Below are positions 1 to 64,000 of a DNA stretch of 64,000 nucleotides, one piece after another. Position 1 is the first letter of the stretch. Each line of letters begins with the position of its first letter. The stretch spans positions 1 through 64,000 of the forward strand of contig JAIXKI010000035.1 of NCBI GenBank assembly GCA_026936105.1. Reading direction: 5' to 3'. The position numbers and the translations under genes are program-made. Below the pieces are notes generated by a model. The model was not told the origin of the DNA and did not search any database. It saw only the letters and a program-made list of their open reading frames with translations. The DNA is from Chitinophagales bacterium (GTDB lineage Bacteria > Bacteroidota > Bacteroidia > Chitinophagales > Chitinophagaceae).

Positions 1-306
1 CTTATGTTCATCTATATTTTGTTTTTCTTTTATGAATATTTCAAGGCAGTCGAAGATAAATATATTTACAACGAACCGTCTTTTTGGTGTGTTATTGGAA
101 TTTTAGTCTACCTCGGAAGTTCTTTTTTCATTAATATACTTGCAAACCATCTTAGTGATCAAGAAGTTGCAAAATACTCGAGTTTAACTAACATTGCTGA
201 AATAATAAAAAACATCCTTTTTGCTGTTGCCATGATCATGTATGCTCGTCAACCTAAAGAAGCATCACATGAAAAATCAATCCCCTATTTAGATATGACC
301 TTATAA
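1..306 (+). CDS. C-terminal part of a multi-pass membrane protein, function unknown
   Basis: The frame is open from the first base of the window, so the true start probably lies upstream; the first internal ATG is at 4. The visible 101 residues hold about three hydrophobic segments (roughly residues 1-13, 27-48 and 66-81) separated by short charged loops, and end in a polar tail. I do not recognise a family. It ends 24 bp before a sensor kinase on the same strand, so it may be co-transcribed with the two-component pair, perhaps as an integral membrane sensor, but that is only inferred from position. Confidence 0.6.
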   Translation, partial: LMFIYILFFFYEYFKAVEDKYIYNEPSFWCVIGILVYLGSSFFINILANHLSDQEVAKYSSLTNIAEIIKNILFAVAMIMYARQPKEASHEKSIPYLDMTL

Positions 307-330
307 AACAACTGTTAATTACAACCCATT

Positions 331-1158
331 ATGTTTTTTTTACAGGCCACCACTAACAGCAGCGTCTCGCTGGTACTCTTCCTGGGAACTCTCGGGATGA
401 TGATCCTGACCATTGGGTTGATCCTCTTCATTATTTTTCACCAGCGTAAAGTGATCCGCTACCAAACCCGACTGCAACAAATGGAACAGGAACAGCAAAA
501 GATCCTGCTGAAGGCTTCCATCAAATTACAGGAAGAAGAAAGACAACGGCTGGCAGCAGATCTTCACGATGATGCCGGCCCCTTGCTTGCCACAGCACGT
601 TTGTATCTGAATGAGAATCTCGTCAATCAGGATAAAGCCACTCAACTGCAATCTATTTTCCAGGCAAGGCAGATCATAGATGACACCATTCAATTGATCC
701 GGAACATCAGCCATAGCCTGATGCCGCCTACTCTGAAAAATTTCGGGCTGGAATCGGCTGTCAATGATCTCTTTCAAAAACTCAGCGGCTCAGGAAGTAT
801 AAACGCCAGCAGCAGGTTTCATGAATATAAAGAGCGGCTGAAAGCAGAAAAAGAACTGATTATATTCCGTGTCGTACAGGAGTTGGTCAACAATATTCTA
901 AAACATAGCAGTGCCAGCTTCATCCATCTGACCCAGAATGTTCATGAAGACAAATTCTATCTCCGGATTCATCATGATGGAAGAGGATTGGTACAGGCAG
1001 ATTTTGATAAACTGAATAAAAGTAATGTAGGCCTCGGATTGAAAAACATCAGCAGCCGCCTGAAAGTGGTACACGGCAATATAAATTTTGAAAAGGACAT
1101 TTCTCAGACATATTACAAGGTAACTATTGAATTACCGAAAGACGATCCTTATCAGTGA
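331..1158 (+). CDS. Sensor histidine kinase, NarL/DegS class (HisKA_3 type)
   Basis: A 275-residue kinase with one transmembrane helix (about 15-37), a short coiled linker (40-70), then a HisKA_3 dimerisation domain. The phospho-acceptor is His79 in the motif RQRLAADLHDDAG. The HATPase_c domain follows, with an N box near 180-193 (VVQELVNNILKHSS), a G1 box DGRG at 216-219 and a G2 box GLGLKNI at 234-240. It has almost no periplasmic sensing region, so the signal may be sensed in the membrane or through a partner such as the upstream membrane protein. The response regulator follows 50 bp downstream, which makes a cognate pair very likely. The ligand cannot be read from the sequence. Confidence 0.92.
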   Translation: MFFLQATTNSSVSLVLFLGTLGMMILTIGLILFIIFHQRKVIRYQTRLQQMEQEQQKILLKASIKLQEEERQRLAADLHDDAGPLLATARLYLNENLVNQDKATQLQSIFQARQIIDDTIQLIRNISHSLMPPTLKNFGLESAVNDLFQKLSGSGSINASSRFHEYKERLKAEKELIIFRVVQELVNNILKHSSASFIHLTQNVHEDKFYLRIHHDGRGLVQADFDKLNKSNVGLGLKNISSRLKVVHGNINFEKDISQTYYKVTIELPKDDPYQ

Positions 1159-1208
1159 TCCTGTACTTTTAAGCATAATTTGCTAAATTTGATCAAAATC
1201 TGATACTT

Positions 1209-1859
1209 ATGGGAATCATCAAAGTAGCCATAGCAGACGACCACAAGATATTCAGAAAGGGAGTCATTCTTTCGCTTCGCCCTTTTACCAACATTAAGTT
1301 TGTTCAGGAAGCGGAGAATGGTGATGATCTGTTGAACGGGCTGCCCGCTTCGGAACCCGATGTGATACTGATGGATCTGAGAATGCCCGGAAAAGACGGA
1401 ATTGAAACCACCAAGATCGTCAGCAAGCAATATCCCAATATAAAAGTACTGGTACTGAGTATGTACGAAGACGAACGTTTTGTTTATCACCTGATGGAAA
1501 ACGGGGCCAACGGTTATTTACTGAAAAATGCAGAACCCCAGGAAATTCGCAGAGCCATCATGGAGGTATATGAAAAAGGATACTATCTTAATAATTTCGT
1601 GAACCGCATACTTCTTAAAAAATCACATGCACGGCAGAAAGTGATCCCTTCATTGAATAATGAGATTACTTTAAGTGATAAAGAGAGAGATGTGATCCGT
1701 TACATCTGCATGGAGTTCACGGCCCAGGAAATAGCACAAAAAATGGAGATAAGCCCCCGCACCGTTGAAGCGATCAAAGACCGGTTAATGGAACGCTTTG
1801 GAAGTAAAAATACCGCCGGGCTTGTATTCTTCGCCGTTAAGAACAATCTGATTGAATAG
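1209..1859 (+). CDS. Response regulator, NarL/FixJ family with LuxR-type HTH
   Basis: The 216-residue protein has a receiver domain with acidic pocket Asp10/Asp11, phospho-acceptor Asp56 (motif VILMDLRMPGKDG), Ser84 and Lys106, all in the expected places. The C-terminal LuxR-type helix-turn-helix covers about 150-210 and includes LSDKERDVIRYI and SPRTVEAIKDRL. Phosphorylation by the kinase just upstream should allow dimerisation and DNA binding. The next gene is convergent, so this ends the plus-strand operon. The regulon is not visible. Confidence 0.93.
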   Translation: MGIIKVAIADDHKIFRKGVILSLRPFTNIKFVQEAENGDDLLNGLPASEPDVILMDLRMPGKDGIETTKIVSKQYPNIKVLVLSMYEDERFVYHLMENGANGYLLKNAEPQEIRRAIMEVYEKGYYLNNFVNRILLKKSHARQKVIPSLNNEITLSDKERDVIRYICMEFTAQEIAQKMEISPRTVEAIKDRLMERFGSKNTAGLVFFAVKNNLIE

Positions 1860-1888
1860 ACGACTGCCCATTTGCACCCGAAATAATC

Positions 1889-2287
1889 TTACTGAACAAA
1901 AACAGGATTCTTTTTCCGGATCAAAACACTATCCGTTAACACAGGGAACTCGAGTTCTTTTACGGAGCCTTTTGCACTCAAAGAATCCAGTATTTCTTTC
2001 ATGAGCCGTGGGTGCGATTGATAATAAGAAAAACTTTTTTGGAAAATGGATTTACTGGTGTTGTGAATTTTAAATATCTCTTCATAATAACTTACCGTTT
2101 CAATTCTTTTATCCAGAGCCGTGTCTTTGGGTAAGACGTAACCGGTAAGAAACTCATCAGCCCGGAAAAGATCCCATAAAACAGATTCCATTTCTTTTTG
2201 TGACAGTATTCCCCCGGGAGCCTTTTTTTTCCCGGAACAGGAAAAAAGTAAACCGATAAACAATAAAAAGAAAAAGGGATTTCTCAT
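1889..2287 (-). CDS. DUF4296 lipoprotein
   Basis: A 132-residue protein with a signal peptide and lipobox LLFSC (lipidated Cys17). The body contains the DUF4296 pattern: a predicted helix around MESVLWDLFRADEFL and a second around YYEEIFKIHNTSKSIFQKSF, a family found in Bacteroidota with no known function. Its start overlaps the stop of the DUF4835 gene by 4 bp (ATGA), so the two are translationally coupled. It is the last gene of the bamD-rpoZ-coaBC run. The family call rests on remembered sequence pattern and has not been searched. Confidence 0.8.
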   Translation of the reverse strand: MRNPFFFLLFIGLLFSCSGKKKAPGGILSQKEMESVLWDLFRADEFLTGYVLPKDTALDKRIETVSYYEEIFKIHNTSKSIFQKSFSYYQSHPRLMKEILDSLSAKGSVKELEFPVLTDSVLIRKKNPVFVQ

Positions 2288-3201
2288 TTCAATTCTTTGT
2301 AGGCAGAAGTATTGGTAATATCTATCTTTTGTAAAATATCCCTTGCTCTCGTTTTTGTCCCGGCATCTGCATGGGTGAAAACTTTTACCAATTCCGAGCT
2401 TTTACCTTGTAAAAAAAATGGCAGGATCATTGAATTGGGGTTCTCAGAATTAATTGTATTCAGATAATTAATGCAATTCATCACACCATTACGTCCGGCA
2501 TTCTCATTATCATAAAAATTATCAAGCCCTGACCTGTAATAAGAATAAATGGCGTCGTGAATGAGGGCAAACTGATTATTATTCAGATTTTCGGCGAGCC
2601 AATACCGGTTACGTTGTCCCTCAAAAGGTTTCCATCCGGAGATATTACTGCTTTCGGGAGCATTATTCACAATATTCCAGGCCTTCTTAAAATAAACATC
2701 TCCGCCCCGTGGTGAAAACGAATCGTAATCAAAGCCCAGGATAATATTTACATAATAAGCAAATACTGCTGTCAGGTTGGCTGCCACGGGATCTGTTCCC
2801 TGAATCCTGTTTTCATTGAACTCCAGGGGCTGGAATTCCACATAACGGAACGTTACATTATCATCCAGGTAATTGATAAGAGGAGATTGATAGGTGCTGT
2901 TTAAAACAGGCCTTGCTGACTGAACGGTCAATCTTCCTTTAAAGACATTATTGCCCAGATCTTGTTCTATACTCAGAAAAAAATTGCATTGAATCCTTTC
3001 ACCCGGCTGAAAATTATCAGAGGTCCATTTCCTGTTATTTAAAAAACTGATCAGCCCTGCCTGGAGGGTTTGAAAGATTTTCTTATCTACCCTGCTGTCT
3101 ATTTTCGCTGCTGAAACGGTCAATCGTGCCTGCAGGTCCTGTCCAAAGTTTTGGGAGGCAACAAATAAAACAAAAATTCCGGAAATGATCTTTCTATACA
3201 T
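2284..3201 (-). CDS. DUF4835 exported protein
   Basis: The 305-residue protein has a cleavable signal peptide (about residues 1-20) and then a single soluble domain of the DUF4835 type, with the typical opening QDLQARLTVSAAKID and the conserved block around AYYVNIILGFDYDSF. It is expected in the periplasm or at the outer membrane. Its start overlaps the coaBC stop by 8 bp. The order bamD, rpoZ, coaBC, DUF4835 is a familiar neighbourhood across Bacteroidota, often followed by recN; here DUF4296 takes that place. The molecular function is unknown. Confidence 0.85.
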   Translation of the reverse strand: MYRKIISGIFVLFVASQNFGQDLQARLTVSAAKIDSRVDKKIFQTLQAGLISFLNNRKWTSDNFQPGERIQCNFFLSIEQDLGNNVFKGRLTVQSARPVLNSTYQSPLINYLDDNVTFRYVEFQPLEFNENRIQGTDPVAANLTAVFAYYVNIILGFDYDSFSPRGGDVYFKKAWNIVNNAPESSNISGWKPFEGQRNRYWLAENLNNNQFALIHDAIYSYYRSGLDNFYDNENAGRNGVMNCINYLNTINSENPNSMILPFFLQGKSSELVKVFTHADAGTKTRARDILQKIDITNTSAYKELK

Positions 3202-4390
3202 AATAAAGACGGATTATTACATCAACAATATCTTTGGCTACAGCAAGCTTGGGCTTCTGTTCAAACCGAAACTCCCCGCCATTCCTGCTGAAAATAGTGA
3301 TCTTGTTTGTTTCCAGTCCGAAACCCGCGCCTTCATCTCTCAGTGAATTCAACACAATGAGGTCTGCATTTTTTTCATTCAATTTTTTCAATGCGTTGCT
3401 CTTTTCATCATTTGTCTCCAGGGCAAAGCCTACCAAGACCTGATCCGCTCTTTTCTCTTTGCCAAGTGTTTTCAAAATATCCCGGGTCTTTTTTAACTCT
3501 AAATTCAGAGTATCATTCTCCTTCTTGATCTTCTCTTCAGCAGTTACTATCGGTGTATAGTCTGAGACAGCAGCTGCCATCACAATAATATCGGATCTGT
3601 CAGATCTGTCATGGCACGCATCATACATTTCCTGTGCAGTGTTAACGGCTATTGTGTTGATGCCCGGAAGTAAAAATTCCTCCCGGACAGGCCCAAGCAC
3701 CAATGTTACATCAGCACCGCGGTTCTGTAATTCTTTTGCTATGGCAACTCCCATTTTCCCTGTTGAACGATTGCCTATAAAACGTACCGGATCTATCGGT
3801 TCGTACGTGGGTCCGGCGGAAACCAGAGCCCTTTTTCCTGAAAGAGGTTTAGGCAAAAAAAAAGTGTCGGTCAGCATCTGAACAATTTGTTCCGGTTCTG
3901 CCATTCTGCCTTCCCCATACAATCCGCTTGCCAACTCACCCTGGTCAACCGGTATAATTTTATTTCCATAAGACTCAAGCTTGGAAATATTTTGCCTCGT
4001 AGCCGGATGATGCCACATGTCTTCATCCATGGATGGAGCTACTACAACCGGACAGGTGGCAGAAAAATATGTCGCTAACAAAAGGTTGTCACATTGTCCT
4101 GTTGCCATTTTTGAAAGAGTATTGCAGCTTAGAGGAGCCACTAACAAAACATCAGCCCATCTCCCTAACATAACATGATTGGCCCAGCTTTCTTCATCAA
4201 ACAAATCTGTTAAAACAGGATTGCGGGAAAGGGTGGAAAGAGTGAGTTTTGAAACAAAATCTTTAGCCGAAGGTGTCAGAATCACTTTTACCTCAGCCCC
4301 GGCTTTGATCAATAAACGAATAATGTACGGGGTTTTATAGGCAGCAATACCTCCCGTTATTCCCAATAAAATTTTTTTACCTTTCAACAT
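3194..4390 (-). CDS. coaBC: Bifunctional phosphopantothenoylcysteine decarboxylase / phosphopantothenate-cysteine ligase
   Basis: CoaBC carries out two consecutive steps of coenzyme A synthesis: it joins cysteine to phosphopantothenate and then decarboxylates the product. The FMN-binding CoaC half spans about 1-178 (GGIAAYKTPY; likely catalytic His72 in NHVMLGRWAD; APSMDEDMWHHPATRQN). The CoaB half runs from about 184 to the end (ALVSAGPTYEPIDPVRFIGN; lysine-rich KIKKENDTLNLELKKT). The flap motif that is ACGD in E. coli Dfp reads ASGL here, so Ser155 replaces the usual cysteine (see findings). The length is normal for the fused enzyme. It lies downstream of rpoZ with a terminator-like hairpin between them. 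Confidence 0.96.
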   Translation of the reverse strand: MLKGKKILLGITGGIAAYKTPYIIRLLIKAGAEVKVILTPSAKDFVSKLTLSTLSRNPVLTDLFDEESWANHVMLGRWADVLLVAPLSCNTLSKMATGQCDNLLLATYFSATCPVVVAPSMDEDMWHHPATRQNISKLESYGNKIIPVDQGELASGLYGEGRMAEPEQIVQMLTDTFFLPKPLSGKRALVSAGPTYEPIDPVRFIGNRSTGKMGVAIAKELQNRGADVTLVLGPVREEFLLPGINTIAVNTAQEMYDACHDRSDRSDIIVMAAAVSDYTPIVTAEEKIKKENDTLNLELKKTRDILKTLGKEKRADQVLVGFALETNDEKSNALKKLNEKNADLIVLNSLRDEGAGFGLETNKITIFSRNGGEFRFEQKPKLAVAKDIVDVIIRLYYV

Positions 4391-4422
4391 TGCTCCAAAA
4401 TTACCATTTACTTCCAGAAACC

Positions 4423-4452
4423 AAAAAAGCGACCCTTGATAACAGATCGCTT
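4423..4452 (-). terminator. Intrinsic terminator after rpoZ
   Basis: On the minus strand the arms AAGCGATC and GGTCGCTT (plus coordinates 4445-4452 and 4427-4434) enclose a 10-nt loop. They are followed by a run of six T (4423-4428 on the plus strand). It lies 28 bp after rpoZ and 33 bp before coaBC, so it may limit read-through within the cluster. Confidence 0.55.
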
Positions 4453-4480
4453 TATGACTTATAAATAAGAATTTTAAAAT

Positions 4481-4822
4481 TCAATTGAAAAGCTCATCTT
4501 CTCCCTTCCTGAAATAAACTTTGTCTTCAAGAAACTCCTGTGTAGCCAACAAAGCAGGGTTGGGCATGCGTTCGTACGCCCTGGAAATTTCAATTTGTTC
4601 TTTGTTTTCATGGATTTCCTCAAGACTATCAGTATGGCTGGCAAATTCCTCCAGTTTATTATGTAATTCTTCTTTTAAAGAGATATTGATCTGATTCGCC
4701 CTTTTACCTATAATAGCGATAGATTCATAAAGATTCCCGGTCTTGTTTTTGATGTCATTGAGGTTTTTCGTCTCAACAATACTACTCGTTCCAACACTAA
4801 GTTGACGTCTTAACTTGCTCAT
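4481..4822 (-). CDS. rpoZ: DNA-directed RNA polymerase omega subunit, Bacteroidota type
   Basis: A 113-residue protein of the Rpb6/omega family. The recognisable core is NLYESIAIIGKRANQI, followed by a helical segment and EQIEISRAYERMPNPALLATQEF, as in the longer Bacteroidota omega. Omega helps assemble and stabilise RNA polymerase around beta-prime. The start codon lies 23 bp inside the end of bamD, so the genes overlap by 26 bp and are probably translationally coupled. A terminator-like hairpin follows. Placement between bamD and coaBC matches the usual Bacteroidota order and supports the call. Confidence 0.85.
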   Translation of the reverse strand: MSKLRRQLSVGTSSIVETKNLNDIKNKTGNLYESIAIIGKRANQINISLKEELHNKLEEFASHTDSLEEIHENKEQIEISRAYERMPNPALLATQEFLEDKVYFRKGEDELFN

Positions 4823-5612
4823 TTGATAATTTATTTATATTAGTTTTTGAAAGATCCAGATAATGCTCTGCTTCCTTTAGCAGACCGCTATTGGGAAAAC
4901 GATCACTGAAATCATTACATTCATTTATAACCTGCTCAAATCGTTCCTTTTTTTTATCGGTGACACTCATTTCAGCGAAGCGAAAATAAGACTTAATGAC
5001 CATTAATTTATATTCATCAGCTTTGGGTGAGTCCGGATAACTATTTAAAACTCCGGTGAAAGCAACTCCGGCAGCACGAAACTGCCCCAGATCATAGTAC
5101 AATTGAGCGCTTTTGTAATCCTTGATTTCCAGTTTATTACGACATATATCAATGATTTCTCCCGCTTCTTTATTTCTGGCCGATCCCGGATGAGTGTTAA
5201 TAAAAGTTTGCATCATTCCCAAAGCTTTGATCGTATTGGTTTGATCAAGTTCGGGTTTAGGAGATTGCTCATAAAAACTTTTTGCCCTCATGAAATCCAT
5301 CTCCTCGGCCCTGGCGCTATTCGGGAATATTTCCAGATAGTTTTTAAAAAGGTTTTCGGCATTAAAATAATCTCTTTGATACCAGGCACAATAAGCGTAC
5401 TTATAATAAAGATCCTCGAATTCTTTTGATGTCTTGAAAAAAGGCATTACATCCTCATAAAGCTGCTGCGCTTTATTATAAGATTTCTTTACATAAAACT
5501 GCTCGGCCATCCTCAGCTTATATTCAGGATCATGACTTTTCATGATCTTATTGAAATGACCGCTGCACCCAGCCAGAAAAATTGTAAATACCAAAAGAAT
5601 GGTCGGTTTCAT
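4797..5612 (-). CDS. bamD: Outer membrane assembly lipoprotein BamD (YfiO)
   Basis: I take the ATG at 5612 (MKPTILLVF) because it gives a clean lipoprotein signal with lipobox LAGC (Cys16); an alternative in-frame start lies 12 bp upstream. The 271-residue product has tandem TPR-like helices (for example YNKAQQLYEDVMPFF, YFNAENLFKNYLEIFPNS and FRAAGVAFTGVLNSYPDSP), the BamD architecture. BamD is the essential lipoprotein of the BAM complex that folds beta-barrels into the outer membrane. rpoZ begins inside its 3' end. Confidence 0.92.
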   Translation of the reverse strand: MKPTILLVFTIFLAGCSGHFNKIMKSHDPEYKLRMAEQFYVKKSYNKAQQLYEDVMPFFKTSKEFEDLYYKYAYCAWYQRDYFNAENLFKNYLEIFPNSARAEEMDFMRAKSFYEQSPKPELDQTNTIKALGMMQTFINTHPGSARNKEAGEIIDICRNKLEIKDYKSAQLYYDLGQFRAAGVAFTGVLNSYPDSPKADEYKLMVIKSYFRFAEMSVTDKKKERFEQVINECNDFSDRFPNSGLLKEAEHYLDLSKTNINKLSNEQVKTST

Positions 5613-5720
5613 AAAAGTGTGCAAAGTTAATGCTTAACAACAAAAGTTAGGTAAAAAACAAATCCTTCCAAAACCGGGGGGTTAAGGTTTTGATAAAGGG
5701 ATACTGATAATATACAGGCA

Positions 5721-5755
5721 CAATAAAAATGGCCCTCTCACTTTGGAAAGGGCCA
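5721..5755 (-). terminator. Intrinsic terminator after the OmpA-like gene
   Basis: On the minus strand a perfect 7-bp GC-rich stem TGGCCCT/AGGGCCA (arms at 5749-5755 and 5730-5736 on the plus strand) with a 12-nt loop is followed by TTTTTATTG. It lies about 30 bp past the stop of the gene at 5785-7479 and separates it from bamD. Confidence 0.85.
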
Positions 5756-5784
5756 CCATTATCAGCAAAAAGTATCACACATTT

Positions 5785-7479
5785 TTATTTACTCTTCTTC
5801 CTGAGATTGGGATGAGGAGCAGGTACAGTATTCGGACCTTGTTCACCTTCATTAGCAGCACGCAGATCAACTGTATTGCAATCACCGCCTTCCTGTCCAT
5901 AATTGAATATGAAGCGGTCAGCGCTGATACCTTCTTTTTCTACGAGGTAAGTGATCACAGCATTAACATGATCCCAGCTCAACTGCTGCTCTTTCTTGCT
6001 GGAAGAACAATAACCAACCACCACTACAGAGCACTCTGGGTTGTTGCGCATCCTGGATCCAACGGTTGCTAAAACAGCCTTTGCATCTTCGCTTAATACA
6101 TTTGAATTTGTCTTGAATGCTACACTTGGAAGAGCTCCTAATTTCTGAGCACAGGTTACTTCAGTAACTGTTTGTTTCGGGAAGCAAGACTCATCCGGGC
6201 AGGGACATTTACCTACACCATCAGCATCAACCGGCTGGCAGTAAGTCGGAGTGATCAGTTCTTTATCCTTACAATCAGGAACACCGTCACCATCAGTATC
6301 CCGGCTTACGCCATGAGTATCAACCGGGCATCCCTGAGGTGTATTTGGCTCCAGATCGAATTGATCTGTAACACCATCGCCATCACTGTCAGGCAAAACA
6401 GGTTTCGGAAGTCTCATCAGCCTCGGATTGCGTATCTCGCTGTATGCATAATCCAATGGGTTCAGCCACCAGAGCGGCTCTACCGCTTTAGCACCAAGGT
6501 TGATATTCAGGCCTACGCTTGCAAAGTTGTATGTATCAAATTGTCCGGTTAATACAGGATCTCCCTCTGCATGCTCCTGCCACCGCTGACCATCAAGAAG
6601 GTCATTACGCGTTATGGTCCAGCGATCTTCAATGGCAATATTCAAACGGTTGCTCAGTTTGAAAGCCATTCCTACACCAAATGTAGCAGTAGGCAGAAAG
6701 GTTTGTCCAAACAGTTTGGGACGGCGTGTACCATCATTTTCCGCAGCTGTCTCATAGCTGTTATCCATCAGGGATTTCAACGCCTTACGTGTATCCTTGC
6801 GGTTTTTGTAAACACCGGAATTAGTTATAGATGCAAAATTATATCTCTGCCCGTTGTCATTCAGGACATTCACTTTTGCCTCATAGATAGTACCACCTAT
6901 ACCGCCGAAAGCATAAGTGTTAAATCCTGTCTTTGATTTATGGAAACGAACATTATTTAAGGTAACAACACCTTGCAATGAGAGATCCTGAACTTTGGTT
7001 TTATAATTGTAAAAGATCGGATCGATCGTTGGCCGGCCTGACGTGGTAACTATTTGGCCACTTCCTGTTCTGAGTGGAGCAGAGTAACCTGCAGCTACCC
7101 AAGGTACGTTATGAGCATAATTTTGGGAAGATGTCCAGCTCAAGCCTTTCCCTATACCGTACATATACTCAAGCCGGGCAGAGAAGATGTACCCAAAAGC
7201 TTTTCTGACATGAACACCGAATCCGGGTGTCGGGAAGATAGCAGGTACATCACCGCTAATGGTGAATGCTCCTACTTTAACACCAACCTCCCACTGATTA
7301 CGGGGTTTTGCCGGGAAATCATAAGTTCCATTTAAAAATTCGGTATGCTGGGGCATTCTGCTGGTAGGTACCAATGATGTGTCTTTTACATCATAACTGG
7401 AACCAACCCCCTGTCCGAACACAAATGAAGAAATCATGCAGAACAATGCTGCAAGAAGAGTGTACTTTTTGCTTGCCAT
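5785..7479 (-). CDS. OmpA-family outer membrane protein with TSP3-like calcium repeats
   Basis: The 564-residue protein has a signal peptide (about 1-22), an N-terminal beta-barrel-like region (about 45-345), acidic thrombospondin type-3-like repeats with DSDGDGVTD and DTDGDGVPD at about 370-410, and a C-terminal OmpA-like domain (about 450-545). It is expected to span the outer membrane and may face the peptidoglycan. The OmpA domain is divergent: the arginine of the usual NxxLSxxRAxxVxxxL motif is His504, and the upstream Asp is replaced in VVGYCSSS. It has its own near-consensus promoter and strong terminator, which suggests an abundant single-gene transcript. Confidence 0.88.
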   Translation of the reverse strand: MASKKYTLLAALFCMISSFVFGQGVGSSYDVKDTSLVPTSRMPQHTEFLNGTYDFPAKPRNQWEVGVKVGAFTISGDVPAIFPTPGFGVHVRKAFGYIFSARLEYMYGIGKGLSWTSSQNYAHNVPWVAAGYSAPLRTGSGQIVTTSGRPTIDPIFYNYKTKVQDLSLQGVVTLNNVRFHKSKTGFNTYAFGGIGGTIYEAKVNVLNDNGQRYNFASITNSGVYKNRKDTRKALKSLMDNSYETAAENDGTRRPKLFGQTFLPTATFGVGMAFKLSNRLNIAIEDRWTITRNDLLDGQRWQEHAEGDPVLTGQFDTYNFASVGLNINLGAKAVEPLWWLNPLDYAYSEIRNPRLMRLPKPVLPDSDGDGVTDQFDLEPNTPQGCPVDTHGVSRDTDGDGVPDCKDKELITPTYCQPVDADGVGKCPCPDESCFPKQTVTEVTCAQKLGALPSVAFKTNSNVLSEDAKAVLATVGSRMRNNPECSVVVVGYCSSSKKEQQLSWDHVNAVITYLVEKEGISADRFIFNYGQEGGDCNTVDLRAANEGEQGPNTVPAPHPNLRKKSK

Positions 7480-7526
7480 AATTAAGGATTAAGATTATTG
7501 AAAAACGATGTCCTATAAATATTGCG

Positions 7527-7557
7527 CAAAAATAGAGATTGAAGACCAATTACCAAA
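7527..7557 (-). promoter_or_regulatory. Bacteroidota-type promoter of the OmpA-like gene
   Basis: On the minus strand TTTG (7557-7554) and TATTTTTG (7534-7527) are separated by 19 bp, an exact fit to the Bacteroidota consensus TTTG-N19-TANNTTTG. The start codon is 48 bp beyond the -7 box. Confidence 0.75.
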
Positions 7558-7680
7558 TTTTTCGAAAGATTAATTTGTAGCACAGTCCCGGTATTTTTCA
7601 ATGACTTAGTAGCACAAAATGAGTTTTTCACGATCCGGGCGCTATTGTTTTTTTGGGCGTAAATTGCCAGGATTTTCATC

Positions 7681-8643
7681 ATGAATCTACCAAGTGAATT
7701 AATTGAATCTGAATTAAAGACCTTTGAACTCCGGTTCAAAGATGCAGTTAAAAGCAAGGCTCCTTTGCTCGACCGCATCATGCATTACGTGGTAAAAAGG
7801 AAAGGAAAGCAGATCCGTCCGACATTTGTTTTATTATCTGCAAAACTTTGCGGTGAAATCAATGAGGCTACTTATCGTGCTGCTTCACTGGTAGAACTGC
7901 TGCATACTGCCACCCTGATACATGATGATGTAGTTGATGACGCTATGGAACGTCGCGGTTTCTTCTCGGTTTATGCGTTATGGAAAGCCAAAGCCACAGT
8001 ACTTATCGGAGACTACCTTTTGGCAAAAGGATTACTCCTTTCCCTGGATCATAATGATTATCAGACCTTACACATTCTATCAGACGCTGTTCGTAAAATG
8101 AGTGAAGGAGAACTACTTCAAATTGAAAAAACACGTTCCTTGAATTTTAAAGAGGAAATATATTTCGAGATCATTAGAAATAAAACAGCCTCACTTCTTG
8201 CATCAGCATGCGGCGCAGGCGCCTGGTCAACCAGTTCCGACAAAGCAGTAACTGAAAAAATGATGCTGTTCGGCGAGAAAACGGGAATGGCATTTCAGAT
8301 AAAAGATGATCTCTTTGACTACACAAGTGATAAGATCGGTAAGCCAACAGGGAATGACATCAAAGAGAAGAAACTAACCTTGCCCATAATCTATGCATTA
8401 AATAATGTAAGTAGTAGTGACCGAAGGAAAATGATCCGGATCATCAAACACAATAACCGCGATACAGATAAGGTAAATTGGGTGATCCGAAAAGTTAAAG
8501 AGTCGGGAGGCATTGACTATGCAAAAGGAAAAATGAATGCTTTTAAAAATGAAGCCTTGCAGGTCCTGAATGAATTTCCCGAATCGCCGGTGCAAAAAGG
8601 ACTTTCAGACCTTGTAATTTATGTAACTGAACGGAAATATTGA
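7681..8643 (+). CDS. Polyprenyl diphosphate synthase (long-chain trans type)
   Basis: A 320-residue all-alpha prenyltransferase. The first aspartate-rich motif DDVVDD is at 82-87, followed by the ERRG basic patch, and the second, KDDLFDY, is at 208-214. It adds isopentenyl diphosphate units to an allylic starter in trans, most likely making the side chain of menaquinone in this lineage; chain length cannot be read reliably. The ATG at 7681 opens the protein with MNLPSELIE, a normal start. recJ follows 12 bp downstream, suggesting co-transcription. An IspB/HepT-type function is the best guess. Confidence 0.93.
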   Translation: MNLPSELIESELKTFELRFKDAVKSKAPLLDRIMHYVVKRKGKQIRPTFVLLSAKLCGEINEATYRAASLVELLHTATLIHDDVVDDAMERRGFFSVYALWKAKATVLIGDYLLAKGLLLSLDHNDYQTLHILSDAVRKMSEGELLQIEKTRSLNFKEEIYFEIIRNKTASLLASACGAGAWSTSSDKAVTEKMMLFGEKTGMAFQIKDDLFDYTSDKIGKPTGNDIKEKKLTLPIIYALNNVSSSDRRKMIRIIKHNNRDTDKVNWVIRKVKESGGIDYAKGKMNAFKNEALQVLNEFPESPVQKGLSDLVIYVTERKY

Positions 8644-8655
8644 CCGGCTGTGCCA

Positions 8656-10356
8656 ATGAAAAGAAGATGGAACATATTAATTGATGACAAAATAGCCACT
8701 GAAGAACTCAGAAGATCCCTGAATATACATCCTGCTATTTGTAAGATTTTAGTCCAAAGGGGAATCAGGACTTATGATGAAGCTAAAGAGTTTTTCCGGC
8801 CTTCAATGGATCACTTGCACGATCCCTGGTTAATGAAGAATATGGATAAAGCGGTCGCCAGGATACTTCTTGCAAAGGACAACCATGAAAAGATCCTGGT
8901 CTTTGGAGATTATGATGTAGATGGCACTACTGCGGTGGCCTGCCTGTACCAGTTCCTGAAAAAGTTTCATTCACAACTTGACTTTTACATTCCACACAGA
9001 TACCGCGAAGGCTATGGGGTTAGCAAAGCAGGAATTGATTTTGCAAAAGAAAATGGATTTACATTGATCATCTCATTGGATTGTGGGATAAAAGCTGTGG
9101 AATTGATCTCTTACGCTAAAGAACTCGGAATCGATTTTATTGTTTGCGACCACCATTTGCCAGATGCGGCCATTCCTCCGGCTGTAGCTATATTGAACCC
9201 AAAACAAAAAGATTGTAACTATCCATACAAAGAATTATGCGGATGCGGGGTTGGCTTCAAACTTATTTCTGCAATTGCCGAAAAGCTCAATTTACCAAAA
9301 GAAGACACCTATGAATTCCTTGACCTGGTTGCAACTGCTATTGCTGCAGACATCGTTCCTATGACCGGAGAAAATCGAGTGCTGGCATTTCATGGTCTGA
9401 AAAAAGCAAATGAAAATCCCAACTATGGTATCAAGGCATTATCTTTTTTAAGCGGCTTGAATAAAACACTGCACATTCATAACCTCGTTTTTATGATTGC
9501 TCCCAGAGTGAATGCCGCAGGGAGAATGGATGATGCCCGTAAAGCAGTTCAAATGTTCATTTCGGAAAGTTATGAGGAAGCTCTGCAATATGCCGAGTTG
9601 CTGCATCATGACAACGATGAGCGTAAGACCGCTGATTCCGGCATCACAGAAGAAGCTCTGGCCATGATTGAAAATCGGAAAGAATGGAAAGACAGTAAAA
9701 CAACAGTCGTTTTTCAACCCCACTGGCATAAAGGCGTAGTAGGCATTGTTGCGTCCAGATTAATTGAACACTATTATCGCCCCACTATCGTATTGACACA
9801 ATCGGGGAATTTTGCAGCCGGAAGTGCCCGTAGTGTTCCCGGGTTCAATCTGTATGAAGCAATTCATGCCTGCAGGGACTATCTGCTTGGATATGGCGGT
9901 CATTTTGCTGCAGCGGGATTAACTCTTGAAATCAGCAAGATAGAAATGCTGAGAAATAAATTTGAAGAAGTAGTTTCTTCCACTATTGATAAAGAACTGC
10001 TGATACCTGAACTTGTCATTGATTCCGAGCTTTCATTTTCCGACATTAAGCAAAGTTTTTACAATATCCTTTTACAAATGGAACCCTTTGGGCCTGATAA
10101 TATGCGCCCTGCCTTCATTTCTAAAAGAGTGGAAGACACCGGTTATTCTAAAATTGTAAAAGAAGATCACATTAAGTTTTCCCTCCGGCAAGGAAATGTT
10201 ATCTTCACCGGAATTGGTTTTGGACTTGCAGAAAAATTTGATTTACTGCATACAAAAAGACCGTTGGATATAGTTTTTAAAATTGATGAAAACGAATGGA
10301 ACGGTAACAAATCATTACAACTGCACGTACTCGATTTGAGAATCAGTGAGCTTTGA
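8656..10356 (+). CDS. recJ: Single-stranded-DNA-specific exonuclease RecJ
   Basis: RecJ degrades single-stranded DNA 5' to 3' in recombination and mismatch repair. The 566-residue protein has the DHH-family motifs GDYDVDGTTA and CDHHLPD in the N-terminal half, RVNAAGRMDDA in the middle, and a DHHA1-type GYGGHFAAAGLTL motif, followed by the C-terminal OB-like region. I prefer the ATG at 8656 over the GTG at 8650. The stop overlaps the TTG start of the following methyltransferase. Confidence 0.95.
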   Translation: MKRRWNILIDDKIATEELRRSLNIHPAICKILVQRGIRTYDEAKEFFRPSMDHLHDPWLMKNMDKAVARILLAKDNHEKILVFGDYDVDGTTAVACLYQFLKKFHSQLDFYIPHRYREGYGVSKAGIDFAKENGFTLIISLDCGIKAVELISYAKELGIDFIVCDHHLPDAAIPPAVAILNPKQKDCNYPYKELCGCGVGFKLISAIAEKLNLPKEDTYEFLDLVATAIAADIVPMTGENRVLAFHGLKKANENPNYGIKALSFLSGLNKTLHIHNLVFMIAPRVNAAGRMDDARKAVQMFISESYEEALQYAELLHHDNDERKTADSGITEEALAMIENRKEWKDSKTTVVFQPHWHKGVVGIVASRLIEHYYRPTIVLTQSGNFAAGSARSVPGFNLYEAIHACRDYLLGYGGHFAAAGLTLEISKIEMLRNKFEEVVSSTIDKELLIPELVIDSELSFSDIKQSFYNILLQMEPFGPDNMRPAFISKRVEDTGYSKIVKEDHIKFSLRQGNVIFTGIGFGLAEKFDLLHTKRPLDIVFKIDENEWNGNKSLQLHVLDLRISEL

Positions 10357-11036
10357 AAAAGTTCATTCATAATATTTATTTCTTTTTTTACCTGTCATTG
10401 AAGCGGAATATTTTTCTGTCTTCCTTTATTATGTGGCATGAAATAAAACGGGGTCCCAAATACGGGATCAGTACAGTGATGCCTGAAAGACTGGAAAAGC
10501 TCACTATCACCGAAGGGAATATCAGAAAAAGCTCGCCTTATGAAGCAATAAGCTATTATCTTGTCGAGCTCTCTCTTGCTTCCTTCAGAAAACATTCAGA
10601 TCACAGTTCCATCATTGACCTCGGATGCGGAAAAGGCAGGGTTATGACAGTGGCAGCACACTTTGGCTTTACTTCCATCAAGGGCATTGACTTTGCAAAA
10701 GAATTATGCGAAGAAGCAGAAAAGAATATGATGAAAACCGCTGAAAAATTTCAAAATCTAAAATGGGAAGTGAACTGTAATGACGTTTTAAATTATCCGA
10801 TACAACCCAATGACAGTGTTTTTTTTATGTTCAATCCTTTTGAAAAGGATACTTTGGAAAAATTTTTAGACAAGTTGGGGGTCTCTGTTGCCAAATTTCC
10901 CAGACCTGTCTGGTTCATTTATGCCAGCCCTGTATATCTGGATTCACTCTTAAAATACGGATATAAGATCATTGAGAAAATCCGTCCGGAAAAGGCGCTT
11001 AATGCGATCATTTTGAAAAAAGAATCCTCTTCTTAA
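10353..11036 (+). CDS. Class I SAM-dependent methyltransferase
   Basis: The 227-residue protein carries the SAM-binding glycine motif IIDLGCGKGRVMTVA, an acidic post-II residue in IKGIDFAKELCEEA, and a plausible motif IV (DSVFFMFNPFEKD). The substrate is unknown. The frame starts with TTG at 10353, inside the recJ stop; the next in-frame ATG is 10431. I keep the TTG because the aromatic N-terminus (IYFFFYLSLKRNIFLSSF) looks like genuine coding sequence and coupling to recJ is natural. If the shorter start is used the enzyme still keeps its full catalytic fold. Confidence 0.8.
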   Translation: MKKFIHNIYFFFYLSLKRNIFLSSFIMWHEIKRGPKYGISTVMPERLEKLTITEGNIRKSSPYEAISYYLVELSLASFRKHSDHSSIIDLGCGKGRVMTVAAHFGFTSIKGIDFAKELCEEAEKNMMKTAEKFQNLKWEVNCNDVLNYPIQPNDSVFFMFNPFEKDTLEKFLDKLGVSVAKFPRPVWFIYASPVYLDSLLKYGYKIIEKIRPEKALNAIILKKESSS

Positions 11037-11134
11037 AAATGTCTATTACCGGAAATTCCATTTTATCAAGCACATATTTAATTGATTATCAGGAGCCAAT
11101 TACAGAATCCAGCATGCAAATTTTCTCTGATAAC

Positions 11135-11168
11135 TTGTCTTTACTTCAGCTTAAATCCACTATCTTTG
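11135..11168 (+). promoter_or_regulatory. Promoter of the rpsF-rpsR-rplI operon
   Basis: TTG (11135-11137) and TATCTTTG (11161-11168) are separated by 23 bp. The -7 box is an exact match to TANNTTTG and the spacing lies at the upper end of the accepted Bacteroidota range. rpsF starts 32 bp further on, so the leader is short. The 164-bp gap 11037-11200 holds no other feature that I can see. Confidence 0.6.
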
Positions 11169-11200
11169 CCGCCCATTATTTTTAAATTTAAAACAGGGAT

Positions 11201-11557
11201 ATGAACAATTATGAATTGATGGTGATTTTTACCCCTGTTCTGAGTGACGATGAATTCAAATCAGAGCAAAAGAAGTATGCTGCTCTCATCAAAAGCAATG
11301 GAGGAGAGATCGTGGCAGAAAATCCCTGGGGATTAAAATCACTGGCGTATCCGGTACAGAAAAAGACAACAGGTCTTTATTGGGTGCTGGAATATACTGC
11401 GCCATCCGACTTCAATGAGAAGCTGAAGATCCAGCTTCTTCGTGACGAATCAGTGCTTCGTCACCTGTGCACTAAGCTCGATAAATACGCCGTCGAGTAT
11501 AATGCAAAAAAGAGAAGTGGCGTGACAACAGGAACCGAAAAAGCAGTGGAGGCATAA
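11201..11557 (+). CDS. rpsF: 30S ribosomal protein S6
   Basis: The 118-residue product opens with the typical S6 strand NNYELMVIFTPVL and has the conserved region GLKSLAYPVQKKTTGLYWVL and LRDESVLRHLC. S6 binds the central domain of 16S rRNA as a heterodimer with S18. It has an extra polar tail after about residue 98. It is the first gene of a three-gene ribosomal operon, 3 bp before rpsR. Confidence 0.97.
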   Translation: MNNYELMVIFTPVLSDDEFKSEQKKYAALIKSNGGEIVAENPWGLKSLAYPVQKKTTGLYWVLEYTAPSDFNEKLKIQLLRDESVLRHLCTKLDKYAVEYNAKKRSGVTTGTEKAVEA

Positions 11558-11560
11558 CTT

Positions 11561-11824
11561 ATGGCAAAAAATGAGATCAAATACCTGACCGCCATAAGAA
11601 GCGACAAAAGAGTAAAAAAATTTTGCCGCTTCAAAAAATATGGCATCCGCTACATTGACTATAAAGATGTAGAGTTCCTGAAAAAATTCCTTAACGAACA
11701 AGGCAAACTTCTGCCCCGCAGGCTTACCGGTAACTCATTGAAATACCAGCGTAAAGTTTCCGATGCAGTGAAAAAAGCCCGCCAGATGGCTCTATTGCCC
11801 TATGTAACAGATTTATTAAAATAA
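11561..11824 (+). CDS. rpsR: 30S ribosomal protein S18
   Basis: The 87-residue protein has the S18 core [20 protein letters not shown], then [31 protein letters not shown]. It partners S6 on the 30S platform. It sits between rpsF and rplI as in most bacteria. Only one cysteine lies in the N-terminal core, so it is not the four-cysteine zinc form. Confidence 0.97.
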
Positions 11825-11829
11825 GGAGG
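11823..11829 (+). promoter_or_regulatory. Strong Shine-Dalgarno site before rplI
   Basis: AAGGAGG overlaps the rpsR stop codon (11822-11824) and stands 5 bp before the rplI ATG. Most genes in this window lack any such site, so it stands out. Confidence 0.8.
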
Positions 11830-11834
11830 ACGCC

Positions 11835-12281
11835 ATGGAAGTAATATTGATTAAAGATGTAGATAACCTTGGCGCTGCCAATGAACTAGTAAAAGTGAAA
11901 AGCGGATATGCCCGTAATTACCTGTTACCCCGTCAGTTAGCTATTGAAGCCAGTTCTGTAAACCGCAGCCGACTGGATGAGAAGATGAAACAACTGAAGA
12001 AGATTGAAGATAAAATGCTTGCTGAGATTAACAGTGTGATCGAAAAATTGAAAGAAGGGCCGCTAAAGATTGGAGCAAAGACAGGAACCAGTGGTAAAAT
12101 ATTCGGCAGTGTAACTCCACTCCAGATCAGCCGTGCCATTCGAGAACAAAAGGGGTATGAGATTGATCGCAGAAAGATCAGCCTGGTTGATGAAGTGAAA
12201 GAACTAGGCACTTATAAAGCAGCCATTGATTTCGGTAATGGGCATACTGCTGAAGTAAGCTTTGAAGTAGTGGCAGAATAA
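11835..12281 (+). CDS. rplI: 50S ribosomal protein L9
   Basis: The 148-residue protein has the L9 N-terminal domain (MEVILIKDVDNLGAANELVKVKSGYARNYLLPRQLA pattern, residues 1-36), the long connecting helix (about 40-75) and the C-terminal domain beginning near KIFGSVTPLQI. L9 binds 23S rRNA near L1. It ends the rpsF operon. The following gap to 12508 contains the promoter and leader of the RRM gene. Confidence 0.97.
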   Translation: MEVILIKDVDNLGAANELVKVKSGYARNYLLPRQLAIEASSVNRSRLDEKMKQLKKIEDKMLAEINSVIEKLKEGPLKIGAKTGTSGKIFGSVTPLQISRAIREQKGYEIDRRKISLVDEVKELGTYKAAIDFGNGHTAEVSFEVVAE

Positions 12282-12361
12282 CAATTTCAGTCCGGATCTG
12301 ACAGGGTTAAATTAGGGGATTAAAACTATTTTCCGTTAAAACCGGCCTTAACCCGAATATT

Positions 12362-12395
12362 TTGACAATAAGTCAGTAAAAAATACGTTACTTTG
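12362..12395 (+). promoter_or_regulatory. Probable promoter of the RRM protein gene
   Basis: TTG (12362-12364), 23 bp, then TTACTTTG (12388-12395), which matches TANNTTTG at seven of eight positions. It would leave an untranslated leader of about 105 nt before the ATG at 12509, long for this window. Confidence 0.45.
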
Positions 12396-12508
12396 TATTG
12401 CTTTGGTGTTCTTTACAGTTTCACAAGTCCTGAACGTTTTGTATATCCGTTAAATGTTCAATGGTTACTGTTTACTGTTGACACTTATTTTTTAAAAAAC
12501 ATCTCAAA

Positions 12509-12874
12509 ATGAACATTTACGTAGGAAACCTTAGTTGGAACCTGAAGGATCAGGATTTGACCAACCTCTTTACTCCGCACGGCGAAGTATCCTCAGCAAA
12601 AATCGTTAATGACAAATTCACGCAACGTAGCAAAGGCTTCGGTTTTGTGGAAATGCCTAATGATGCTGAAGCACAAGCAGCCATTGCAGCTTTAAATGGA
12701 ACCGAAATTGACGGCCGTAATATTGTCGTCAATGAAAGCCGTCCCAAACCTGAAGGCAGTGGCGGTGGTGGCTTCAAGAAAAGAAGCTTCGGCGGCGGTG
12801 GTTTTAAAAAAGGCGGTTATAACAAAGGAGGCAGCTTCAATCGTGACCGTGGCGGTTATAACAACGATTATTAA
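12509..12874 (+). CDS. RNA-binding protein with one RRM and a glycine-rich RGG-like tail
   Basis: A 121-residue protein. The RRM covers about 1-78, with RNP2 IYVGNLSW at 3-10 and RNP1 KGFGFVEM at about 46-53. A Gly/Lys/Arg/Asn-rich tail (about 84-121) has repeats of the GGGGFKK and GGYNKGG kind. Such single-RRM proteins are common in Bacteroidota and cyanobacteria and probably act as RNA chaperones or cold-adaptation factors. It has its own promoter, a long leader and a strong terminator. The exact RNA targets are unknown. Confidence 0.93.
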   Translation: MNIYVGNLSWNLKDQDLTNLFTPHGEVSSAKIVNDKFTQRSKGFGFVEMPNDAEAQAAIAALNGTEIDGRNIVVNESRPKPEGSGGGGFKKRSFGGGGFKKGGYNKGGSFNRDRGGYNNDY

Positions 12875-12900
12875 TTAATCATTAATAAAAGATCTGTTTC

Positions 12901-12938
12901 AAGTCTGACCATCTTTTCGGATGGATCAGACTTTTTTT
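12901..12938 (+). terminator. Intrinsic terminator of the RRM gene
   Basis: The arms AGTCTGACCATC (12902-12913) and GATGGATCAGACT (12920-12932) pair over 12 bp with one bulged A, with a 6-nt loop, followed by seven T. It lies 27 bp after the stop codon. Confidence 0.92.
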
Positions 12939-12939
12939 A

Positions 12940-13803
12940 TTACCGAAAGAAAAACTGAGCAGGCAGGATCTCAATTTCAAGCCTTTTCTCTGAAAAGACT
13001 TCTCCATCCAGGTGATAGTGAACAGGCTGAACACCGGTAATAATAACACTACAAGACCTGAAATGAGTAACGAACGGAAGATGTAGATGCTTCCCTTTTT
13101 CAATAACAGGCAACCATCTGAGTCTGTTAAAAGGCGAGATCGCTTTAATCACTGTCACATCCAGTAAGCCATCATCAGGTTCTGCTGCAGGTGCAATATA
13201 AAACCCGCCTCCCGCTCTCTTGCCATTGCTGACGCTGATCATCAGAAATCTTTCATTCATTCCGAGTTCCTCCGAAGTAACATCATATTTTTTGGACCGA
13301 TAAAAAAATATCTTCTTCAACACAGCAATGAAATAAGAAGTAGTACCGGCGCTCTTCCTTTTACCGGCTGCACTCTCAGCAACAACGCCTTCAAAACCTA
13401 CCCCAACACCATTAATAAATAACCTGCCGTTACATCTTCCCGCATCAATAGGTCTTATTTTCTCCGACAAAGCATCTTCTATTTGCCCTTCGAAATCTTT
13501 ATCTCCATACAACAACCAATGTGTATCATTTCCGGAGCCTCCCTTGAATATGGAGAGCGGTAATTTCAGATCCCGGTATTTATTGATAAAATAATTAATG
13601 GTCCCGTCACCACCAACGATCCAGACCTCACTAAATCCGTTAAAATCAGGGGGCCAGTCCTCTTTAAAAACACAATGGGAAATAAATCTTTCTTTTAGTT
13701 TCTTTGAGATCTTATCAGAAAGAACGATAGCCCTGCCTGATCCTGCTACCGGGTTACAGGCTATTGCAATAGCTTTGGAAGAAGCGATAGTGGTATCGTT
13801 CAT
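12940..13803 (-). CDS. Diacylglycerol/lipid kinase family protein (YegS/DgkB-like)
   Basis: The 287-residue protein has the catalytic pattern of the DAGK_cat family: ACNPVAGSGRA near the N-terminus, the nucleotide loop VGGDGTINYFIN, FKGGSGNDTHW, and a C-terminal beta domain with DDGLLDVTVI. It should phosphorylate a lipid such as diacylglycerol from ATP at the inner face of the membrane. I chose the ATG at 13803 (MNDTTIASSK); the frame is open for 19 more codons upstream but that part looks non-coding. It converges on the RRM gene. Confidence 0.88.
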   Translation of the reverse strand: MNDTTIASSKAIAIACNPVAGSGRAIVLSDKISKKLKERFISHCVFKEDWPPDFNGFSEVWIVGGDGTINYFINKYRDLKLPLSIFKGGSGNDTHWLLYGDKDFEGQIEDALSEKIRPIDAGRCNGRLFINGVGVGFEGVVAESAAGKRKSAGTTSYFIAVLKKIFFYRSKKYDVTSEELGMNERFLMISVSNGKRAGGGFYIAPAAEPDDGLLDVTVIKAISPFNRLRWLPVIEKGKHLHLPFVTHFRSCSVIITGVQPVHYHLDGEVFSEKRLEIEILPAQFFFR

Positions 13804-13905
13804 TAAGTGAAAATAATAAATTATAACTGCGAAATATTCTTTGTTTATTTGGATCATCATATTTGATCAGGACTTTTTCTATTTTCATTTTTTCAAATTC
13901 AAGTC

Positions 13906-15558
13906 ATGAGAATCATCCCCTTCCTCCTCGTTTCAGTTTTGCCGTTTTTTTCGGCAGCACAAAATGAAAAAGCGGATAAAATTTATTTCAATGCCCTCAT
14001 CTGGACCGGCGATTCACAAATACCGGATGCAGAAGCGCTGGCAATCAAAGGCAACAAGATTCTTTATGTTGGTAATGACTACCGGCCTTACAAAGGAGAA
14101 CAAACTGAACTTATTGACCTGAAAAGAAAATTTGTGGTTCCTGGGTTCATGGATAATCACACTCATTTTCTCAGCGGTGGATATAATCTTTCCAGCGTGG
14201 ATCTGCGAAAGGCACAGACAAAACAGGAATTCATTGATGCACTGAAAAATTTCTGTAAGCAACACCCGGATAGCCGATGGATACTCGGCGGCGACTGGGA
14301 TCACGAAGTGTGGGGCGGTGAACTACCTGAAAAAAGCTGGGTAGACTCAATAACAGGTGATCATCCTGTATTTGTGAACCGTTATGATGGCCACATGGCT
14401 TTTGCCAATACAAAAGCTTTACAATTGGCAGGCATAACCAACACCACCCAGGCGCCTCCGGGCGGCGAGATCATAAAAGATAAAAAGGGTGAGCCAACCG
14501 GCATGTTCAAAGATGAAGCCATGGCATTGATCAATAATATCATTCCTGACCCAACTGAAAAGGAATTCGATGAATACTTTGCAGCAGCTCAGCAATATGC
14601 ATTTGAAAACGGAGTCACACAGGTTCATGACATGGGTAGTTATGGAGGCTGGACCGATCTCGCAACATATCGGAGAAACTATGCACAAAAGAAACAGAAG
14701 CTGCGCATTTATTCTTTTGTGGCACTGTGGAGCTGGGAAAAACTGGATTCATTTTGTAAAAAGAACGGGAAGGGAGATGACATGCTCCGCTGGGGCGGAC
14801 TGAAAGGTTTTGTTGATGGGTCATTAGGATCCACTACTGCATGGTTTTACAAACCTTACCTGGATGCCCCTGCAAGTACAGGCCTGATGGTAACTGATAC
14901 CACCTTATTGAGAAAATGGGTCATATCAGCAGACTCTGCCGGTTTGCAGGTTGCAGTTCATGCCATTGGAGACAGGGCAAACGACTTCATACTGGACGTT
15001 TATGGAAATGCTGAAAAAGTAAATCAGGAAAGAGATCGTCGTTTCCGTGTGGAACATGCACAACACTTAACGCCATTTGCCATTCCAAAATTTACACAAC
15101 TGAAAGTAATCGCTTCTGTACAACCTTATCATGCCATTGATGATGGCCGGTGGGCTTACAAAAGATTAGATGATGCCAGGCTTAAAGGAACCTATGCATT
15201 TAAAAGTTTGCTGGATGCCGGCGCTATGGTCACATTTGGTTCCGACTGGACTGTGGCGCCCATGAAACCTATAGAGGGAATTTATGCTGCAGTAACCAGA
15301 AGAACTCTTGACGGAAAAAACCCAAATGGATGGTATCCTGAACAAAAGATAACGGTGGAGCAGGCGCTGAAATGTTATACCCGAAATAATGCCTATGCCG
15401 GATTCCAGGAAGATAAACTGGGGATCTTAAAAAAGGGTACGCTGGCTGATTTTGTTGTATTAAGTGATGACCTTTTTACAATTGCACCTGAGAAGATTAA
15501 TGATGTGAAAGTGCTGAGAACAGTTATTGATGGAAAAGAAGTGTTTATAAGAAAATAG
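13906..15558 (+). CDS. Exported amidohydrolase, YtcJ-like (Amidohydro_3)
   Basis: The 550-residue protein has a signal peptide (about 1-18), so it probably acts in the periplasm. Metal-binding features of the amidohydrolase fold are visible: His85 and His87 in DNHTHFLSGG, GFVDGSLGSTTAW, VHAIGDRAND, RVEHAQHL and TFGSDWTVAP. The closing KKGTLADFVVLSDDLF is typical of the family. The substrate cannot be predicted; relatives act on N-substituted formamides and similar compounds. It is divergent from the lipid kinase and converges on the next gene with a 7-bp gap. Confidence 0.88.
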   Translation: MRIIPFLLVSVLPFFSAAQNEKADKIYFNALIWTGDSQIPDAEALAIKGNKILYVGNDYRPYKGEQTELIDLKRKFVVPGFMDNHTHFLSGGYNLSSVDLRKAQTKQEFIDALKNFCKQHPDSRWILGGDWDHEVWGGELPEKSWVDSITGDHPVFVNRYDGHMAFANTKALQLAGITNTTQAPPGGEIIKDKKGEPTGMFKDEAMALINNIIPDPTEKEFDEYFAAAQQYAFENGVTQVHDMGSYGGWTDLATYRRNYAQKKQKLRIYSFVALWSWEKLDSFCKKNGKGDDMLRWGGLKGFVDGSLGSTTAWFYKPYLDAPASTGLMVTDTTLLRKWVISADSAGLQVAVHAIGDRANDFILDVYGNAEKVNQERDRRFRVEHAQHLTPFAIPKFTQLKVIASVQPYHAIDDGRWAYKRLDDARLKGTYAFKSLLDAGAMVTFGSDWTVAPMKPIEGIYAAVTRRTLDGKNPNGWYPEQKITVEQALKCYTRNNAYAGFQEDKLGILKKGTLADFVVLSDDLFTIAPEKINDVKVLRTVIDGKEVFIRK

Positions 15559-15565
15559 ATAAAGA

Positions 15566-17350
15566 TCACTGATCGAATAAATCTCTTTTCTTTCTCTTCT
15601 TCTTTTTCTTAGAATAAAGATCTTTTGCTTTTTCGATCATTACTACAAACTCCTGCTGCAATACATTGTTCTTATTGGCAGACTGTGAAGCCAATGAAAT
15701 CATATCATTCCAGGTTACATTTTTTGTAAACGGAGAATTTCTCAGAAGAGAACCAAACATGATCACTGAAGTTGCAAAGCGGTAAGAAGAATCCAGCATA
15801 GTAAAAGGGGAAAAAGAATAATCACTCCGGAAAGACACACTTTGTTCTGATGAACTTCCTGGCTTCTTGTATCTGATATTCATTTGCGCAAAATAATCTT
15901 GCCGGGAATTTTTCCGTGCGCCACGGCCTTGATCTGCAGGCACGATCTCGAAAACCACAAAAGAAGAATTTCCTGAACCTATCTCTCCTCCTTCCACTTC
16001 GGTAAGCGTATCTTTTAAAGCGCTCATCTTATTATCAAATCCGATAAGCCTGTACTCTTTTACATATTCAGGGTTGAACTCAACATTCACATACACATCA
16101 TCCGCTACAGCAAACAATGTTCTTGTAAACTCCGTAAGCAATACTTTCTCTGCTTCCTGATAACTGTCCAGATAGGCAAAATTCCCATTGCCTCTTCTTG
16201 ACAATATCTGGATCTTGGAATCTTTATAATTTCCCATTCCCACACCGAGGCAGGTAAGATACACCCCCGACTCCCGCTGACGTGTTATCAGGTCTTCCAG
16301 TTCTTCTTCTGTTTTTGATCCTACATTGAAATCTCCATCCGTTGCCAATATCACACGGTTATTCCCTCCCTTGATAAAATGATTTCGAGCCAGTGCATAA
16401 GCCATCCTTATGCCTGATTCCCCGGGTGTTGAACCGCCGGGTTCCAACTTATCAATCGCTTTAAGTATCTTTTCTTTTTCCATACCACCGGTCGGAGGCA
16501 GCATTATTCCGACTGCTCCGCCATATACTACAATGGACACCGTGTCTTTTGCTCTCAGGTTTTCAACAAGAGTATGAAAAGCAGATTTCAATAAAGGCAA
16601 CCGGTTTGGCATATCCATAGATCCTGAAATGTCAATCAAAAAGACAAGGTTGCTCGGGGGTAACGAATCCAGATCCAATTTCCTTGCTGATACATTTATA
16701 AAAAACAGTTGATCCTCCTGATTCCAGGGGCATGAAGTCAAAGTCGTTTTTACATTAAATATATCTTCTGCTGCAGGCGGAGTGTAATCGAAATTGAAAT
16801 AATTGAGCATTTCCTCAATCCGGACCGCATCAGGAGGCACCATTGAATTAAAGTTGATAAATCTCCTTATGTTGCTGTAAGAAGCTTTGTCAATATCAAG
16901 CGACATTCCCGTTTCGGGAAATCTCTTTGCATTAATGAAACGATTTTCAACAATACTTGCGTAAGTTTCATCTCCGGTAAACCATTTCTTTTGCTCTTCA
17001 CGCTGAAGATCCTTGGTGAGGGAGGTAAGTCGTTCCATATGCCTGCTGAATGATGAGGAAGGGAGCAACTTCAATTCCACTTCTGCATAAATGCTCACAT
17101 TGACAATGACTTCTTTCTTTTCGTATCCATCCAGGGAAAAACTCAATGTGTCTGTCTTGCTGTTGCTCACAATACCGAATGTTCCATATACACCGGTGTG
17201 GTAAACGAGGCCCGTGCCAAGTTCCAGTATCTTCACATTTTGCAAAACAGTTCCTTTGTCATCCCTTACCACCCCTCGCAGGTAATACGGCTGGCTGATC
17301 ACGGGCAAAGACAATAACAGAAAAACACCTATATGACATAAAGTCTTCAA
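15566..17350 (-). CDS. von Willebrand factor type A protein with carboxypeptidase-regulatory-like N-terminus (YfbK-like)
   Basis: The 594-residue protein has a signal peptide (1-19), a carboxypeptidase-D regulatory-like beta domain (about 23-95), a vWF-N-type linker (about 125-225, with SLDIDKASYSNIRRFIN), and a VWA domain with the MIDAS motif DISGSM at 240-245 and ATDGDFNVG later. A DUF3520-like C-terminal region follows. The extreme C-terminus is unusually basic (KKKKKRKKR near 583-591). Proteins of this kind lie in the periplasm or at the surface and bind partners through a metal ion; the partner is unknown. Confidence 0.88.
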   Translation of the reverse strand: MKTLCHIGVFLLLSLPVISQPYYLRGVVRDDKGTVLQNVKILELGTGLVYHTGVYGTFGIVSNSKTDTLSFSLDGYEKKEVIVNVSIYAEVELKLLPSSSFSRHMERLTSLTKDLQREEQKKWFTGDETYASIVENRFINAKRFPETGMSLDIDKASYSNIRRFINFNSMVPPDAVRIEEMLNYFNFDYTPPAAEDIFNVKTTLTSCPWNQEDQLFFINVSARKLDLDSLPPSNLVFLIDISGSMDMPNRLPLLKSAFHTLVENLRAKDTVSIVVYGGAVGIMLPPTGGMEKEKILKAIDKLEPGGSTPGESGIRMAYALARNHFIKGGNNRVILATDGDFNVGSKTEEELEDLITRQRESGVYLTCLGVGMGNYKDSKIQILSRRGNGNFAYLDSYQEAEKVLLTEFTRTLFAVADDVYVNVEFNPEYVKEYRLIGFDNKMSALKDTLTEVEGGEIGSGNSSFVVFEIVPADQGRGARKNSRQDYFAQMNIRYKKPGSSSEQSVSFRSDYSFSPFTMLDSSYRFATSVIMFGSLLRNSPFTKNVTWNDMISLASQSANKNNVLQQEFVVMIEKAKDLYSKKKKKRKKRDLFDQ

Positions 17351-17405
17351 GTGGATACTTTAGGGAGATAAGATACAAAAATTAGCCGGCAGGTAAAATG
17401 ATTCC

Positions 17406-17939
17406 CTATTTCAACTGGTAAATTTCCTTCAGATTCCTTCCGAGGCCGTCATAATCCAGGCCATAACCCACAACGAATTTATTGGGGATAGGAAAGCCTA
17501 CATAGTCCAACTGATGAGGATATTCAGTGGCCTCAGGCTTGTGCAGCAAAGTGGCAATCTTGAGGCTGTTGGGCTGTTGATGAAATAATTTGGGTAGAAA
17601 ATCATGGAGGGTCTTTCCGGTATCAACAATATCTTCAAGGATCACGATATCCTTTCCGAAAATATCTTCTTCCAGTCCAATCGTTGTGACAATCTTTCCG
17701 GTTGATTTCAGTCCTTTATAAGAAGCGATCTTGATAAAACACAATTCAGCATCTATGGTGAGATAGCGAAACAGGTCCGCTGTGAACATGAACGCCCCGT
17801 TCAGAATAGATATGAACAAAGGTCTTTTACCGGAGTAATCTCTGTTGATCTCATCGGCAATTTCCCTGACCCGTTTTTCAATGGTTTCACTCGAAAGATA
17901 AGTAATGAATTCCTTGTCGTGAACTTTGATTACTGCCAT
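17406..17939 (-). CDS. hpt: Hypoxanthine phosphoribosyltransferase
   Basis: The 177-residue enzyme has the PRPP-binding loop VILEDIVDTGKT at 99-110, the N-terminal SILNGAFMFTADL segment and the C-terminal YGLDYDGLGRNL loop. It salvages hypoxanthine (and probably guanine) to the nucleotide using PRPP. It is 6 bp downstream of the LysM glucosaminidase and is the last gene of a three-gene minus-strand operon. Confidence 0.94.
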   Translation of the reverse strand: MAVIKVHDKEFITYLSSETIEKRVREIADEINRDYSGKRPLFISILNGAFMFTADLFRYLTIDAELCFIKIASYKGLKSTGKIVTTIGLEEDIFGKDIVILEDIVDTGKTLHDFLPKLFHQQPNSLKIATLLHKPEATEYPHQLDYVGFPIPNKFVVGYGLDYDGLGRNLKEIYQLK

Positions 17940-17945
17940 TGATGC

Positions 17946-19301
17946 TTATTTATAGATTTTAATTTTTTGACCGGCTTTCAGATCATTGCCCTGCAATTTA
18001 TTCCAGTTCACGAGATCATCAATGCTGACATCATATTTTTTTGAAATGGCCCAGATCGTCTCTTTGGATTGAACCGTATAAACTATCGGTTCAGCATCGC
18101 TTCTTTTTGTAGTATTCTTTAAAGAAAAGTCAGATACCTCTTTCTTTATTACCGTTGTTGAGTTTGAAGAATTAACTACAGATTCCGAAGAAAAACTCTT
18201 TTCATTTTGTGCTAATCTCGGCCTTGCCGGAGCTTTCGCCTTAAGATACAACTGTTCACCTACTGCAGGCTCCATACCCATGGCCAGCATATTATATTCT
18301 CTCAGGCTTTCCAGTCTTATAGCTTCTTTCTGGGCAATATCATATAAATTCTCACCCTGCTTTACCACATGTATTTCATTCAGGCCGGTCTTACGTTTCC
18401 TCTGCAGATAGATCAATTGATCATTCTGAAGTTCTTCAATTTTCGGAAGATCATTGAAATCATATAACCATGCAAGCGATACATTGTATTGCTGAGCAAT
18501 TGCCAATAACGGGGTTCCTTCCTTTGCATAGATCACACGGGTTTCGTTGATCTTAAATTCGCCGGCAGGATAATTCGCTTTGGGTGGCGCTGCTTTGGCC
18601 TGGGCGACGGTAATTGCTGTGTTGTTTTCTTTAATACCTGTTTCGGTCTTTATGGACCCACTTGAGAAGTTTTCAAAAAATATTGGCTCAGTTGTCTTTG
18701 AAACAGATGCAATCGCTTTGTTTTCTTGCTGAGAGCTTTCAATCTCTGCCTTAGTGAGCACCTCGTCATGAGGCTTCATTTTACCCATTGCTATCAGCGT
18801 ATAATCTTCCAGATTGTAATCTTCAATCAACTTGATGATTATCTGCGGATATTTTGGATTGGTGGCATAACCGGCTTTTTTAAGGCCATAAGCCCAGCCT
18901 TTATAATCAGTAGGATCCAGGTTGAAAAGAAATGAATACCAGGGTCTGCTTTTCAAAAAATCAGAATGGTCACGGTAGGATTCTTCAGCAGAACTATATT
19001 TCCTGAAACATTCATTTTTCAGGTCGTCATCATGTTTTACCGAAGGGCCGCTCCAGGTCTCTTTGCACTTGATGCCAAAATGGTTGTTTGATTTCATCAC
19101 CAGATCACTGGTGCCGGCCATGGTTTCATGAATTCCCTGTGCCAGTTTAATGGCTGCGGGAACTCCGGTACGTTGCATTTCTTTAATGGCAATATCCTTG
19201 TACTTGTTTATATACCGGACAATGACGTCGGCAGGCTGTGCCACCACTGCACCGGTAAATAAACTCGCAATGACCGTAACTAAAAGCTTCCTGTTTTGCA
19301 T
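17946..19301 (-). CDS. Peptidoglycan glucosaminidase with three LysM domains
   Basis: The 451-residue exported protein has a signal peptide (1-21), a GH73/FlgJ-type glucosaminidase domain (about 25-175, with the likely catalytic Glu in KLAQGIHETMAG and the motif NNHFGIKC), a low-complexity linker, and three LysM repeats (about 258-300, 314-352 and 408-451). It should cleave between N-acetylglucosamine and the next sugar in cell-wall glycan while LysM domains hold it to the wall. It lies between an O-methyltransferase and hpt with gaps of 10 and 6 bp. Confidence 0.93.
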   Translation of the reverse strand: MQNRKLLVTVIASLFTGAVVAQPADVIVRYINKYKDIAIKEMQRTGVPAAIKLAQGIHETMAGTSDLVMKSNNHFGIKCKETWSGPSVKHDDDLKNECFRKYSSAEESYRDHSDFLKSRPWYSFLFNLDPTDYKGWAYGLKKAGYATNPKYPQIIIKLIEDYNLEDYTLIAMGKMKPHDEVLTKAEIESSQQENKAIASVSKTTEPIFFENFSSGSIKTETGIKENNTAITVAQAKAAPPKANYPAGEFKINETRVIYAKEGTPLLAIAQQYNVSLAWLYDFNDLPKIEELQNDQLIYLQRKRKTGLNEIHVVKQGENLYDIAQKEAIRLESLREYNMLAMGMEPAVGEQLYLKAKAPARPRLAQNEKSFSSESVVNSSNSTTVIKKEVSDFSLKNTTKRSDAEPIVYTVQSKETIWAISKKYDVSIDDLVNWNKLQGNDLKAGQKIKIYK

Positions 19302-19311
19302 GGTACTAACA

Positions 19312-19950
19312 TTAAATTTTCCGGATCAGATACAGACCATCTCTAATGGTCAGGATCACTTTTTCAATATCTTTTCTCTGCCTGATAAAATCATTAAAAG
19401 CTCTGATTCCTTTGGCGTTCTTCCCCGTTGCTTTTTCATCCAGGGCCTGGCCATGAAAAAAAATATTATCGGCTAAAATAAATCCGTTCTTCCTTAAATG
19501 AGGAAAAACAAGGTTAAAATAATCTATATATTCCGGCTTATGAGCATCTATGAATACCAGATCCCAGGTTTCATTAAGAGCCGGAATGATCGTTAACGCA
19601 TTTCCGGTATGCAAAATTATTTGATCACGGTAAATTGACCGATCAAAAAAGATTTGAGCCTTTTTGGCGTTATTCTCATTGCCTTCAATAGTATGAAGCT
19701 TACCTCCCTCTGCCAATCCTTTTACCAGGCATAAAGCGCTGTAGCCCATAAAAGTTCCGATCTCCAAAATCTTTTCCGGCCTGATCATCATACTGATCAT
19801 CTCCAGCACCTTACCTTGCAAATGGCCACTGAGCATTTGATAATCAAGATTTTGCTCTAATGTGAATGCATCTATTTCCTCTAGAAGACCATCTGCTTCA
19901 GATGAAAATAAATCAGCATATTCCTGTGCGGCAGGATCAATCATCTCCAT
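19312..19950 (-). CDS. O-methyltransferase, COMT-like class I
   Basis: The 212-residue protein follows the cation-dependent O-methyltransferase pattern: ILEIGTFMGYSALCLV for SAM, then HTIEGNENNAKKAQIFF, DLVFIDAHKPEYIDYFN with the likely metal-binding Asp, and ADNIFFHG. Likely substrates are catechol-type or other small hydroxyl compounds, but none can be specified. It is the first gene of the operon with the glucosaminidase and hpt. Confidence 0.93.
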   Translation of the reverse strand: MEMIDPAAQEYADLFSSEADGLLEEIDAFTLEQNLDYQMLSGHLQGKVLEMISMMIRPEKILEIGTFMGYSALCLVKGLAEGGKLHTIEGNENNAKKAQIFFDRSIYRDQIILHTGNALTIIPALNETWDLVFIDAHKPEYIDYFNLVFPHLRKNGFILADNIFFHGQALDEKATGKNAKGIRAFNDFIRQRKDIEKVILTIRDGLYLIRKI

Positions 19951-19990
19951 TTTGCTTTTTTACAAAGATACTCTGATAATCTCAGGGTTT

Positions 19991-21508
19991 TTACTGAGCC
20001 TTCTTTTTGGAAATGAAATATAATCCGAGATAAGTGAGTAATCCGTTATATATCAGGAGTTCATATCCTATCTTGAAGTTACCGAATATTGTCCGGGAGA
20101 AATTTTTAACACTGCTCAACCAGGCTCCGTCCAGTTTGAATTGTGCCTGATACCAATCAATATTGTTTATAAAATCTACTCCCCAGATGATCACGGGGGC
20201 TGCGAGGCAAACATAGATAGATCTTTTATCATGGAGAATCCTCTTAGATAATCTTCCAAACGCAAATAATCCTAAAAGCGGGCCGTAAGTAAATCCGGCC
20301 ACCTTCAATATCACATCAATGATGGATTTATTGTCCACCCATTTAAATCCAAGTACAATAAGAAAAAATACAATGGCAAATGAAAAATGCACCATGAGCC
20401 TGATGCGGCGTTTCCTTTGTTCATCCCAATCATCTCTGCGTTTCATCCCTAAAAGGTCAATGCAGAAGGATGATGTAAGAGCCGTCAGCGCTCCGTCCGC
20501 ACTTGGGAAAAGAGCAGATATAAGTGCAATGACAAAAATTATTGAAACTGCCGCAGGCATATAATGAAGTGCTACGGTTGGGAATAGATCATCGGCCGGA
20601 ACATTGATCCCTTTCATATTTCCGTACATATACAGCAGCCCACCCATAAATAAAAAAAGAAAATTCACGATCATAACGATGACGCTGAAAGTGATGACAT
20701 TTTTTTGTGAATCACGCAGTGTCTTCACGCTGATATTCTTTTGCATCATTTCCTGGTCGAGGCCCGTCATGGTAATGGTGATGAACATTCCGCCGATTAT
20801 TTGTTTGAGAAAGAATCCCGAACTGTTTGCATCTGTATTAAAGATCCGTGTTAGTCCATTCTTATTCAGGACATCCAGTGTAGAAGAAAAAGAATGTCCC
20901 ATATTTCCCATTACATAAACGATACAAATGATAAGGCCCAGCAACATGAAAGTGGTTTGTAAAGTGTCGGTGAAAACGATCGTCTTCACTCCGCCTTCGT
21001 AGGTATAGAGGAGTATCATCAGCAGGATCACAAAGGTGGCAAGGCTAAAACTGATATTCATTTCTTTGAGAATAAATATCTGAAGTACATTGATGACCAG
21101 GTAAAGCCTTGCTGTAGCTCCCAGCACTCTTGAAAAAATAAAAAATAAAGCGCCGGTTTTATAAGACATCATCCCGAAGCGATGCTGTAAATAATTATAA
21201 ATGGAAGTGAGGTTCAGTTTGTAATACATCGGCAATAACACATAGGCAATGACGAGATAGCCAAAAAAATAACCGATGACAACCTGGAAATAAGTAAATG
21301 CAGCTCCACCCACAGTACCCGGCACTGATACAAATGTGACACCTGATAAGGAAGTGCCTATCATACCGAAAGCAACCAGCATCCAGTTGGAATTACGGTT
21401 ACCGATAAAAAAAGAATCGTTATTAGAATTACGTGACGTGTACCAGGCCACAGCCAGTAAAAGCAGAAAATAACCAATGACAAAAGTGAAAAGTAGTCCG
21501 GAAGTCAT
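19991..21508 (-). CDS. Sodium:solute symporter (SSS family)
   Basis: The 505-residue inner-membrane protein has about 13 predicted transmembrane helices. The family signature region is present: SWYTSRNSNNDSFFIGNRN-type start after helix 1, GMIGTSLSGVTFVSVPG, and ISALFPSADGALTALTSSFCID in the later part. It takes up a solute with sodium; the solute is not predictable. Its promoter lies in the 95-bp gap shared with the divergent LOG gene. One neighbour on the downstream side is the O-methyltransferase. Confidence 0.9.
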   Translation of the reverse strand: MTSGLLFTFVIGYFLLLLAVAWYTSRNSNNDSFFIGNRNSNWMLVAFGMIGTSLSGVTFVSVPGTVGGAAFTYFQVVIGYFFGYLVIAYVLLPMYYKLNLTSIYNYLQHRFGMMSYKTGALFFIFSRVLGATARLYLVINVLQIFILKEMNISFSLATFVILLMILLYTYEGGVKTIVFTDTLQTTFMLLGLIICIVYVMGNMGHSFSSTLDVLNKNGLTRIFNTDANSSGFFLKQIIGGMFITITMTGLDQEMMQKNISVKTLRDSQKNVITFSVIVMIVNFLFLFMGGLLYMYGNMKGINVPADDLFPTVALHYMPAAVSIIFVIALISALFPSADGALTALTSSFCIDLLGMKRRDDWDEQRKRRIRLMVHFSFAIVFFLIVLGFKWVDNKSIIDVILKVAGFTYGPLLGLFAFGRLSKRILHDKRSIYVCLAAPVIIWGVDFINNIDWYQAQFKLDGAWLSSVKNFSRTIFGNFKIGYELLIYNGLLTYLGLYFISKKKAQ

Positions 21509-21603
21509 AATGAATCTCTATTCTTTTATGATAATGATAATGTGTATTAATGAATTTTGAAGATAAACAAATTTGCTTTCCTTTTGCAGGTAATTTATTT
21601 AAA

Positions 21604-22164
21604 ATGATACAATCTCTTGCAGTTTTTTGCGGTTCAAAAAACGGAATGGAAAGGATTTATTCAGAACATGCGGCAGAATTGGGTAGATCATTAGCCAAAA
21701 ATCAAATTAAACTCGTTTATGGTGGTGGGGGGAACGGAATCATGAAAATACTTGCTGATAATGTAATGAAAAACGGAGGAACGGTTATCGGTATCATTCC
21801 GAAGATACTGATGGACTGGGAACATCAGCATAAGGGTATCAGTCAGTTGATCATTACCGATGACATACATTCAAGAAAAAAGGCCATGTATGATATGTGT
21901 GATGCTGCGCTTGCTTTAGCCGGCGGTTTTGGCACACTGGATGAATTATTTGAAATGTTGACCTGGAATCAGCTTTCCATTCATAATAAAAAAGTTTTCC
22001 TGATGAATTCAGGCGGTTTTTATGATCACCTGATCGCCCACATTTCGTTGTTGCAGAGAAATGGTTTTTTATATGAATCCCCTGAAAAAAGGATAACCTT
22101 CTTAAAAGATCCTTCGGAATTTGAATACATCCTCAACAATGAAGATCAAAACCCGAAACTGTAA
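21604..22164 (+). CDS. LOG family protein (TIGR00730), possible cytokinin-riboside phosphoribohydrolase
   Basis: The 186-residue protein has the LOG fold motifs: AVFCGSKNG at the N-terminus, VYGGGGNGIMKILAD, SRKKAMYDMCDA and GGFGTLDELFEMLTW, which holds the GGxGTxxE motif. Members hydrolyse nucleoside 5'-monophosphates to free base plus ribose phosphate. I start it at the ATG at 21604; an in-frame ATG at 21550 gives a non-homologous-looking extension. It overlaps the convergent beta-barrel gene by 19 bp at the 3' ends. Confidence 0.9.
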   Translation: MIQSLAVFCGSKNGMERIYSEHAAELGRSLAKNQIKLVYGGGGNGIMKILADNVMKNGGTVIGIIPKILMDWEHQHKGISQLIITDDIHSRKKAMYDMCDAALALAGGFGTLDELFEMLTWNQLSIHNKKVFLMNSGGFYDHLIAHISLLQRNGFLYESPEKRITFLKDPSEFEYILNNEDQNPKL

Positions 22165-22721
22165 CTGAAATTATAAAAAGGCCTGTTGGAGTAAGGTGAA
22201 TTAGGCTGCTGCAGTACATCGTAAAAAATAGAAACGATAAAGCCTCCTCTTCCCGCAGGGAATACGATACCTCCTCCCAGCAGTAGGCTTGGGACAATGG
22301 ATGCATCAATATTCGTCCTGGAAGGAGGATTAAAATATTTTATCTTGCCGAAAACATAATTCAATTCGGGTTGAGCCTGTATCATCAGGAACCGTGCAGG
22401 ATACACTCTTCCAAAAATATTCAAACCAGCAACTCCCTGAGATATCTTAGAATAAGGGTCACCATTCATGTATCGATCTTTTATACTGATATATTGAAGA
22501 TTCACTCCGGCTCCGGCAGCCAGATAGTCATTAAACCGGTATCCTAATTGGGGAGATATATTGATCAATGTATAATCACCAAAAGTCAATCCGAAATTTC
22601 CACCAAAAAAAAGCTTGCTTTTATCAAAGCCTTTTTTCTCTTTTTCATTTTTTTCGATCTGAGCATGGGAAAATTCTACGGCAACGACTGCAAAAAACAG
22701 CAGAAGCAACACTTTTTTCAT
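22146..22721 (-). CDS. Small outer-membrane beta-barrel protein
   Basis: The 191-residue protein has a signal peptide (1-20) and then alternating hydrophobic/aromatic strands typical of an eight-stranded barrel (GGNFGLTFGDYTLINISPQLG, YFAAGAGVN-like, GGFIVSIFYDVL), ending in the aromatic residue Phe of FNFSYSFGF-like type, as BAM substrates do. No specific function is known. It is 18 bp downstream of the GlcD-type oxidase gene. Confidence 0.8.
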   Translation of the reverse strand: MKKVLLLLFFAVVAVEFSHAQIEKNEKEKKGFDKSKLFFGGNFGLTFGDYTLINISPQLGYRFNDYLAAGAGVNLQYISIKDRYMNGDPYSKISQGVAGLNIFGRVYPARFLMIQAQPELNYVFGKIKYFNPPSRTNIDASIVPSLLLGGGIVFPAGRGGFIVSIFYDVLQQPNSPYSNRPFYNFSYSFGF

Positions 22722-22739
22722 AAAATGGTTTCAATAAGT

Positions 22740-24149
22740 TTAAATATCGAAGATCTTTCCTGCATTGAGGATATTATTAGGATCAAAAATCTTTTTGATC
22801 TCTCTCATCAATCTTATCTGGGTTTCATTGAACACGATGTTCATATATTCTTTTTGCACCAGTCCTACACCATGCTCTCCGCTCAATGTACCACCCAGCT
22901 CTTTCACCAATGCAAATATCTCTCTTATTCCATCTTTCAACGATCCATTCCATTGTTCATCTGTTAAATCGCCCTTAATAATATTGACATGAAGGTTTCC
23001 GTCACCGGCATGGCCGTAGCATACGGAATGGAATCCATATCTTTTTCCTATATCTTTCACGCCTTTAAGCAAAACCGGCAATTCTGCACGGGGAACTACC
23101 GTGTCTTCTTCCTTATAGATCGAATTCGCCCTTACCGCTTCAGCCACCCTGCGGCGGAGTTTCCATAATTCTGCTTTTTGCTGGGCATTGTCGGCAAATA
23201 ATATTTCACCACAATCAAAACCCTGGATAATTTCTGCAATACCCTCAATCTCTTTGGCCAATACATCCACATCATTGCCGTCCACTTCAACCAGTAAATG
23301 CGCCTGAACTTCCTCTTCGATCTTTATGGTGCTTCCCGAAACAAATTGTGAGACCCACTCCAATGCATCTCTTTCCATAAATTCCAAAGCGCTGGGAGTA
23401 TATCCTGCACGGAAAATGGCGCCAACTGCTGCACAGGCGTTTTCTGCTGATTTAAATGGCACCAGCATCAGCAGGTCATGCTTGGGATGTGGAATGAGCC
23501 TTAAAACAATTTTCGTTACAATGCCCAAAGTCCCTTCACTGCCCACCACCAATTGTGTGAGATTATAGCCCGTTGCATTTTTCAATACATTGGCGCCGGT
23601 CCAGATGATCTCACCATCGGGCAAAACCAATTCCAGATTCAATACATAATCTTTGACCACTCCATACTTGACTGCTTTGGGTCCACCACTGTTTTCGGAG
23701 ATGTTTCCCCCGATAAAACAGGAACCGCGGCTCCCCGGATCAGGAGGATAAAACAAGTTTTTCTCCCTGACCGTATTCTGCAATACTTCAGTGATCACTG
23801 CAGGTTCTGTGGTCACCTGCAGGTTTCTTTCATCAATTTCCAGAATGGAATTCATTCTTTCCATAGATAGCAACACTCCTCCCAGATGAGGTAAAGCGCC
23901 GCCGCTTAGTCCGGTACCGGCGCCACGGGGCGTAACCGGGATCTTTGCTTTATTGCAGATCTTCATAATGGCGCTGATCTCCTGTGCCGTTCTCGGTTTG
24001 ATCACTACTTCCGGTAAATAATGCAGATCTTCTGTTTCATCATGCGAATAATGCTGCAATGATTCTTCATCGATCAGGACATATTGTTCACCGACTATTT
24101 TTCTGAATTCATCAACATGACGGGATGCGAGGACTGTATTAGTGACCAT
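22740..24149 (-). CDS. FAD-linked oxidase, glycolate oxidase GlcD / D-lactate dehydrogenase family
   Basis: The 469-residue flavoprotein has the PCMH-type FAD domain (PVTPRGAGTGLSGGALP and PPDPGSRGSCFIGGNISEN, with NATGYNLTQLVVGSEGTLG) and the C-terminal FAD-oxidase_C domain with GHAGDGNLHVNI and SGEHGVGLVQKEYM, ending DPNNILNAGKIF. It should oxidise a 2-hydroxyacid such as D-lactate or glycolate and pass electrons to quinone or a partner. No GlcE or GlcF neighbour is present, which favours a single-chain D-lactate-type enzyme. Confidence 0.92.
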   Translation of the reverse strand: MVTNTVLASRHVDEFRKIVGEQYVLIDEESLQHYSHDETEDLHYLPEVVIKPRTAQEISAIMKICNKAKIPVTPRGAGTGLSGGALPHLGGVLLSMERMNSILEIDERNLQVTTEPAVITEVLQNTVREKNLFYPPDPGSRGSCFIGGNISENSGGPKAVKYGVVKDYVLNLELVLPDGEIIWTGANVLKNATGYNLTQLVVGSEGTLGIVTKIVLRLIPHPKHDLLMLVPFKSAENACAAVGAIFRAGYTPSALEFMERDALEWVSQFVSGSTIKIEEEVQAHLLVEVDGNDVDVLAKEIEGIAEIIQGFDCGEILFADNAQQKAELWKLRRRVAEAVRANSIYKEEDTVVPRAELPVLLKGVKDIGKRYGFHSVCYGHAGDGNLHVNIIKGDLTDEQWNGSLKDGIREIFALVKELGGTLSGEHGVGLVQKEYMNIVFNETQIRLMREIKKIFDPNNILNAGKIFDI

Positions 24150-24220
24150 GGCGCTTAGATTTTTATTTTTTGTAAAAATCGGATTTATCGGGAATTAATA
24201 GCCTTAGTGTGAGAAAAAAA

Positions 24221-25264
24221 TCAATAAAAATTACGGAAGGATGGACACATGGTCTGACGTTTATCGCCCATATACTTATCAATCACACCCTGTTTGATCA
24301 AAGAAAATTCAAAAGCGCCACGTGTGTTGTTATAATTTTTCAGAGTTGAAATAGTGGCATCGTAGGTGAAGGTAAATGTAAGATCTTTATAACCCAGTCC
24401 GATCAGCGGTATAAAAGCATCACCGGAACGGAAATACAATCCGCCGATCAGCACATTGTCCCCGTTTCCGGAAAGGTTATAATGTGCATTCAATCCTAAT
24501 ACGAATTCGGAAGCTTTTGCCTGGTTGGTATAATAGGCATTCGGGTTGATGATCCACTGATCATTCAACATAAAACTACCATTCAGAAAACCTACATACC
24601 TGACAGGAATACGATTATCAACTCCTGGTTGCGGATCAAAGAATGATTCCCGCGGCTTGTTGATATGCATGGCGGAGAAACCTGCATTCACATAGATCTT
24701 GTCGGTAGGAAAATAGGCATAGTTCATCCCCGTCTGAATATCAAGATAGCTGATATTATTGGTTGCCAATACCACACCGGTAGGCAGATGGCTATCGAAA
24801 AAATGGCCATCAAACTGATCAGGAAATTTCAGGTTTGTGACATTGATCTGTTTATTGGCCCAGCCCACATTGAATCCCAGGCTGAGCAGGCTTCCTAAAT
24901 TGATCATCTGATGATAGGCAACCGAGCCATAGATCCTTGTTGAGGTAAGTTGACCGCTACCCGCAACATCATGCAAAACAACACCTCCCACACCCATCCA
25001 TCCTGTGTAATCCCTGTTCTTGAATATCTGAGCATCACCGAAAGCGCTCATGGTTTTATACGGTACGGTCATAATGGAAGACCACTGATTGCGGTAATTG
25101 ACACCCAAACGATAGTCACCATCGGGAATAAAGCCGGTATTTGCAGGGTTGGTCAGCAAAGGAGAATTAAAGAATTGAGAGAAATGCAGATCCTGAGCGT
25201 ATGCAGTACTCCCTGAAATGATTTCTCCAAAACAAAATATCAATATGGTAACTATCCTTTTCAT
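24221..25264 (-). CDS. Type IX secretion PorP/SprF family outer-membrane protein
   Basis: The 347-residue protein has a signal peptide (1-23) followed by the PorP/SprF hallmark QDLHFSQFFNSPLLTNPANTG-type opening, RLGVNYRNQWSSI and a beta-barrel body. In Bacteroidota, PorP/SprF proteins are needed to export or anchor specific cargo that carries the gliding-type (type B) C-terminal domain. Such a cargo is encoded 7 bp upstream, so this is probably its dedicated partner. The C-terminus MCPSFRNFY ends in an aromatic residue. Confidence 0.93.
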   Translation of the reverse strand: MKRIVTILIFCFGEIISGSTAYAQDLHFSQFFNSPLLTNPANTGFIPDGDYRLGVNYRNQWSSIMTVPYKTMSAFGDAQIFKNRDYTGWMGVGGVVLHDVAGSGQLTSTRIYGSVAYHQMINLGSLLSLGFNVGWANKQINVTNLKFPDQFDGHFFDSHLPTGVVLATNNISYLDIQTGMNYAYFPTDKIYVNAGFSAMHINKPRESFFDPQPGVDNRIPVRYVGFLNGSFMLNDQWIINPNAYYTNQAKASEFVLGLNAHYNLSGNGDNVLIGGLYFRSGDAFIPLIGLGYKDLTFTFTYDATISTLKNYNNTRGAFEFSLIKQGVIDKYMGDKRQTMCPSFRNFY

Positions 25265-25271
25265 TCGTCCA

Positions 25272-28200
25272 TTATCTGATCAACGTAATATCTCCTTTTT
25301 TAGTTGTCTTTGTTCCATCAAAAAATTCAACTTCCAATGTGTATGCATAAACATCCATGGGCTGAAGCACTCCTTTGAACTTGCCATCCCAGCCTTCAAG
25401 GCGGTTTGCTGTTTCAAAAACTTTCTGACCCCAGCGATTCCAGATGATAAACTTCAATTTTGTTATTCCAAAACCACGAACCATCACTTTACTGTTGATA
25501 TCACCGCTTTGCGGAGTAAATGCATTGGGCACATCCACCAAAGTGAAAATGATTGCCTGGACTTGCTGGCAACTGGTATCGGCACAGCCGGCAGCATTGT
25601 ATGCAATCAGGCATGCATTGAAAGTTCCCGTAGCATTATATTGATGTTGCACCGGGCTTCTGGAGTTGGTGAGTAAAGTATCGCCATCACCAAAGAGCCA
25701 TTTGAAGGTAACTGCATCAGGCGAAGAAAGGTTATCGAATGTGGTCGGTGTGTTTTCTACCGGGGGCACAGGCGATGTCGTAAAATTTGATACAGGTTTG
25801 TCAAACACAGAAATTGTATAACGGAAAGTATCTGTCAGATTACATGTGTTCGGATCATTGGCGATCAGTGTCACGGTATATGTTCCGGGTGTGCTGTACA
25901 AATGAGCCGGGTTTACATCATTGGAACCTGAGCCATCACCAAAATCCCAGATAAAGGTCTGCCCTGCAACAGACGTATTATCGAATACGGCAGTATAAGG
26001 TGCACAACCCAGAGGAGGAGTATCAAACTGAGCTTTCACCAATGCAGCTACACGCAACTGCACCGTCATAGAATCAGGGGCATTGCAATAGGTAGTGTCA
26101 ACAAGAGTGAGCTTTACATTATAAGTTCCCGGGCTCGGATAATTGTGGGTAACACTGTTTATTCCTGCGATCACTGTAGAAGACCCGTCACCAAAATCCC
26201 ATACAAATGTCTGGGCGCCGAAAGGAAAGGCTGGCGGAGTGGTTGATAAATTATCAAATTGGTATTTGAAAGAATCACATGGATTCAACTTTGTAATATT
26301 GAAATTAAGATTCGCCTGTACATCGCCGACCCGTATGTGCATATAAGAACTATCCCGGACATTGCAGGTTGAAGGATCAATGGCAACCATCATTACCAGG
26401 AAAGTACCTGTAGTATTATATGTGTGAGTTATGTTAGGTGCAGTACTGGTCACCATGGGCGATCCATCGCCGAAATACCATTCATAAGACTGAGCCATTT
26501 TAACGGTATCTGCAAAATCAACAGTAAGAGGTACACAACCTGCAGTATCCCTCACTGCTCCATTTATAGTAGATTGAACTCCGCCTCTAACTCCTGCAAG
26601 ATTGAAAGCTATCTTGAGCATAGTAAGATTGCATCCGGGAGAAGGATTGGTTGTAGCCCAGGCTCCCGGTGTGGTAGGATAAGGAGGATTAGGGTTAAAC
26701 TCTTTACAATTGCCGCAGATAGCCTGATAGATCACACCATTCTTATCAAAACGGCTGGTCCCTCCATCTACGTGATCGGTACCGCCTGCACCAATGGCAT
26801 TGCCATTATCTTCTCCATAAAAACTTCCGAACAAAACTCCGGCCGCATCTTTTTCCAAAACAAAGAAATAAAAATCCTTACCATCAGTAGTACTTTTCAG
26901 AGCATCAGGCGTGATCGGCATTGACATGCTTGTGCCACCGGCAAGAAATCCGCTGGTAAAAGAGCTTTTTCCACCCCAACCTGAAACATAAACATTCTCA
27001 CAGCGATCTACCAGAAAAGCAACCGGTGATATATTAGGAACAGGAGAAGGAGATCCGAAAATGGTAGAATAAACATAACCTGAAAGGTCAGGCTGAAGTT
27101 TTGAAATAAATTGTTTGGATCCTGAATTGCTGTAAGGCGCATTAACCACAGGCCAGTTTCCTGTTGTCTGCCCCATGATATAAGGGAAACCTTTATTATC
27201 AAACTTTATCCCATATACCTGATCAATACCAATGGTACCGACATAGGTTGAACGGATCAGGGAACCCGAGTTGTTTAAAATTGTCACGAAGCCGTCTATT
27301 CCTCCGCTATTTGTTGAGTTGATCACTCCGCTACCCGGAACACCCGGAAAGTCTGTACTTTCAGTACCTCCGGCAACGTAAATATTTCCATTAGGTGCCA
27401 GGTCAACAACATAAGCGGCATCATTACCGGAGCCTCCCAAATAAGTACTGAAAAGCAGGCTTGATAAATTCGGGTCAAGTTTTAGTACCACTCCGTCCTG
27501 AAAATTACTTCCTCCATTATTTGTGGTCTGAAAAGCATTCACTGTAGGGAAATCTCCCGACTGTGTGCAGGATGCCACATAAACATTTCCTGCTCCGTCT
27601 AATTGCACTTCACTTCTGCCGTCATCTCCATAGTTTTGATTCAATGACCTTGAACCCGATCTGTTGGCAGAGATATTTACGCCATCATCATTGGCACCTC
27701 CGATTTTCACTGATCCGATCAGGCCATTACCTGCAGCATTCAATTTTGTGATGATGATATCATTCCGGCCTCCGCTGTATATTGTATCGATTGGACCGGC
27801 TGTAGGATAATTTGGAGAATCTGACCTTCCGGCCAAGATCAGGTTGCCCTGAGGATCAACTATCAGGCTGTGGGGCTGTTCATTTCCGGACCCGCCCAGG
27901 TAAGTCGCATAAACTCTGTTTGTACCATCCGGTGTCAGTTTTATAAGCCCGATATCTATTGCATACCCCCCTCCTCCGCCACCCTGAAAGCTTGTCTGAA
28001 AAGCGCCGGGAGATACAGGAAATCCGGTTCCGAAAACAATACCGCCTCCATACATACTGCCATCAGGACCATAAGTAGCCGTAAAGCCCCAATTATCCAC
28101 TTTACTTCCGCTGAAAGAACAAAAGATGAGAGAGGGATCAATGATCAGAGGAACTGTGGGATCATAATCTTTCACACGGAATTTTACAATATTGTTTTTC

Positions 28201-28889
28201 ACTTCATACCGGCAACTGACTTCCCGCCTTCCCTCTTTCATTGTTTGATAAGTATAGGGCGATGATTCTGTCAGATCACCTACTGAGGTTGCCACCTGCA
28301 ATTCTTTATTCTTTACACTCAGTTTGTTCACTCCGGTATATCTCAAAGCAATCTGATCGAGGTTGGCACCGGGCTTTGCAATGATATCATATTTTAATGT
28401 GCCATTATCAGTGAAATAACGGATATCTACATTGGGATAAACATTTTTTACAGTAATACCCTGGTAAACACGGCAGTTAGCAGCCCATTTCGATGGATCG
28501 TTACCGATAAAATAATTACTGTATGTAGGAAGGGGTTTGTCGGGGACGATTTCCATATCAGGAGATGCATCTACAAAGTCCACATTGTAAGAATGAGACC
28601 GGAGAAGAATTTTTTCATTTTCTGAATCAGACACACGGTTTAAGGGCATATGCAGCAAGGTGTAGATCTTATACAGATCTTCCCGGTTGTTCTGCAAAAT
28701 GGTGACACCATCTTTGCGTATAAAAAAGGCGCCCCCACTCACATCGCTCTTGAATTTTACCTGCGAATCCCATTGGCCTTTGTTTTCAACGAATTCAATA
28801 GTATTATAATTCTGAGCAAGTCCGGTTATACTCAGGGTTAGCAAGCCAAGGATGATCAAATAGCGGTTCAGGATAAAAATAGTTTTCAT
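25272..28889 (-). CDS. T9SS cargo: SBBP beta-propeller, four PKD domains, gliding-motility C-terminal domain
   Basis: A 1205-residue secreted protein from the ATG at 28889 (the frame also opens with TTG at 28901). After the signal peptide comes a conserved N-terminal domain (FVENKGQWDSQVKFKSDVSG), then about five SBBP-type repeats (for example STYLGGSGNDAAYVVDLAP), four PKD domains (each with a W-x-FGDG core: YEWYFGDG, FVWDFGDG, FIWDFGDG, FKWLFGDG), and a C-terminal gliding-motility-type sorting domain (DVPNAFTPQSGDINS ... WNRWGQKVFE ... GDITLIR). It should be exported by T9SS to the surface, perhaps as an adhesin. The porP-like gene follows at once; recG precedes by 42 bp. Confidence 0.95.
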   Translation of the reverse strand: MKTIFILNRYLIILGLLTLSITGLAQNYNTIEFVENKGQWDSQVKFKSDVSGGAFFIRKDGVTILQNNREDLYKIYTLLHMPLNRVSDSENEKILLRSHSYNVDFVDASPDMEIVPDKPLPTYSNYFIGNDPSKWAANCRVYQGITVKNVYPNVDIRYFTDNGTLKYDIIAKPGANLDQIALRYTGVNKLSVKNKELQVATSVGDLTESSPYTYQTMKEGRREVSCRYEVKNNIVKFRVKDYDPTVPLIIDPSLIFCSFSGSKVDNWGFTATYGPDGSMYGGGIVFGTGFPVSPGAFQTSFQGGGGGGYAIDIGLIKLTPDGTNRVYATYLGGSGNEQPHSLIVDPQGNLILAGRSDSPNYPTAGPIDTIYSGGRNDIIITKLNAAGNGLIGSVKIGGANDDGVNISANRSGSRSLNQNYGDDGRSEVQLDGAGNVYVASCTQSGDFPTVNAFQTTNNGGSNFQDGVVLKLDPNLSSLLFSTYLGGSGNDAAYVVDLAPNGNIYVAGGTESTDFPGVPGSGVINSTNSGGIDGFVTILNNSGSLIRSTYVGTIGIDQVYGIKFDNKGFPYIMGQTTGNWPVVNAPYSNSGSKQFISKLQPDLSGYVYSTIFGSPSPVPNISPVAFLVDRCENVYVSGWGGKSSFTSGFLAGGTSMSMPITPDALKSTTDGKDFYFFVLEKDAAGVLFGSFYGEDNGNAIGAGGTDHVDGGTSRFDKNGVIYQAICGNCKEFNPNPPYPTTPGAWATTNPSPGCNLTMLKIAFNLAGVRGGVQSTINGAVRDTAGCVPLTVDFADTVKMAQSYEWYFGDGSPMVTSTAPNITHTYNTTGTFLVMMVAIDPSTCNVRDSSYMHIRVGDVQANLNFNITKLNPCDSFKYQFDNLSTTPPAFPFGAQTFVWDFGDGSSTVIAGINSVTHNYPSPGTYNVKLTLVDTTYCNAPDSMTVQLRVAALVKAQFDTPPLGCAPYTAVFDNTSVAGQTFIWDFGDGSGSNDVNPAHLYSTPGTYTVTLIANDPNTCNLTDTFRYTISVFDKPVSNFTTSPVPPVENTPTTFDNLSSPDAVTFKWLFGDGDTLLTNSRSPVQHQYNATGTFNACLIAYNAAGCADTSCQQVQAIIFTLVDVPNAFTPQSGDINSKVMVRGFGITKLKFIIWNRWGQKVFETANRLEGWDGKFKGVLQPMDVYAYTLEVEFFDGTKTTKKGDITLIR

Positions 28890-28931
28890 TAAGATAATCA
28901 AATTTACTAAGAAAGAGACGGAAAATAAATG

Positions 28932-31049
28932 TTAAGAAATTATACTCCAGATCCGGTTCCCTTTCTGGCTTTTAAGGAAGTTCTTCAGTTGCAAATTTTC
29001 TGCCGAATTAAGATCAGGATCATTTTCCAGCAAATCTTCACTCATTTGGCGTGCAACTTCCAATAATGGCCTGTCATTGACTATACTGGCCAGTTTAAAA
29101 TTGAGTATTCCGCTCTGGCGGGTGCCTTCAATATCACCAGGGCCTCTCAGTTCAAGATCTTTCTCTGCTATTTCGAATCCATTACTGGTAGATACCATGG
29201 TTTTAATACGTTCTCTTGCATCATTTCCCAATTTTACACTTGATAAAAGAATGCAATAACTCTTTTCAGAACCCCGGCCCACTCTTCCTCTCAACTGATG
29301 AAGTTGTGACAGGCCGAATTTTTCTGAGCTTTCAATGATCATAACGGTTGCATTAGGCACATCCACTCCCACTTCTACCACCGTGGTGGAAACCATAATC
29401 TGCGTGTCGCCATTTACAAACCGCTGCATATTGATCTCTTTCTGTTGTGCCGGCTGGCGGCCATGCACCATACTGATCCAGTATTTTGGTTCAGGAAAAT
29501 AGGCTTTTACATTTTCATATCCTTTCATCAGGTTTTCATAATCCAGCTTTTCACTCTCTTCTATCAAAGGGAAAATGATATAGGCCTGCCTTCCTTTATC
29601 TATCTCTGTTCTCAAAAAGTTCATCACACTGCTCCGGTGGTTTTCATAACGATGAACTGTGATCACAGGTTTTCTTCCCGGTGGCAGTTCATCAATCACA
29701 CTGTAATCCAGATCACCGTAAGCGGTCATAGCAAGAGTTCTCGGTATGGGTGTTGCTGTCATCACCAGTATGTGAGGATAAGGTTCTGCTTTCTCCCAAA
29801 GCTTTGCTCTTTGTTCCACGCCAAACCTGTGTTGCTCGTCAATGATCACCAAACCAAGATCTTTAAACTGAACTGCTTTTTCAATTACGGCATGAGTGCC
29901 GATAAGAATATTCAGCTTGCCTTCTGCCAGATCATCCAATATTTTTTTTCTCAGCGTGGTTTTTGTGGAACCAGTCAGCAACTGAACAGTCACATCCATC
30001 CTGCCAAGCAGTTTTGAAATAGTATTAAAATGTTGCTGTGCCAGGATTTCGGTAGGCGCCATCAGGCAGCATTGAAATCCGTTATCAATTGCAAGCAACA
30101 TGATCATAACGGCCACTATGGTTTTTCCGCTCCCTACATCCCCCTGAAGCAGCCGGTTCATCTGCAGCCCTTTTGCCGTATCGGCACGTATCTCTTTGAT
30201 CACTCTTTTCTGTGCACCTGTAAGTTCAAAAGGAAGATAATGAGAATAAAAAGTATTAAAGAGTTCACCAACCTTATCAAACAACACCCCTTTGGAAAAC
30301 CGGTGCCTTTTTGACTTCAGCAAACCCATCCTCAGTTGTGCAATAAACAGTTCTTCAAACTTCAACCGCTTCACAGCTTGATCATATAAATTGACATCAG
30401 GCGGAAAATGAATATTGCGGTATGCCTGGTAACGACCAATCAGATTCAGTGCTGAAAGAATTTTTTCAGGAAGGTTTTCAGGAATATCTTTTTCTCTTAA
30501 TAAATGTAAAAGGGCAAAGGTCAGCTTCCCGATTTGTCTTCCACCCAATCCTCTTGCTTTCAGTTTTTCTGTAGCAGGATAGATAGGCTCCAGGTAATTT
30601 TTCCCATCCTGCTTTTCCCCGGTCATCAGTTCCATTTCGGGATGGATGATCTGTGGCTTGCCCTGAAAGAAACTCACTTTGCCATAAACCAGATAAGAAG
30701 CGCCGATCGTAAGTGTTTTCTGTACCCAGTTCAATCCCTGAAACCATGCAAGCTCTAAAAAACCTGATTGATCTTTCAATTGTCCCACTGCTCTCCTTCC
30801 TGCTTTCATGCCCACCACTTCAAAAGAAACCAAAACACCCGACACCTGTATGTAATCGGTATCAGGCGTGATCTCTCCGATCAGGCTGACCCGTGTTTTG
30901 TCCACATGCCGGTACGGAAAATGATTCAGCAGGTCGTTGAAAGTAAAAACATTCAATTCCTTTTTCAACAAGTCAGCTCTCTGAGGACCCACCCCTTTCA
31001 GGTACTCGACCGGACTGGATAATATGTCTGCTGTCTGTGCCAGGTTCAC
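28932..31049 (-). CDS. recG: ATP-dependent DNA helicase RecG
   Basis: The 705-residue helicase remodels stalled replication forks and branched DNA. The wedge/OB domain is N-terminal (VEYLKGVGPQRADLLKKEL; FPYRHVDKT). Helicase motifs are present in order: LLQGDVGSGKTIVAV (Walker A), MAPTEILAQQH, IIDEQHRFGVEQR, VMTATPIPRTLAMT, and in the second domain STTVVEVGVDVPNA and QLRGRVGRG. It starts with GTG at 31049, the only plausible start. It is upstream of the T9SS cargo gene and the two may share a transcript. Confidence 0.97.
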   Translation of the reverse strand: MNLAQTADILSSPVEYLKGVGPQRADLLKKELNVFTFNDLLNHFPYRHVDKTRVSLIGEITPDTDYIQVSGVLVSFEVVGMKAGRRAVGQLKDQSGFLELAWFQGLNWVQKTLTIGASYLVYGKVSFFQGKPQIIHPEMELMTGEKQDGKNYLEPIYPATEKLKARGLGGRQIGKLTFALLHLLREKDIPENLPEKILSALNLIGRYQAYRNIHFPPDVNLYDQAVKRLKFEELFIAQLRMGLLKSKRHRFSKGVLFDKVGELFNTFYSHYLPFELTGAQKRVIKEIRADTAKGLQMNRLLQGDVGSGKTIVAVMIMLLAIDNGFQCCLMAPTEILAQQHFNTISKLLGRMDVTVQLLTGSTKTTLRKKILDDLAEGKLNILIGTHAVIEKAVQFKDLGLVIIDEQHRFGVEQRAKLWEKAEPYPHILVMTATPIPRTLAMTAYGDLDYSVIDELPPGRKPVITVHRYENHRSSVMNFLRTEIDKGRQAYIIFPLIEESEKLDYENLMKGYENVKAYFPEPKYWISMVHGRQPAQQKEINMQRFVNGDTQIMVSTTVVEVGVDVPNATVMIIESSEKFGLSQLHQLRGRVGRGSEKSYCILLSSVKLGNDARERIKTMVSTSNGFEIAEKDLELRGPGDIEGTRQSGILNFKLASIVNDRPLLEVARQMSEDLLENDPDLNSAENLQLKNFLKSQKGNRIWSIIS

Positions 31050-31202
31050 TTTTTATTTCAGCAAAAAACTATCTTTTTTTACAGTACTGCAATTTATAAT
31101 TAAAATATAAATCGCCGGGAAAACACAAAGTTGATATGTGGCTACTTTAAATTCGTGTCTTTAAATTTTTTGGCAACAATTAAAACCTTTTCAGGGCACT
31201 AT

Positions 31203-33377
31203 ATGCGACATGCATTTCTCTTCTTTCTTCTTATCCTGACATTCAACTGCTATTCTCAAAATGTTTTTAAAGCAATTGTCCGGGATAAGATCACCAATGA
31301 ACTTTTGCCAGGCGCTACAATCAAGATCGGCGACAGAGTATCCCAAACAAATGACAGCGGGAAAATTGTTTTCTACGATTTGCCGGGAACAGAGGTGAAT
31401 ATTGAAGTAACCTATGCCGGATATGAAATCCAGCGGCTACATTTTTTGCTGAATGACACTGCAACTCATATTATCTTTCTTCCTCCTGAGCACAATGAAC
31501 TCGAGTCTGTGACCATTGTCTCTTCAACAAGAACCAATCAGCGGATTGAGAATTCTCCGTTGAAAGTGGAAGTGCTGGGCAGGGAAGAAATGGATGAAGA
31601 AAACACGATCAAACCCGGAAGTATTGCCAGCATTCTGGGTGACGTGAGCGGAATTCAGGTACAACAATCATCGGCCACTTCCGGCAACAGTAATGTAAGG
31701 ATACAGGGGCTTGACGGAAGGTATACGCAGATCCTGAGAGACGGAATGCCTTTATTTGAAGGCTTCAGCGGCGGCTTTGGCATTTTACAGATCCCACCGC
31801 TCGACCTGAAACAAATAGAGCTTATCAAAGGCTCTGCTTCCACACTGTATGGAGGAGGCGCCATTGGCGGGCTTATCAACCTGATCTCAAAAAAACCAAC
31901 TTATGATCAGGAGGCAGAGGTCACTCTCAATGAGACCACATTAAAAGAATCCAATGTCAACACCTACCTGGCAAAAAGAAACAAACACTTTGGTTATAAT
32001 TTTTTCGGAGGCTACTCACATCAGGGAATTGTAGATGTAAATAAAGATGGGTTAAGTGATGTGCCGAAAAACAAAGCCGTGATCGTTCATCCACGGCTAT
32101 TTTTTTACCCAGGCGGCAAGTCAACTGTTTCAATTGGGTATACAGGAACTTTCGAAGACCGTATTGGCGGAGATATGCTGGCCGTGGATGGAAAATCCGA
32201 TGCGCTTCACCGCTATTTTGAAAAAGACAAGATGCAAAGGCATACTGCCGATCTGCAAAGCCAGTTCATCATCAATGATGAAAATCACATTGAAGTGAAA
32301 GCGGCCCTGAGCAGTTTCACAAGAGCCATCACCACCAACACTCATTATTTTAAAGGAAGGCAAACAGACTATTTCACCGAACTGTCTTACATCTTATCCA
32401 AAGAAAAATTCAGCTGGGTGTCCGGCCTGAATATTACCGGTGATGATTTTAGGATATTGCCTTCCGGTCCCGTCCTGATCAGTGATTTCAGCGACAATAT
32501 AATCGGAGCATTTTCCCAGTTTACTGCCAACCTGAAAACAAATACAACCCTGGAAGCGGGGCTCAGGGCAGATCATCACAATACCTATGGAAATTTTCTG
32601 TTGCCCCGCATTGCATTGTTTCATCGTTTTGATGAACATTGGGCGACACGCTGGGGGATAGGATTCGGGTACAAAACCCCGAATGTGCTTGCGCCTCAGA
32701 ATTTTGATTATGATATTGAAAACCTGGAACCTTTACCTCCCAATATTTCATCTGAAAGATCGGTCGGTTATAATGCAGAGGTTAATTACAAAAAGGAATT
32801 CGGTGACGATGCATCATTTTTTATCAATCAGGCCTTTTTTCTTACCAGGCTGAATGATCCCATTGTGGCCACACGGTTACCCGGCGGCCTTGTTCATTTT
32901 GACAATGTAGGAAGCAACATCACTTCCAAAGGCTTTGACACCTATGTAAAAGCAGATTTGCAACATTGGGAACTGTATGCCGGTTATACTTTCACCATTG
33001 TTGACAGAAATTACCTGCAACAGGATAAATTCATGCCGCTGACACCAAAAAACCGGATGGCTTTTGTAGTGGTTTATGAAACTCCTTCGGATTGGAGATT
33101 CGGGCTTGAAGGTTCTTACACCGGAAAACAATACCGGTATGATTATACAAAAACTCCGGGCTATATGTTTCTTGCAGCTATCATAGCAAAGAATATTCAT
33201 GATAAGATCAATCTTGTACTGAATTGTGAAAATGTATTGGACAAAAGGCAAAGCCGCTACGAAACTTTATATACCGGCACTATTTCCGACCCGCAATTCA
33301 ACCCTTTGTGGGCGCCTATTGACGGCAGGGTGATCAACTTCTCTGTACTTTTTAACCTGGCAAAACCTAAAGAATAA
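31203..33377 (+). CDS. TonB-dependent outer-membrane receptor
   Basis: From the ATG at 31203 the 724-residue protein has a signal peptide, a carboxypeptidase-like beta domain (about 20-95, ITNELLPGATIKIGD), a plug domain with the conserved region VRIQGLDGRYTQILRDGMPLFEG and IELIKGSASTLYGGGAIGGLINL, and a 22-strand barrel that ends in strongly conserved-looking VINFSVLFNLAKPKE. It is driven by the ExbB/ExbD/TonB system, and one such set lies 5-8 kb downstream. The plug resembles siderophore/vitamin receptors rather than the SusC class, but the substrate is unknown. No SusD partner is present. Confidence 0.93.
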   Translation: MRHAFLFFLLILTFNCYSQNVFKAIVRDKITNELLPGATIKIGDRVSQTNDSGKIVFYDLPGTEVNIEVTYAGYEIQRLHFLLNDTATHIIFLPPEHNELESVTIVSSTRTNQRIENSPLKVEVLGREEMDEENTIKPGSIASILGDVSGIQVQQSSATSGNSNVRIQGLDGRYTQILRDGMPLFEGFSGGFGILQIPPLDLKQIELIKGSASTLYGGGAIGGLINLISKKPTYDQEAEVTLNETTLKESNVNTYLAKRNKHFGYNFFGGYSHQGIVDVNKDGLSDVPKNKAVIVHPRLFFYPGGKSTVSIGYTGTFEDRIGGDMLAVDGKSDALHRYFEKDKMQRHTADLQSQFIINDENHIEVKAALSSFTRAITTNTHYFKGRQTDYFTELSYILSKEKFSWVSGLNITGDDFRILPSGPVLISDFSDNIIGAFSQFTANLKTNTTLEAGLRADHHNTYGNFLLPRIALFHRFDEHWATRWGIGFGYKTPNVLAPQNFDYDIENLEPLPPNISSERSVGYNAEVNYKKEFGDDASFFINQAFFLTRLNDPIVATRLPGGLVHFDNVGSNITSKGFDTYVKADLQHWELYAGYTFTIVDRNYLQQDKFMPLTPKNRMAFVVVYETPSDWRFGLEGSYTGKQYRYDYTKTPGYMFLAAIIAKNIHDKINLVLNCENVLDKRQSRYETLYTGTISDPQFNPLWAPIDGRVINFSVLFNLAKPKE

Positions 33378-33380
33378 ATT

Positions 33381-34577
33381 TCATAACCGATCTGAAGCTG
33401 CAGTGGCTTTTGCTCTTAATGACCGCTGCCATAAAACTGTATGCTGTCCTTTTAAAAAAATGATGAGGCCTTCCAAAAGACAAAAATTGGTAAAAAGAAA
33501 ATAGAAAGGGGCTGTGAGTGCACCCCCTTTCCTGTTATTACGAACCAGAAGCCAGCCTGTAAAGGCTATTAAGTAAAACAGTAGCTGGGCATAAAATAAA
33601 AGGCGATAGATATTATCAGAAGTGTTCAGTATTATAAAAACATTGCTGAGAAAAATAACCGGTATCAGGAAAGGGCCCATTACCCAACGCAGTAAACGAT
33701 GGGAGAAATATTGGAAGGAAAGCAGAGGGTACCTGAAAAAATTCATTGAACCTTTTATATAACCGATAGACTGATAGGCGCCTGATGCGATCCTGATCTT
33801 TCTTTTTGCTTCTTCATTCAGTGATGCGGATGACAGTTCCGATGAATACGCATCCGGCTCATAAGCCACCCGGTATCCCTGAAGGCATACTTTCATTGAA
33901 ATCAGAAAATCATCGGTGATCACATCATCATCTGTCATCCGGAATAAAGAAGTTCGTATGGAGAACAATTCACCGGCAGCGCCAACTGTAGTATAAAAAT
34001 CTGATTCCTGTTTTTTTAAAAACGATTCATATCTCCAGTATATCCCCTCCATGTTGCCGACATCGGAGCCTGGAGCAGATCGCAAAACTCTCTTTTCGCC
34101 TGCCACTCCACCGGTAAAAGAATCTCTGTAATGCCTTACGATCTTTTTAATGCTCTGCTTGTTCAGCATTGAATTGGCATCTGAAAAAATCACCACCGGT
34201 GTTTTAACCTTTTGCATTGCAGAGCGTATAGCAGCTGCTTTTCCCCTGCGCTGTTCATGACGGATCAACTCAATGTCAGGATATTTTTCTGCGATCTCCG
34301 GTGAGCCGTCTGTTGAACCGTCATCAACAAAGATCACATAAAGATTTTCTTTAGGGTAATCCAGTGCAAATGTGTTTCTGATCTTCTCTTCCAGGACCGC
34401 TGCTTCATTGTGCATGGCAACGATCAAAGTGATCGGAATGTTCTCCCCTTCATTATTTACAGCTTTCTTTGCTGAAAAAAATGATTTTGCTTTGTTGGTC
34501 AAAAGAAGAAAAACAGGATAGCCTATGTAGCAATAGAGCAATAAAAAAAGGCTGATCCAAAAAATTACAGTTACCAT
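33381..34577 (-). CDS. Membrane-bound glycosyltransferase family 2 (processive type)
   Basis: The 398-residue protein has an N-terminal transmembrane helix, a GT-A catalytic domain with VIFVDDGSTDGSPEI, VIFSDANSML (DxD-like Asp), the acceptor-site region ITDDFLISMKVCLQGYRVAY, and the RxxRW-like motif HRLLRWVMGP, followed by three or so C-terminal transmembrane helices. It probably adds sugars to a growing exopolysaccharide or lipid-linked glycan. It is convergent with the TonB receptor (3-bp gap) and divergent from the MraY/WecA-type gene, which fits a shared surface-glycan role. Confidence 0.9.
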   Translation of the reverse strand: MVTVIFWISLFLLLYCYIGYPVFLLLTNKAKSFFSAKKAVNNEGENIPITLIVAMHNEAAVLEEKIRNTFALDYPKENLYVIFVDDGSTDGSPEIAEKYPDIELIRHEQRRGKAAAIRSAMQKVKTPVVIFSDANSMLNKQSIKKIVRHYRDSFTGGVAGEKRVLRSAPGSDVGNMEGIYWRYESFLKKQESDFYTTVGAAGELFSIRTSLFRMTDDDVITDDFLISMKVCLQGYRVAYEPDAYSSELSSASLNEEAKRKIRIASGAYQSIGYIKGSMNFFRYPLLSFQYFSHRLLRWVMGPFLIPVIFLSNVFIILNTSDNIYRLLFYAQLLFYLIAFTGWLLVRNNRKGGALTAPFYFLFTNFCLLEGLIIFLKGQHTVLWQRSLRAKATAASDRL

Positions 34578-34653
34578 AGGATTTCATTCATCCATAACGG
34601 AAATTACTGTTTTACTTTAGTAATTATCCTAAGAATATCATACACAGGCTTTA

Positions 34654-34669
34654 TATCTTGTTCAAGATA
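34654..34669. promoter_or_regulatory. Inverted repeat in a divergent promoter region, candidate operator
   Basis: TATCTTG and CAAGATA form a perfect 7-bp inverted repeat with a 2-bp centre, about 75 bp from the glycosyltransferase start and 105 bp from the WecA-like gene start. The 196-bp gap 34578-34773 holds this and the promoter at 34706-34736. A regulator-binding role is only a suggestion. Confidence 0.3.
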
Positions 34670-34705
34670 AATAAAAAATCAGATACAAACACAATAAAGA
34701 ATTCG

Positions 34706-34736
34706 TTGACACAGATTAATTTTTCTTCTATTTTTA
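34706..34736 (+). promoter_or_regulatory. Probable promoter of the MraY/WecA-family gene
   Basis: TTG (34706-34708), 20 bp, then TATTTTTA (34729-34736), seven of eight matches to TANNTTTG. The ATG follows 37 bp downstream. Confidence 0.5.
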
Positions 34737-34773
34737 TCCTGTTCATTCAATATCCAATAGAGAATAAATTCAG

Positions 34774-35916
34774 ATGAAAAGCCTTTTCCACCTGCTACAG
34801 ATCAATCTGTCACTTCAAGATTACAGGTTTGCATTGCTTGGTTTCCTGACCGCATTTATAGTAACTTTAATTTCCATGCCGCCGGTCATTTCGTTGCTGA
34901 AGAAATACAGCTTATTCGATATGCCCGGAGAAAGAAAGATCCATTCTTTGCCGATACCCACCCTGGGCGGTATTGCGATCGTGGCGGGCCTGACCATTGC
35001 ATTATCGTTCTGGTATTCGTTCAGAAATACACCCGACCAGAGCTGTTTCTTTTTTTCACTGATAATACTCACTGCTTTGGGCATTATGGATGATCTTAAA
35101 AATCTTGCTGCCCGTTATAAATTCATGATCCAGCTGGCGCTGGCCACACTGATGGCTGTGTCGGGATTGCGTGTCACGAACTTTGAGGGACTGTTTGGGC
35201 TGTACCATCTGCCTCTCTTCATACAATATTCTTTCACCATACTTGCCATCGTAGGCATCACCAATGCATTCAATCTTATTGATGGCATTGACGGATTGGC
35301 CGGAAGCCTGGGGTTTATGAGCCTTATCACTTTGGGAATATTTCTCGGACTGAATCACGACCAGAATTCTTCTCTGATCGCATTCGCATTAGCCGGAGGA
35401 ATCCTGGCCTTTTTATTTTTCAATTACAATCCTGCCAGGATCTTCATGGGAGATACAGGATCTTTGGTACTCGGTTTCACCATCTCCATTCTTTGCATCC
35501 GCCTGATGCAAAGCAATATATTGGCAGCAAAGCCTGCACTAACTCATGGCCCCATCTTCGCCCTGGGCATCGTACTCATTCCTGTCTTCGATACAATCCG
35601 TGTTTTCGCATTAAGAATATGGAAGGGACAATCGCCATTCACTGCCGATAAAACTCATATCCATCACTTACTGAGGAATGCAGGTTTTAATCAGGCTTAC
35701 ACTACCGGAACGATCTGCTTCTTACATGGATTCATTCTGCTGGAAGCATTTCAAATGCAGGAAATGAAACAGGAGGTCACTCTTCTGTTTATGATTGCTT
35801 TTATGATAACGGTAACTCTGATCTTTAAAAATCTGACCGCAATCCACTGGAAAGAAAAGCGGCTGTTCGTTTCTATTTCCAAACTGTTCTCTCATTTATA
35901 CTCGGATAAGGAATAG
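34774..35916 (+). CDS. MraY/WecA-family undecaprenyl-phosphate sugar-1-phosphate transferase
   Basis: The 380-residue polytopic membrane enzyme has the family motifs: DMPGERKIHSLPIPTLGGIA, the acidic pair MDDLKNLAARYKF, NAFNLIDGIDGLAG, FMGDTGSLVLGF, and the C-terminal FTADKTHIHHLL histidine motif that is typical of WecA-like enzymes more than MraY. It should transfer GlcNAc-1-phosphate (or a related sugar) to undecaprenyl phosphate, the first step of a cell-surface polysaccharide. It is divergent from a GT2 gene, consistent with that role. Confidence 0.93.
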   Translation: MKSLFHLLQINLSLQDYRFALLGFLTAFIVTLISMPPVISLLKKYSLFDMPGERKIHSLPIPTLGGIAIVAGLTIALSFWYSFRNTPDQSCFFFSLIILTALGIMDDLKNLAARYKFMIQLALATLMAVSGLRVTNFEGLFGLYHLPLFIQYSFTILAIVGITNAFNLIDGIDGLAGSLGFMSLITLGIFLGLNHDQNSSLIAFALAGGILAFLFFNYNPARIFMGDTGSLVLGFTISILCIRLMQSNILAAKPALTHGPIFALGIVLIPVFDTIRVFALRIWKGQSPFTADKTHIHHLLRNAGFNQAYTTGTICFLHGFILLEAFQMQEMKQEVTLLFMIAFMITVTLIFKNLTAIHWKEKRLFVSISKLFSHLYSDKE

Positions 35917-35950
35917 AACAGGTAAACGATGGCTTTACTTCCGGGCCTTG

Positions 35951-36403
35951 TCAATCAAAATACTTCTGAAAAAGTTCAAGCTGGTCTGATATTCCTTTCA
36001 CCATATCCTGCCCTTTGTCACCGGAAGCATCTTTCAGGTCTTTTACTTTATCCAGCAAAGGTTCCAGCCAGTGATGCAAAGCCTCATGGTCCGGGCCGGT
36101 CATCTTACAATCATTGATCAAACCGTTCAGGCTCTCCTGCAACCTGTTAGCCAGCACCGGAATATCTTTTTCTCCGCTTTGCTTATAATTCCTGACAATA
36201 TTTTTTAAACTCTGTACGTGTTGCAGCGTGCTGGAATCAGCTTTCCATTTTGCACCATTATTCAATTGCAATTCTGAACTCCCGCTTTCATGTTCATCAT
36301 GCTGTGCTGATGTTGCTTCAGTTTTATTCTGATCGTTACCGGTCTGCGATTTGCAGGAGGATATTAATACAATGGCCAGAATGAATGGAAAAAGTTTTCT
36401 CAT
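35951..36403 (-). CDS. Small lipoprotein, function unknown
   Basis: The 150-residue protein has a lipoprotein signal with lipobox LISSC (Cys17), a His/Glu/Ser-rich stretch (about 33-43) and a helical body. It contains LNNGAKWKADSSTLQHV; an LNNGxKW motif is one I recall from small Bacteroidota lipoproteins of unknown role, but I cannot give a name. It is convergent with the WecA-like gene. The 136-bp gap upstream to mnmE has no clear promoter by eye. Confidence 0.75.
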   Translation of the reverse strand: MRKLFPFILAIVLISSCKSQTGNDQNKTEATSAQHDEHESGSSELQLNNGAKWKADSSTLQHVQSLKNIVRNYKQSGEKDIPVLANRLQESLNGLINDCKMTGPDHEALHHWLEPLLDKVKDLKDASGDKGQDMVKGISDQLELFQKYFD

Positions 36404-36539
36404 TTTAGTTTTTTTGACAGGATCAATTTTAATCCGCCGGCAAGTTAACTAAAAAGTCAAGTCAGTTCTCAAGTACTACAAATGTGATCGGTTACTTTGA
36501 ATTCATTACAGCATTAATTTATTGACTAAAAGAAGTAAG

Positions 36540-37919
36540 TTACTTTCCGATACAGAACTTGGAGAATATGTAATCCAGTTGTTCTTCATTGGTGACTTCC
36601 CCTGTGATCTCACCGAGATAGTAAAGGCATTTGCGTATGTCGGAGGCGAGCAGGTCTCCGGGTATCTTTTCATCCAGTCCCTTACGAATATCCGACAAGG
36701 ATTTCTGTACTTCTTTCAGAGCATGATAGTGTCGGGCATTGGTGACCACAGTGTCTTCTACCTGTAATTTCCCGTCCAACACGGCATCCACCATGCGATC
36801 AAGAAGTACATCCGTGTTCATCCTTGCTTTTGCAGAAATAAAGATCACTTTTTCAACAGAAGAAAACTTCTCTTTGGCTACTCTTTCCCCTTCCATATCT
36901 ATCTTATTGGCAACAGGAAGATAATTTAATTGCTGCCTGCGCAGTTCTGAGATCAGTTTCTCTATCTCTTCTTTATCATCATTCACATCAAAAAGAAAAA
37001 GAACCAGGTCAGCTTTCTTCATTTTTTCCAGGCTTCGCTCCACTCCTGCCGCTTCGATCACATCGCTGGTGTGTTGCCTGATCCCTGCTGTGTCAATAAG
37101 CCGGAACAGGATCCCGTCAATATTGATCACTTCTTCTATGGTATCACGGGTGGTGCCGGGGATATCGCTTACAATGGCACGTTCCTCATTCAGTAATGTA
37201 TTCAGCAAAGTGGATTTGCCTGCATTAGGTTTACCGATGATCGCCACATTCACTCCATTACGGATCGCATTGCCGAGTTTGAAAGAAGAGAGCAATTGAT
37301 CCACCGTCCGCTGCAATTCAGTGATCAATGAATAAAATTGCTTACGGTCTGCAAATTCAACGTCTTCCTGGGAAAAATCCAGTTCCAGTTCATTCAGCGC
37401 AGAAAAACGGATCATATCTTCCCTGAGTTCTTTTAATTTTTTTGAGAAGCCTCCCCGGATTGCATTCAGAGCGGTTTTATGTGAAGCTGCTGTGTTGCTC
37501 GCTATAAGATCGGCCACAGCTTCCGCCTGTGTCAGGTCCAGTTTGCCGTTAAGAAATGCCCGCTGGGTAAATTCACCCGGCTTGGCAAGACGGGCTCCTT
37601 CATGGATGCAGGCATCTATGATCTGCTGAACTATAAAAGGAGAACCATGGCAGCTGATCTCGGCCATGTCTTCTCCCGTATAGGAACGTGGGGATCTGTA
37701 AACGGAAACCACAACCTCATCCAGCATTTTATTTTTAAATTTCAGGAAACCGACATGCAAGGTGTGTGATGGCTGTTCTGATATTTTTTTTGAGGGAAAA
37801 AGTTTATCTATAACCGGAAAAGACCCTGTACCACTCAATCGGATTACACTGATGGCGCTGACTCCCGGAGCTGTGGCAGGGGCTACAATCGTATCGTCCC
37901 AACCTGTTTGTTGATACAT
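36540..37919 (-). CDS. mnmE: tRNA modification GTPase MnmE
   Basis: The 459-residue protein has the tetrahydrofolate-binding N-domain (TIVAPATAPGVSAISVIRLSG), the helical domain, an inserted G domain with IGKPNAGKSTLLN (G1), DIPGTTRDT (G2/switch), DTAGI (G3) and ANKID (G4), and the C-terminal catalytic FCIGK. It acts with MnmG to modify uridine-34 of certain tRNAs. I use the ATG at 37919; a TTG three codons upstream is less likely. A bidirectional terminator separates it from tonB upstream. Confidence 0.96.
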   Translation of the reverse strand: MYQQTGWDDTIVAPATAPGVSAISVIRLSGTGSFPVIDKLFPSKKISEQPSHTLHVGFLKFKNKMLDEVVVSVYRSPRSYTGEDMAEISCHGSPFIVQQIIDACIHEGARLAKPGEFTQRAFLNGKLDLTQAEAVADLIASNTAASHKTALNAIRGGFSKKLKELREDMIRFSALNELELDFSQEDVEFADRKQFYSLITELQRTVDQLLSSFKLGNAIRNGVNVAIIGKPNAGKSTLLNTLLNEERAIVSDIPGTTRDTIEEVINIDGILFRLIDTAGIRQHTSDVIEAAGVERSLEKMKKADLVLFLFDVNDDKEEIEKLISELRRQQLNYLPVANKIDMEGERVAKEKFSSVEKVIFISAKARMNTDVLLDRMVDAVLDGKLQVEDTVVTNARHYHALKEVQKSLSDIRKGLDEKIPGDLLASDIRKCLYYLGEITGEVTNEEQLDYIFSKFCIGK

Positions 37920-37950
37920 AATTTTCAAAATTAGACTCTATACGTCAACT

Positions 37951-37994
37951 CAAAAAAAAATCCCTGCTTCTCAATGAAACAGGGACTTTTTTAT
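37951..37994. terminator. Bidirectional intrinsic terminator after tonB
   Basis: The stem TCCCTG/CAGGGA (37961-37966 and 37980-37985) has a 13-nt loop and is flanked by nine A on the left and seven T on the right, so it can work on either strand. Its role here is to end the exbB-exbD-exbD-tonB transcript on the minus strand. Confidence 0.8.
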
Positions 37995-38011
37995 AAAATC
38001 AAAATTTAATT

Positions 38012-38839
38012 CTATTCTTCCTGCACCACAAACGTAATCGGTTGTTTACGGTAGGCTTTTACTTTACGTCCATTCTGAATGGCCGGTGTCCATTTAGGCC
38101 CTTTCTTAATCACTTTTACAGCCTCGTCTTCCATGCCGTATCCAAAATTAGTGAGTGGCTTCACATCACTGATGTTTCCTTCCTTGTCCACAACAAACTG
38201 AACATAAGTTGTATAAGTTCCGGCAGGCGCTCCATTATCAGCCGGGTTGAAACCGGACAAACTACGTGTCAGGTATTTTCTCCAGGCATTATCTCCGCCG
38301 GGGAAGGATGCTTCTATCTCCACTTTTTCAAAAATCTTATTCTCATCATCTTCCTTCTTTTCCTCGATCACCTTCTTTCCTTCATCTATCTGGGTAGGAG
38401 TAGCGATATTCAGGTCTTTGATACCTTCCTGGTTGATCACATCAATCTTTGCTTCTTTCAATTCTTCTTGTGGAGGAGGTGGTTTCTGAACCTCTTCATC
38501 CTTCACGATCTTGGGTGGTGTAAACTGTTTCATCTCCACTTTGGGTGGCTCCGGTGGTTTCGGAGGAGGTGGTGGAGGTGGTTCAAACTTCTTTTCTTCC
38601 TCCTGCTTAATATCCTGAAGGGTCACCTCGCTGATCTTCACTTTCTGCGTATTCTTGGAAACCGATTTTGCCAATACCGATCCCAGGAAAGCAAACACTG
38701 CCACAGCAGCTGTGATGATCAATGCCTTTACAATACGTTTATTATAAGTTTTCCTCAGATAATAAGCCCCGTATTCCTTATTCCTGTTTTCAAATAACAG
38801 GTCAAGGAAATCAGTAGATAATATCTTTTTTGCGTCCAT
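38012..38839 (-). CDS. tonB: Energy transducer TonB
   Basis: The 275-residue protein has a cytoplasmic N-terminus, one transmembrane helix (about 34-56), a long Pro/Lys/Glu-rich periplasmic spacer (about 80-130, with PPPPPPPKPPEPPK), and a C-terminal TonB domain (about 185-275, with YVQFVVDKEGNISDVKPLTN and ending RKQPITFVVQEE). It couples ExbB/ExbD proton flow to outer-membrane receptors. It is the last gene of the exb operon, 60 bp after the second exbD. Confidence 0.95.
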   Translation of the reverse strand: MDAKKILSTDFLDLLFENRNKEYGAYYLRKTYNKRIVKALIITAAVAVFAFLGSVLAKSVSKNTQKVKISEVTLQDIKQEEEKKFEPPPPPPPKPPEPPKVEMKQFTPPKIVKDEEVQKPPPPQEELKEAKIDVINQEGIKDLNIATPTQIDEGKKVIEEKKEDDENKIFEKVEIEASFPGGDNAWRKYLTRSLSGFNPADNGAPAGTYTTYVQFVVDKEGNISDVKPLTNFGYGMEDEAVKVIKKGPKWTPAIQNGRKVKAYRKQPITFVVQEE

Positions 38840-38899
38840 AGTGTAACTCAGTTTAGGTTAAGATGCAAATACTAGTTCTTTCCATAAAAAATTTTGTTT

Positions 38900-39532
38900 T
38901 TATTTTGCCTGTCCACCGGCAGATTCTGTAGCTTTTATAAGCTGAAGCTCCTGATCGGTAATTTTTACCATGGCAAAGCGCTTAACGTTATTAATGGTCA
39001 TTTCATCCAGGATATCAACCGTATTTTTGTAGGTGGCATCCGGATCGGGCTTTATGATCACCATAAAGTTTTTGTCTTTTGCTGCATCCTGCCAGTTAGG
39101 ATCTCCTTTTGCCTTTGCTTTTTGAATTATTTCTTCATCATCAGGAGAAGGGACATAGTTGTTGATCACACTCTGTCTTTTATTTATGATCACATCCCTG
39201 ATCCCTTTAAAGGTGGTTTGTTTGAAATTAGATCCATCCGGCTCTAATTGCCCTTCATAATAGTACACCTGGTTATCCTTCCCAAGCATAATCGTCAATG
39301 CGCCTGACTGTGCCACTTCTGTTTGTTCTTTTTCTTTCTGAGTGTCTTTAGGCATGTTCAGGTCCATTGTGGTAGGAGTGGACATAGTAGTTGTAAAGAT
39401 GAAAAAAGTGATCAGCAAAAATCCCAGGTCCACCATCGGTGTCATGTCGATGCGGGTCGTTAATTTCTTTGCTTTCTTAACACCTCTTTTTTTCTTCCCT
39501 GTATCGCCCCCTCCGGTATCTATACTTGCCAT
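38900..39532 (-). CDS. exbD: ExbD/TolR family biopolymer transport protein (copy 2)
   Basis: The 210-residue protein has a short cytoplasmic N-terminus rich in Lys, one transmembrane helix with the proton-carrying Asp in TPMVDLGFLLITFFIF (about 31-46), and a periplasmic domain. The periplasmic part is longer than in E. coli ExbD. It follows another exbD after a 27-bp gap. The pair probably forms a heterodimer in the ExbB pore. Confidence 0.9.
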   Translation of the reverse strand: MASIDTGGGDTGKKKRGVKKAKKLTTRIDMTPMVDLGFLLITFFIFTTTMSTPTTMDLNMPKDTQKEKEQTEVAQSGALTIMLGKDNQVYYYEGQLEPDGSNFKQTTFKGIRDVIINKRQSVINNYVPSPDDEEIIQKAKAKGDPNWQDAAKDKNFMVIIKPDPDATYKNTVDILDEMTINNVKRFAMVKITDQELQLIKATESAGGQAK

Positions 39533-39559
39533 ATCTGAAAGATTTTAATTCTTAAAAAA

Positions 39560-40231
39560 TTATTTTTTGCCTCCTTGCAGAGCCTGCTGGCGCTGTTTAT
39601 ACAATTCTGTTCCCGGAGGCGGAGCTTCCGGAGAAGTGATCAGATTGTATTTAAACTGTTCATTGCGTTTTAAAGCCTGTATCACATTATCAAAGGTTGG
39701 AAACTTGGCATTGTCATCCCCTTTGATCATGTAGGATACCTGTTTCCCGGCAAAAGCGCTGATGGCCGCCTGAACCCAGTAAGTAAGCTCTCCGCCGGTT
39801 GTATCAACGGGGATACCAGGTTGTTTCACTTCTTTTTGCTGATCACTCGGAACATCCAGTAAAGATTTCAGCTGGGTGAACGGAACCCCAATAAACATGG
39901 TCTTTCTGAAATTAGCCATTTCCGCATTGGTCAGCCCAAGATTTTTATCTGTATTAATCTTCTGGATGATTGCATCAAAGACACCCTGGTCCTCATTTGA
40001 CTGCAAAGTCACCGTAAAAAACACCTTGTTATCTTTATCCATGGTGATCAATATGGCGTCTTTCTCTTCAAGCTGATCCGCAGAAACAGAATTTGGTGTC
40101 GTAACTTCTACAGGCTCCGGCGGTTTGAATTTTGTAGCCAGCATGAAAAATGTAAGGATGAGGAAAGCCACATCCACAAATGGTGTCATGTCGAAGTCTG
40201 TGCTTTTCCTCGGTATTTTAATACTTGGCAT
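39560..40231 (-). CDS. exbD: ExbD/TolR family biopolymer transport protein (copy 1)
   Basis: The 223-residue protein has a short N-terminus (MPSIKIPRKST), one transmembrane helix with the key Asp in MTPFVDVAFLILTFFML, and a large periplasmic region containing an insertion absent from the neighbouring ExbD (about 95-150). The C-terminus is Gln-rich (KQRQQALQGGKK). It lies between exbB and the second exbD. Confidence 0.9.
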   Translation of the reverse strand: MPSIKIPRKSTDFDMTPFVDVAFLILTFFMLATKFKPPEPVEVTTPNSVSADQLEEKDAILITMDKDNKVFFTVTLQSNEDQGVFDAIIQKINTDKNLGLTNAEMANFRKTMFIGVPFTQLKSLLDVPSDQQKEVKQPGIPVDTTGGELTYWVQAAISAFAGKQVSYMIKGDDNAKFPTFDNVIQALKRNEQFKYNLITSPEAPPPGTELYKQRQQALQGGKK

Positions 40232-40299
40232 GATGTAAAAAATTTAGTATTGAGATGCTATAGTTTCAATTTTCCATAATAATCCATTCCCGGAAGCTT

Positions 40300-41157
40300 T
40301 TATTTATAAAGTGAACCAAAGCTTTGGGTGAGTGTGAAACCTGATTCATCAATACCATAAGTAATCGAATCTATCTTGGTGGTGAAAATGTTATACATGA
40401 TAAGGGCACATGCCGAAGTGGCGATACCCAAAGCCGTATTATACAAAGCTTCAGAGATACCTACTGCCAGCTGGGCAGCTGAACCGGCGCCGCCTTCTTC
40501 ACCAAGAGCAGTAAACGCACGGATCATACCGATAACCGTTCCCAACAAGGCGATCAACGTACCCACTGAAGTGATCGTAGAAAGAAACACCAGGTTTTTT
40601 TGAAGCATCGGTAATTCCAAAGCAGTTGCTTCTTCCACTTCTTTTTGAATGGCCATTACTTTTTGGTCCGTATTCATTTCGCCTTCGCTGATCATTTCTT
40701 TATAACGGCGCAAGCCTGCTTTCATAACATTGGCAACAGAACCTCTTTGTTTGTCGCACTCGGAAAGGGCAGCGTCAACATTTTTATTGGCAAGGTGATA
40801 CTGAACTTTACGGATAAAATCATCAATAGAGCCATTACCTAAAGCCTTACGGATGGTAAGGTAACGTTCGATAGAAAAAGTAACTACCATCAGGAACATT
40901 CCAATCAACAGCGGCACAATGATACCACCATCATAAATCCTGTGAAATGCATCTTTGGGTTGCTTGTGGTCGGGCCAGAACCAGCCTTCTCCCGGAGCTT
41001 TAAATCCTGATGGGTCACCGATAAGGAATCTCCAGATGCAGTAACCTGCGATAATACAAAGAACCGGGGCCACCCATGATATAGCATTACCGCTTTTCTT
41101 CGTATGAACTGACGTAGCCTTCACTGATGCTGTTGCAGTTGGTTTTGTCTCAGCCAT
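40300..41157 (-). CDS. exbB: ExbB/TolQ/MotA proton channel family protein
   Basis: The 285-residue protein has an N-terminal extension with a transmembrane segment (about 25-45), a WFWPDHKQPKDAFH linker, then the canonical MotA_ExbB domain with two further long helices (LVFLSTITSVGTLIALLGTVIGMIRAF-type and LAVGISEALYNTALGIATSACALI-type). It makes the proton-conducting pentamer that powers TonB. It starts the exbB-exbD-exbD-tonB operon. The 220-bp gap upstream (41158-41377) has a weak promoter-like TTTG-N16-TAGCATTG on the minus strand near 41217-41244 and A/T runs, nothing more. Confidence 0.94.
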   Translation of the reverse strand: MAETKPTATASVKATSVHTKKSGNAISWVAPVLCIIAGYCIWRFLIGDPSGFKAPGEGWFWPDHKQPKDAFHRIYDGGIIVPLLIGMFLMVVTFSIERYLTIRKALGNGSIDDFIRKVQYHLANKNVDAALSECDKQRGSVANVMKAGLRRYKEMISEGEMNTDQKVMAIQKEVEEATALELPMLQKNLVFLSTITSVGTLIALLGTVIGMIRAFTALGEEGGAGSAAQLAVGISEALYNTALGIATSACALIMYNIFTTKIDSITYGIDESGFTLTQSFGSLYK

Positions 41158-41377
41158 AATCTTGTGTTTTTAGTGTTTTGAAATTTTTTAAAAAAATTTT
41201 GATTTTAGGGTTACAATGCTAAGGAAAAAGTTTGTATCAAAGCACCATTTTCCTTTTTTTTTTATAAAAGGTGTTCAAGTTAGCGATTTTTTGATATGAG
41301 AAAGGATATAGGAGGCCGGAGCAGCTATAATACAGTAAGAACCTTATACTTAGAGCTAAGAGAATCCTGTAAAAAAC

Positions 41378-42667
41378 CTATTCATAACGCAGCGCCTCAA
41401 TGGGATTGAGCTTTCCTGCTTTAAGCGCCGGGTAAAGCCCGGCGAGCAATCCTACCACACTACATATAACCACTCCGTACAGAACCCAATTCCAGGGCAC
41501 CACAAACCCGGTACCTAAAACAATCGAAAACAAATTACCGACCAGTACGCCTAAAAAAATCCCGAAGAAAGCACCAAGAATACTGATAATCATTGCTTCC
41601 ATCAGAAACTGGGCACGCACTACATTACTTTTTCCGCCGATCGCCTTTACCAGACCTACCTCACGGGTGCGTTCAGAAACGGAAACCAGCATGATGTTCA
41701 TCAAACCTATAGCTGCACCGATTAAAGTTATAAAACCAATGATAGTGGCCGAAATGGTAAGAAAGCCCAGAGTATTCATTGCCTTCTCAACAATACTGTC
41801 ACTACGGTCCATAACAAAATTGTCTTCTTCCTTAATATTCAGTTTCCGGATGGAACGGAAGGTCACATCAGCTTCTCCCATCGCTTCATCCAGTTGATTG
41901 ATACTATTGGTCATCACTGCAATGGTATAAGAAGAACTTCCCGGGAAATTCCGGTCAACATTCTGGTAAGTGGTCACCACCAGGTTATCCCTGCTAAATC
42001 CAAATGTAGATCCTCTGCTATCCATCACTCCCAGCACACGGTATGGGATGTTATTGATCTGGACCACCACATTCACTGCACGATCCACATCTTCCTTAAA
42101 AAGGTTTTTAGCCACATCATAGCCCAATAAACAGACATTTCTACCTGTTTGCACATCGGTATTGTTAAGATTGCGGCCCGAGCGCAGAGTGTATCCGTTC
42201 AATTGCAAAAAATTTTCATCGCCGCCGAACAAGATCACATTAGGACTTGTCTTCCGATCCCTGAATGAGATGATAGTGGAGCGATTGCCAAAAACTGAAA
42301 TACTCTTTATGGCAGGAAAATCAAAACGCCTGACAAACAGTTCCGCCTCTCTTTTGGTAATGATCTTTCCAAGATTTGATTTCTTTTCTTTCCGGTCCGT
42401 TTTTTTAGACAATTTGAGTTCGGAATTGTTATTGCCCCCTCCGATCCGTATATCCCTTTCCTTAAACCGGATCACAAACCCATTGGCTCCCATGGAAGAA
42501 AAACTTTCCATGAATTTCTGATTCATAGCTTTAATGGCTGTAATAATTCCGACCAGTGCCATGATCCCGAATGCAATGATGGACACAGTGATGCCTGTGC
42601 GCAATTTATTGCTGCGCACCGTACGAAAAGCAAGAGAGAAAGTATCCTGGAGCCTCATAAACTTCAT
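41378..42667 (-). CDS. ABC transporter permease, MacB/FtsX type
   Basis: The 429-residue protein has the MacB architecture: one N-terminal transmembrane helix (about 25-45), a periplasmic MacB_PCD domain (about 50-265), and a C-terminal FtsX domain with three helices (about 300-415, SERTREVGLVKAIGG and AGLYPALKAGKLNPIEALRYE). No ATPase is encoded beside it in the window, so the partner must be elsewhere. The ATG at 42658 (MRLQDTFSLAFR) is an alternative start. It lies 56 bp downstream of nuoN and may be read from the nuo operon. Confidence 0.9.
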   Translation of the reverse strand: MKFMRLQDTFSLAFRTVRSNKLRTGITVSIIAFGIMALVGIITAIKAMNQKFMESFSSMGANGFVIRFKERDIRIGGGNNNSELKLSKKTDRKEKKSNLGKIITKREAELFVRRFDFPAIKSISVFGNRSTIISFRDRKTSPNVILFGGDENFLQLNGYTLRSGRNLNNTDVQTGRNVCLLGYDVAKNLFKEDVDRAVNVVVQINNIPYRVLGVMDSRGSTFGFSRDNLVVTTYQNVDRNFPGSSSYTIAVMTNSINQLDEAMGEADVTFRSIRKLNIKEEDNFVMDRSDSIVEKAMNTLGFLTISATIIGFITLIGAAIGLMNIMLVSVSERTREVGLVKAIGGKSNVVRAQFLMEAMIISILGAFFGIFLGVLVGNLFSIVLGTGFVVPWNWVLYGVVICSVVGLLAGLYPALKAGKLNPIEALRYE

Positions 42668-42723
42668 TCGAAGTTACAGAAACCTCTGCCAATGAAAACT
42701 GTATTTGATGAACGGAAAACCGG

Positions 42724-44097
42724 TTAAAAATACAGCCAGTACAAAAGGAGATTAGGGAAAATGCCTAACAGTATGACACAGGCAGCCACTGCCACCATTG
42801 TCCACTTGAAAGGCTGAGTGAACTGAACGGTATGGCTATTACCTTCACGGAAATACATGGCCTGAATAAGACGGAAATAATAATACACACTCACTGCCGC
42901 CATGATCACGGCAAAGACCACAAGCCATATATCTTTTCCGGTATTGACAGCAGCCCTCAACATGTAAAACTTGGAAAGAAATCCTCCGGTAAGCGGAATG
43001 CCTGCGAGTGACAATAAACAAATTGCCGTGGCCGCAGCTACCAACGGCTGGCTTTTGGCAAAACCATTGAATCCATCGAATGTATGATCGTTCATTTTAT
43101 TGAGTACAGCGAATATCCCAAGGGTGGCCAGGCTGTAAGCTGCAATATAAAGAAGGAGGCCTTCCGTGGCATCCGAATTCATGGCATATAGGGAGAACAT
43201 CATAAAGCCTGCCTGTGCTACACTGGAGTATGCCAGCATTCTTTTGACACTTTGCTGGAACACAGCTGTAATATTCCCGATAAACAAAGTGGCTGCTGTC
43301 AGAACAGCCATCCACATTTGCCACTCGGGTTTCATGCCTCCGAATGAATCATTGAACAGCCTGATGAATGCAATGAAACTGGCTGCTTTCACAATGGTGG
43401 CCATGAAAGAAGCAAACACTGTCGGTGCCCCGTCATATACATCAGGCGCCCAGAAATGAAATGGGACAATAGAAGCTTTGAATGCCATGGAGAACAACAG
43501 CAGGATCATTCCTGCGATCAGCAATGCGGAATACGGCGTCTTGGCAATGGTGATCTGCTGCGACATAAAACTTCCCACGGCGCCGTATATCAGGGCAATT
43601 CCCATGAGCATGATGGCTGTGGAGAAAGCGCCCAACAATAAATATTTCAGTGAAGCTTCATTGCTCTTGAGATTCTTTTTCTCACTGCCCGTAAGGATAT
43701 AAAGTGGTATAGAAATAATTTCAACACCCAGGAACAGGATTAAAAGAGATTGAAACGAGGCGACAAGGGTGATTCCGCAAAGAATAAAAAAGATCAAAGC
43801 GAAATATTCAGCATAATTGACCCCGATCTTTTCCATGTCTTTTGCTGAAAGGAAGAAATAGATCAAAGTAGCAGCAAAAATGATGGCATCAAAAAACAGG
43901 GCGAAGCGGTCAAACAAGATCATCCCTTTCACATCCATTTTAAAAAAAACCGTACCTGACATTTCAAGCAGATCAGAAACCAGCAGCACTACAAGGCCGA
44001 TCACTGCAAGATTGCGAATAAGAAAGTGACGTTTCAGCAATATGCCGCTGAACATCATCAGCACTCCCCAAACCGCAGATATTATTAAAGCATTCAT
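42724..44097 (-). CDS. nuoN: NADH-quinone oxidoreductase subunit N
   Basis: The 457-residue antiporter-like membrane subunit of complex I has about 14 transmembrane helices, with the proton_antipo_M core PLYILTGSEKKNLKSNEASLKYLL and the conserved lysines in FKASIVPFHFWAPDVYDGAPT and VFQQSVKRMLAYSSVAQAGF. It provides one of the proton channels. It is the last nuo gene, 12 bp after nuoM. Confidence 0.97.
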   Translation of the reverse strand: MNALIISAVWGVLMMFSGILLKRHFLIRNLAVIGLVVLLVSDLLEMSGTVFFKMDVKGMILFDRFALFFDAIIFAATLIYFFLSAKDMEKIGVNYAEYFALIFFILCGITLVASFQSLLILFLGVEIISIPLYILTGSEKKNLKSNEASLKYLLLGAFSTAIMLMGIALIYGAVGSFMSQQITIAKTPYSALLIAGMILLLFSMAFKASIVPFHFWAPDVYDGAPTVFASFMATIVKAASFIAFIRLFNDSFGGMKPEWQMWMAVLTAATLFIGNITAVFQQSVKRMLAYSSVAQAGFMMFSLYAMNSDATEGLLLYIAAYSLATLGIFAVLNKMNDHTFDGFNGFAKSQPLVAAATAICLLSLAGIPLTGGFLSKFYMLRAAVNTGKDIWLVVFAVIMAAVSVYYYFRLIQAMYFREGNSHTVQFTQPFKWTMVAVAACVILLGIFPNLLLYWLYF

Positions 44098-44109
44098 ACT
44101 TTCATTTCA

Positions 44110-45594
44110 TTATTTACCTGACAAAAGATGGATCACATCCGAACTTTTCAAAATAGATTCGGACAAGCTCCGTGTCAGGTTCAACATACTATCAGGATAT
44201 ATTCCCAGCCATATTATAATGATCACGATCACACTTAACACCAGCTTGCTGTTCCATTTGATGTCCTTTGCCTCCCGGGTAATCTGATTGTCATCTCCGT
44301 AAAACACTTTACGGATCATGTTTAAAATATAAACGGATACCAGGATGATGCTGATGGCAGCCAGGGCAGTAAATACAATATGATACCGGGTGCTATCTGA
44401 ACTGAAGATCCCATTGAACATCATGAATTCGCCGATAAACGCATTGGTCAGCGGCAGGGCCAGGTTCGCAAGCCCGACGATCACAGCAAACAAAGCCAAT
44501 GAAGGCGCTTTCTGTGCCAGACCACCCAACTCAGAGATTTTTCTGGTACCCGTTTGCCCTTCTATCATCTCCACCACGATCCACAATCCGAGTATGTTGA
44601 TCCCATGGTTGAACATCTGGATCATTACGCCCTGAAATCCGATTTCTGTTTCAGAAAAAATAGTGGCACACATTAAACCGATATGTGCTATGGAAGAGTA
44701 GGCCACGAATCGCTTCAGGTCATCCTGCCTGATGGCGATCAGGGATGCATACAAAATTCCTATGACGGCCAGAGAGGTCACCACATCTCCCCATTGGAAA
44801 GAAGCTATGGAAACAACAGGAAGCAACCAACGGAAACAGGCAAAGACACCCATCTTCACGATCACAGCGCTAAGTACCATAGTCGTTGGTGTGTTGGATT
44901 GTTCATACAGATCCGGTTGCCAGGTATGAAAAGGGAAAACAGGCATCTTAATGGCAAAAGCGAGGAACATCATCCAGAAAAGCCAGCTCTGTGTTTTTCC
45001 CGGAATCACTTTTCCCAATGAGTAAAAAGATTCAATACTGAAGGAATGATCTTTGGTCTGGGAAAACAAATAAATGATGGCCACCAGCATCAGCACTGAT
45101 CCAAGGAAAGTGTAAATGAAAAACCTGAAAGTGGCCCGCACTCTTTTTTCCCCTCCCCACATGGAGCTAAGAAAATAGATCGGCACCAATGCCAGCTCCC
45201 AGAAGAAATAAAAGAGCAAAGCATCCATGGCCACAAACACACCCATCAATCCGGCCTGCTCCAGCATCATCAATCCGAAAAAGTTTCCGGCTTTGTGATA
45301 TTCATTTTTCCAGGTGGAAATGAAAATGGCAGGATAAGAAATGGCAGTAAGCAGGCAAAGTATCTGGCCCATGCCATCTACCTTAACGGCAAAACTGCTG
45401 CCGAGAAAACTGAGCCATCCGTGGGAATATTGTAAAAATTTATTGTCATTCAGAAAAGTCAAACCCGACACCGCAACAGCAAGAGTGATCAATGAAGAAA
45501 ACAAGGCAAACGACTTTGCTGTTTTTTCATTTTTGAAAAAGAATAAAGCCAATCCGCTGATCAAAGGGATCAATATGAATAAAACCGGGATCAT
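44110..45594 (-). CDS. nuoM: NADH-quinone oxidoreductase subunit M
   Basis: The 494-residue subunit has the proton_antipo_M motifs DALLFYFFWELALVPIYFLS, KMPVFPFHTWQPDLYEQSNTPTT, and RQDDLKRFVAYSSIAHIGLM with the conserved acidic and lysine residues of a proton channel. A GAGGAG Shine-Dalgarno-like site precedes the start by 9 bp. It follows nuoL after a 122-bp spacer that contains an RNA hairpin. Confidence 0.97.
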   Translation of the reverse strand: MIPVLFILIPLISGLALFFFKNEKTAKSFALFSSLITLAVAVSGLTFLNDNKFLQYSHGWLSFLGSSFAVKVDGMGQILCLLTAISYPAIFISTWKNEYHKAGNFFGLMMLEQAGLMGVFVAMDALLFYFFWELALVPIYFLSSMWGGEKRVRATFRFFIYTFLGSVLMLVAIIYLFSQTKDHSFSIESFYSLGKVIPGKTQSWLFWMMFLAFAIKMPVFPFHTWQPDLYEQSNTPTTMVLSAVIVKMGVFACFRWLLPVVSIASFQWGDVVTSLAVIGILYASLIAIRQDDLKRFVAYSSIAHIGLMCATIFSETEIGFQGVMIQMFNHGINILGLWIVVEMIEGQTGTRKISELGGLAQKAPSLALFAVIVGLANLALPLTNAFIGEFMMFNGIFSSDSTRYHIVFTALAAISIILVSVYILNMIRKVFYGDDNQITREAKDIKWNSKLVLSVIVIIIIWLGIYPDSMLNLTRSLSESILKSSDVIHLLSGK

Positions 45595-45680
45595 GTTCTC
45601 TTTCTCCTCAATTGTGATAAAAAGACAATTTGCGGAGTTCTGAAATTTTACTTTTTAAAAAAATATCTTTCTATAAACCG

Positions 45681-45713
45681 GCTGCCGGATCTTCCATGAA
45701 AAACCGGAACAGC
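45681..45713 (-). other. GC-rich hairpin in the nuoL-nuoM spacer
   Basis: On the minus-strand transcript GCTG-tt-CCGG (45713-45704) can pair with CCGGCAGC (45688-45681), giving an 8-bp stem with a 2-nt bulge and a 15-nt loop, 4 bp after the nuoL stop. No T run follows, so it is not a typical terminator. Confidence 0.45.
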
Positions 45714-45716
45714 TTT

Positions 45717-47603
45717 TTATTTTCTCAGGAAAAACTGGACCACAAAGATCAATAGCATGCTCAGCACCATCAGCAACACATAACCCGTCACCTGCCCGCT
45801 TTGCAACAGTCGGATCTGCCTGCTGCCGTAATTCACCAGCCTGCCCACACCATTCACTAATCCATCAACCACAGAACGGTCAAAAACATTTTTCAAAAAA
45901 TCTCCAAAGCGGCTCAGCGGGTTGACGATCACATTGTCATACAATTCATCCACATACCATTTATTTTCAAGGAATTTGCCAATCCCTTTTTCTTCCACCT
46001 GTTGATATTTTCTGAAACGCAACCACGCCATCACGATCACAACAATAACCAATACGGCAGTAAGGACCATCAGTATTATTTCTGTTGAATGGGAAACCGC
46101 TCCCTCTCTGAATACCGGAACGACCGGCGATAAAAATTCAGAAAGTTTATCTCCTCCGGTTGCAAACACTTCAGGAATGCCGATAAACCCTCCCGCAAAT
46201 GAAAGAATTGCAAGAACGATCAACGACAGGGTCATAGTTGCAGGCCCTTCGTGCAAATGGTCTTTTTGTTCCTGCGTTCCCCTGAATGAACCATTGAAAG
46301 TAAGGAACAATAAACGGAACATATAATAAGCGGTCAGCAATGCGCCGAATAATGCGAGCACGTATAACACTTTATTGTGTTCAAATGCGCTCAGTAAAAT
46401 AGCATCTTTTGAAAAGAATCCTGAAAACGGAGGAATACCGGAGATAGCCAGACATCCGACAACGAAAGTAATATAGGTTATCTTCAGTTTCCCTTTCAAT
46501 CCTCCCATCTTACGGATGTCCTGTTCTCCTCCCATGGCATGGATCACACTGCCGGCGGCAAGGAATAACAATGCTTTGAAGAAAGCATGCGTCATCACAT
46601 GGAAAATTCCGGCCGTGTAAGCGCCAAGTCCCAATGCAAGAAAAATATATCCCAGCTGGCTCACCGTTGAGTAGGCCAATACTTTTTTGATATCGTTTTG
46701 TTTTAAAGCGATTGTTGCTGCAAGAATTGCCGTGGCCAGTCCTGTAATGGCCACTACGTTTTGAGTGACCGGCGCCAGAGAATACAAAGCTTCACTCCGG
46801 GTGATCATGTAAATACCTGCATTCACCATCGTTGCCGCATGGATCAATGCCGAAACCGGAGTGGGGCCGGCCATCGCATCGGGCAGCCATGTGTATAAAG
46901 GTATCTGCGCACTTTTTGCTGTGGCGCCAAAAAATAATAAAAGAGTGATAATGGTAATGTCGGAACTGTCAAGCAACGGGCCTTTTGAAAATACCACATC
47001 AAAATTGAGGCTTCCTGTTTTTGAAAAGATCCAGAACAAAGCGAGCAGAAAAGCAAGATCACCGATACGGTTCATGATGAATGCCTTGTTTGCCGCTTTG
47101 CTGAACTCCGTGTTCTTGAACCAATATCCGATCAGTAAATAAGAACATAGCGCCACTCCTTCCCATCCCAGGTACATGATGACATAGTTGGCACCCATCA
47201 CCAGCAGCAACATGGAAAAGACAAAAAGGTTCAGGTAAGAGAAATATCTTCCGTAATGCTCCCGGGTCTCTTCTTTCATGTAAGAGGTGGAATACACATG
47301 AATGATGAAGCCTATGCCGGTAATGATAAGTAGGAATAAAGAAGAAAGAGCATCTATCTGAAAAGCAAAAGGCACTTTTAAAGAACCGGCAGAGATCAGG
47401 TTGAAATATTCTGCCACATGGCTGTTGCCGCCCTTGACCTGCAGGAACACCCATATACTCAGAACAAAAGAGGCCAGCACTGTGGTACATGCAATAATGG
47501 CGATCAGTGATTTTGAAAGCTGCTTACGGAACAGCCCATTGATAAGAAATCCTATCAATGGAAGAAAAGGGATCAGCCAAACTATTTGCAATACATTTTG
47601 CAT
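45717..47603 (-). CDS. nuoL: NADH-quinone oxidoreductase subunit L
   Basis: The 628-residue subunit is the largest antiporter-like protein of complex I. Its N-terminal helices precede the core (MYLGWEGVALCSYLLIGYW, SAQIPLYTWLPDAMAGPTPVSALIHAATMV, KQNDIKKVLAYSTVSQLGYI). The C-terminal part holds the long lateral helix (KYQQVEEKGIGKFLENKWYVDELYD) and a final transmembrane segment. It is 9 bp downstream of nuoK. Confidence 0.98.
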   Translation of the reverse strand: MQNVLQIVWLIPFLPLIGFLINGLFRKQLSKSLIAIIACTTVLASFVLSIWVFLQVKGGNSHVAEYFNLISAGSLKVPFAFQIDALSSLFLLIITGIGFIIHVYSTSYMKEETREHYGRYFSYLNLFVFSMLLLVMGANYVIMYLGWEGVALCSYLLIGYWFKNTEFSKAANKAFIMNRIGDLAFLLALFWIFSKTGSLNFDVVFSKGPLLDSSDITIITLLLFFGATAKSAQIPLYTWLPDAMAGPTPVSALIHAATMVNAGIYMITRSEALYSLAPVTQNVVAITGLATAILAATIALKQNDIKKVLAYSTVSQLGYIFLALGLGAYTAGIFHVMTHAFFKALLFLAAGSVIHAMGGEQDIRKMGGLKGKLKITYITFVVGCLAISGIPPFSGFFSKDAILLSAFEHNKVLYVLALFGALLTAYYMFRLLFLTFNGSFRGTQEQKDHLHEGPATMTLSLIVLAILSFAGGFIGIPEVFATGGDKLSEFLSPVVPVFREGAVSHSTEIILMVLTAVLVIVVIVMAWLRFRKYQQVEEKGIGKFLENKWYVDELYDNVIVNPLSRFGDFLKNVFDRSVVDGLVNGVGRLVNYGSRQIRLLQSGQVTGYVLLMVLSMLLIFVVQFFLRK

Positions 47604-47612
47604 ACCGCCTCT

Positions 47613-47942
47613 CTAATGCTTTAACCTGTTTAAAAAATTCACATTCACCGAATGAACATTACGGAATAACATGACGATGATCGCCAACCCCACACTCACT
47701 TCTGCCGCAGCCACCACCATGATGAAAAAGACAAATAACTGCCCGTCAATCCCAACATTTGCCAGCCCGGCAGCCTGATTGGCATGGTGCATTTTTGAAA
47801 AAGCCACCAGCAATAGGTTCACAGCATTCAGCATGATCTCTATGCACATGAAAAAAACGATCGCATTCCTGCGCACCAGGACTCCGACAATACCGATGGC
47901 GAACAAAGCCAATGAAAGGAATATGTAATAATTGACCGGCAT
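47613..47942 (-). CDS. nuoK: NADH-quinone oxidoreductase subunit K
   Basis: The 109-residue protein has three transmembrane helices and conserved glutamates in the family motif [20 protein letters not shown] and in [15 protein letters not shown]. It is the usual MrpC-like partner of complex I's proton path. It lies between nuoJ (56 bp) and nuoL (9 bp). Confidence 0.97.
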
Positions 47943-47998
47943 AAGTCTTTATGATTTTTCCCGGAGGAAATTCTTTATTTCAAAACTCTTTTTTTACT

Positions 47999-48529
47999 CT
48001 AAGCACTTTCTTTCTCAGATCTGAATGACGATTCTTTCTTACCCAGCACAACCGCTCCCACCATGGCACTTAAAAACAATACGCTGCTTATCTCGAATGG
48101 AATCACATAATCCGTGAACAATGCTTTTCCCAGGTTTTCGATCAGCCCAATATCGCCCGTTCCCATTACAGCCATTGAAGATTTGGTTTCAGCGCTCTTC
48201 AACGCTGCCACCAACACCAGTAGCAGGCATCCCCCTGCCAGCACCCCGGCAATATTCAACCATTTATTTCTTTTAGGTTCACTACTCTTGTGAAGGTTCA
48301 TCAGCATGATCACAAAAAGGAACAACACCATGATGGCCCCTGCATAAACGATGATATTGACAATGGCGAGGAATTGCGCATTCAGCAGAAGATAATGACC
48401 GGAAATGGCAAAGAATACAACAATCAGCCAAAGAACGCTATACACAGGGTTCCTGCTGGCGATCACCATCACTGCGCTGAACAATGCCAGCGCTGAAAGA
48501 AACCAAAACAAAATCTGTGTTATTCCCAT
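47999..48529 (-). CDS. nuoJ: NADH-quinone oxidoreductase subunit J
   Basis: The 176-residue membrane protein has five predicted helices and the family region NPVYSVLWLIVVFFAISGHYLLLNAQFLAIVNIIVYAGAIMVLFLFVIMLMNL, broken here as LNAQFLAIVNIIVYAGAIMV for the conserved turn. It is part of the quinone-to-channel link of complex I. It follows nuoI by 21 bp. Confidence 0.95.
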   Translation of the reverse strand: MGITQILFWFLSALALFSAVMVIASRNPVYSVLWLIVVFFAISGHYLLLNAQFLAIVNIIVYAGAIMVLFLFVIMLMNLHKSSEPKRNKWLNIAGVLAGGCLLLVLVAALKSAETKSSMAVMGTGDIGLIENLGKALFTDYVIPFEISSVLFLSAMVGAVVLGKKESSFRSEKESA

Positions 48530-48550
48530 TTTCTTATAAACAGTCTTGTT

Positions 48551-49105
48551 CTATACTTTACTAATAACTTTTACCGGCCTGTCTCCTAATGCTTTTTTAT
48601 AAGCTTCGGGTTCAGTAAGCGGGTTGGGTATCAGCATATCTTCTTTTTTATAAATAAATCCTTTTCTCGAATAGTTGGAAGGAGCGAATGTCTGCGATAA
48701 ATAGATCGCATCTTTGGGGCAGGCCTCTTCACACAAACCGCAGAATATGCAGCGAAGCATATTGATCTCATATTTCGCAGCATATTTTTCTTCCCGGTAC
48801 AAATGTTCTTCACCGGGTAACCGCTCTGCTGCTTCCATAGTAATGGCTTCTGCGGGGCAGGCCACAGCACAAAGACCGCAGGCAGTGCAGCGTTCCCTGC
48901 CTTCTTCATCACGGTTCAATACATGCAGACCGCGGAATACCGAAGAAAAAGACCTTTTCTGTTCCGGGAAATTGATCGTTGCCTTTCTTTTGAACAAATG
49001 CCGCAAAGTGATCAACATCCCTTTCAGAATATTCCAGAAATATAACCGCTCGATCCAGGTCATTGGATGCCGGTCCACGTGTTTTGCTCTCTGAGTTAAC
49101 TGCAT
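48551..49105 (-). CDS. nuoI: NADH-quinone oxidoreductase subunit I (ferredoxin-type)
   Basis: From the ATG at 49105 the 184-residue protein has two [4Fe-4S] motifs, CTACGLCAVACP and CIFCGLCEEACP, that bind clusters N6a and N6b and pass electrons toward NuoB. An in-frame GTG at 49132 would add nine residues; the ATG (MQLTQRAKHVD) is preferred. It follows nuoH after a 89-bp spacer without clear features. Confidence 0.95.
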   Translation of the reverse strand: MQLTQRAKHVDRHPMTWIERLYFWNILKGMLITLRHLFKRKATINFPEQKRSFSSVFRGLHVLNRDEEGRERCTACGLCAVACPAEAITMEAAERLPGEEHLYREEKYAAKYEINMLRCIFCGLCEEACPKDAIYLSQTFAPSNYSRKGFIYKKEDMLIPNPLTEPEAYKKALGDRPVKVISKV

Positions 49106-49194
49106 ACTTACACTATTTCTTTCACTGATCACTGTCTCAAAACGGCTGCAAAGAAATTGATTTTTTTATAATAAACAACCTCTGTCAGCGATCT

Positions 49195-50250
49195 TCAATT
49201 TAATTTCTTCAATATCAGCATGACTACTGCTGTCAGCACCATATTAGCCAACGACAGCGGTATCAACCCTTTCCATCCGAGGTTCATCAACTGATCATAA
49301 CGGAAACGCGGGATCGTCCAGCGGATCCAGATGAACACGAACAGAAAGAAAAATATTTTAGCCATCAAAACGGCGAATCCGATCAATGCCAGTAAATTCG
49401 GCGAGATACCCCAGCTTGCTTCATTGACAAAAGGGATATCATACCCCCCGAAAAACAGAGTGGCCATCACCGCACTGCTGATGAACATGTTGATGTATTC
49501 GGCAAATAAATAAAAGCCCAGCTTCATCGAAGAATATTCCTGGTGATAACCAAAATTCAATTCATTCTCTGCTTCTGCCAGGTCGAAAGGTGTGCGGTTG
49601 CATTCTGCCAGGGCACAAATAAAGAAAATGACAAAGCCTAAAGGCTGATAGATCACATGCCATCCGTGGTCTATCTGATTCTGAACGATCACACTCATCT
49701 GCAAGGAACCTGCCAGCATCAGCACGGCAATTAGCGCCAAGCCCATTGCCAATTCATAAGAGATCATCTGTGATGCAGCACGGATGGCAGCCAATAAAGA
49801 AAATTTATTGTTGGAAGCCCAGCCTCCTATCATGATGCCATATACACCCAGGCTCACCACGCCGAAGATGTAGAGAATACCAATATTGACATCGGCGATC
49901 TGAAGCGGCATTTCTCTTCCGAAAAGATGTATTGATGTTCCCCAGGGTATCACGGCACTGGTCAGCAAAGCAGTGATCATGGCAAGTGAAGGACCCAGGA
50001 TGAACAGAAATTTGGAAGACACCAGGGGAATAATCTCTTCCTTAAAGAATAGTTTTCCTCCATCGGCCAAAGGCTGAAGGATGCCCCAGGGTCCTGCCCT
50101 GTTGGGGCCCCGGCGGTCCTGAAGCCAGGCAGCCACTTTTCTTTCCGCATAGGTAGTGTACATGGCAATGACAAGTGACAATGAAATGATCACCATGATC
50201 AACACCAGTTTTTCGAGAAGGAACCACCAATCAATAGATAATAAATGCAT
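49195..50250 (-). CDS. nuoH: NADH-quinone oxidoreductase subunit H
   Basis: The 351-residue membrane protein forms the quinone entry tunnel. It has about eight helices and the conserved cytoplasmic loops TYAERKVAAWLQDRRGPNRAG and ECNRTPFDLAEAENELNFGY, plus IRWTIPRFRYDQLMNLGWK near the end. It is 11 bp downstream of nuoG. Confidence 0.98.
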   Translation of the reverse strand: MHLLSIDWWFLLEKLVLIMVIISLSLVIAMYTTYAERKVAAWLQDRRGPNRAGPWGILQPLADGGKLFFKEEIIPLVSSKFLFILGPSLAMITALLTSAVIPWGTSIHLFGREMPLQIADVNIGILYIFGVVSLGVYGIMIGGWASNNKFSLLAAIRAASQMISYELAMGLALIAVLMLAGSLQMSVIVQNQIDHGWHVIYQPLGFVIFFICALAECNRTPFDLAEAENELNFGYHQEYSSMKLGFYLFAEYINMFISSAVMATLFFGGYDIPFVNEASWGISPNLLALIGFAVLMAKIFFFLFVFIWIRWTIPRFRYDQLMNLGWKGLIPLSLANMVLTAVVMLILKKLN

Positions 50251-50261
50251 TTTCGCTTTTA

Positions 50262-51350
50262 TTAAGAATCTTTCTTTTCAAATGTTTTTGATGTCGCCGG
50301 GCCATTGATAGCACTCAGATCAATATCCGGGTCATTCACACCACTCACATCATGAATATTCATCAGCATCTTCGGATCCCGTCCGCCCATCACTTCCGGT
50401 AAAAAGTCTTTAGGCTTTTTCAAGCCATAATATTTGTTTACCGAAATCACCGAATGACGGCTCATCTTAGCCGGGCCCTCAATTATCCAGTCACTTACTT
50501 TCTTTTTATCATAGCGGCATTCGTTGCAGATCCAATCATGCACTTCGCCCCATTGGTCTTTTCTTCCTGTCACCCGGAACACTTCATCGCCTCTCATCCA
50601 CAGATGAACTTTTCCGGCACATTTAGAACATTCCCTGTGTGCATCCATAGGCCTGGTGAACCATACACGGTTTTTGAAACGGAATGTTTTATCCGTCAAA
50701 GCACCCACCGGGCAAACATCTATCATATTTCCTGAAAAATCATTGTCTATGGCTTTGGAGATATAGGTGGAGATTCTGGAACGGTCGCCACGATCCAACA
50801 CACCATGCAGCCTTTCCTCAGTCAATTGATCGGCAACATAAGTACAGCGGTAACACATGATGCAGCGGTTCATGTGCAACTGAATATGCGGCCCGATATC
50901 TTCAGGTTCAAACGTTCTTTTTACAAACTCAAATCTTGATTTATCATCACCATGGCCATAACTCAGATCCTGAAGATTACATTCTCCGGCCTGGTCGCAT
51001 ACAGGGCAATCCAATGGATGATTGATAAGTAAGAACTCCACAACACCATCTCTTGCTTCCAGCACCTGCTGATTGGTAATATTTTCAACAACCATTCCAT
51101 CCATTACGGCCGTTCTGCAACTGGCAACCAGTTTGGGTACAGGCCTCGGATCTGCCGCAGATCCCTGTGCCACTTTCACCAGGCAGGTGCGGCATTTACC
51201 GCCGCTGTCTTTTAATGTAGAATAATAACACATGGCAGGAGGCACAATGTCCCCGCCGATCTTCCGTGCAGCCTGCAGGATCGTTGTGCCCGGCTCCACT
51301 TCAGTCGTGATGTTATCAATGGTTACTTTAAAAAATTTCTGTTCTGACAT
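50262..51350 (-). CDS. nuoG: NADH-quinone oxidoreductase subunit G, short form
   Basis: The 362-residue protein has the N-terminal [2Fe-2S] domain (PPAMCYYSTLKDSGGKCRTC), the His-Cys3 motif HPLDCPVCDQAGEC for N5, CIMCYRCTYVAD plus CPVGAL for N4, and a C-terminal remnant of the molybdopterin-Fe4S4 domain with CSKC and CNEC pairs. The large molybdopterin-like domain of E. coli NuoG (about 900 residues) is absent. From memory this short form is usual in Bacteroidota. An AGGAG-like site lies 11 bp before the start. It is separated from nuoF by a 478-bp spacer holding the four-helix-bundle cassette. Confidence 0.93.
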   Translation of the reverse strand: MSEQKFFKVTIDNITTEVEPGTTILQAARKIGGDIVPPAMCYYSTLKDSGGKCRTCLVKVAQGSAADPRPVPKLVASCRTAVMDGMVVENITNQQVLEARDGVVEFLLINHPLDCPVCDQAGECNLQDLSYGHGDDKSRFEFVKRTFEPEDIGPHIQLHMNRCIMCYRCTYVADQLTEERLHGVLDRGDRSRISTYISKAIDNDFSGNMIDVCPVGALTDKTFRFKNRVWFTRPMDAHRECSKCAGKVHLWMRGDEVFRVTGRKDQWGEVHDWICNECRYDKKKVSDWIIEGPAKMSRHSVISVNKYYGLKKPKDFLPEVMGGRDPKMLMNIHDVSGVNDPDIDLSAINGPATSKTFEKKDS

Positions 51351-51394
51351 AAGTTATTTTAACTCCTCAAACAGGAGGTTTAAAAATAAAGTCA

Positions 51395-51411
51395 AAAGTA
51401 AAAAGTCAAAA
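51395..51411 (+). repeat. Left terminal inverted repeat of the cassette (17 bp)
   Basis: AAAGTAAAAAGTCAAAA, a perfect inverted match to 51809-51825. Confidence 0.85.
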
Positions 51412-51413
51412 AT

Positions 51414-51809
51414 CTAAACATCCTTTCCTGAATTAATAATAACCCTTGCTATGATGTTTGAGATCTGTTCAGCTTTATTTAACAGTTTTGCTATTCTTTC
51501 TTTGTTCAAATCCAATGTGCGCCTTATCAGGCAAAGTCAATACTTTGTTTCGCTTGCAGATTTTAAGGATATCACCAGAAATTTTTCCCAATCTTTTCGT
51601 GAACTTCCCGCCCTGCCTTTCACCATATTTGCACCGATCGACGTCGCACTTCTGATCAGCTGATCAAATAAAGAACTATAAACTTTATCGCACTTACTCT
51701 CTTTTACGAATAACACTACCTCTTTAGCGAAATAATAACACCTATGCCTGATATTATAAGGTTTGTCGCCTTCCTGAAATTCAAAAGCCTCCAATTCATT
51801 TTTCTTCAT
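51414..51809 (-). pseudogene. Four-helix-bundle protein (S23/IVP-like, TIGR02436 type) with in-frame TGA
   Basis: Translation from the ATG at 51809 gives 90 residues ending at ASETKY, then TGA (51539-51537), then 40 more in-frame residues, LCLIRRTLDLNKERIAKLLN and onward, to TAG at 51416-51414. Read through, the product would be 131 residues with the family's usual features: YYFAKEVVLFVKES, LFDQLIRSATSIGANMVKGR, SRKDWEKFL. At the TGA, relatives commonly have Trp (ETxYWL), so TGG to TGA is the simplest history. A truncated 90-residue protein, lacking the fourth helix, is the alternative. The family's role is unclear. Confidence 0.75.
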
Positions 51810-51825
51810 TTTGACTTTTTACTTT
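51809..51825 (-). repeat. Right terminal inverted repeat of the cassette (17 bp)
   Basis: Reverse complement of AAAGTAAAAAGTCAAAA; it includes the first base of the pseudogene's start codon and ends 3 bp from the nuoF stop codon. Confidence 0.85.
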
Positions 51826-51828
51826 CAA

Positions 51829-53181
51829 TCAAACTCCGGCCTTTAGTGGCTCGGCATACCCCGCCAATCCGTAATTCCTTCTTTGTGCTTCCTCGGGATG
51901 AGTGACATGCCATTCAAATTCATCCCTGAAATGCCTGATGGCCGCTGCCACCGGCCAGGCTGCTGCATCACCCAAAGGACAGATCGTGTTGCCTTCAATA
52001 TTTCCCTGAACACTCCACAAGAGGTCAATGTCTTTCATCTTCCCTTTTCCATGTTCCAGATTCCATAATATCTTTTCCATCCAGAATGTCCCTTCGCGGC
52101 AAGGCGAACATTGCCCGCAACTTTCATGACGGTAAAACCGGGAAAATGAATAGGTGTTTCTAACAATGCACTGATCCTCGTCATACACAATGAATCCTCC
52201 GCTGCCTAACATACTGCCGGTTTGAAAACCTCCGTCAGATAGGCTCTCATAAGTCATCATTCTCGTTTCGCCTTTTGCAGTCTTCAGTAAAAGATAAGCA
52301 GGCAAAACAGGAACTGATGAACCTCCCGGTACACAGGCTTTCAACCTTTTTCCGTTAGCGATCCCTCCGCAATATTCATCACTGTAAATAAATTCTTCTA
52401 CAGAAATATTCATCTCAATCTCATACACACCCGGCTTATTGATATTGCCGCAGGCTGAGATCAGTTTAGTTCCGGTTGATTTCCCCGTTCCGTACTTTGC
52501 ATATTCATCGCCGCCCATATTGATGATCGGGACAACCGTAGAAAGTGTTTCCACATTATTCACTACAGTTGGACAACCATACAAACCTTTTACTGCAGGG
52601 AATGGCGGTTTGATCCTCGGATTTCCTCTTTTGCCTTCCAGCGATTCCAGCAGTGCTGTTTCTTCTCCGCATATATAAGCGCCGGCGCCGGGATGAACAT
52701 AGACCTCGCAATCGAACCCGCTACCTAAAATATTTTTTCCCAGCCAACCGTTATTTTTTGCTTCGGCAATGGCCTGTTCCAGGATATCCACGATCCATCC
52801 GAACTCGCCGCGGATGTAGATGTATGTCCGGTTGCTCCCTACTGCATAAGATGAAACGATCAGCCCCTCAATCAGCAAATGAGGAATGTGCTCCATCAGG
52901 TAGCGGTCTTTGAAAGTTCCCGGTTCGCTTTCATCTGCGTTGCAAACGAGGTAACGGGGTACTCCTTCCGGTTTTGCCAGAAAGCCCCATTTCATTCCTG
53001 TAGGAAATCCGGCACCGCCTCTTCCTCTCAGGCCGCTTTTCTTCACTTCATTGGTCACATCATCAGGACTCATTGTTTTCAATACTTTCTCCACTGATGA
53101 ATAACCACCGTTCTTCCGGTACACATCATAACTACGGATCCCTACGATCCCGACCTTATCCAATAAAAGTTTTCTGCCCAT
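51829..53181 (-). CDS. nuoF: NADH-quinone oxidoreductase subunit F
   Basis: The 450-residue subunit binds FMN and NADH (GLRGRGGAGFPTGMKWGF, then GAYICGEETALLESLEG) and has an SLBB domain and a C-terminal [4Fe-4S] N3 motif SCGQCSPCREG plus a fourth cysteine in NTICPLGDAAAWP. It takes electrons from NADH. It follows nuoE by 29 bp. The nuoF-nuoG spacer carries the cassette described separately. Confidence 0.98.
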   Translation of the reverse strand: MGRKLLLDKVGIVGIRSYDVYRKNGGYSSVEKVLKTMSPDDVTNEVKKSGLRGRGGAGFPTGMKWGFLAKPEGVPRYLVCNADESEPGTFKDRYLMEHIPHLLIEGLIVSSYAVGSNRTYIYIRGEFGWIVDILEQAIAEAKNNGWLGKNILGSGFDCEVYVHPGAGAYICGEETALLESLEGKRGNPRIKPPFPAVKGLYGCPTVVNNVETLSTVVPIINMGGDEYAKYGTGKSTGTKLISACGNINKPGVYEIEMNISVEEFIYSDEYCGGIANGKRLKACVPGGSSVPVLPAYLLLKTAKGETRMMTYESLSDGGFQTGSMLGSGGFIVYDEDQCIVRNTYSFSRFYRHESCGQCSPCREGTFWMEKILWNLEHGKGKMKDIDLLWSVQGNIEGNTICPLGDAAAWPVAAAIRHFRDEFEWHVTHPEEAQRRNYGLAGYAEPLKAGV

Positions 53182-53210
53182 GTTCCTTTCCCCGTTCGTT
53201 ATTCTTCTTT

Positions 53211-53711
53211 TTAATTATTTATGGCGGCACTTCTTCTGCACTCCTCAATGATCTCATCTACTTTTTCTTTGGTCAGATGTTCTTTATAACCTTTTCCCAT
53301 CTGCATCATGGGCGCATAGCCGCAGGCGCCCAGACACTCTGCTGTTTTTAAAGTAAACAAACCATCGGGAGTGGTCTCTCCCGGCTTTATTCCCAATCTT
53401 TCTCCGATATATTTTATGATGTCATCACTTCCTCTTGTAATGCAGGGGCCGGTCTGGCACACTTCAAAAACATATTTACCCACCGGTTTCAGATTGTACA
53501 TGCTGTAAAAAGTAGCCACTTCATACACTTCGATCGTCAGAAGTCCAAGCAATGACGCCACATAATCCATCGTTTCGGGGCTGAGCCATCCTCCGAATTC
53601 CTGCTGTGCCAGATGTAAAACAGGAAGCAAAGCGCTTTTCTGCTTCCCTTCGGGATAGCGTGCAATGATCTTCTCAACCTGTTTTAATTTCTCTTCAGAA
53701 AATTGTATCAT
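53211..53711 (-). CDS. nuoE: NADH-quinone oxidoreductase subunit E
   Basis: From the ATG at 53711 the 166-residue thioredoxin-fold protein has the [2Fe-2S] N1a ligands in CQTGPC and CLGACGYAP. An in-frame TTG at 53729 would start inside the AAAGTCAAAA repeat and is unlikely. It precedes nuoF by 29 bp. Confidence 0.95.
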   Translation of the reverse strand: MIQFSEEKLKQVEKIIARYPEGKQKSALLPVLHLAQQEFGGWLSPETMDYVASLLGLLTIEVYEVATFYSMYNLKPVGKYVFEVCQTGPCITRGSDDIIKYIGERLGIKPGETTPDGLFTLKTAECLGACGYAPMMQMGKGYKEHLTKEKVDEIIEECRRSAAINN

Positions 53712-53720
53712 ATCAATTTT

Positions 53721-53752
53721 AAAAGTCAAAAATCAAAATGCAAAAGTCAAAA
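53721..53752. repeat. Direct repeats AAAAGTCAAAA in the nuoD-nuoE spacer
   Basis: Two exact copies of AAAAGTCAAAA at 53721-53731 and 53742-53752, 21 bp apart. The same core word forms the ends of the cassette at 51395-51825. Confidence 0.7.
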
Positions 53753-53779
53753 GCATTATTGATTTTCTGTTTTTAATAT

Positions 53780-55003
53780 TTAAGCATCCATTTCTCCCGC
53801 TATCAGGTTCAGGCTACTCATGGTAATGATCGCATCACTCAGCATACTTCCTTTGATCAGTTCTTCAAAAGCCTGGTAATAAATAAAACAAGGCCTCCGG
53901 AAATGCAACCGGTAAGGGGTTCTGCCTCCGTCACTGATCAGATAGAATCCCAATTCCCCGTTTCCTGCTTCCACTGAATGATATACTTCACCCACCGGCA
54001 TATTGATCTCTCCCATGATGATTTTGAAATGCCAGATCATAGGTTCCATCCTGGTATATACCAGCTCTTTCGGCGGCAGATAGTATTCAGGAGCATCCGC
54101 GTGATACACTTCTGCCTCTGCTCCTTTAAATTCCTGAACTTTTTGATATGCCTGCTCAATGATGCGGAGACTTTGCCACATTTCCTGGTTGCGCACCAGC
54201 CAGCGGTCATAATTATCACCGGTAGTGCCCACAGGAATGGAGAAATCAAAATCTTCGTAGCTGCTGTACGGAGCATGAACCCTGACATCATAATCCACCC
54301 CGGCGGCACGGAGGTTCGGGCCGGTGAAACCGTAATTCAGCGCCCTTTCCGCACTGATAGCACCGGTACCCATAGTACGCTCCATAAAAATGCGGTTGCG
54401 CTGAAAAAGGTTTTCAAATTCTTTCAATACTCCCGGATATTCTTTGAGAAATTTTTCCAGTTTCTGAAAGGCAATGTCATTGAAGTTTCGTTCAAACCCT
54501 CCTATTCTTCCGATGTTGGTGGTCAACCGTGCCCCACAAACCTCTTCATAAATTTCATAGATCAGTTCCCGATATTGCATCACATACAAAAAACCGGTAT
54601 AAGCACCTGCATCCACACCAACGATAGAATTGCAAATAAGATGATCGGAAATTCTGGCCAGCTCCATAATGATCACCCGCAGATAGTCCACACGTTTGGG
54701 AATTTTTAATCCCAAAAGTTTTTCGCAGGTCATGTGCCAGCCCATATTGTTGAGCGGAGGAGAACAGTAATTCAAACGGTCAGTCAGCGGAGTGATCTGG
54801 TATAACGTTCTCCGCTCTGCTATCTTTTCAAAGGCCCGGTGAATATAACCCACTGTCTGCTCGGCGGAAACAACTCGCTCACCGTCCAGCTCCAGGATAT
54901 TCTGAAATACACCATGTGTAGCCGGATGCGTAGGCCCCAGGTTCAACGTAGTCGTTGTTTTTTCAATGCTTCCTTCCGGTAATTTTATATGTTGTTCCGT
55001 CAT
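53780..55003 (-). CDS. nuoD: NADH-quinone oxidoreductase subunit D
   Basis: The 407-residue 49-kDa-type subunit helps form the quinone-binding site. Recognisable blocks are LNLGPTHPATHGVFQNILELDGE, GYIHRAFEKIAERRTL, RVIIMELARISDHL, RAAGVDYDVRVHAPYS and the C-terminal GGRTPYRLHFRRPCF, ending DAIITMSSLNLIAGEMDA. NuoC and NuoD are separate genes here, not fused. It is 60 bp downstream of nuoC. Confidence 0.98.
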   Translation of the reverse strand: MTEQHIKLPEGSIEKTTTTLNLGPTHPATHGVFQNILELDGERVVSAEQTVGYIHRAFEKIAERRTLYQITPLTDRLNYCSPPLNNMGWHMTCEKLLGLKIPKRVDYLRVIIMELARISDHLICNSIVGVDAGAYTGFLYVMQYRELIYEIYEEVCGARLTTNIGRIGGFERNFNDIAFQKLEKFLKEYPGVLKEFENLFQRNRIFMERTMGTGAISAERALNYGFTGPNLRAAGVDYDVRVHAPYSSYEDFDFSIPVGTTGDNYDRWLVRNQEMWQSLRIIEQAYQKVQEFKGAEAEVYHADAPEYYLPPKELVYTRMEPMIWHFKIIMGEINMPVGEVYHSVEAGNGELGFYLISDGGRTPYRLHFRRPCFIYYQAFEELIKGSMLSDAIITMSSLNLIAGEMDA

Positions 55004-55063
55004 GATTTCTTCAAACTACTCCGTATATAGCGGAGGCTTTAGAATATTTCGGTTAATAAAAAT

Positions 55064-55567
55064 TTATTCTCTCCCGAACATCTCATCATCTTTATCAATT
55101 CTTGCCTGATCTTCCAACGGGTATTCTTTTCTCAACGGGAAATAATCCATTTCTTCCACATTCAATATCCTCTTCATATTCGGATGGCCGGTAAATTTCA
55201 CGCCATAAAAATCATAGGTTTCCCTTTCCATCCAGTTGGCAGCAGAAAACAGTCCTGTTGCTGTATAAACATCAGGCTTCTCTATATCTGTAAACACTTT
55301 GAAACGCACCCGGATATTATCCTGCATGTTGTGCAAATGATATACTACCGCTAATTCCCTCCCCTTCTGATCGGGGTAATGCACGGCACAGATATCGGTC
55401 AGAAAGCGGAACTTCAACCGCTCATCATCATATAAAAAATTAAGCACCTTTAGATTCATTTCTTTGGGTGCTTCAAAAGTGAGGAGCCCATAAGGCTCTC
55501 CAAAATTTGTAACCTGCTCCGCAAACTTTTCGACCAGTTTCTGTTTTACTATTTCGTTTGTCAACAT
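55064..55567 (-). CDS. nuoC: NADH-quinone oxidoreductase subunit C
   Basis: The 167-residue 30-kDa-type subunit has the conserved LTDICAVHYPDQKGRELAVVYHL and ERETYDFYGVKFTGHPNMKRIL with YPLEDQ at the C-terminus. It stabilises the peripheral arm. It is a stand-alone protein, followed 60 bp later by nuoD. Confidence 0.96.
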   Translation of the reverse strand: MLTNEIVKQKLVEKFAEQVTNFGEPYGLLTFEAPKEMNLKVLNFLYDDERLKFRFLTDICAVHYPDQKGRELAVVYHLHNMQDNIRVRFKVFTDIEKPDVYTATGLFSAANWMERETYDFYGVKFTGHPNMKRILNVEEMDYFPLRKEYPLEDQARIDKDDEMFGRE

Positions 55568-55576
55568 TTTTAAACC

Positions 55577-55630
55577 GTTTGATTATCCGGTGGCTTAACT
55601 TTTATCAATCCAACAATTAAACCATCAAAC
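55577..55630 (-). repeat. Inverted repeat in the nuoB-nuoC spacer
   Basis: GTTTGAT (55577-55583) and ATCAAAC (55624-55630) are perfect inverted copies around a 40-bp loop. The intervening sequence contains AACAATTAAACCATCAAACC, a low-complexity word type seen in Bacteroidota spacers. Confidence 0.45.
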
Positions 55631-55638
55631 CATCCTGC

Positions 55639-56223
55639 CTATTGAATTCCATAACTCTCCAGCAACTTCTTATACTTTTCGGTGTGCCTTCTTCTTAAAC
55701 TTTCTTTTCCTACCAGGTCCTGTATTCTCATGAAGCCATCCAAAATAGCTTCGGGCCTTGGTGCACAACCCGGGACATATACATCCACGGGAATGATCTG
55801 GTCTATTCCCTGCAATACACTGTAGGTATCAAATATCCCTCCGCTGCTGGCACAGGCGCCTACAGCAATAACCCATCTTGGTTCGGCCATCTGCAAATAA
55901 ACCTGTTTTACCACGGGCCCCATTTTTTTGGCAATGGTCCCCATGATCATCAACAGGTCGCATTGGCGCGGAGAAAAGCCAACCCGCTCTGCGCCGAATC
56001 TTCCAAGATCGTAGTGAGCACCCATTGTGGCCATGAACTCGATACCGCAACAAGAAGTGGCAAACGGTAAAGGCCAGATAGAATTTTTTCTTGCCAGACC
56101 GATCACTTTATCAAAAGAGGTGGCGAAGAAGCCTTCGCCCATATGGCCTTCAGGCATTTCCGCCATACTGATATCGGATTCCAGCGGTTTTACTTTTACA
56201 TTGTATGATACAGGACGCGGCAT
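55639..56223 (-). CDS. nuoB: NADH-quinone oxidoreductase subunit B
   Basis: From the ATG at 56223 the 194-residue protein carries the N2 [4Fe-4S] ligands: the adjacent cysteines in ATSCCGIEFMA, then Cys in VGACASSGG and VPGCAPRPEA. It passes electrons to quinone. A TTG six codons upstream gives a frame that starts inside the AAAGTCAAAATTC repeat and is rejected as a start. Confidence 0.97.
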   Translation of the reverse strand: MPRPVSYNVKVKPLESDISMAEMPEGHMGEGFFATSFDKVIGLARKNSIWPLPFATSCCGIEFMATMGAHYDLGRFGAERVGFSPRQCDLLMIMGTIAKKMGPVVKQVYLQMAEPRWVIAVGACASSGGIFDTYSVLQGIDQIIPVDVYVPGCAPRPEAILDGFMRIQDLVGKESLRRRHTEKYKKLLESYGIQ

Positions 56224-56239
56224 AAAAAAGTTTAAAGTC

Positions 56240-56285
56240 AAAATTCAAAAGCCATTACCATTTTTCATTTTCACTTTTGAATTTT
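56240..56285 (-). repeat. AT-rich inverted repeat before nuoB
   Basis: AAAATTCAAAAG (56240-56251) and CTTTTGAATTTT (56274-56285) pair over 12 bp with a 22-nt loop. AAAGTCAAAA begins at 56234. On the minus strand the hairpin is followed by TTTAAACTTTTTT directly before the nuoB ATG. Confidence 0.6.
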
Positions 56286-56300
56286 TTAATTTTGAATTTG

Positions 56301-56711
56301 TCACTCTTCCCACTTTAAGGCTCCTTTTTTAATGATGTAGATAAATCCGCAAAGGAAAAAACCTACAAAAAGAAGCACAGCCCAAAAACCACTCCATCCC
56401 AGGCCTTTAAAATTCACGGCATAGGGATAAAAGAATATCACTTCCACATCAAACAAAACAAATAATATGGCTACCAGGAAATATTTTATAGCTACAGGCT
56501 GACGGGCATCGCCATGACTTTCAATTCCGCTGGTAAAACTCTGAAGTTTATCTGCCGTTTTTCTTTTGGGACCTAGAAGATGTGTTACCAGCATCAGAAG
56601 AGCCACCAAACCTACGGCACATACAATCTGAATTCCTATGGGCAGATAACTGGCAGCCTCACTTACATCTGCGACTTTTTTAGATAATTCTTCCTGAAGA
56701 AGGTAGATCAT
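56301..56711 (-). CDS. nuoA: NADH-quinone oxidoreductase subunit A
   Basis: From the ATG at 56711 the 136-residue protein has three transmembrane helices and the conserved loop TSGIESHGDARQPVAIKYFLVAILFVLFDVEVIFFYPYAV, of which the segment ILFVLFDVEVIFFYP holds the key acidic residues. It is the first nuo gene. Upstream, the 56712-56794 region holds its promoter, with a weak TAATTTCG -7-like box near 56735-56742, before the terminator of the preceding operon. Confidence 0.96.
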   Translation of the reverse strand: MIYLLQEELSKKVADVSEAASYLPIGIQIVCAVGLVALLMLVTHLLGPKRKTADKLQSFTSGIESHGDARQPVAIKYFLVAILFVLFDVEVIFFYPYAVNFKGLGWSGFWAVLLFVGFFLCGFIYIIKKGALKWEE

Positions 56712-56794
56712 AAGCCCTTTCAAATGAGTTGCGAAATTAAGGGTGTAACATCAAAAAACCGAAGAAATTATCTCAAGATTCTACTGATAAATAT

Positions 56795-56834
56795 CAAAAA
56801 AAAAATCCTCCGTGTCTGTAAAGGAGGATTTTTT
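56795..56834 (-). terminator. Intrinsic terminator after the TPR gene
   Basis: AATCCTCC (56804-56811) and GGAGGATT (56823-56830) form a perfect 8-bp stem with an 11-nt loop; on the minus strand it is followed by ten T. It separates the TPR operon from the nuo operon. Confidence 0.9.
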
Positions 56835-56861
56835 AAGAATATATTCCTGTTCAGGAGGAAT

Positions 56862-58589
56862 TCACTGCCTCGTTCCATTCGGTGCAGATTTGTTCAGAGC
56901 AGTACCACCGGTTGCACTTTTAGGATTTGAGGGAGGTTGCTTTTTCAGTGTATTTTCCAGCTGAATTTTAATATCATTCAGGTTAGCATTAGATGGATCC
57001 ACTTCCAGCATTTTATTAATATAATCAAGGGCTGATGCGGCGTCTTTTGCATCATTTGCATAATAGGTAGCTAAAAATCCTGCACTATTCAGATATTGGC
57101 TTTTATACTTAGCTGTGTCCTTTTGTGCAAATTGAAAAAGTTTTATTGCATCAGGAACTGCAATGCTGTCCTTTTTGGTAGAATCAATCACCCGGCTGTT
57201 ATTCCAGGCCATCTCATATCCATAAACCTCATCCGGATATTTCTTCTGTATGACTAAAAATATATTCCTTGAAGTGTCATACATGCCAGCCAGATAATAA
57301 GAGAGGCCCACGCTGAACATATCAAAGAGGGTGGGATTGGGCTTTATATCCACAATTGCCTGCTCCATCTTCGCTTCCTGCACATATTGCTTCTTAGCCT
57401 TGAATAAAGCAGCCCCTTTCTTCAGCATATCAATTTTTTCCTGAAGTATCGTATCTGCGCTGACAGCTTCCATAAAAGTTTTTACGACATCATCAGGACT
57501 CACTCCCGGAGTACCCGAATAAATATCGGCTTTCAGTACATAATCGGGAGGAACGATATTGTCTTTATCTTCTTTGGCAAAATATTCATCTATATATGTC
57601 TTGGCCTGTGCCGTATCTCCTTTTCCTTCATAAGAATAAGCCAGCAGCTTGTATGTTCTCGGCCTGGTCTTATCACCTGCCTTGCTGATGATTCCTTTTG
57701 CAACATTTATGGCCTCGTCATAATTTTTCTGAGCCCACAACGTCTGCGCTCTCAGGTAATCATTCTGAACATCCGGATCCGTGTTGGCAATAAATTTCTT
57801 TGCATATTCGTCTGCTTTGGTAAAATCAATTTTACCTGTCGCAGGATCGATCTTACCCAGATAATAATAATAGAGGTCATAATATGCAGGACCAAAGCCC
57901 GGGTCTTTTGCTACTGCCTGATCCAGGTTCTCAGTATATAATTCCCAGTTTTGCTGGGTTTCAAACAATTTAGCGATACGGTAATAAGCTATTGCGAAAT
58001 CCGGGTCCACTGCAATGGCCTGCTTATAATTCTGATAAGCCAATCCTCCATTCTCACCCGGCCTTGCCTTACGGTATGCATTACCCAGGTTCAGAAAAAT
58101 ATCAGGATTCTTAGAATCTCTTTTTGAAGCATCTTCTAATTTCTGAATGGCATAAGCCAGATCTCCTGATTTTGCATCAACATTGGCACGACCCACTGCA
58201 TTCAGAATATCCGGGTCATCGCCTTTTCTCTTATGCGTCATTGTGATCGCTGCTTCAAAGCGCTGGCGTGCATCTGCTGTTTTGTTTTCCAACAGTTCCA
58301 CATGGCCCATCCCTACGATCAGCAGAGGTGCATTAGCGCTTGCGGCCAGTGCTTTCTCGTATAACTGGCGTGCAGCAGGCACATCCTTCATGGCAATGTA
58401 TGTCTGGCCAAGCCAATATGTCGCTTCAATATTATTGGGATTTACTTCCAATAACTTATCAAATACAGCTTTGGCACTCTGGTATCTTTCCTCATACAGA
58501 AAGTTAATGCCATTCTGGATCGTTTGGGCCTTTAAAGCGCCGGCGAAAAACACCATCACACTTAAGCAGGTAATTAGAATTTTCTTCAT
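56862..58589 (-). CDS. Tetratricopeptide repeat protein, exported
   Basis: The 575-residue protein has a signal peptide (about 1-21) and many TPR units (for example YQSAKAVFDKLLEVNPNNIEATYWLGQ, VPAARQLYEKALAAS, DAASALDYINKMLEVDPSNANLND) with a Lys/Gln/Pro-rich tail. TPR proteins are scaffolds for protein complexes. It follows a PstS-like lipoprotein after 44 bp and probably works with it and the TonB system in the envelope. No enzymatic motif is seen. Confidence 0.88.
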   Translation of the reverse strand: MKKILITCLSVMVFFAGALKAQTIQNGINFLYEERYQSAKAVFDKLLEVNPNNIEATYWLGQTYIAMKDVPAARQLYEKALAASANAPLLIVGMGHVELLENKTADARQRFEAAITMTHKRKGDDPDILNAVGRANVDAKSGDLAYAIQKLEDASKRDSKNPDIFLNLGNAYRKARPGENGGLAYQNYKQAIAVDPDFAIAYYRIAKLFETQQNWELYTENLDQAVAKDPGFGPAYYDLYYYYLGKIDPATGKIDFTKADEYAKKFIANTDPDVQNDYLRAQTLWAQKNYDEAINVAKGIISKAGDKTRPRTYKLLAYSYEGKGDTAQAKTYIDEYFAKEDKDNIVPPDYVLKADIYSGTPGVSPDDVVKTFMEAVSADTILQEKIDMLKKGAALFKAKKQYVQEAKMEQAIVDIKPNPTLFDMFSVGLSYYLAGMYDTSRNIFLVIQKKYPDEVYGYEMAWNNSRVIDSTKKDSIAVPDAIKLFQFAQKDTAKYKSQYLNSAGFLATYYANDAKDAASALDYINKMLEVDPSNANLNDIKIQLENTLKKQPPSNPKSATGGTALNKSAPNGTRQ

Positions 58590-58633
58590 ATTTCAATTTG
58601 CGTTTTTAAAAGGTGTAAATATAATTGTTTTGT

Positions 58634-59575
58634 TTACTCATTCAAACGGGCAGCTCTAATTGAAAAATCAAGTTTTGCCGGCACCAGATAAGCTCTTTTA
58701 AATATCAACTGTCCTTTTTCTCCACTTAAGAAATTCGCAAAACCGTGCCCAAGTCCCCTGTAATTTTCTTTTAAGATATAAGTAACATCACGGATCATAG
58801 GATAGCGGTGCAGATAAATATTCGCCTGAACCGGCAAAATATAATTTCCAGGTATATCTGTACTCTCAAGTTGTGCCATTTTAACTTTTCTTAAAAAACT
58901 GTTCTGCATGGTATCTTCTCTGTTTCCTACCCAACTGACGCCAATAAAGCCGATTGCGTTGGCATTTTTCGAAATATAATCTATAACTCCCGGGCTTGAC
59001 TGAGCTGCCATTGCTTTGGGAGTTAAAGACTGACCATGTAAAACAGAATCAATGACAAACCTTATGGTACTGGTCTCCTTTGTATTGTCAAATACCGGCA
59101 CCAGGTCCTTCGTATAAGTACCTGTCAGTATCTGCCTGATCTCATCCATGGAAAAGAGCGAATCTGTCATACGCGGATTAATGATCACAGCTATGGCATC
59201 ATAAGCTACCACCATTTTTTCGGGTGCCAGATTCATTGAGTCCACCATAAAATTCTCCTCAGGCTTAGTGTATCCCCGGGTGACAATGATCATACGTACA
59301 CTATCCACTGCCATATCCTTCAAACACTCAGCCTCAGGTTTATAGTTGACAATGATCCGGGTATCGGGATGCTGTGATTCATACACCTGTACCTCTGAAT
59401 CAATGATCGGCTTAAACGACTCATCTGCACTCACATAAATAGTACCCCTGTCAGGAGTGTCTTTTAATTTAGCTTGCTGCTCATCATAGGATTCACATCC
59501 CGAAAATGAAACCTGCAGCAGAAATAACAGCGAAAAGAACAATGCTGTATGTCTGCGGATCATGACCTTTTTCAT
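58634..59575 (-). CDS. PstS-like substrate-binding lipoprotein
   Basis: The 313-residue protein has a lipoprotein signal with lipobox FSGC (Cys27) and a type-II periplasmic-binding fold of the PBP_like/PstS kind (GTIYVSADESFKPIIDSEVQ, AIAVIINPRMTDSLFSMDEIRQILTG, GVIDYISKNANAIGFIGVSWVG). No phosphate permease genes are nearby, so it may bind another anion or play a structural role. In Bacteroidota this family is often next to exbBD-tonB and a TPR gene. Its start overlaps the small membrane gene by 4 bp (ATGA). Confidence 0.88.
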   Translation of the reverse strand: MKKVMIRRHTALFFSLLFLLQVSFSGCESYDEQQAKLKDTPDRGTIYVSADESFKPIIDSEVQVYESQHPDTRIIVNYKPEAECLKDMAVDSVRMIIVTRGYTKPEENFMVDSMNLAPEKMVVAYDAIAVIINPRMTDSLFSMDEIRQILTGTYTKDLVPVFDNTKETSTIRFVIDSVLHGQSLTPKAMAAQSSPGVIDYISKNANAIGFIGVSWVGNREDTMQNSFLRKVKMAQLESTDIPGNYILPVQANIYLHRYPMIRDVTYILKENYRGLGHGFANFLSGEKGQLIFKRAYLVPAKLDFSIRAARLNE

Positions 59576-59817
59576 CTGAAATAATTTTTTTTATATCCAC
59601 GATAAATACGCCATGCCGCATAGGCAATACACATACCGCCAAAAAACTTTTCAAATCCTGTATTGAATTTGTCGCCAATCTGAATATTCAGTTTATCGCC
59701 AAAAAGGAAGAAAATGCCGGCAAGCAGGAAGATCACGCCCATACCATAATCCAGCAGAGATTTCATCAATACGATCTGCTTTCTTTTTTTCTTTTCGTAA
59801 TCTTCGAACATCTCCAT
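59572..59817 (-). CDS. Small two-helix membrane protein, function unknown
   Basis: The 81-residue protein has two hydrophobic segments (about 24-43 and 57-70) and a basic N-terminus (YEKKKRKQIVLMKSLLDYG) and C-terminus (RIYRGYKKNYFR). It overlaps the PstS-like gene by 4 bp and is the first gene of that operon. I do not recognise a named family. The order small membrane protein, PBP lipoprotein, TPR protein is, from memory, a recurring set in this phylum. Confidence 0.8.
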   Translation of the reverse strand: MEMFEDYEKKKRKQIVLMKSLLDYGMGVIFLLAGIFFLFGDKLNIQIGDKFNTGFEKFFGGMCIAYAAWRIYRGYKKNYFR

Positions 59818-59899
59818 TTTTTCGAGGCTGGCAATTTATAACATTTTGTTGACTATTATACCTCAAACTGTATAAACGCCAATGCTTTTTTATCAGGTT

Positions 59900-59939
59900 A
59901 AAAAAATGGACAAGAATTCTTTGATTTCCGTTTGTCCAT
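59900..59939 (-). terminator. Terminator-like hairpin in the upstream region of the small membrane protein operon
   Basis: ATGGACAA (59906-59913) and TTGTCCAT (59932-59939) form a perfect 8-bp stem with an 18-nt loop. On the minus strand it is followed by seven T, ending 82 bp before the start of the gene at 59572-59817. There is no minus-strand gene upstream for it to terminate, so it may be an attenuator or end a small RNA. The rest of the gap 59818-60055 shows nothing clear. Confidence 0.6.
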
Positions 59940-60055
59940 AATTACATGGCTCACTAATGAGATGCAGTCAACAAATGATTCCATAAGTGCTATTACGTAA
60001 CAAATAATTTCCCCGAACAACTGTAAATTCTTTAATTTATCAGAACTTTGACGAC

Positions 60056-60532
60056 ATGAAGTTTCTGATGGTCTGTCTCGGAAATATTTGCAGAAGCCCT
60101 TTGGCTGAAGGCATATTACAATACAAAGCACAACAAGCGGGACTCAATTGGCAGGTGGAAAGCGCCGCTACCGGTTCCTGGGAAATAGGGAAGCCTCCGC
60201 ACCCCCTGAGCAGAAAGATTGCTGCGATGAATGGAATCAACATCAGCGGGAAAAGGTGCCGGCAGTTCCGGAAAGAAGATATGCTGAACTTCGATTTCAT
60301 TTACGTGATGGACGATTCGAATTATGAAGATGTGAAAATGATCAGCTCAGACCTTTGGAATGAATCAAAGGTGGATCTGCTGATGAACGAATTATATCCG
60401 GGAGAAAACAGAAGCATTCCCGATCCCTACTTTGGTTCAGAAAGAGATTATCACCGGGTATTTGAACTGATTGATAAAGCCTGCAATAAGCTTATTGAAC
60501 GATATTTGGCAGGAACTAACGATCCATTATAA
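60056..60532 (+). CDS. Low-molecular-weight protein tyrosine phosphatase
   Basis: The 158-residue enzyme has the P-loop CLGNICR (nucleophile Cys7, Arg13) immediately at the N-terminus, and the general acid Asp123 in IPDPYFGS. Such enzymes act on phosphotyrosine and, in bacteria, often control exopolysaccharide kinases. It is 59 bp upstream of hisS and could share a transcript, but they are unrelated in function. Confidence 0.95.
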   Translation: MKFLMVCLGNICRSPLAEGILQYKAQQAGLNWQVESAATGSWEIGKPPHPLSRKIAAMNGINISGKRCRQFRKEDMLNFDFIYVMDDSNYEDVKMISSDLWNESKVDLLMNELYPGENRSIPDPYFGSERDYHRVFELIDKACNKLIERYLAGTNDPL

Positions 60533-60591
60533 AAAACCTTTCTAAATAATGCTGATTTCATCATCAATTCTTTTTTGACCTCTGAATAATC

Positions 60592-61944
60592 ATGACCCAG
60601 CCATCTTTGCCACAAGGAACCCGCGATTTCGGACCGGAAGTAGTTCGTAAAAGAAATTATATTCTCAATACGATCCGGACCGTATTTGAGAGCTATGGAT
60701 TTCAACCTCTGGAAACACCGGCCCTGGAAAACCTGGAAACCCTCATGGGCAAATATGGCGAAGAAGGTGATAAACTCATTTTTAAAATTCTGAATAACGG
60801 GCTGGACAATCCGGCAAAGCACGAACAGGCAAGAAAAGACTTCGAAAACATTTTACAGGGGAAAAACTCAAAAGGCATTACAGAAAGAGCGTTGAAATAT
60901 GATCTTACCATTCCTTTTGCACGGTTTGTGGCAATGAATCACAAACAACTGATCTTTCCTTTCAAAAGATACCAGATACAGCCTGTATGGAGGGCCGACC
61001 GCCCGCAGAAAGGACGATATCGTGAATTTTACCAATGTGACGCCGACGTGGTGGGAAGCAGATCCCTGCTCCATGAACTGGAACTGGCGAATATTTACCA
61101 TGATGTATTTTCCCTGTTAGGCATTCGAAATTATGAGCTCAGGATTAATCACAGAAAAATATTATCGGCATTGGCAGAACAATGCGGCGGGGCGGAAAAG
61201 ATGAATGATATTGCTATTACCATTGATAAACTGGATAAGATCGGTCTTGAAAAAGTAAAAGAAGAATTAAATAAAAAAGGATTTACACGGCAACAAACAA
61301 CGGTTATTGAAAACTATCTTTCTGTTTCAGGAACAAACGCAGAAAAGCTTTCTAAAATAAAATCCCTTTTAAATGATACGGACAATATGACAAAAGGGGT
61401 AGAAGAACTGGAATATCTGGATGGAGGTACAAGACTTGTGATCGACCTCACTCTTGCCCGCGGACTGAACTATTATACCGGGATCATCTTTGAAGTAAAG
61501 GCAAAAGACGTAAACATTGGCAGCATAGGAGGTGGCGGACGTTATGATGACCTGACCGGTTTGTTTGGCGTACCCGATATACCGGGCACAGGAATTTCTT
61601 TTGGCGTTGACCGCATCTATGATGTGATGGAAGAGCTGGATCTCTTTCCGGAAAGCCTCCAGATCAGCACACAGGTCTTGTTTTTTAATCTTGGTGATGA
61701 AGAAAGCAAAGTGTCATTCAGCTTAATGCAGCAGTTGCGCCACAGGGGCGTACGTTGTGAGCTTTATCATGAAAACTCAAAATTTGACAAGCAGTTCAAA
61801 TACGCTGAAAGAAAGAAGATCCCGTTTATCATCATTATCGGCAGTAAAGAAATTGAAGAAAATACCTGCACTATTAAAAATATTTCAACCGGAGAGCAGG
61901 AAACAATTTCTCAAAATGAAATGGCCAGCAGTTATCAGTTCTGA
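60592..61944 (+). CDS. hisS: Histidyl-tRNA synthetase
   Basis: The 450-residue class II synthetase charges tRNA-His. It has motif 1 region SLPQGTRDFGPE and YGFQPLETPALE, motif 2 VWRADRPQKGRYREFYQCD, the HisRS-specific LARGLNYYTGIIFE, motif 3 IGGGGRYDDLTGLFG, and the C-terminal anticodon-binding domain from about 355. The length is normal. It converges on the thiolase gene with a 12-bp gap. Confidence 0.97.
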   Translation: MTQPSLPQGTRDFGPEVVRKRNYILNTIRTVFESYGFQPLETPALENLETLMGKYGEEGDKLIFKILNNGLDNPAKHEQARKDFENILQGKNSKGITERALKYDLTIPFARFVAMNHKQLIFPFKRYQIQPVWRADRPQKGRYREFYQCDADVVGSRSLLHELELANIYHDVFSLLGIRNYELRINHRKILSALAEQCGGAEKMNDIAITIDKLDKIGLEKVKEELNKKGFTRQQTTVIENYLSVSGTNAEKLSKIKSLLNDTDNMTKGVEELEYLDGGTRLVIDLTLARGLNYYTGIIFEVKAKDVNIGSIGGGGRYDDLTGLFGVPDIPGTGISFGVDRIYDVMEELDLFPESLQISTQVLFFNLGDEESKVSFSLMQQLRHRGVRCELYHENSKFDKQFKYAERKKIPFIIIIGSKEIEENTCTIKNISTGEQETISQNEMASSYQF

Positions 61945-61956
61945 AAGGGAACTTCT

Positions 61957-63153
61957 TCAGGCATTTTCGTAGATTACTGAAACCCCCTGCCCCACTCCCA
62001 CACACATGGTAGCTAATCCATAATGACTTCCTCTTCTTTTCATTTCATGAAGAAGCGTTGTGGAAATGCGTGTGCCGCTGCAACCAAGCGGATGCCCGAT
62101 TGCAATAGCTCCGCCATTTACATTGATCTTATTCTGATCCAGCTCTAATTCCCTAATGCAGGCAATAGATTGAGAAGCGAAAGCTTCATTCAATTCAATA
62201 ATGTCAAGGTCAGCCTTTTTGATTTTCGCCCTTTTCAATGCTTTTTGTGTGGCGGGCACCGGGCCGATCCCCATTATCGCAGGGCCTACTCCTGCTGCTG
62301 CCATCGAAATCACTTTCGCCATAGGCCGCAATTGATATTTTTTTATAGCATCTTCACTGGCCAGCAACATGGCTGCTGCCCCGTCATTAATTCCGGAAGA
62401 ATTTCCTGCGGTCACAGTCCCATCTTTGGCAAAAGCAGGCTTCAATGAAGCCAGTTTTTCCTTAGTGGTTTTTCTGGGATGTTCATCCGTATCAAAAATT
62501 GATTTTTCATTTTTCCCGGAAGTTATCTCTACAGGAACAATTTCATCTTTCCATTTACCCTCATCCAAAGCTTTAAAATATTTTTGCTGGGATGATAAGG
62601 CAAATGCATCTTGCTCCTGCCTTGATATCTTCCATTTCTTTGCCACATTCTCTGCCGTTTCCCCCATACTGAAAGGGTGATGCATTTCTGCCAGTTTTTC
62701 ATTCGTGAACCGCCAACCCAGCGTAGTATCATAGATCTCTGCATGCCTTTGAAAAGCGGATGATGATTTTGGAATCACGTAAGGCGCTCTTGTCATACTC
62801 TCAACTCCCGATGCAATGATCAGGTCTGCATCACCACACATTATTTGCCGGGCGCCATCTATTATAGCTTCAAGCCCGGATGCACAAAGCCTGTTCACCG
62901 TTACTCCCGGAACTGAGACGGGCAGACCCGCAAGAAGCGCTGCCATCCTCGCCACATTACGATTATCTTCACCAGACTGGTTTGCTGCTCCTGCTATCAC
63001 ATCTTCTATCGAATTCACATCAATAGACGGGTTTCTTTTCAATAATTCTTTGATCACCAATGCCAACAGATCGTCCGGACGCACTGAAGACAAGGACCCG
63101 CCATATTTCCCTACCGGGGTCCGGATACAATCAATTACATATGCCGTTTTCAT
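61957..63153 (-). CDS. Acetyl-CoA acyltransferase (thiolase)
   Basis: The 398-residue thiolase has the nucleophile Cys90 in VNRLCASGLEAI, His354 in GGAIAIGHPLGCSG, and Cys384 in MCVGVGQG, plus NEAFASQS. It cleaves or forms beta-ketoacyl-CoA. The sequence resembles the FadA/PcaF type, which points to fatty-acid beta-oxidation or a similar degradation path, but no other pathway gene is nearby. It is divergent from rlmN. Confidence 0.95.
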   Translation of the reverse strand: MKTAYVIDCIRTPVGKYGGSLSSVRPDDLLALVIKELLKRNPSIDVNSIEDVIAGAANQSGEDNRNVARMAALLAGLPVSVPGVTVNRLCASGLEAIIDGARQIMCGDADLIIASGVESMTRAPYVIPKSSSAFQRHAEIYDTTLGWRFTNEKLAEMHHPFSMGETAENVAKKWKISRQEQDAFALSSQQKYFKALDEGKWKDEIVPVEITSGKNEKSIFDTDEHPRKTTKEKLASLKPAFAKDGTVTAGNSSGINDGAAAMLLASEDAIKKYQLRPMAKVISMAAAGVGPAIMGIGPVPATQKALKRAKIKKADLDIIELNEAFASQSIACIRELELDQNKINVNGGAIAIGHPLGCSGTRISTTLLHEMKRRGSHYGLATMCVGVGQGVSVIYENA

Positions 63154-63251
63154 TTACCTGATTTATTCCTTGCAAGTTACAGGTAAGTTAAGGTAAAACA
63201 ATTTCATCCCGGTTATCCACTTCTCAGGACAGCTAATTGTATCTTTGCAGA

Positions 63252-64000
63252 ATGGTCAGGACAGAGCAGAAAAATATCAGGCATTTGAGCTTACCGGAGT
63301 TGGAGCAGTATTTTGAAACGATCGGTGAAAAAAAATTCCGTGCAAAACAGGTTTATGAATGGCTATGGCAAAAAAGCGCCTCGTGCATAGATGCCATGAC
63401 TAACCTGGGCAAAGATTTGCGTAACAAACTGAAAGAAGATTTTTCCTTACCTGCACTATCAATAGATGCGACACAATATTCTGCTGACGGAACAGTAAAA
63501 AGCCGTTTTAAAACCCACGATGGCCTTGCGGTAGAAGGAGTGCTGATCCCTTCAGCGCACAGATATACCGCATGTGTTTCTTCACAGATCGGATGTGCGG
63601 TGGGTTGTAAATTTTGTGCCACCGGTTTTCTGGGTCGCATACGCAACCTGACCTTTGATGAGATATACGATGAAGTAATGCTGATCAACCGGCAATGCGA
63701 AAAGATTTACGGAAAGAAATTAAGCAACATCGTTTTCATGGGCATGGGGGAGCCTTTGCTGAACTATAAACATTTTCTGAAAGCCATTGAACGCATTACT
63801 TCACCCGACGGATTTGGAATGAGCCCGAGAAGAATTACAGTCTCTACTGCAGGCCTGGTAAAACAGATCAGGCAACTGGGGGATGATAAAGTGAAATTCA
63901 AACTGGCCGTATCGCTTCATGCTGCCAACGATAAAAAAAGAAGTGAGATCATGCCGATCAATGACACCAACGATCTTCGCTCTTTGGTGGATGCGTTGAA
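63252..64000 (+). CDS. rlmN: 23S rRNA (adenine2503-C2) methyltransferase RlmN, 3' end outside window
   Basis: Translation from the ATG at 63252 runs open to the window end (about 249 residues). The N-terminal helical domain opens with RTEQKNIRHLSLPELEQYF, and the radical-SAM motif is Cys115, Cys119 and Cys122 in IGCAVGCKFCATGFLGR. Further family blocks are NIVFMGMGEPLLNY and GMSPRRITVSTAGL. RlmN methylates A2503 of 23S rRNA and A37 of some tRNAs. The final third, including the second catalytic cysteine region, is not in the window. Confidence 0.96.
   Translation, partial: MVRTEQKNIRHLSLPELEQYFETIGEKKFRAKQVYEWLWQKSASCIDAMTNLGKDLRNKLKEDFSLPALSIDATQYSADGTVKSRFKTHDGLAVEGVLIPSAHRYTACVSSQIGCAVGCKFCATGFLGRIRNLTFDEIYDEVMLINRQCEKIYGKKLSNIVFMGMGEPLLNYKHFLKAIERITSPDGFGMSPRRITVSTAGLVKQIRQLGDDKVKFKLAVSLHAANDKKRSEIMPINDTNDLRSLVDAL

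Follow-up and report, generated by a model that had tools for sequence, protein, structure and literature searches.

An S23-family cassette between inverted arrays of 7 bp units at the nuoF–nuoG junction of a Chitinophagales genome

The closest described counterpart of the cassette is the intervening sequence (IVS) in the 23S rRNA gene of Coxiella burnetii, which in the account of PMC4990558 carries an S23p open reading frame (ORF), has a 28 bp terminal stem that is cut by RNase III in vitro and shows tandem heptamers beside the S23p start codon. S23/IVP is presented there as an orphan family from fragmented rRNA, without known function. The cassette resembles this IVS, as portrayed in that source, in its S23-family ORF, its length of about 430 nt, its terminal inverted repeats, the 7 bp repeats at the start codon and the decay of the ORF; it differs in lying in a protein operon, in its other heptamer and in being known from sequence alone. 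Insertions in the rRNA genes of CPR bacteria, some with a 23S_rRNA_IVP domain, place an S23-family ORF at sites also used by other ORF families, as here; they differ in their location in rRNA genes and, as described in PMC11270868, in that the recognised domains are mostly homing endonucleases. PF05635 resembles Avd of diversity-generating retroelements (DGRs) in both sequence and structure according to PMC10053308. Unlike the setting of Avd in DGRs, no reverse transcriptase match was found on contig C14, which holds the window (the whole stretch of 64,000 nt that was analysed); four RVT_1 (PF00078) matches lie elsewhere in the genome (G000:C9:365414, C33:16268, C29:44794 and C36:39340).

In REPtrons a RAYT transposase gene is flanked by inverted REPs, and the REP sequence is common genome-wide. 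The likeness to the cassette is a single resident gene between inverted short repeats; the differences are the genome-wide REP and the nature of the protein as a transposase. Intergenic TAACTGA arrays are described in Beggiatoaceae (PMC4679880) and heptanucleotide elements in Geobacter, where members of the class MTYCTGA are depicted in pairs, one on each strand (PMC2700814). These are also intergenic tandem 7 bp units and have Bacteroidetes among their hosts, but in the accounts of PMC4679880 and PMC2700814 they consist of few fixed heptamers per genome and are not associated with S23 genes. No report linking S23 or GxxExxY genes to 7 bp arms outside rRNA turned up in a literature search, which covered an open-access library with few subscription papers or preprints.

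Contig C14 is part of a 3.6 Mb draft genome (G000, the own genome below), for which the nearest named relatives found were Sphingobacteriales MAGs, e.g. UTBCD1. The gene order on the minus strand is nuoF, S23 cassette, nuoG, which agrees with the position given in the first-pass annotation. The features are as follows.

50262–51350, minus strand: nuoG, short form of 362 aa, the downstream neighbour
51388–51411, no strand assigned (coding strand minus): 3′ arm of the cassette, a 7 bp array of AAAGTCA in 3.4 copies with the inverted-repeat core at 51395–51411
51414–51809, minus strand: S23/IVP four-helix-bundle frame of 131 codons plus TAG, with an in-frame TGA at 51537–51539; apparent relic
51809–51825, no strand assigned: 5′ arm of the cassette, inverted-repeat core AAAGTAAAAAGTCAAAA on the minus strand, overlapping the A of the start codon
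51829–53181, minus strand: nuoF, the upstream neighbour, with its stop 3 nt before the arm
53721–53753, no strand assigned: AAAAGTC-type 7 bp array without an ORF at the nuoD/nuoE junction, of the repeat type found in the cassette arms
56226–56251, no strand assigned: one arm of an inverted AAAAGTC-type pair that encloses no cargo, at the nuoA/nuoB junction
56267–56299, no strand assigned: the other arm of this cargo-less pair

The inverted repeat reported earlier is indeed perfect: 51395–51411 and 51809–51825 are complementary at 17/17 positions with 397 nt between them, and these ends are able to form a stem around the ORF, as is characteristic of 23S rRNA IVSs. One copy starts 2 bp past the last stop of the frame (TAG, 51416–51414) and the other reaches as far as the A of the start codon ATG at 51809, in line with the close fit described before. 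The additional outer AAAGTCAAAA was likewise found, and it extends the left arm to the 3.4-copy array at 51388–51411. The 17 bp pair is the core of two inverted arrays of 7 bp units around an S23/IVP frame. A location in a 23S rRNA gene was not found; Rfam gave no match at 45000–60000 (E up to 0.1). Taken alone, the 17 bp pair is suggestive and not unique, its inverted-flank score of 17 being the second highest among the 60 ORFs of the window (cassette counted; median 10.5, maximum 18). At locus L044, which has the same arms, the score of 17 compares with a mean of 9.2 in shuffles (sd 1.3, maximum 14, n = 200). The pair gains its weight from the 7 bp arrays and from recurrence at other loci.

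Assignment of the frame to the S23/IVP family was confirmed by matches to PF05635 (47.5 bits for the 90 aa open part and 70.5 bits when read through; curated cutoff 33.8) and to TIGR02436 (50.6 and 73.9 bits, respectively; cutoff 24). The ORF as annotated keeps this identity but not an unbroken frame, as the TGA leaves only 90 aa open. The sister species G002 has the same interrupting stop, and its nuo frame differs from that of G000 by 11 nonsynonymous and four synonymous changes (dN 0.048, dS 0.07). Owing to this near-neutral change and the in-frame TGA, the nuo S23 copy looks like a relic of which intact relatives exist. Other S23 pairs within the genus gave dN/dS values of about 0.03–0.27, based on few changes, and two pairs had no synonymous change. 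At the argD site, the three pairs of intact copies with dS < 1 gave dN/dS values of 0.07, 0.08 and 0.14, and judged by these ratios the intact copies there are evidently under constraint. The only solved structure matching S23 by sequence was one chain (2rld); for GxxExxY none was found by sequence at E up to 0.1.

Of 39 genomes, counting the own one, 29 yielded NuoG; the best 27 loci were examined, partly by eye. Five junctions hold an S23 frame, which is open in G006, has one stop in G000 and G002 and is more degraded in G001 and G010. At four others (G004, G012, G013 and G014) a GxxExxY-kind ORF lies between CGCAGAG-type inverted arms; two of these proteins were checked and both match PF13366 and TIGR04256. 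The G011 junction contains an array only, two junctions (L019 and L021, in G015 and G022) an unrelated ORF of about 280 aa and 11 a short spacer of 8 to about 100 nt with no insert, while in four cases the end of nuoF was not found within the fetched flank. Four further GxxExxY copies occupy the nuoF–nuoG junction in G044, G052, G057 and G073, and S23 is also present there in the named MAG loci L044, L045 and L046 (flanks judged by eye). The comparison of spacers proposed in the first-pass annotation thus yielded many bare junctions and some with other cargo. Together with nuo, two more insertion sites are used by both S23 and GxxExxY.

The proposal of a mobile unit is supported in part. Insertion into a protein-coding operon is supported by the bare junctions and alternative cargo in relatives and by the L004 site, where the own genome has a cassette that three congeners lack, but there is no sign of frequent hopping, and the S23 copies cluster by site. 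In a phylogeny of 109 S23 proteins, built on few columns and with many weak forks, 13 insertion sites (51 rows from other sites are not counted) were accounted for by 12 label changes, the minimum, versus 41.8 in shuffles; the nuo-site copies form one group. At the threshold used, 25 of the 294 genomes of the family contained an argD-site S23 ortholog; two of these orthologs (L266 and L270) lie elsewhere. With L266 included, identity between argD S23 proteins was correlated with that of the downstream gene (rho 0.36; 10/2000 permutations as high) and of the upstream gene (rho 0.22; 64/2000), and the flanking genes were correlated with each other (rho 0.15; 193/2000); co-inheritance of S23 with its argD flanks is thus only moderate, which speaks against the reading favoured below.

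Thirteen PF05635 matches were found in the own genome, and inspection by eye of these 13 copies showed that most have a private inverted repeat of ~7 bp. The expected recurrence of AAAGTAAAAAGTCAAAA near other four-helix-bundle ORFs was not observed among the other S23 genes inspected: most loci repeat the architecture with a different repeat sequence. An arm sequence serving as a motif common to S23 loci was accordingly rejected. The 24-mer of the left arm had 19 matches in the own genome at up to three mismatches versus one for the reversed control.

The arms were compared across 172 elements, comprising 13 from the own genome, 59 located loci and 100 chosen mostly, not strictly, from the tops of lists of the matches listed, sorted by E-value; because the picks favour low E-values among the matches listed, intact copies are over-represented. 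Fifteen named loci were found via short peptides of the nuo S23 and are for this reason its near relatives; one of them (L046) was too short to score. Eight nuo-site loci did not enter the arm statistics, and six of the 172 elements were dropped for their short flanks. For the remaining 166 elements (99 S23 and 67 GxxExxY) the upstream flank was scored against the reverse complement of the downstream flank. The median inverted score was 21 for own pairs, 10.5 for cross-locus pairs and 10.5 for cross pairs within the same genome. Own pairs exceeded the 95th cross-locus percentile in 133/166 cases and the 99th in 95/166, leaving 33 loci at or below the 95th percentile, and none of 2000 permutations gave a mean as high. 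When each family in the host family was measured against its own cross pairs, 75/99 S23 and 51/67 GxxExxY elements lay above the 95th percentile. Own pairs in the same orientation had a median of 12, with 34/166 above the 99th percentile. As a control, four of 325 ORFs in 20 random 20 kb stretches scored above 19.5, compared with 95 of the 166 elements.

PF05635 was present in 116 of the 148 genomes of a phylum survey, and 30 S23 loci outside the host family were scored in the same way: the own-pair value was 17.75 versus 10.5 for cross pairs, 20/30 lay above the 95th and 7/30 above the 99th percentile, and 0/2000 permutations reached the observed value. Beyond Bacteroidota 12 S23 loci were scored. 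In nine of them the inverted arms outscored every one of 200 shuffles, with a 7 bp step judged by eye (Ignavibacteria, three CPR lineages, a deltaproteobacterium, Saganbacteria, two Margulisbacteria and Phycisphaerae), and in L055, L057 and L058 the inverted arms did not score above shuffles. Arm sequence varies from locus to locus, but the two arms of any one locus match, and a weak code is common to the S23 arms.

The period of the arms follows the cargo. S23 flanks have an excess self-identity of 0.091, 0.067 and 0.042 at lags 7, 14 and 21, respectively, whereas GxxExxY flanks have no excess at these lags and a weak peak at lag 9 (0.031). Among arms above the 99th percentile, the best period for S23 (n = 56) was 7 in 33, 14 in ten, 8 in eight, another value in three and none in two; for GxxExxY (n = 39) it was 8 in ten, 9 in nine, 10 in three, 11 in two and none in 15. 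Lag-7 cores on both sides were found in 53/99 S23 and 0/67 GxxExxY elements, in 7/325 control ORFs and in 13/30 S23 loci of the phylum sample. A single period for every cargo was rejected, given the GxxExxY arms without 7-periodicity.

Alignment by phase of 171 S23 arm cores from 106 elements gave a heptad of A (0.62) or G (0.24), then G (0.87), then T (0.60), followed by four loose positions. The heptad score was 7.56 per arm against 5.26 in a null obtained by permuting positions within each arm (sd 0.34, maximum 5.83, n = 40). The G peak itself is barely above this null (1.16 versus 1.09 bits); the positions that do surpass it are the preceding purine and the following T. When strand flips were allowed, the other strand was preferred by 16/171 cores, and the inward strand had more G than C in 142/172. 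Agreement between the arms of an element, taken over the seven heptad positions, had frequencies of 0.89, 0.89, 0.71, 0.55, 0.68, 0.82 and 0.82 (66 elements), compared with 0.85, 0.49, 0.35, 0.30, 0.37, 0.32 and 0.62 for random pairing. S23 arms thus seem to follow a weak code, purine-G-(T)-NNNN, with the G strand inward.

The reading that we favour, with slightly better than an even chance of being right, is that the cassette is a decayed IVS-like resident consisting of an inward 7 bp array, an S23 gene and an inverted copy of the array, with arms that co-evolve as DNA and are recognised by S23. The cassette would be an old resident that seldom moves: inserted on rare occasions and then passed on at its site, it would be transcribed in sense, at the operon junction, through read-through from the host operon. 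Arm units would be gained and lost as DNA, by slippage in 7 bp steps, and copying of sequence between the two inverted arms would make the arms of a given copy drift jointly. The cargo protein (S23 with period 7, GxxExxY with longer periods) would recognise phased contacts in its own arms, keeping the period and polarity while the other bases wander. In the nuo copy the S23 gene would be dead and the arms would remain. Both the recognition of the arms by S23 and the copying between them are steps that we infer.

Orthologs at the argD site allow the two arms of one insertion to be followed. Their arms are AAGTNNT arrays of varying length, and an AAGT-to-ACGT variant is common to both arms (rho 0.74, n = 22, uncorrected for phylogeny; the variant is present upstream in five rows only and the downstream count includes background from the next gene). 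The value was 0.77 with L266 and 0.74 without it; L268, which is cut, was left out. Within the argD clade own arm pairs scored 22.1 and cross pairs 19.9 (6/5000 permutations, n = 22, uncorrected for phylogeny), and in the set of 24 rows including L270 and L266 the values were 22.2 and 19.2 (0/5000). Elsewhere, at several sites, the repeats differ visibly between members that belong to different genera.

An RNA-level element of the kind found in 23S rRNA, in which the arms pair in the polycistronic mRNA, RNase III cuts the stem, the cassette is removed or looped out at the nuoF–nuoG junction and selection on the stem keeps the arms complementary, is unlikely, although it keeps an appreciable chance; the RNA processing suggested in the first-pass annotation is unsupported. 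Its model is the Coxiella IVS with its S23p ORF, RNase III-cut stem and heptamers by the start codon (as given in PMC4990558), and the earlier statement that the ends could pair in the nuo mRNA agrees with the predicted transcript fold, in which the arms are paired; the z-score is only −2.05 and 3/100 shuffles fold equally well, so that by this prediction an RNA stem is possible. Orientation also speaks for an RNA-level role: S23 sites are co-directional with both neighbours in 43/50 cases and antisense to both in 2/50 (GxxExxY sites, 36/50 and 4/50), compared with 154/313 and 34/313 background triplets. This sense bias could reflect an RNA-level role invisible to the mismatch test. Arms held complementary by pairing in the sense transcript would be expected to show more G·U than A·C mismatches. 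The mismatches between arms are nevertheless balanced, with 270 of the G·U type and 272 of the A·C type (147/180 elements), 94 and 85 in core columns (133 elements) and 30 and 33 for the phylum loci. The stems of six tRNA genes from the fetched loci, by contrast, gave 13 and 0; cross-locus pairs gave 1269 and 1389, a slight G·U deficit. Selection of the arms as RNA stems was rejected, as there was no G·U excess over A·C in any of the three sets, and for the same reason RNA pairing does not appear to be what shapes the arms. In this the cassette class departs from the Coxiella picture drawn in PMC4990558, its arm mismatches having no RNA-pairing signature.

We consider it improbable, to about the same degree, that the arms are intergenic repeats made by a mutational process of the host, inside which small genes such as S23 are tolerated. 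Arms do exist without cargo. The AAAAGTC-type arrays at the nuoD/nuoE and nuoA/nuoB junctions have no S23 gene; they pair weakly, with shuffles scoring similarly for nuoD/nuoE and nearly so for nuoA/nuoB, and have fold z-scores of −1.98 and −1.09, respectively. A 400 kb stretch of G012 (L329; C2 1.0–1.4 Mb) contains 184 7 bp arrays versus 0 or 1 in shuffles, and 43 inverted array pairs bracket short intergenic stretches with a median interior of 80 nt, the G-rich strand pointing inward on both arms in 35/43. One 31-mer array type occurs 248 + 244 times in the G012 genome at up to three mismatches and the reversed pattern zero times. Since arms exist without S23, the protein may be a tenant rather than the maker, and S23 may do no more than live inside arms made by something else. 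A host process would, however, have to account for the lag-7 cores that flank more than half of the S23 elements on both sides and few control ORFs, and for a period that goes with the cargo (mostly 7 or 14 for S23; 8–11 or none for GxxExxY) despite common genomes and sites.

It is quite improbable that the cassette belongs to the classical DNA transposons or MITEs and that a transposase moves it by way of terminal inverted repeats. Such repeats are present, the G012 genome holds cargo-less pairs in high copy with common arm types, and presence and absence alternate between congeners: the L004 site measures about 490–510 nt in G000, which has an S23 cassette there, and 45–78 nt in the congeners G001, G002 and G003; in place of S23 these three have a compact, short AT-rich palindrome that may be an arms-only form. 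Against this, the terminal repeats differ between loci within one genome, the cassette has room for one short frame only, and visual inspection of two filled/empty sites showed no target-site duplication. A MITE family with a common interior was rejected for G012, where the interiors are mostly unrelated (five blastn hits, i.e. three sequence pairs, among 35 interiors). The L003 locus was discarded as an empty site, being bare in G003 but filled with other DNA in G001 and G002. No donor was found for the cassette.

Although the nuo pair by itself only ranks second in the window and S23 genes are co-inherited with their sites, an ordinary operon gene beside chance AT-rich repeats is highly improbable in the face of bare junctions and alternative cargo in relatives and of an own-versus-cross arm test that no permutation matched and that was repeated in the phylum sample.

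A wider form of the favoured reading is offered tentatively, and we would expect it to fail somewhat more often than to hold: S23 and GxxExxY proteins would be the dedicated partners of a large class of bacterial elements that end in phased repeat arrays (purine-G-(T)-NNNN heptads for S23, longer units for GxxExxY); the protein, or a process under its direction, would rewrite both inverted arms jointly as DNA and so give every locus private matched ends; rRNA IVSs would be a special case, and many S23 genes in cas, DGR-like and respiratory operons would be inserts and not functional parts. S23 genes in cas loci are reported among CRISPR–Cas-associated functions in PMC3936711, and PF05635 was the commonest domain in the DGR neighbourhood screen of PMC10053308. 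Part of this association may stem from insertion into operons, which is a warning against guilt by association for S23 genes in operons. Avd itself is a true part of DGRs. Locus-private matched arms, a phased code and a cargo-dependent period provide a handle on what S23 and GxxExxY might do to their own arms. The arms would also exemplify concerted evolution among bacterial inverted repeats, and the widespread class of S23 cassettes indicates that DNA around an old orphan protein family evolves by some unexplained rule.

Two minor observations are added. The highest inverted-flank score among the 60 window ORFs (18) belongs to the ORF at 13905–15558. GxxExxY arms (L088–L117 and L178–L217) often have, by eye, an outer end resembling (T)AACCAC or ACCGC, followed by CACAGAG, CGCAAAG or AGGATT.
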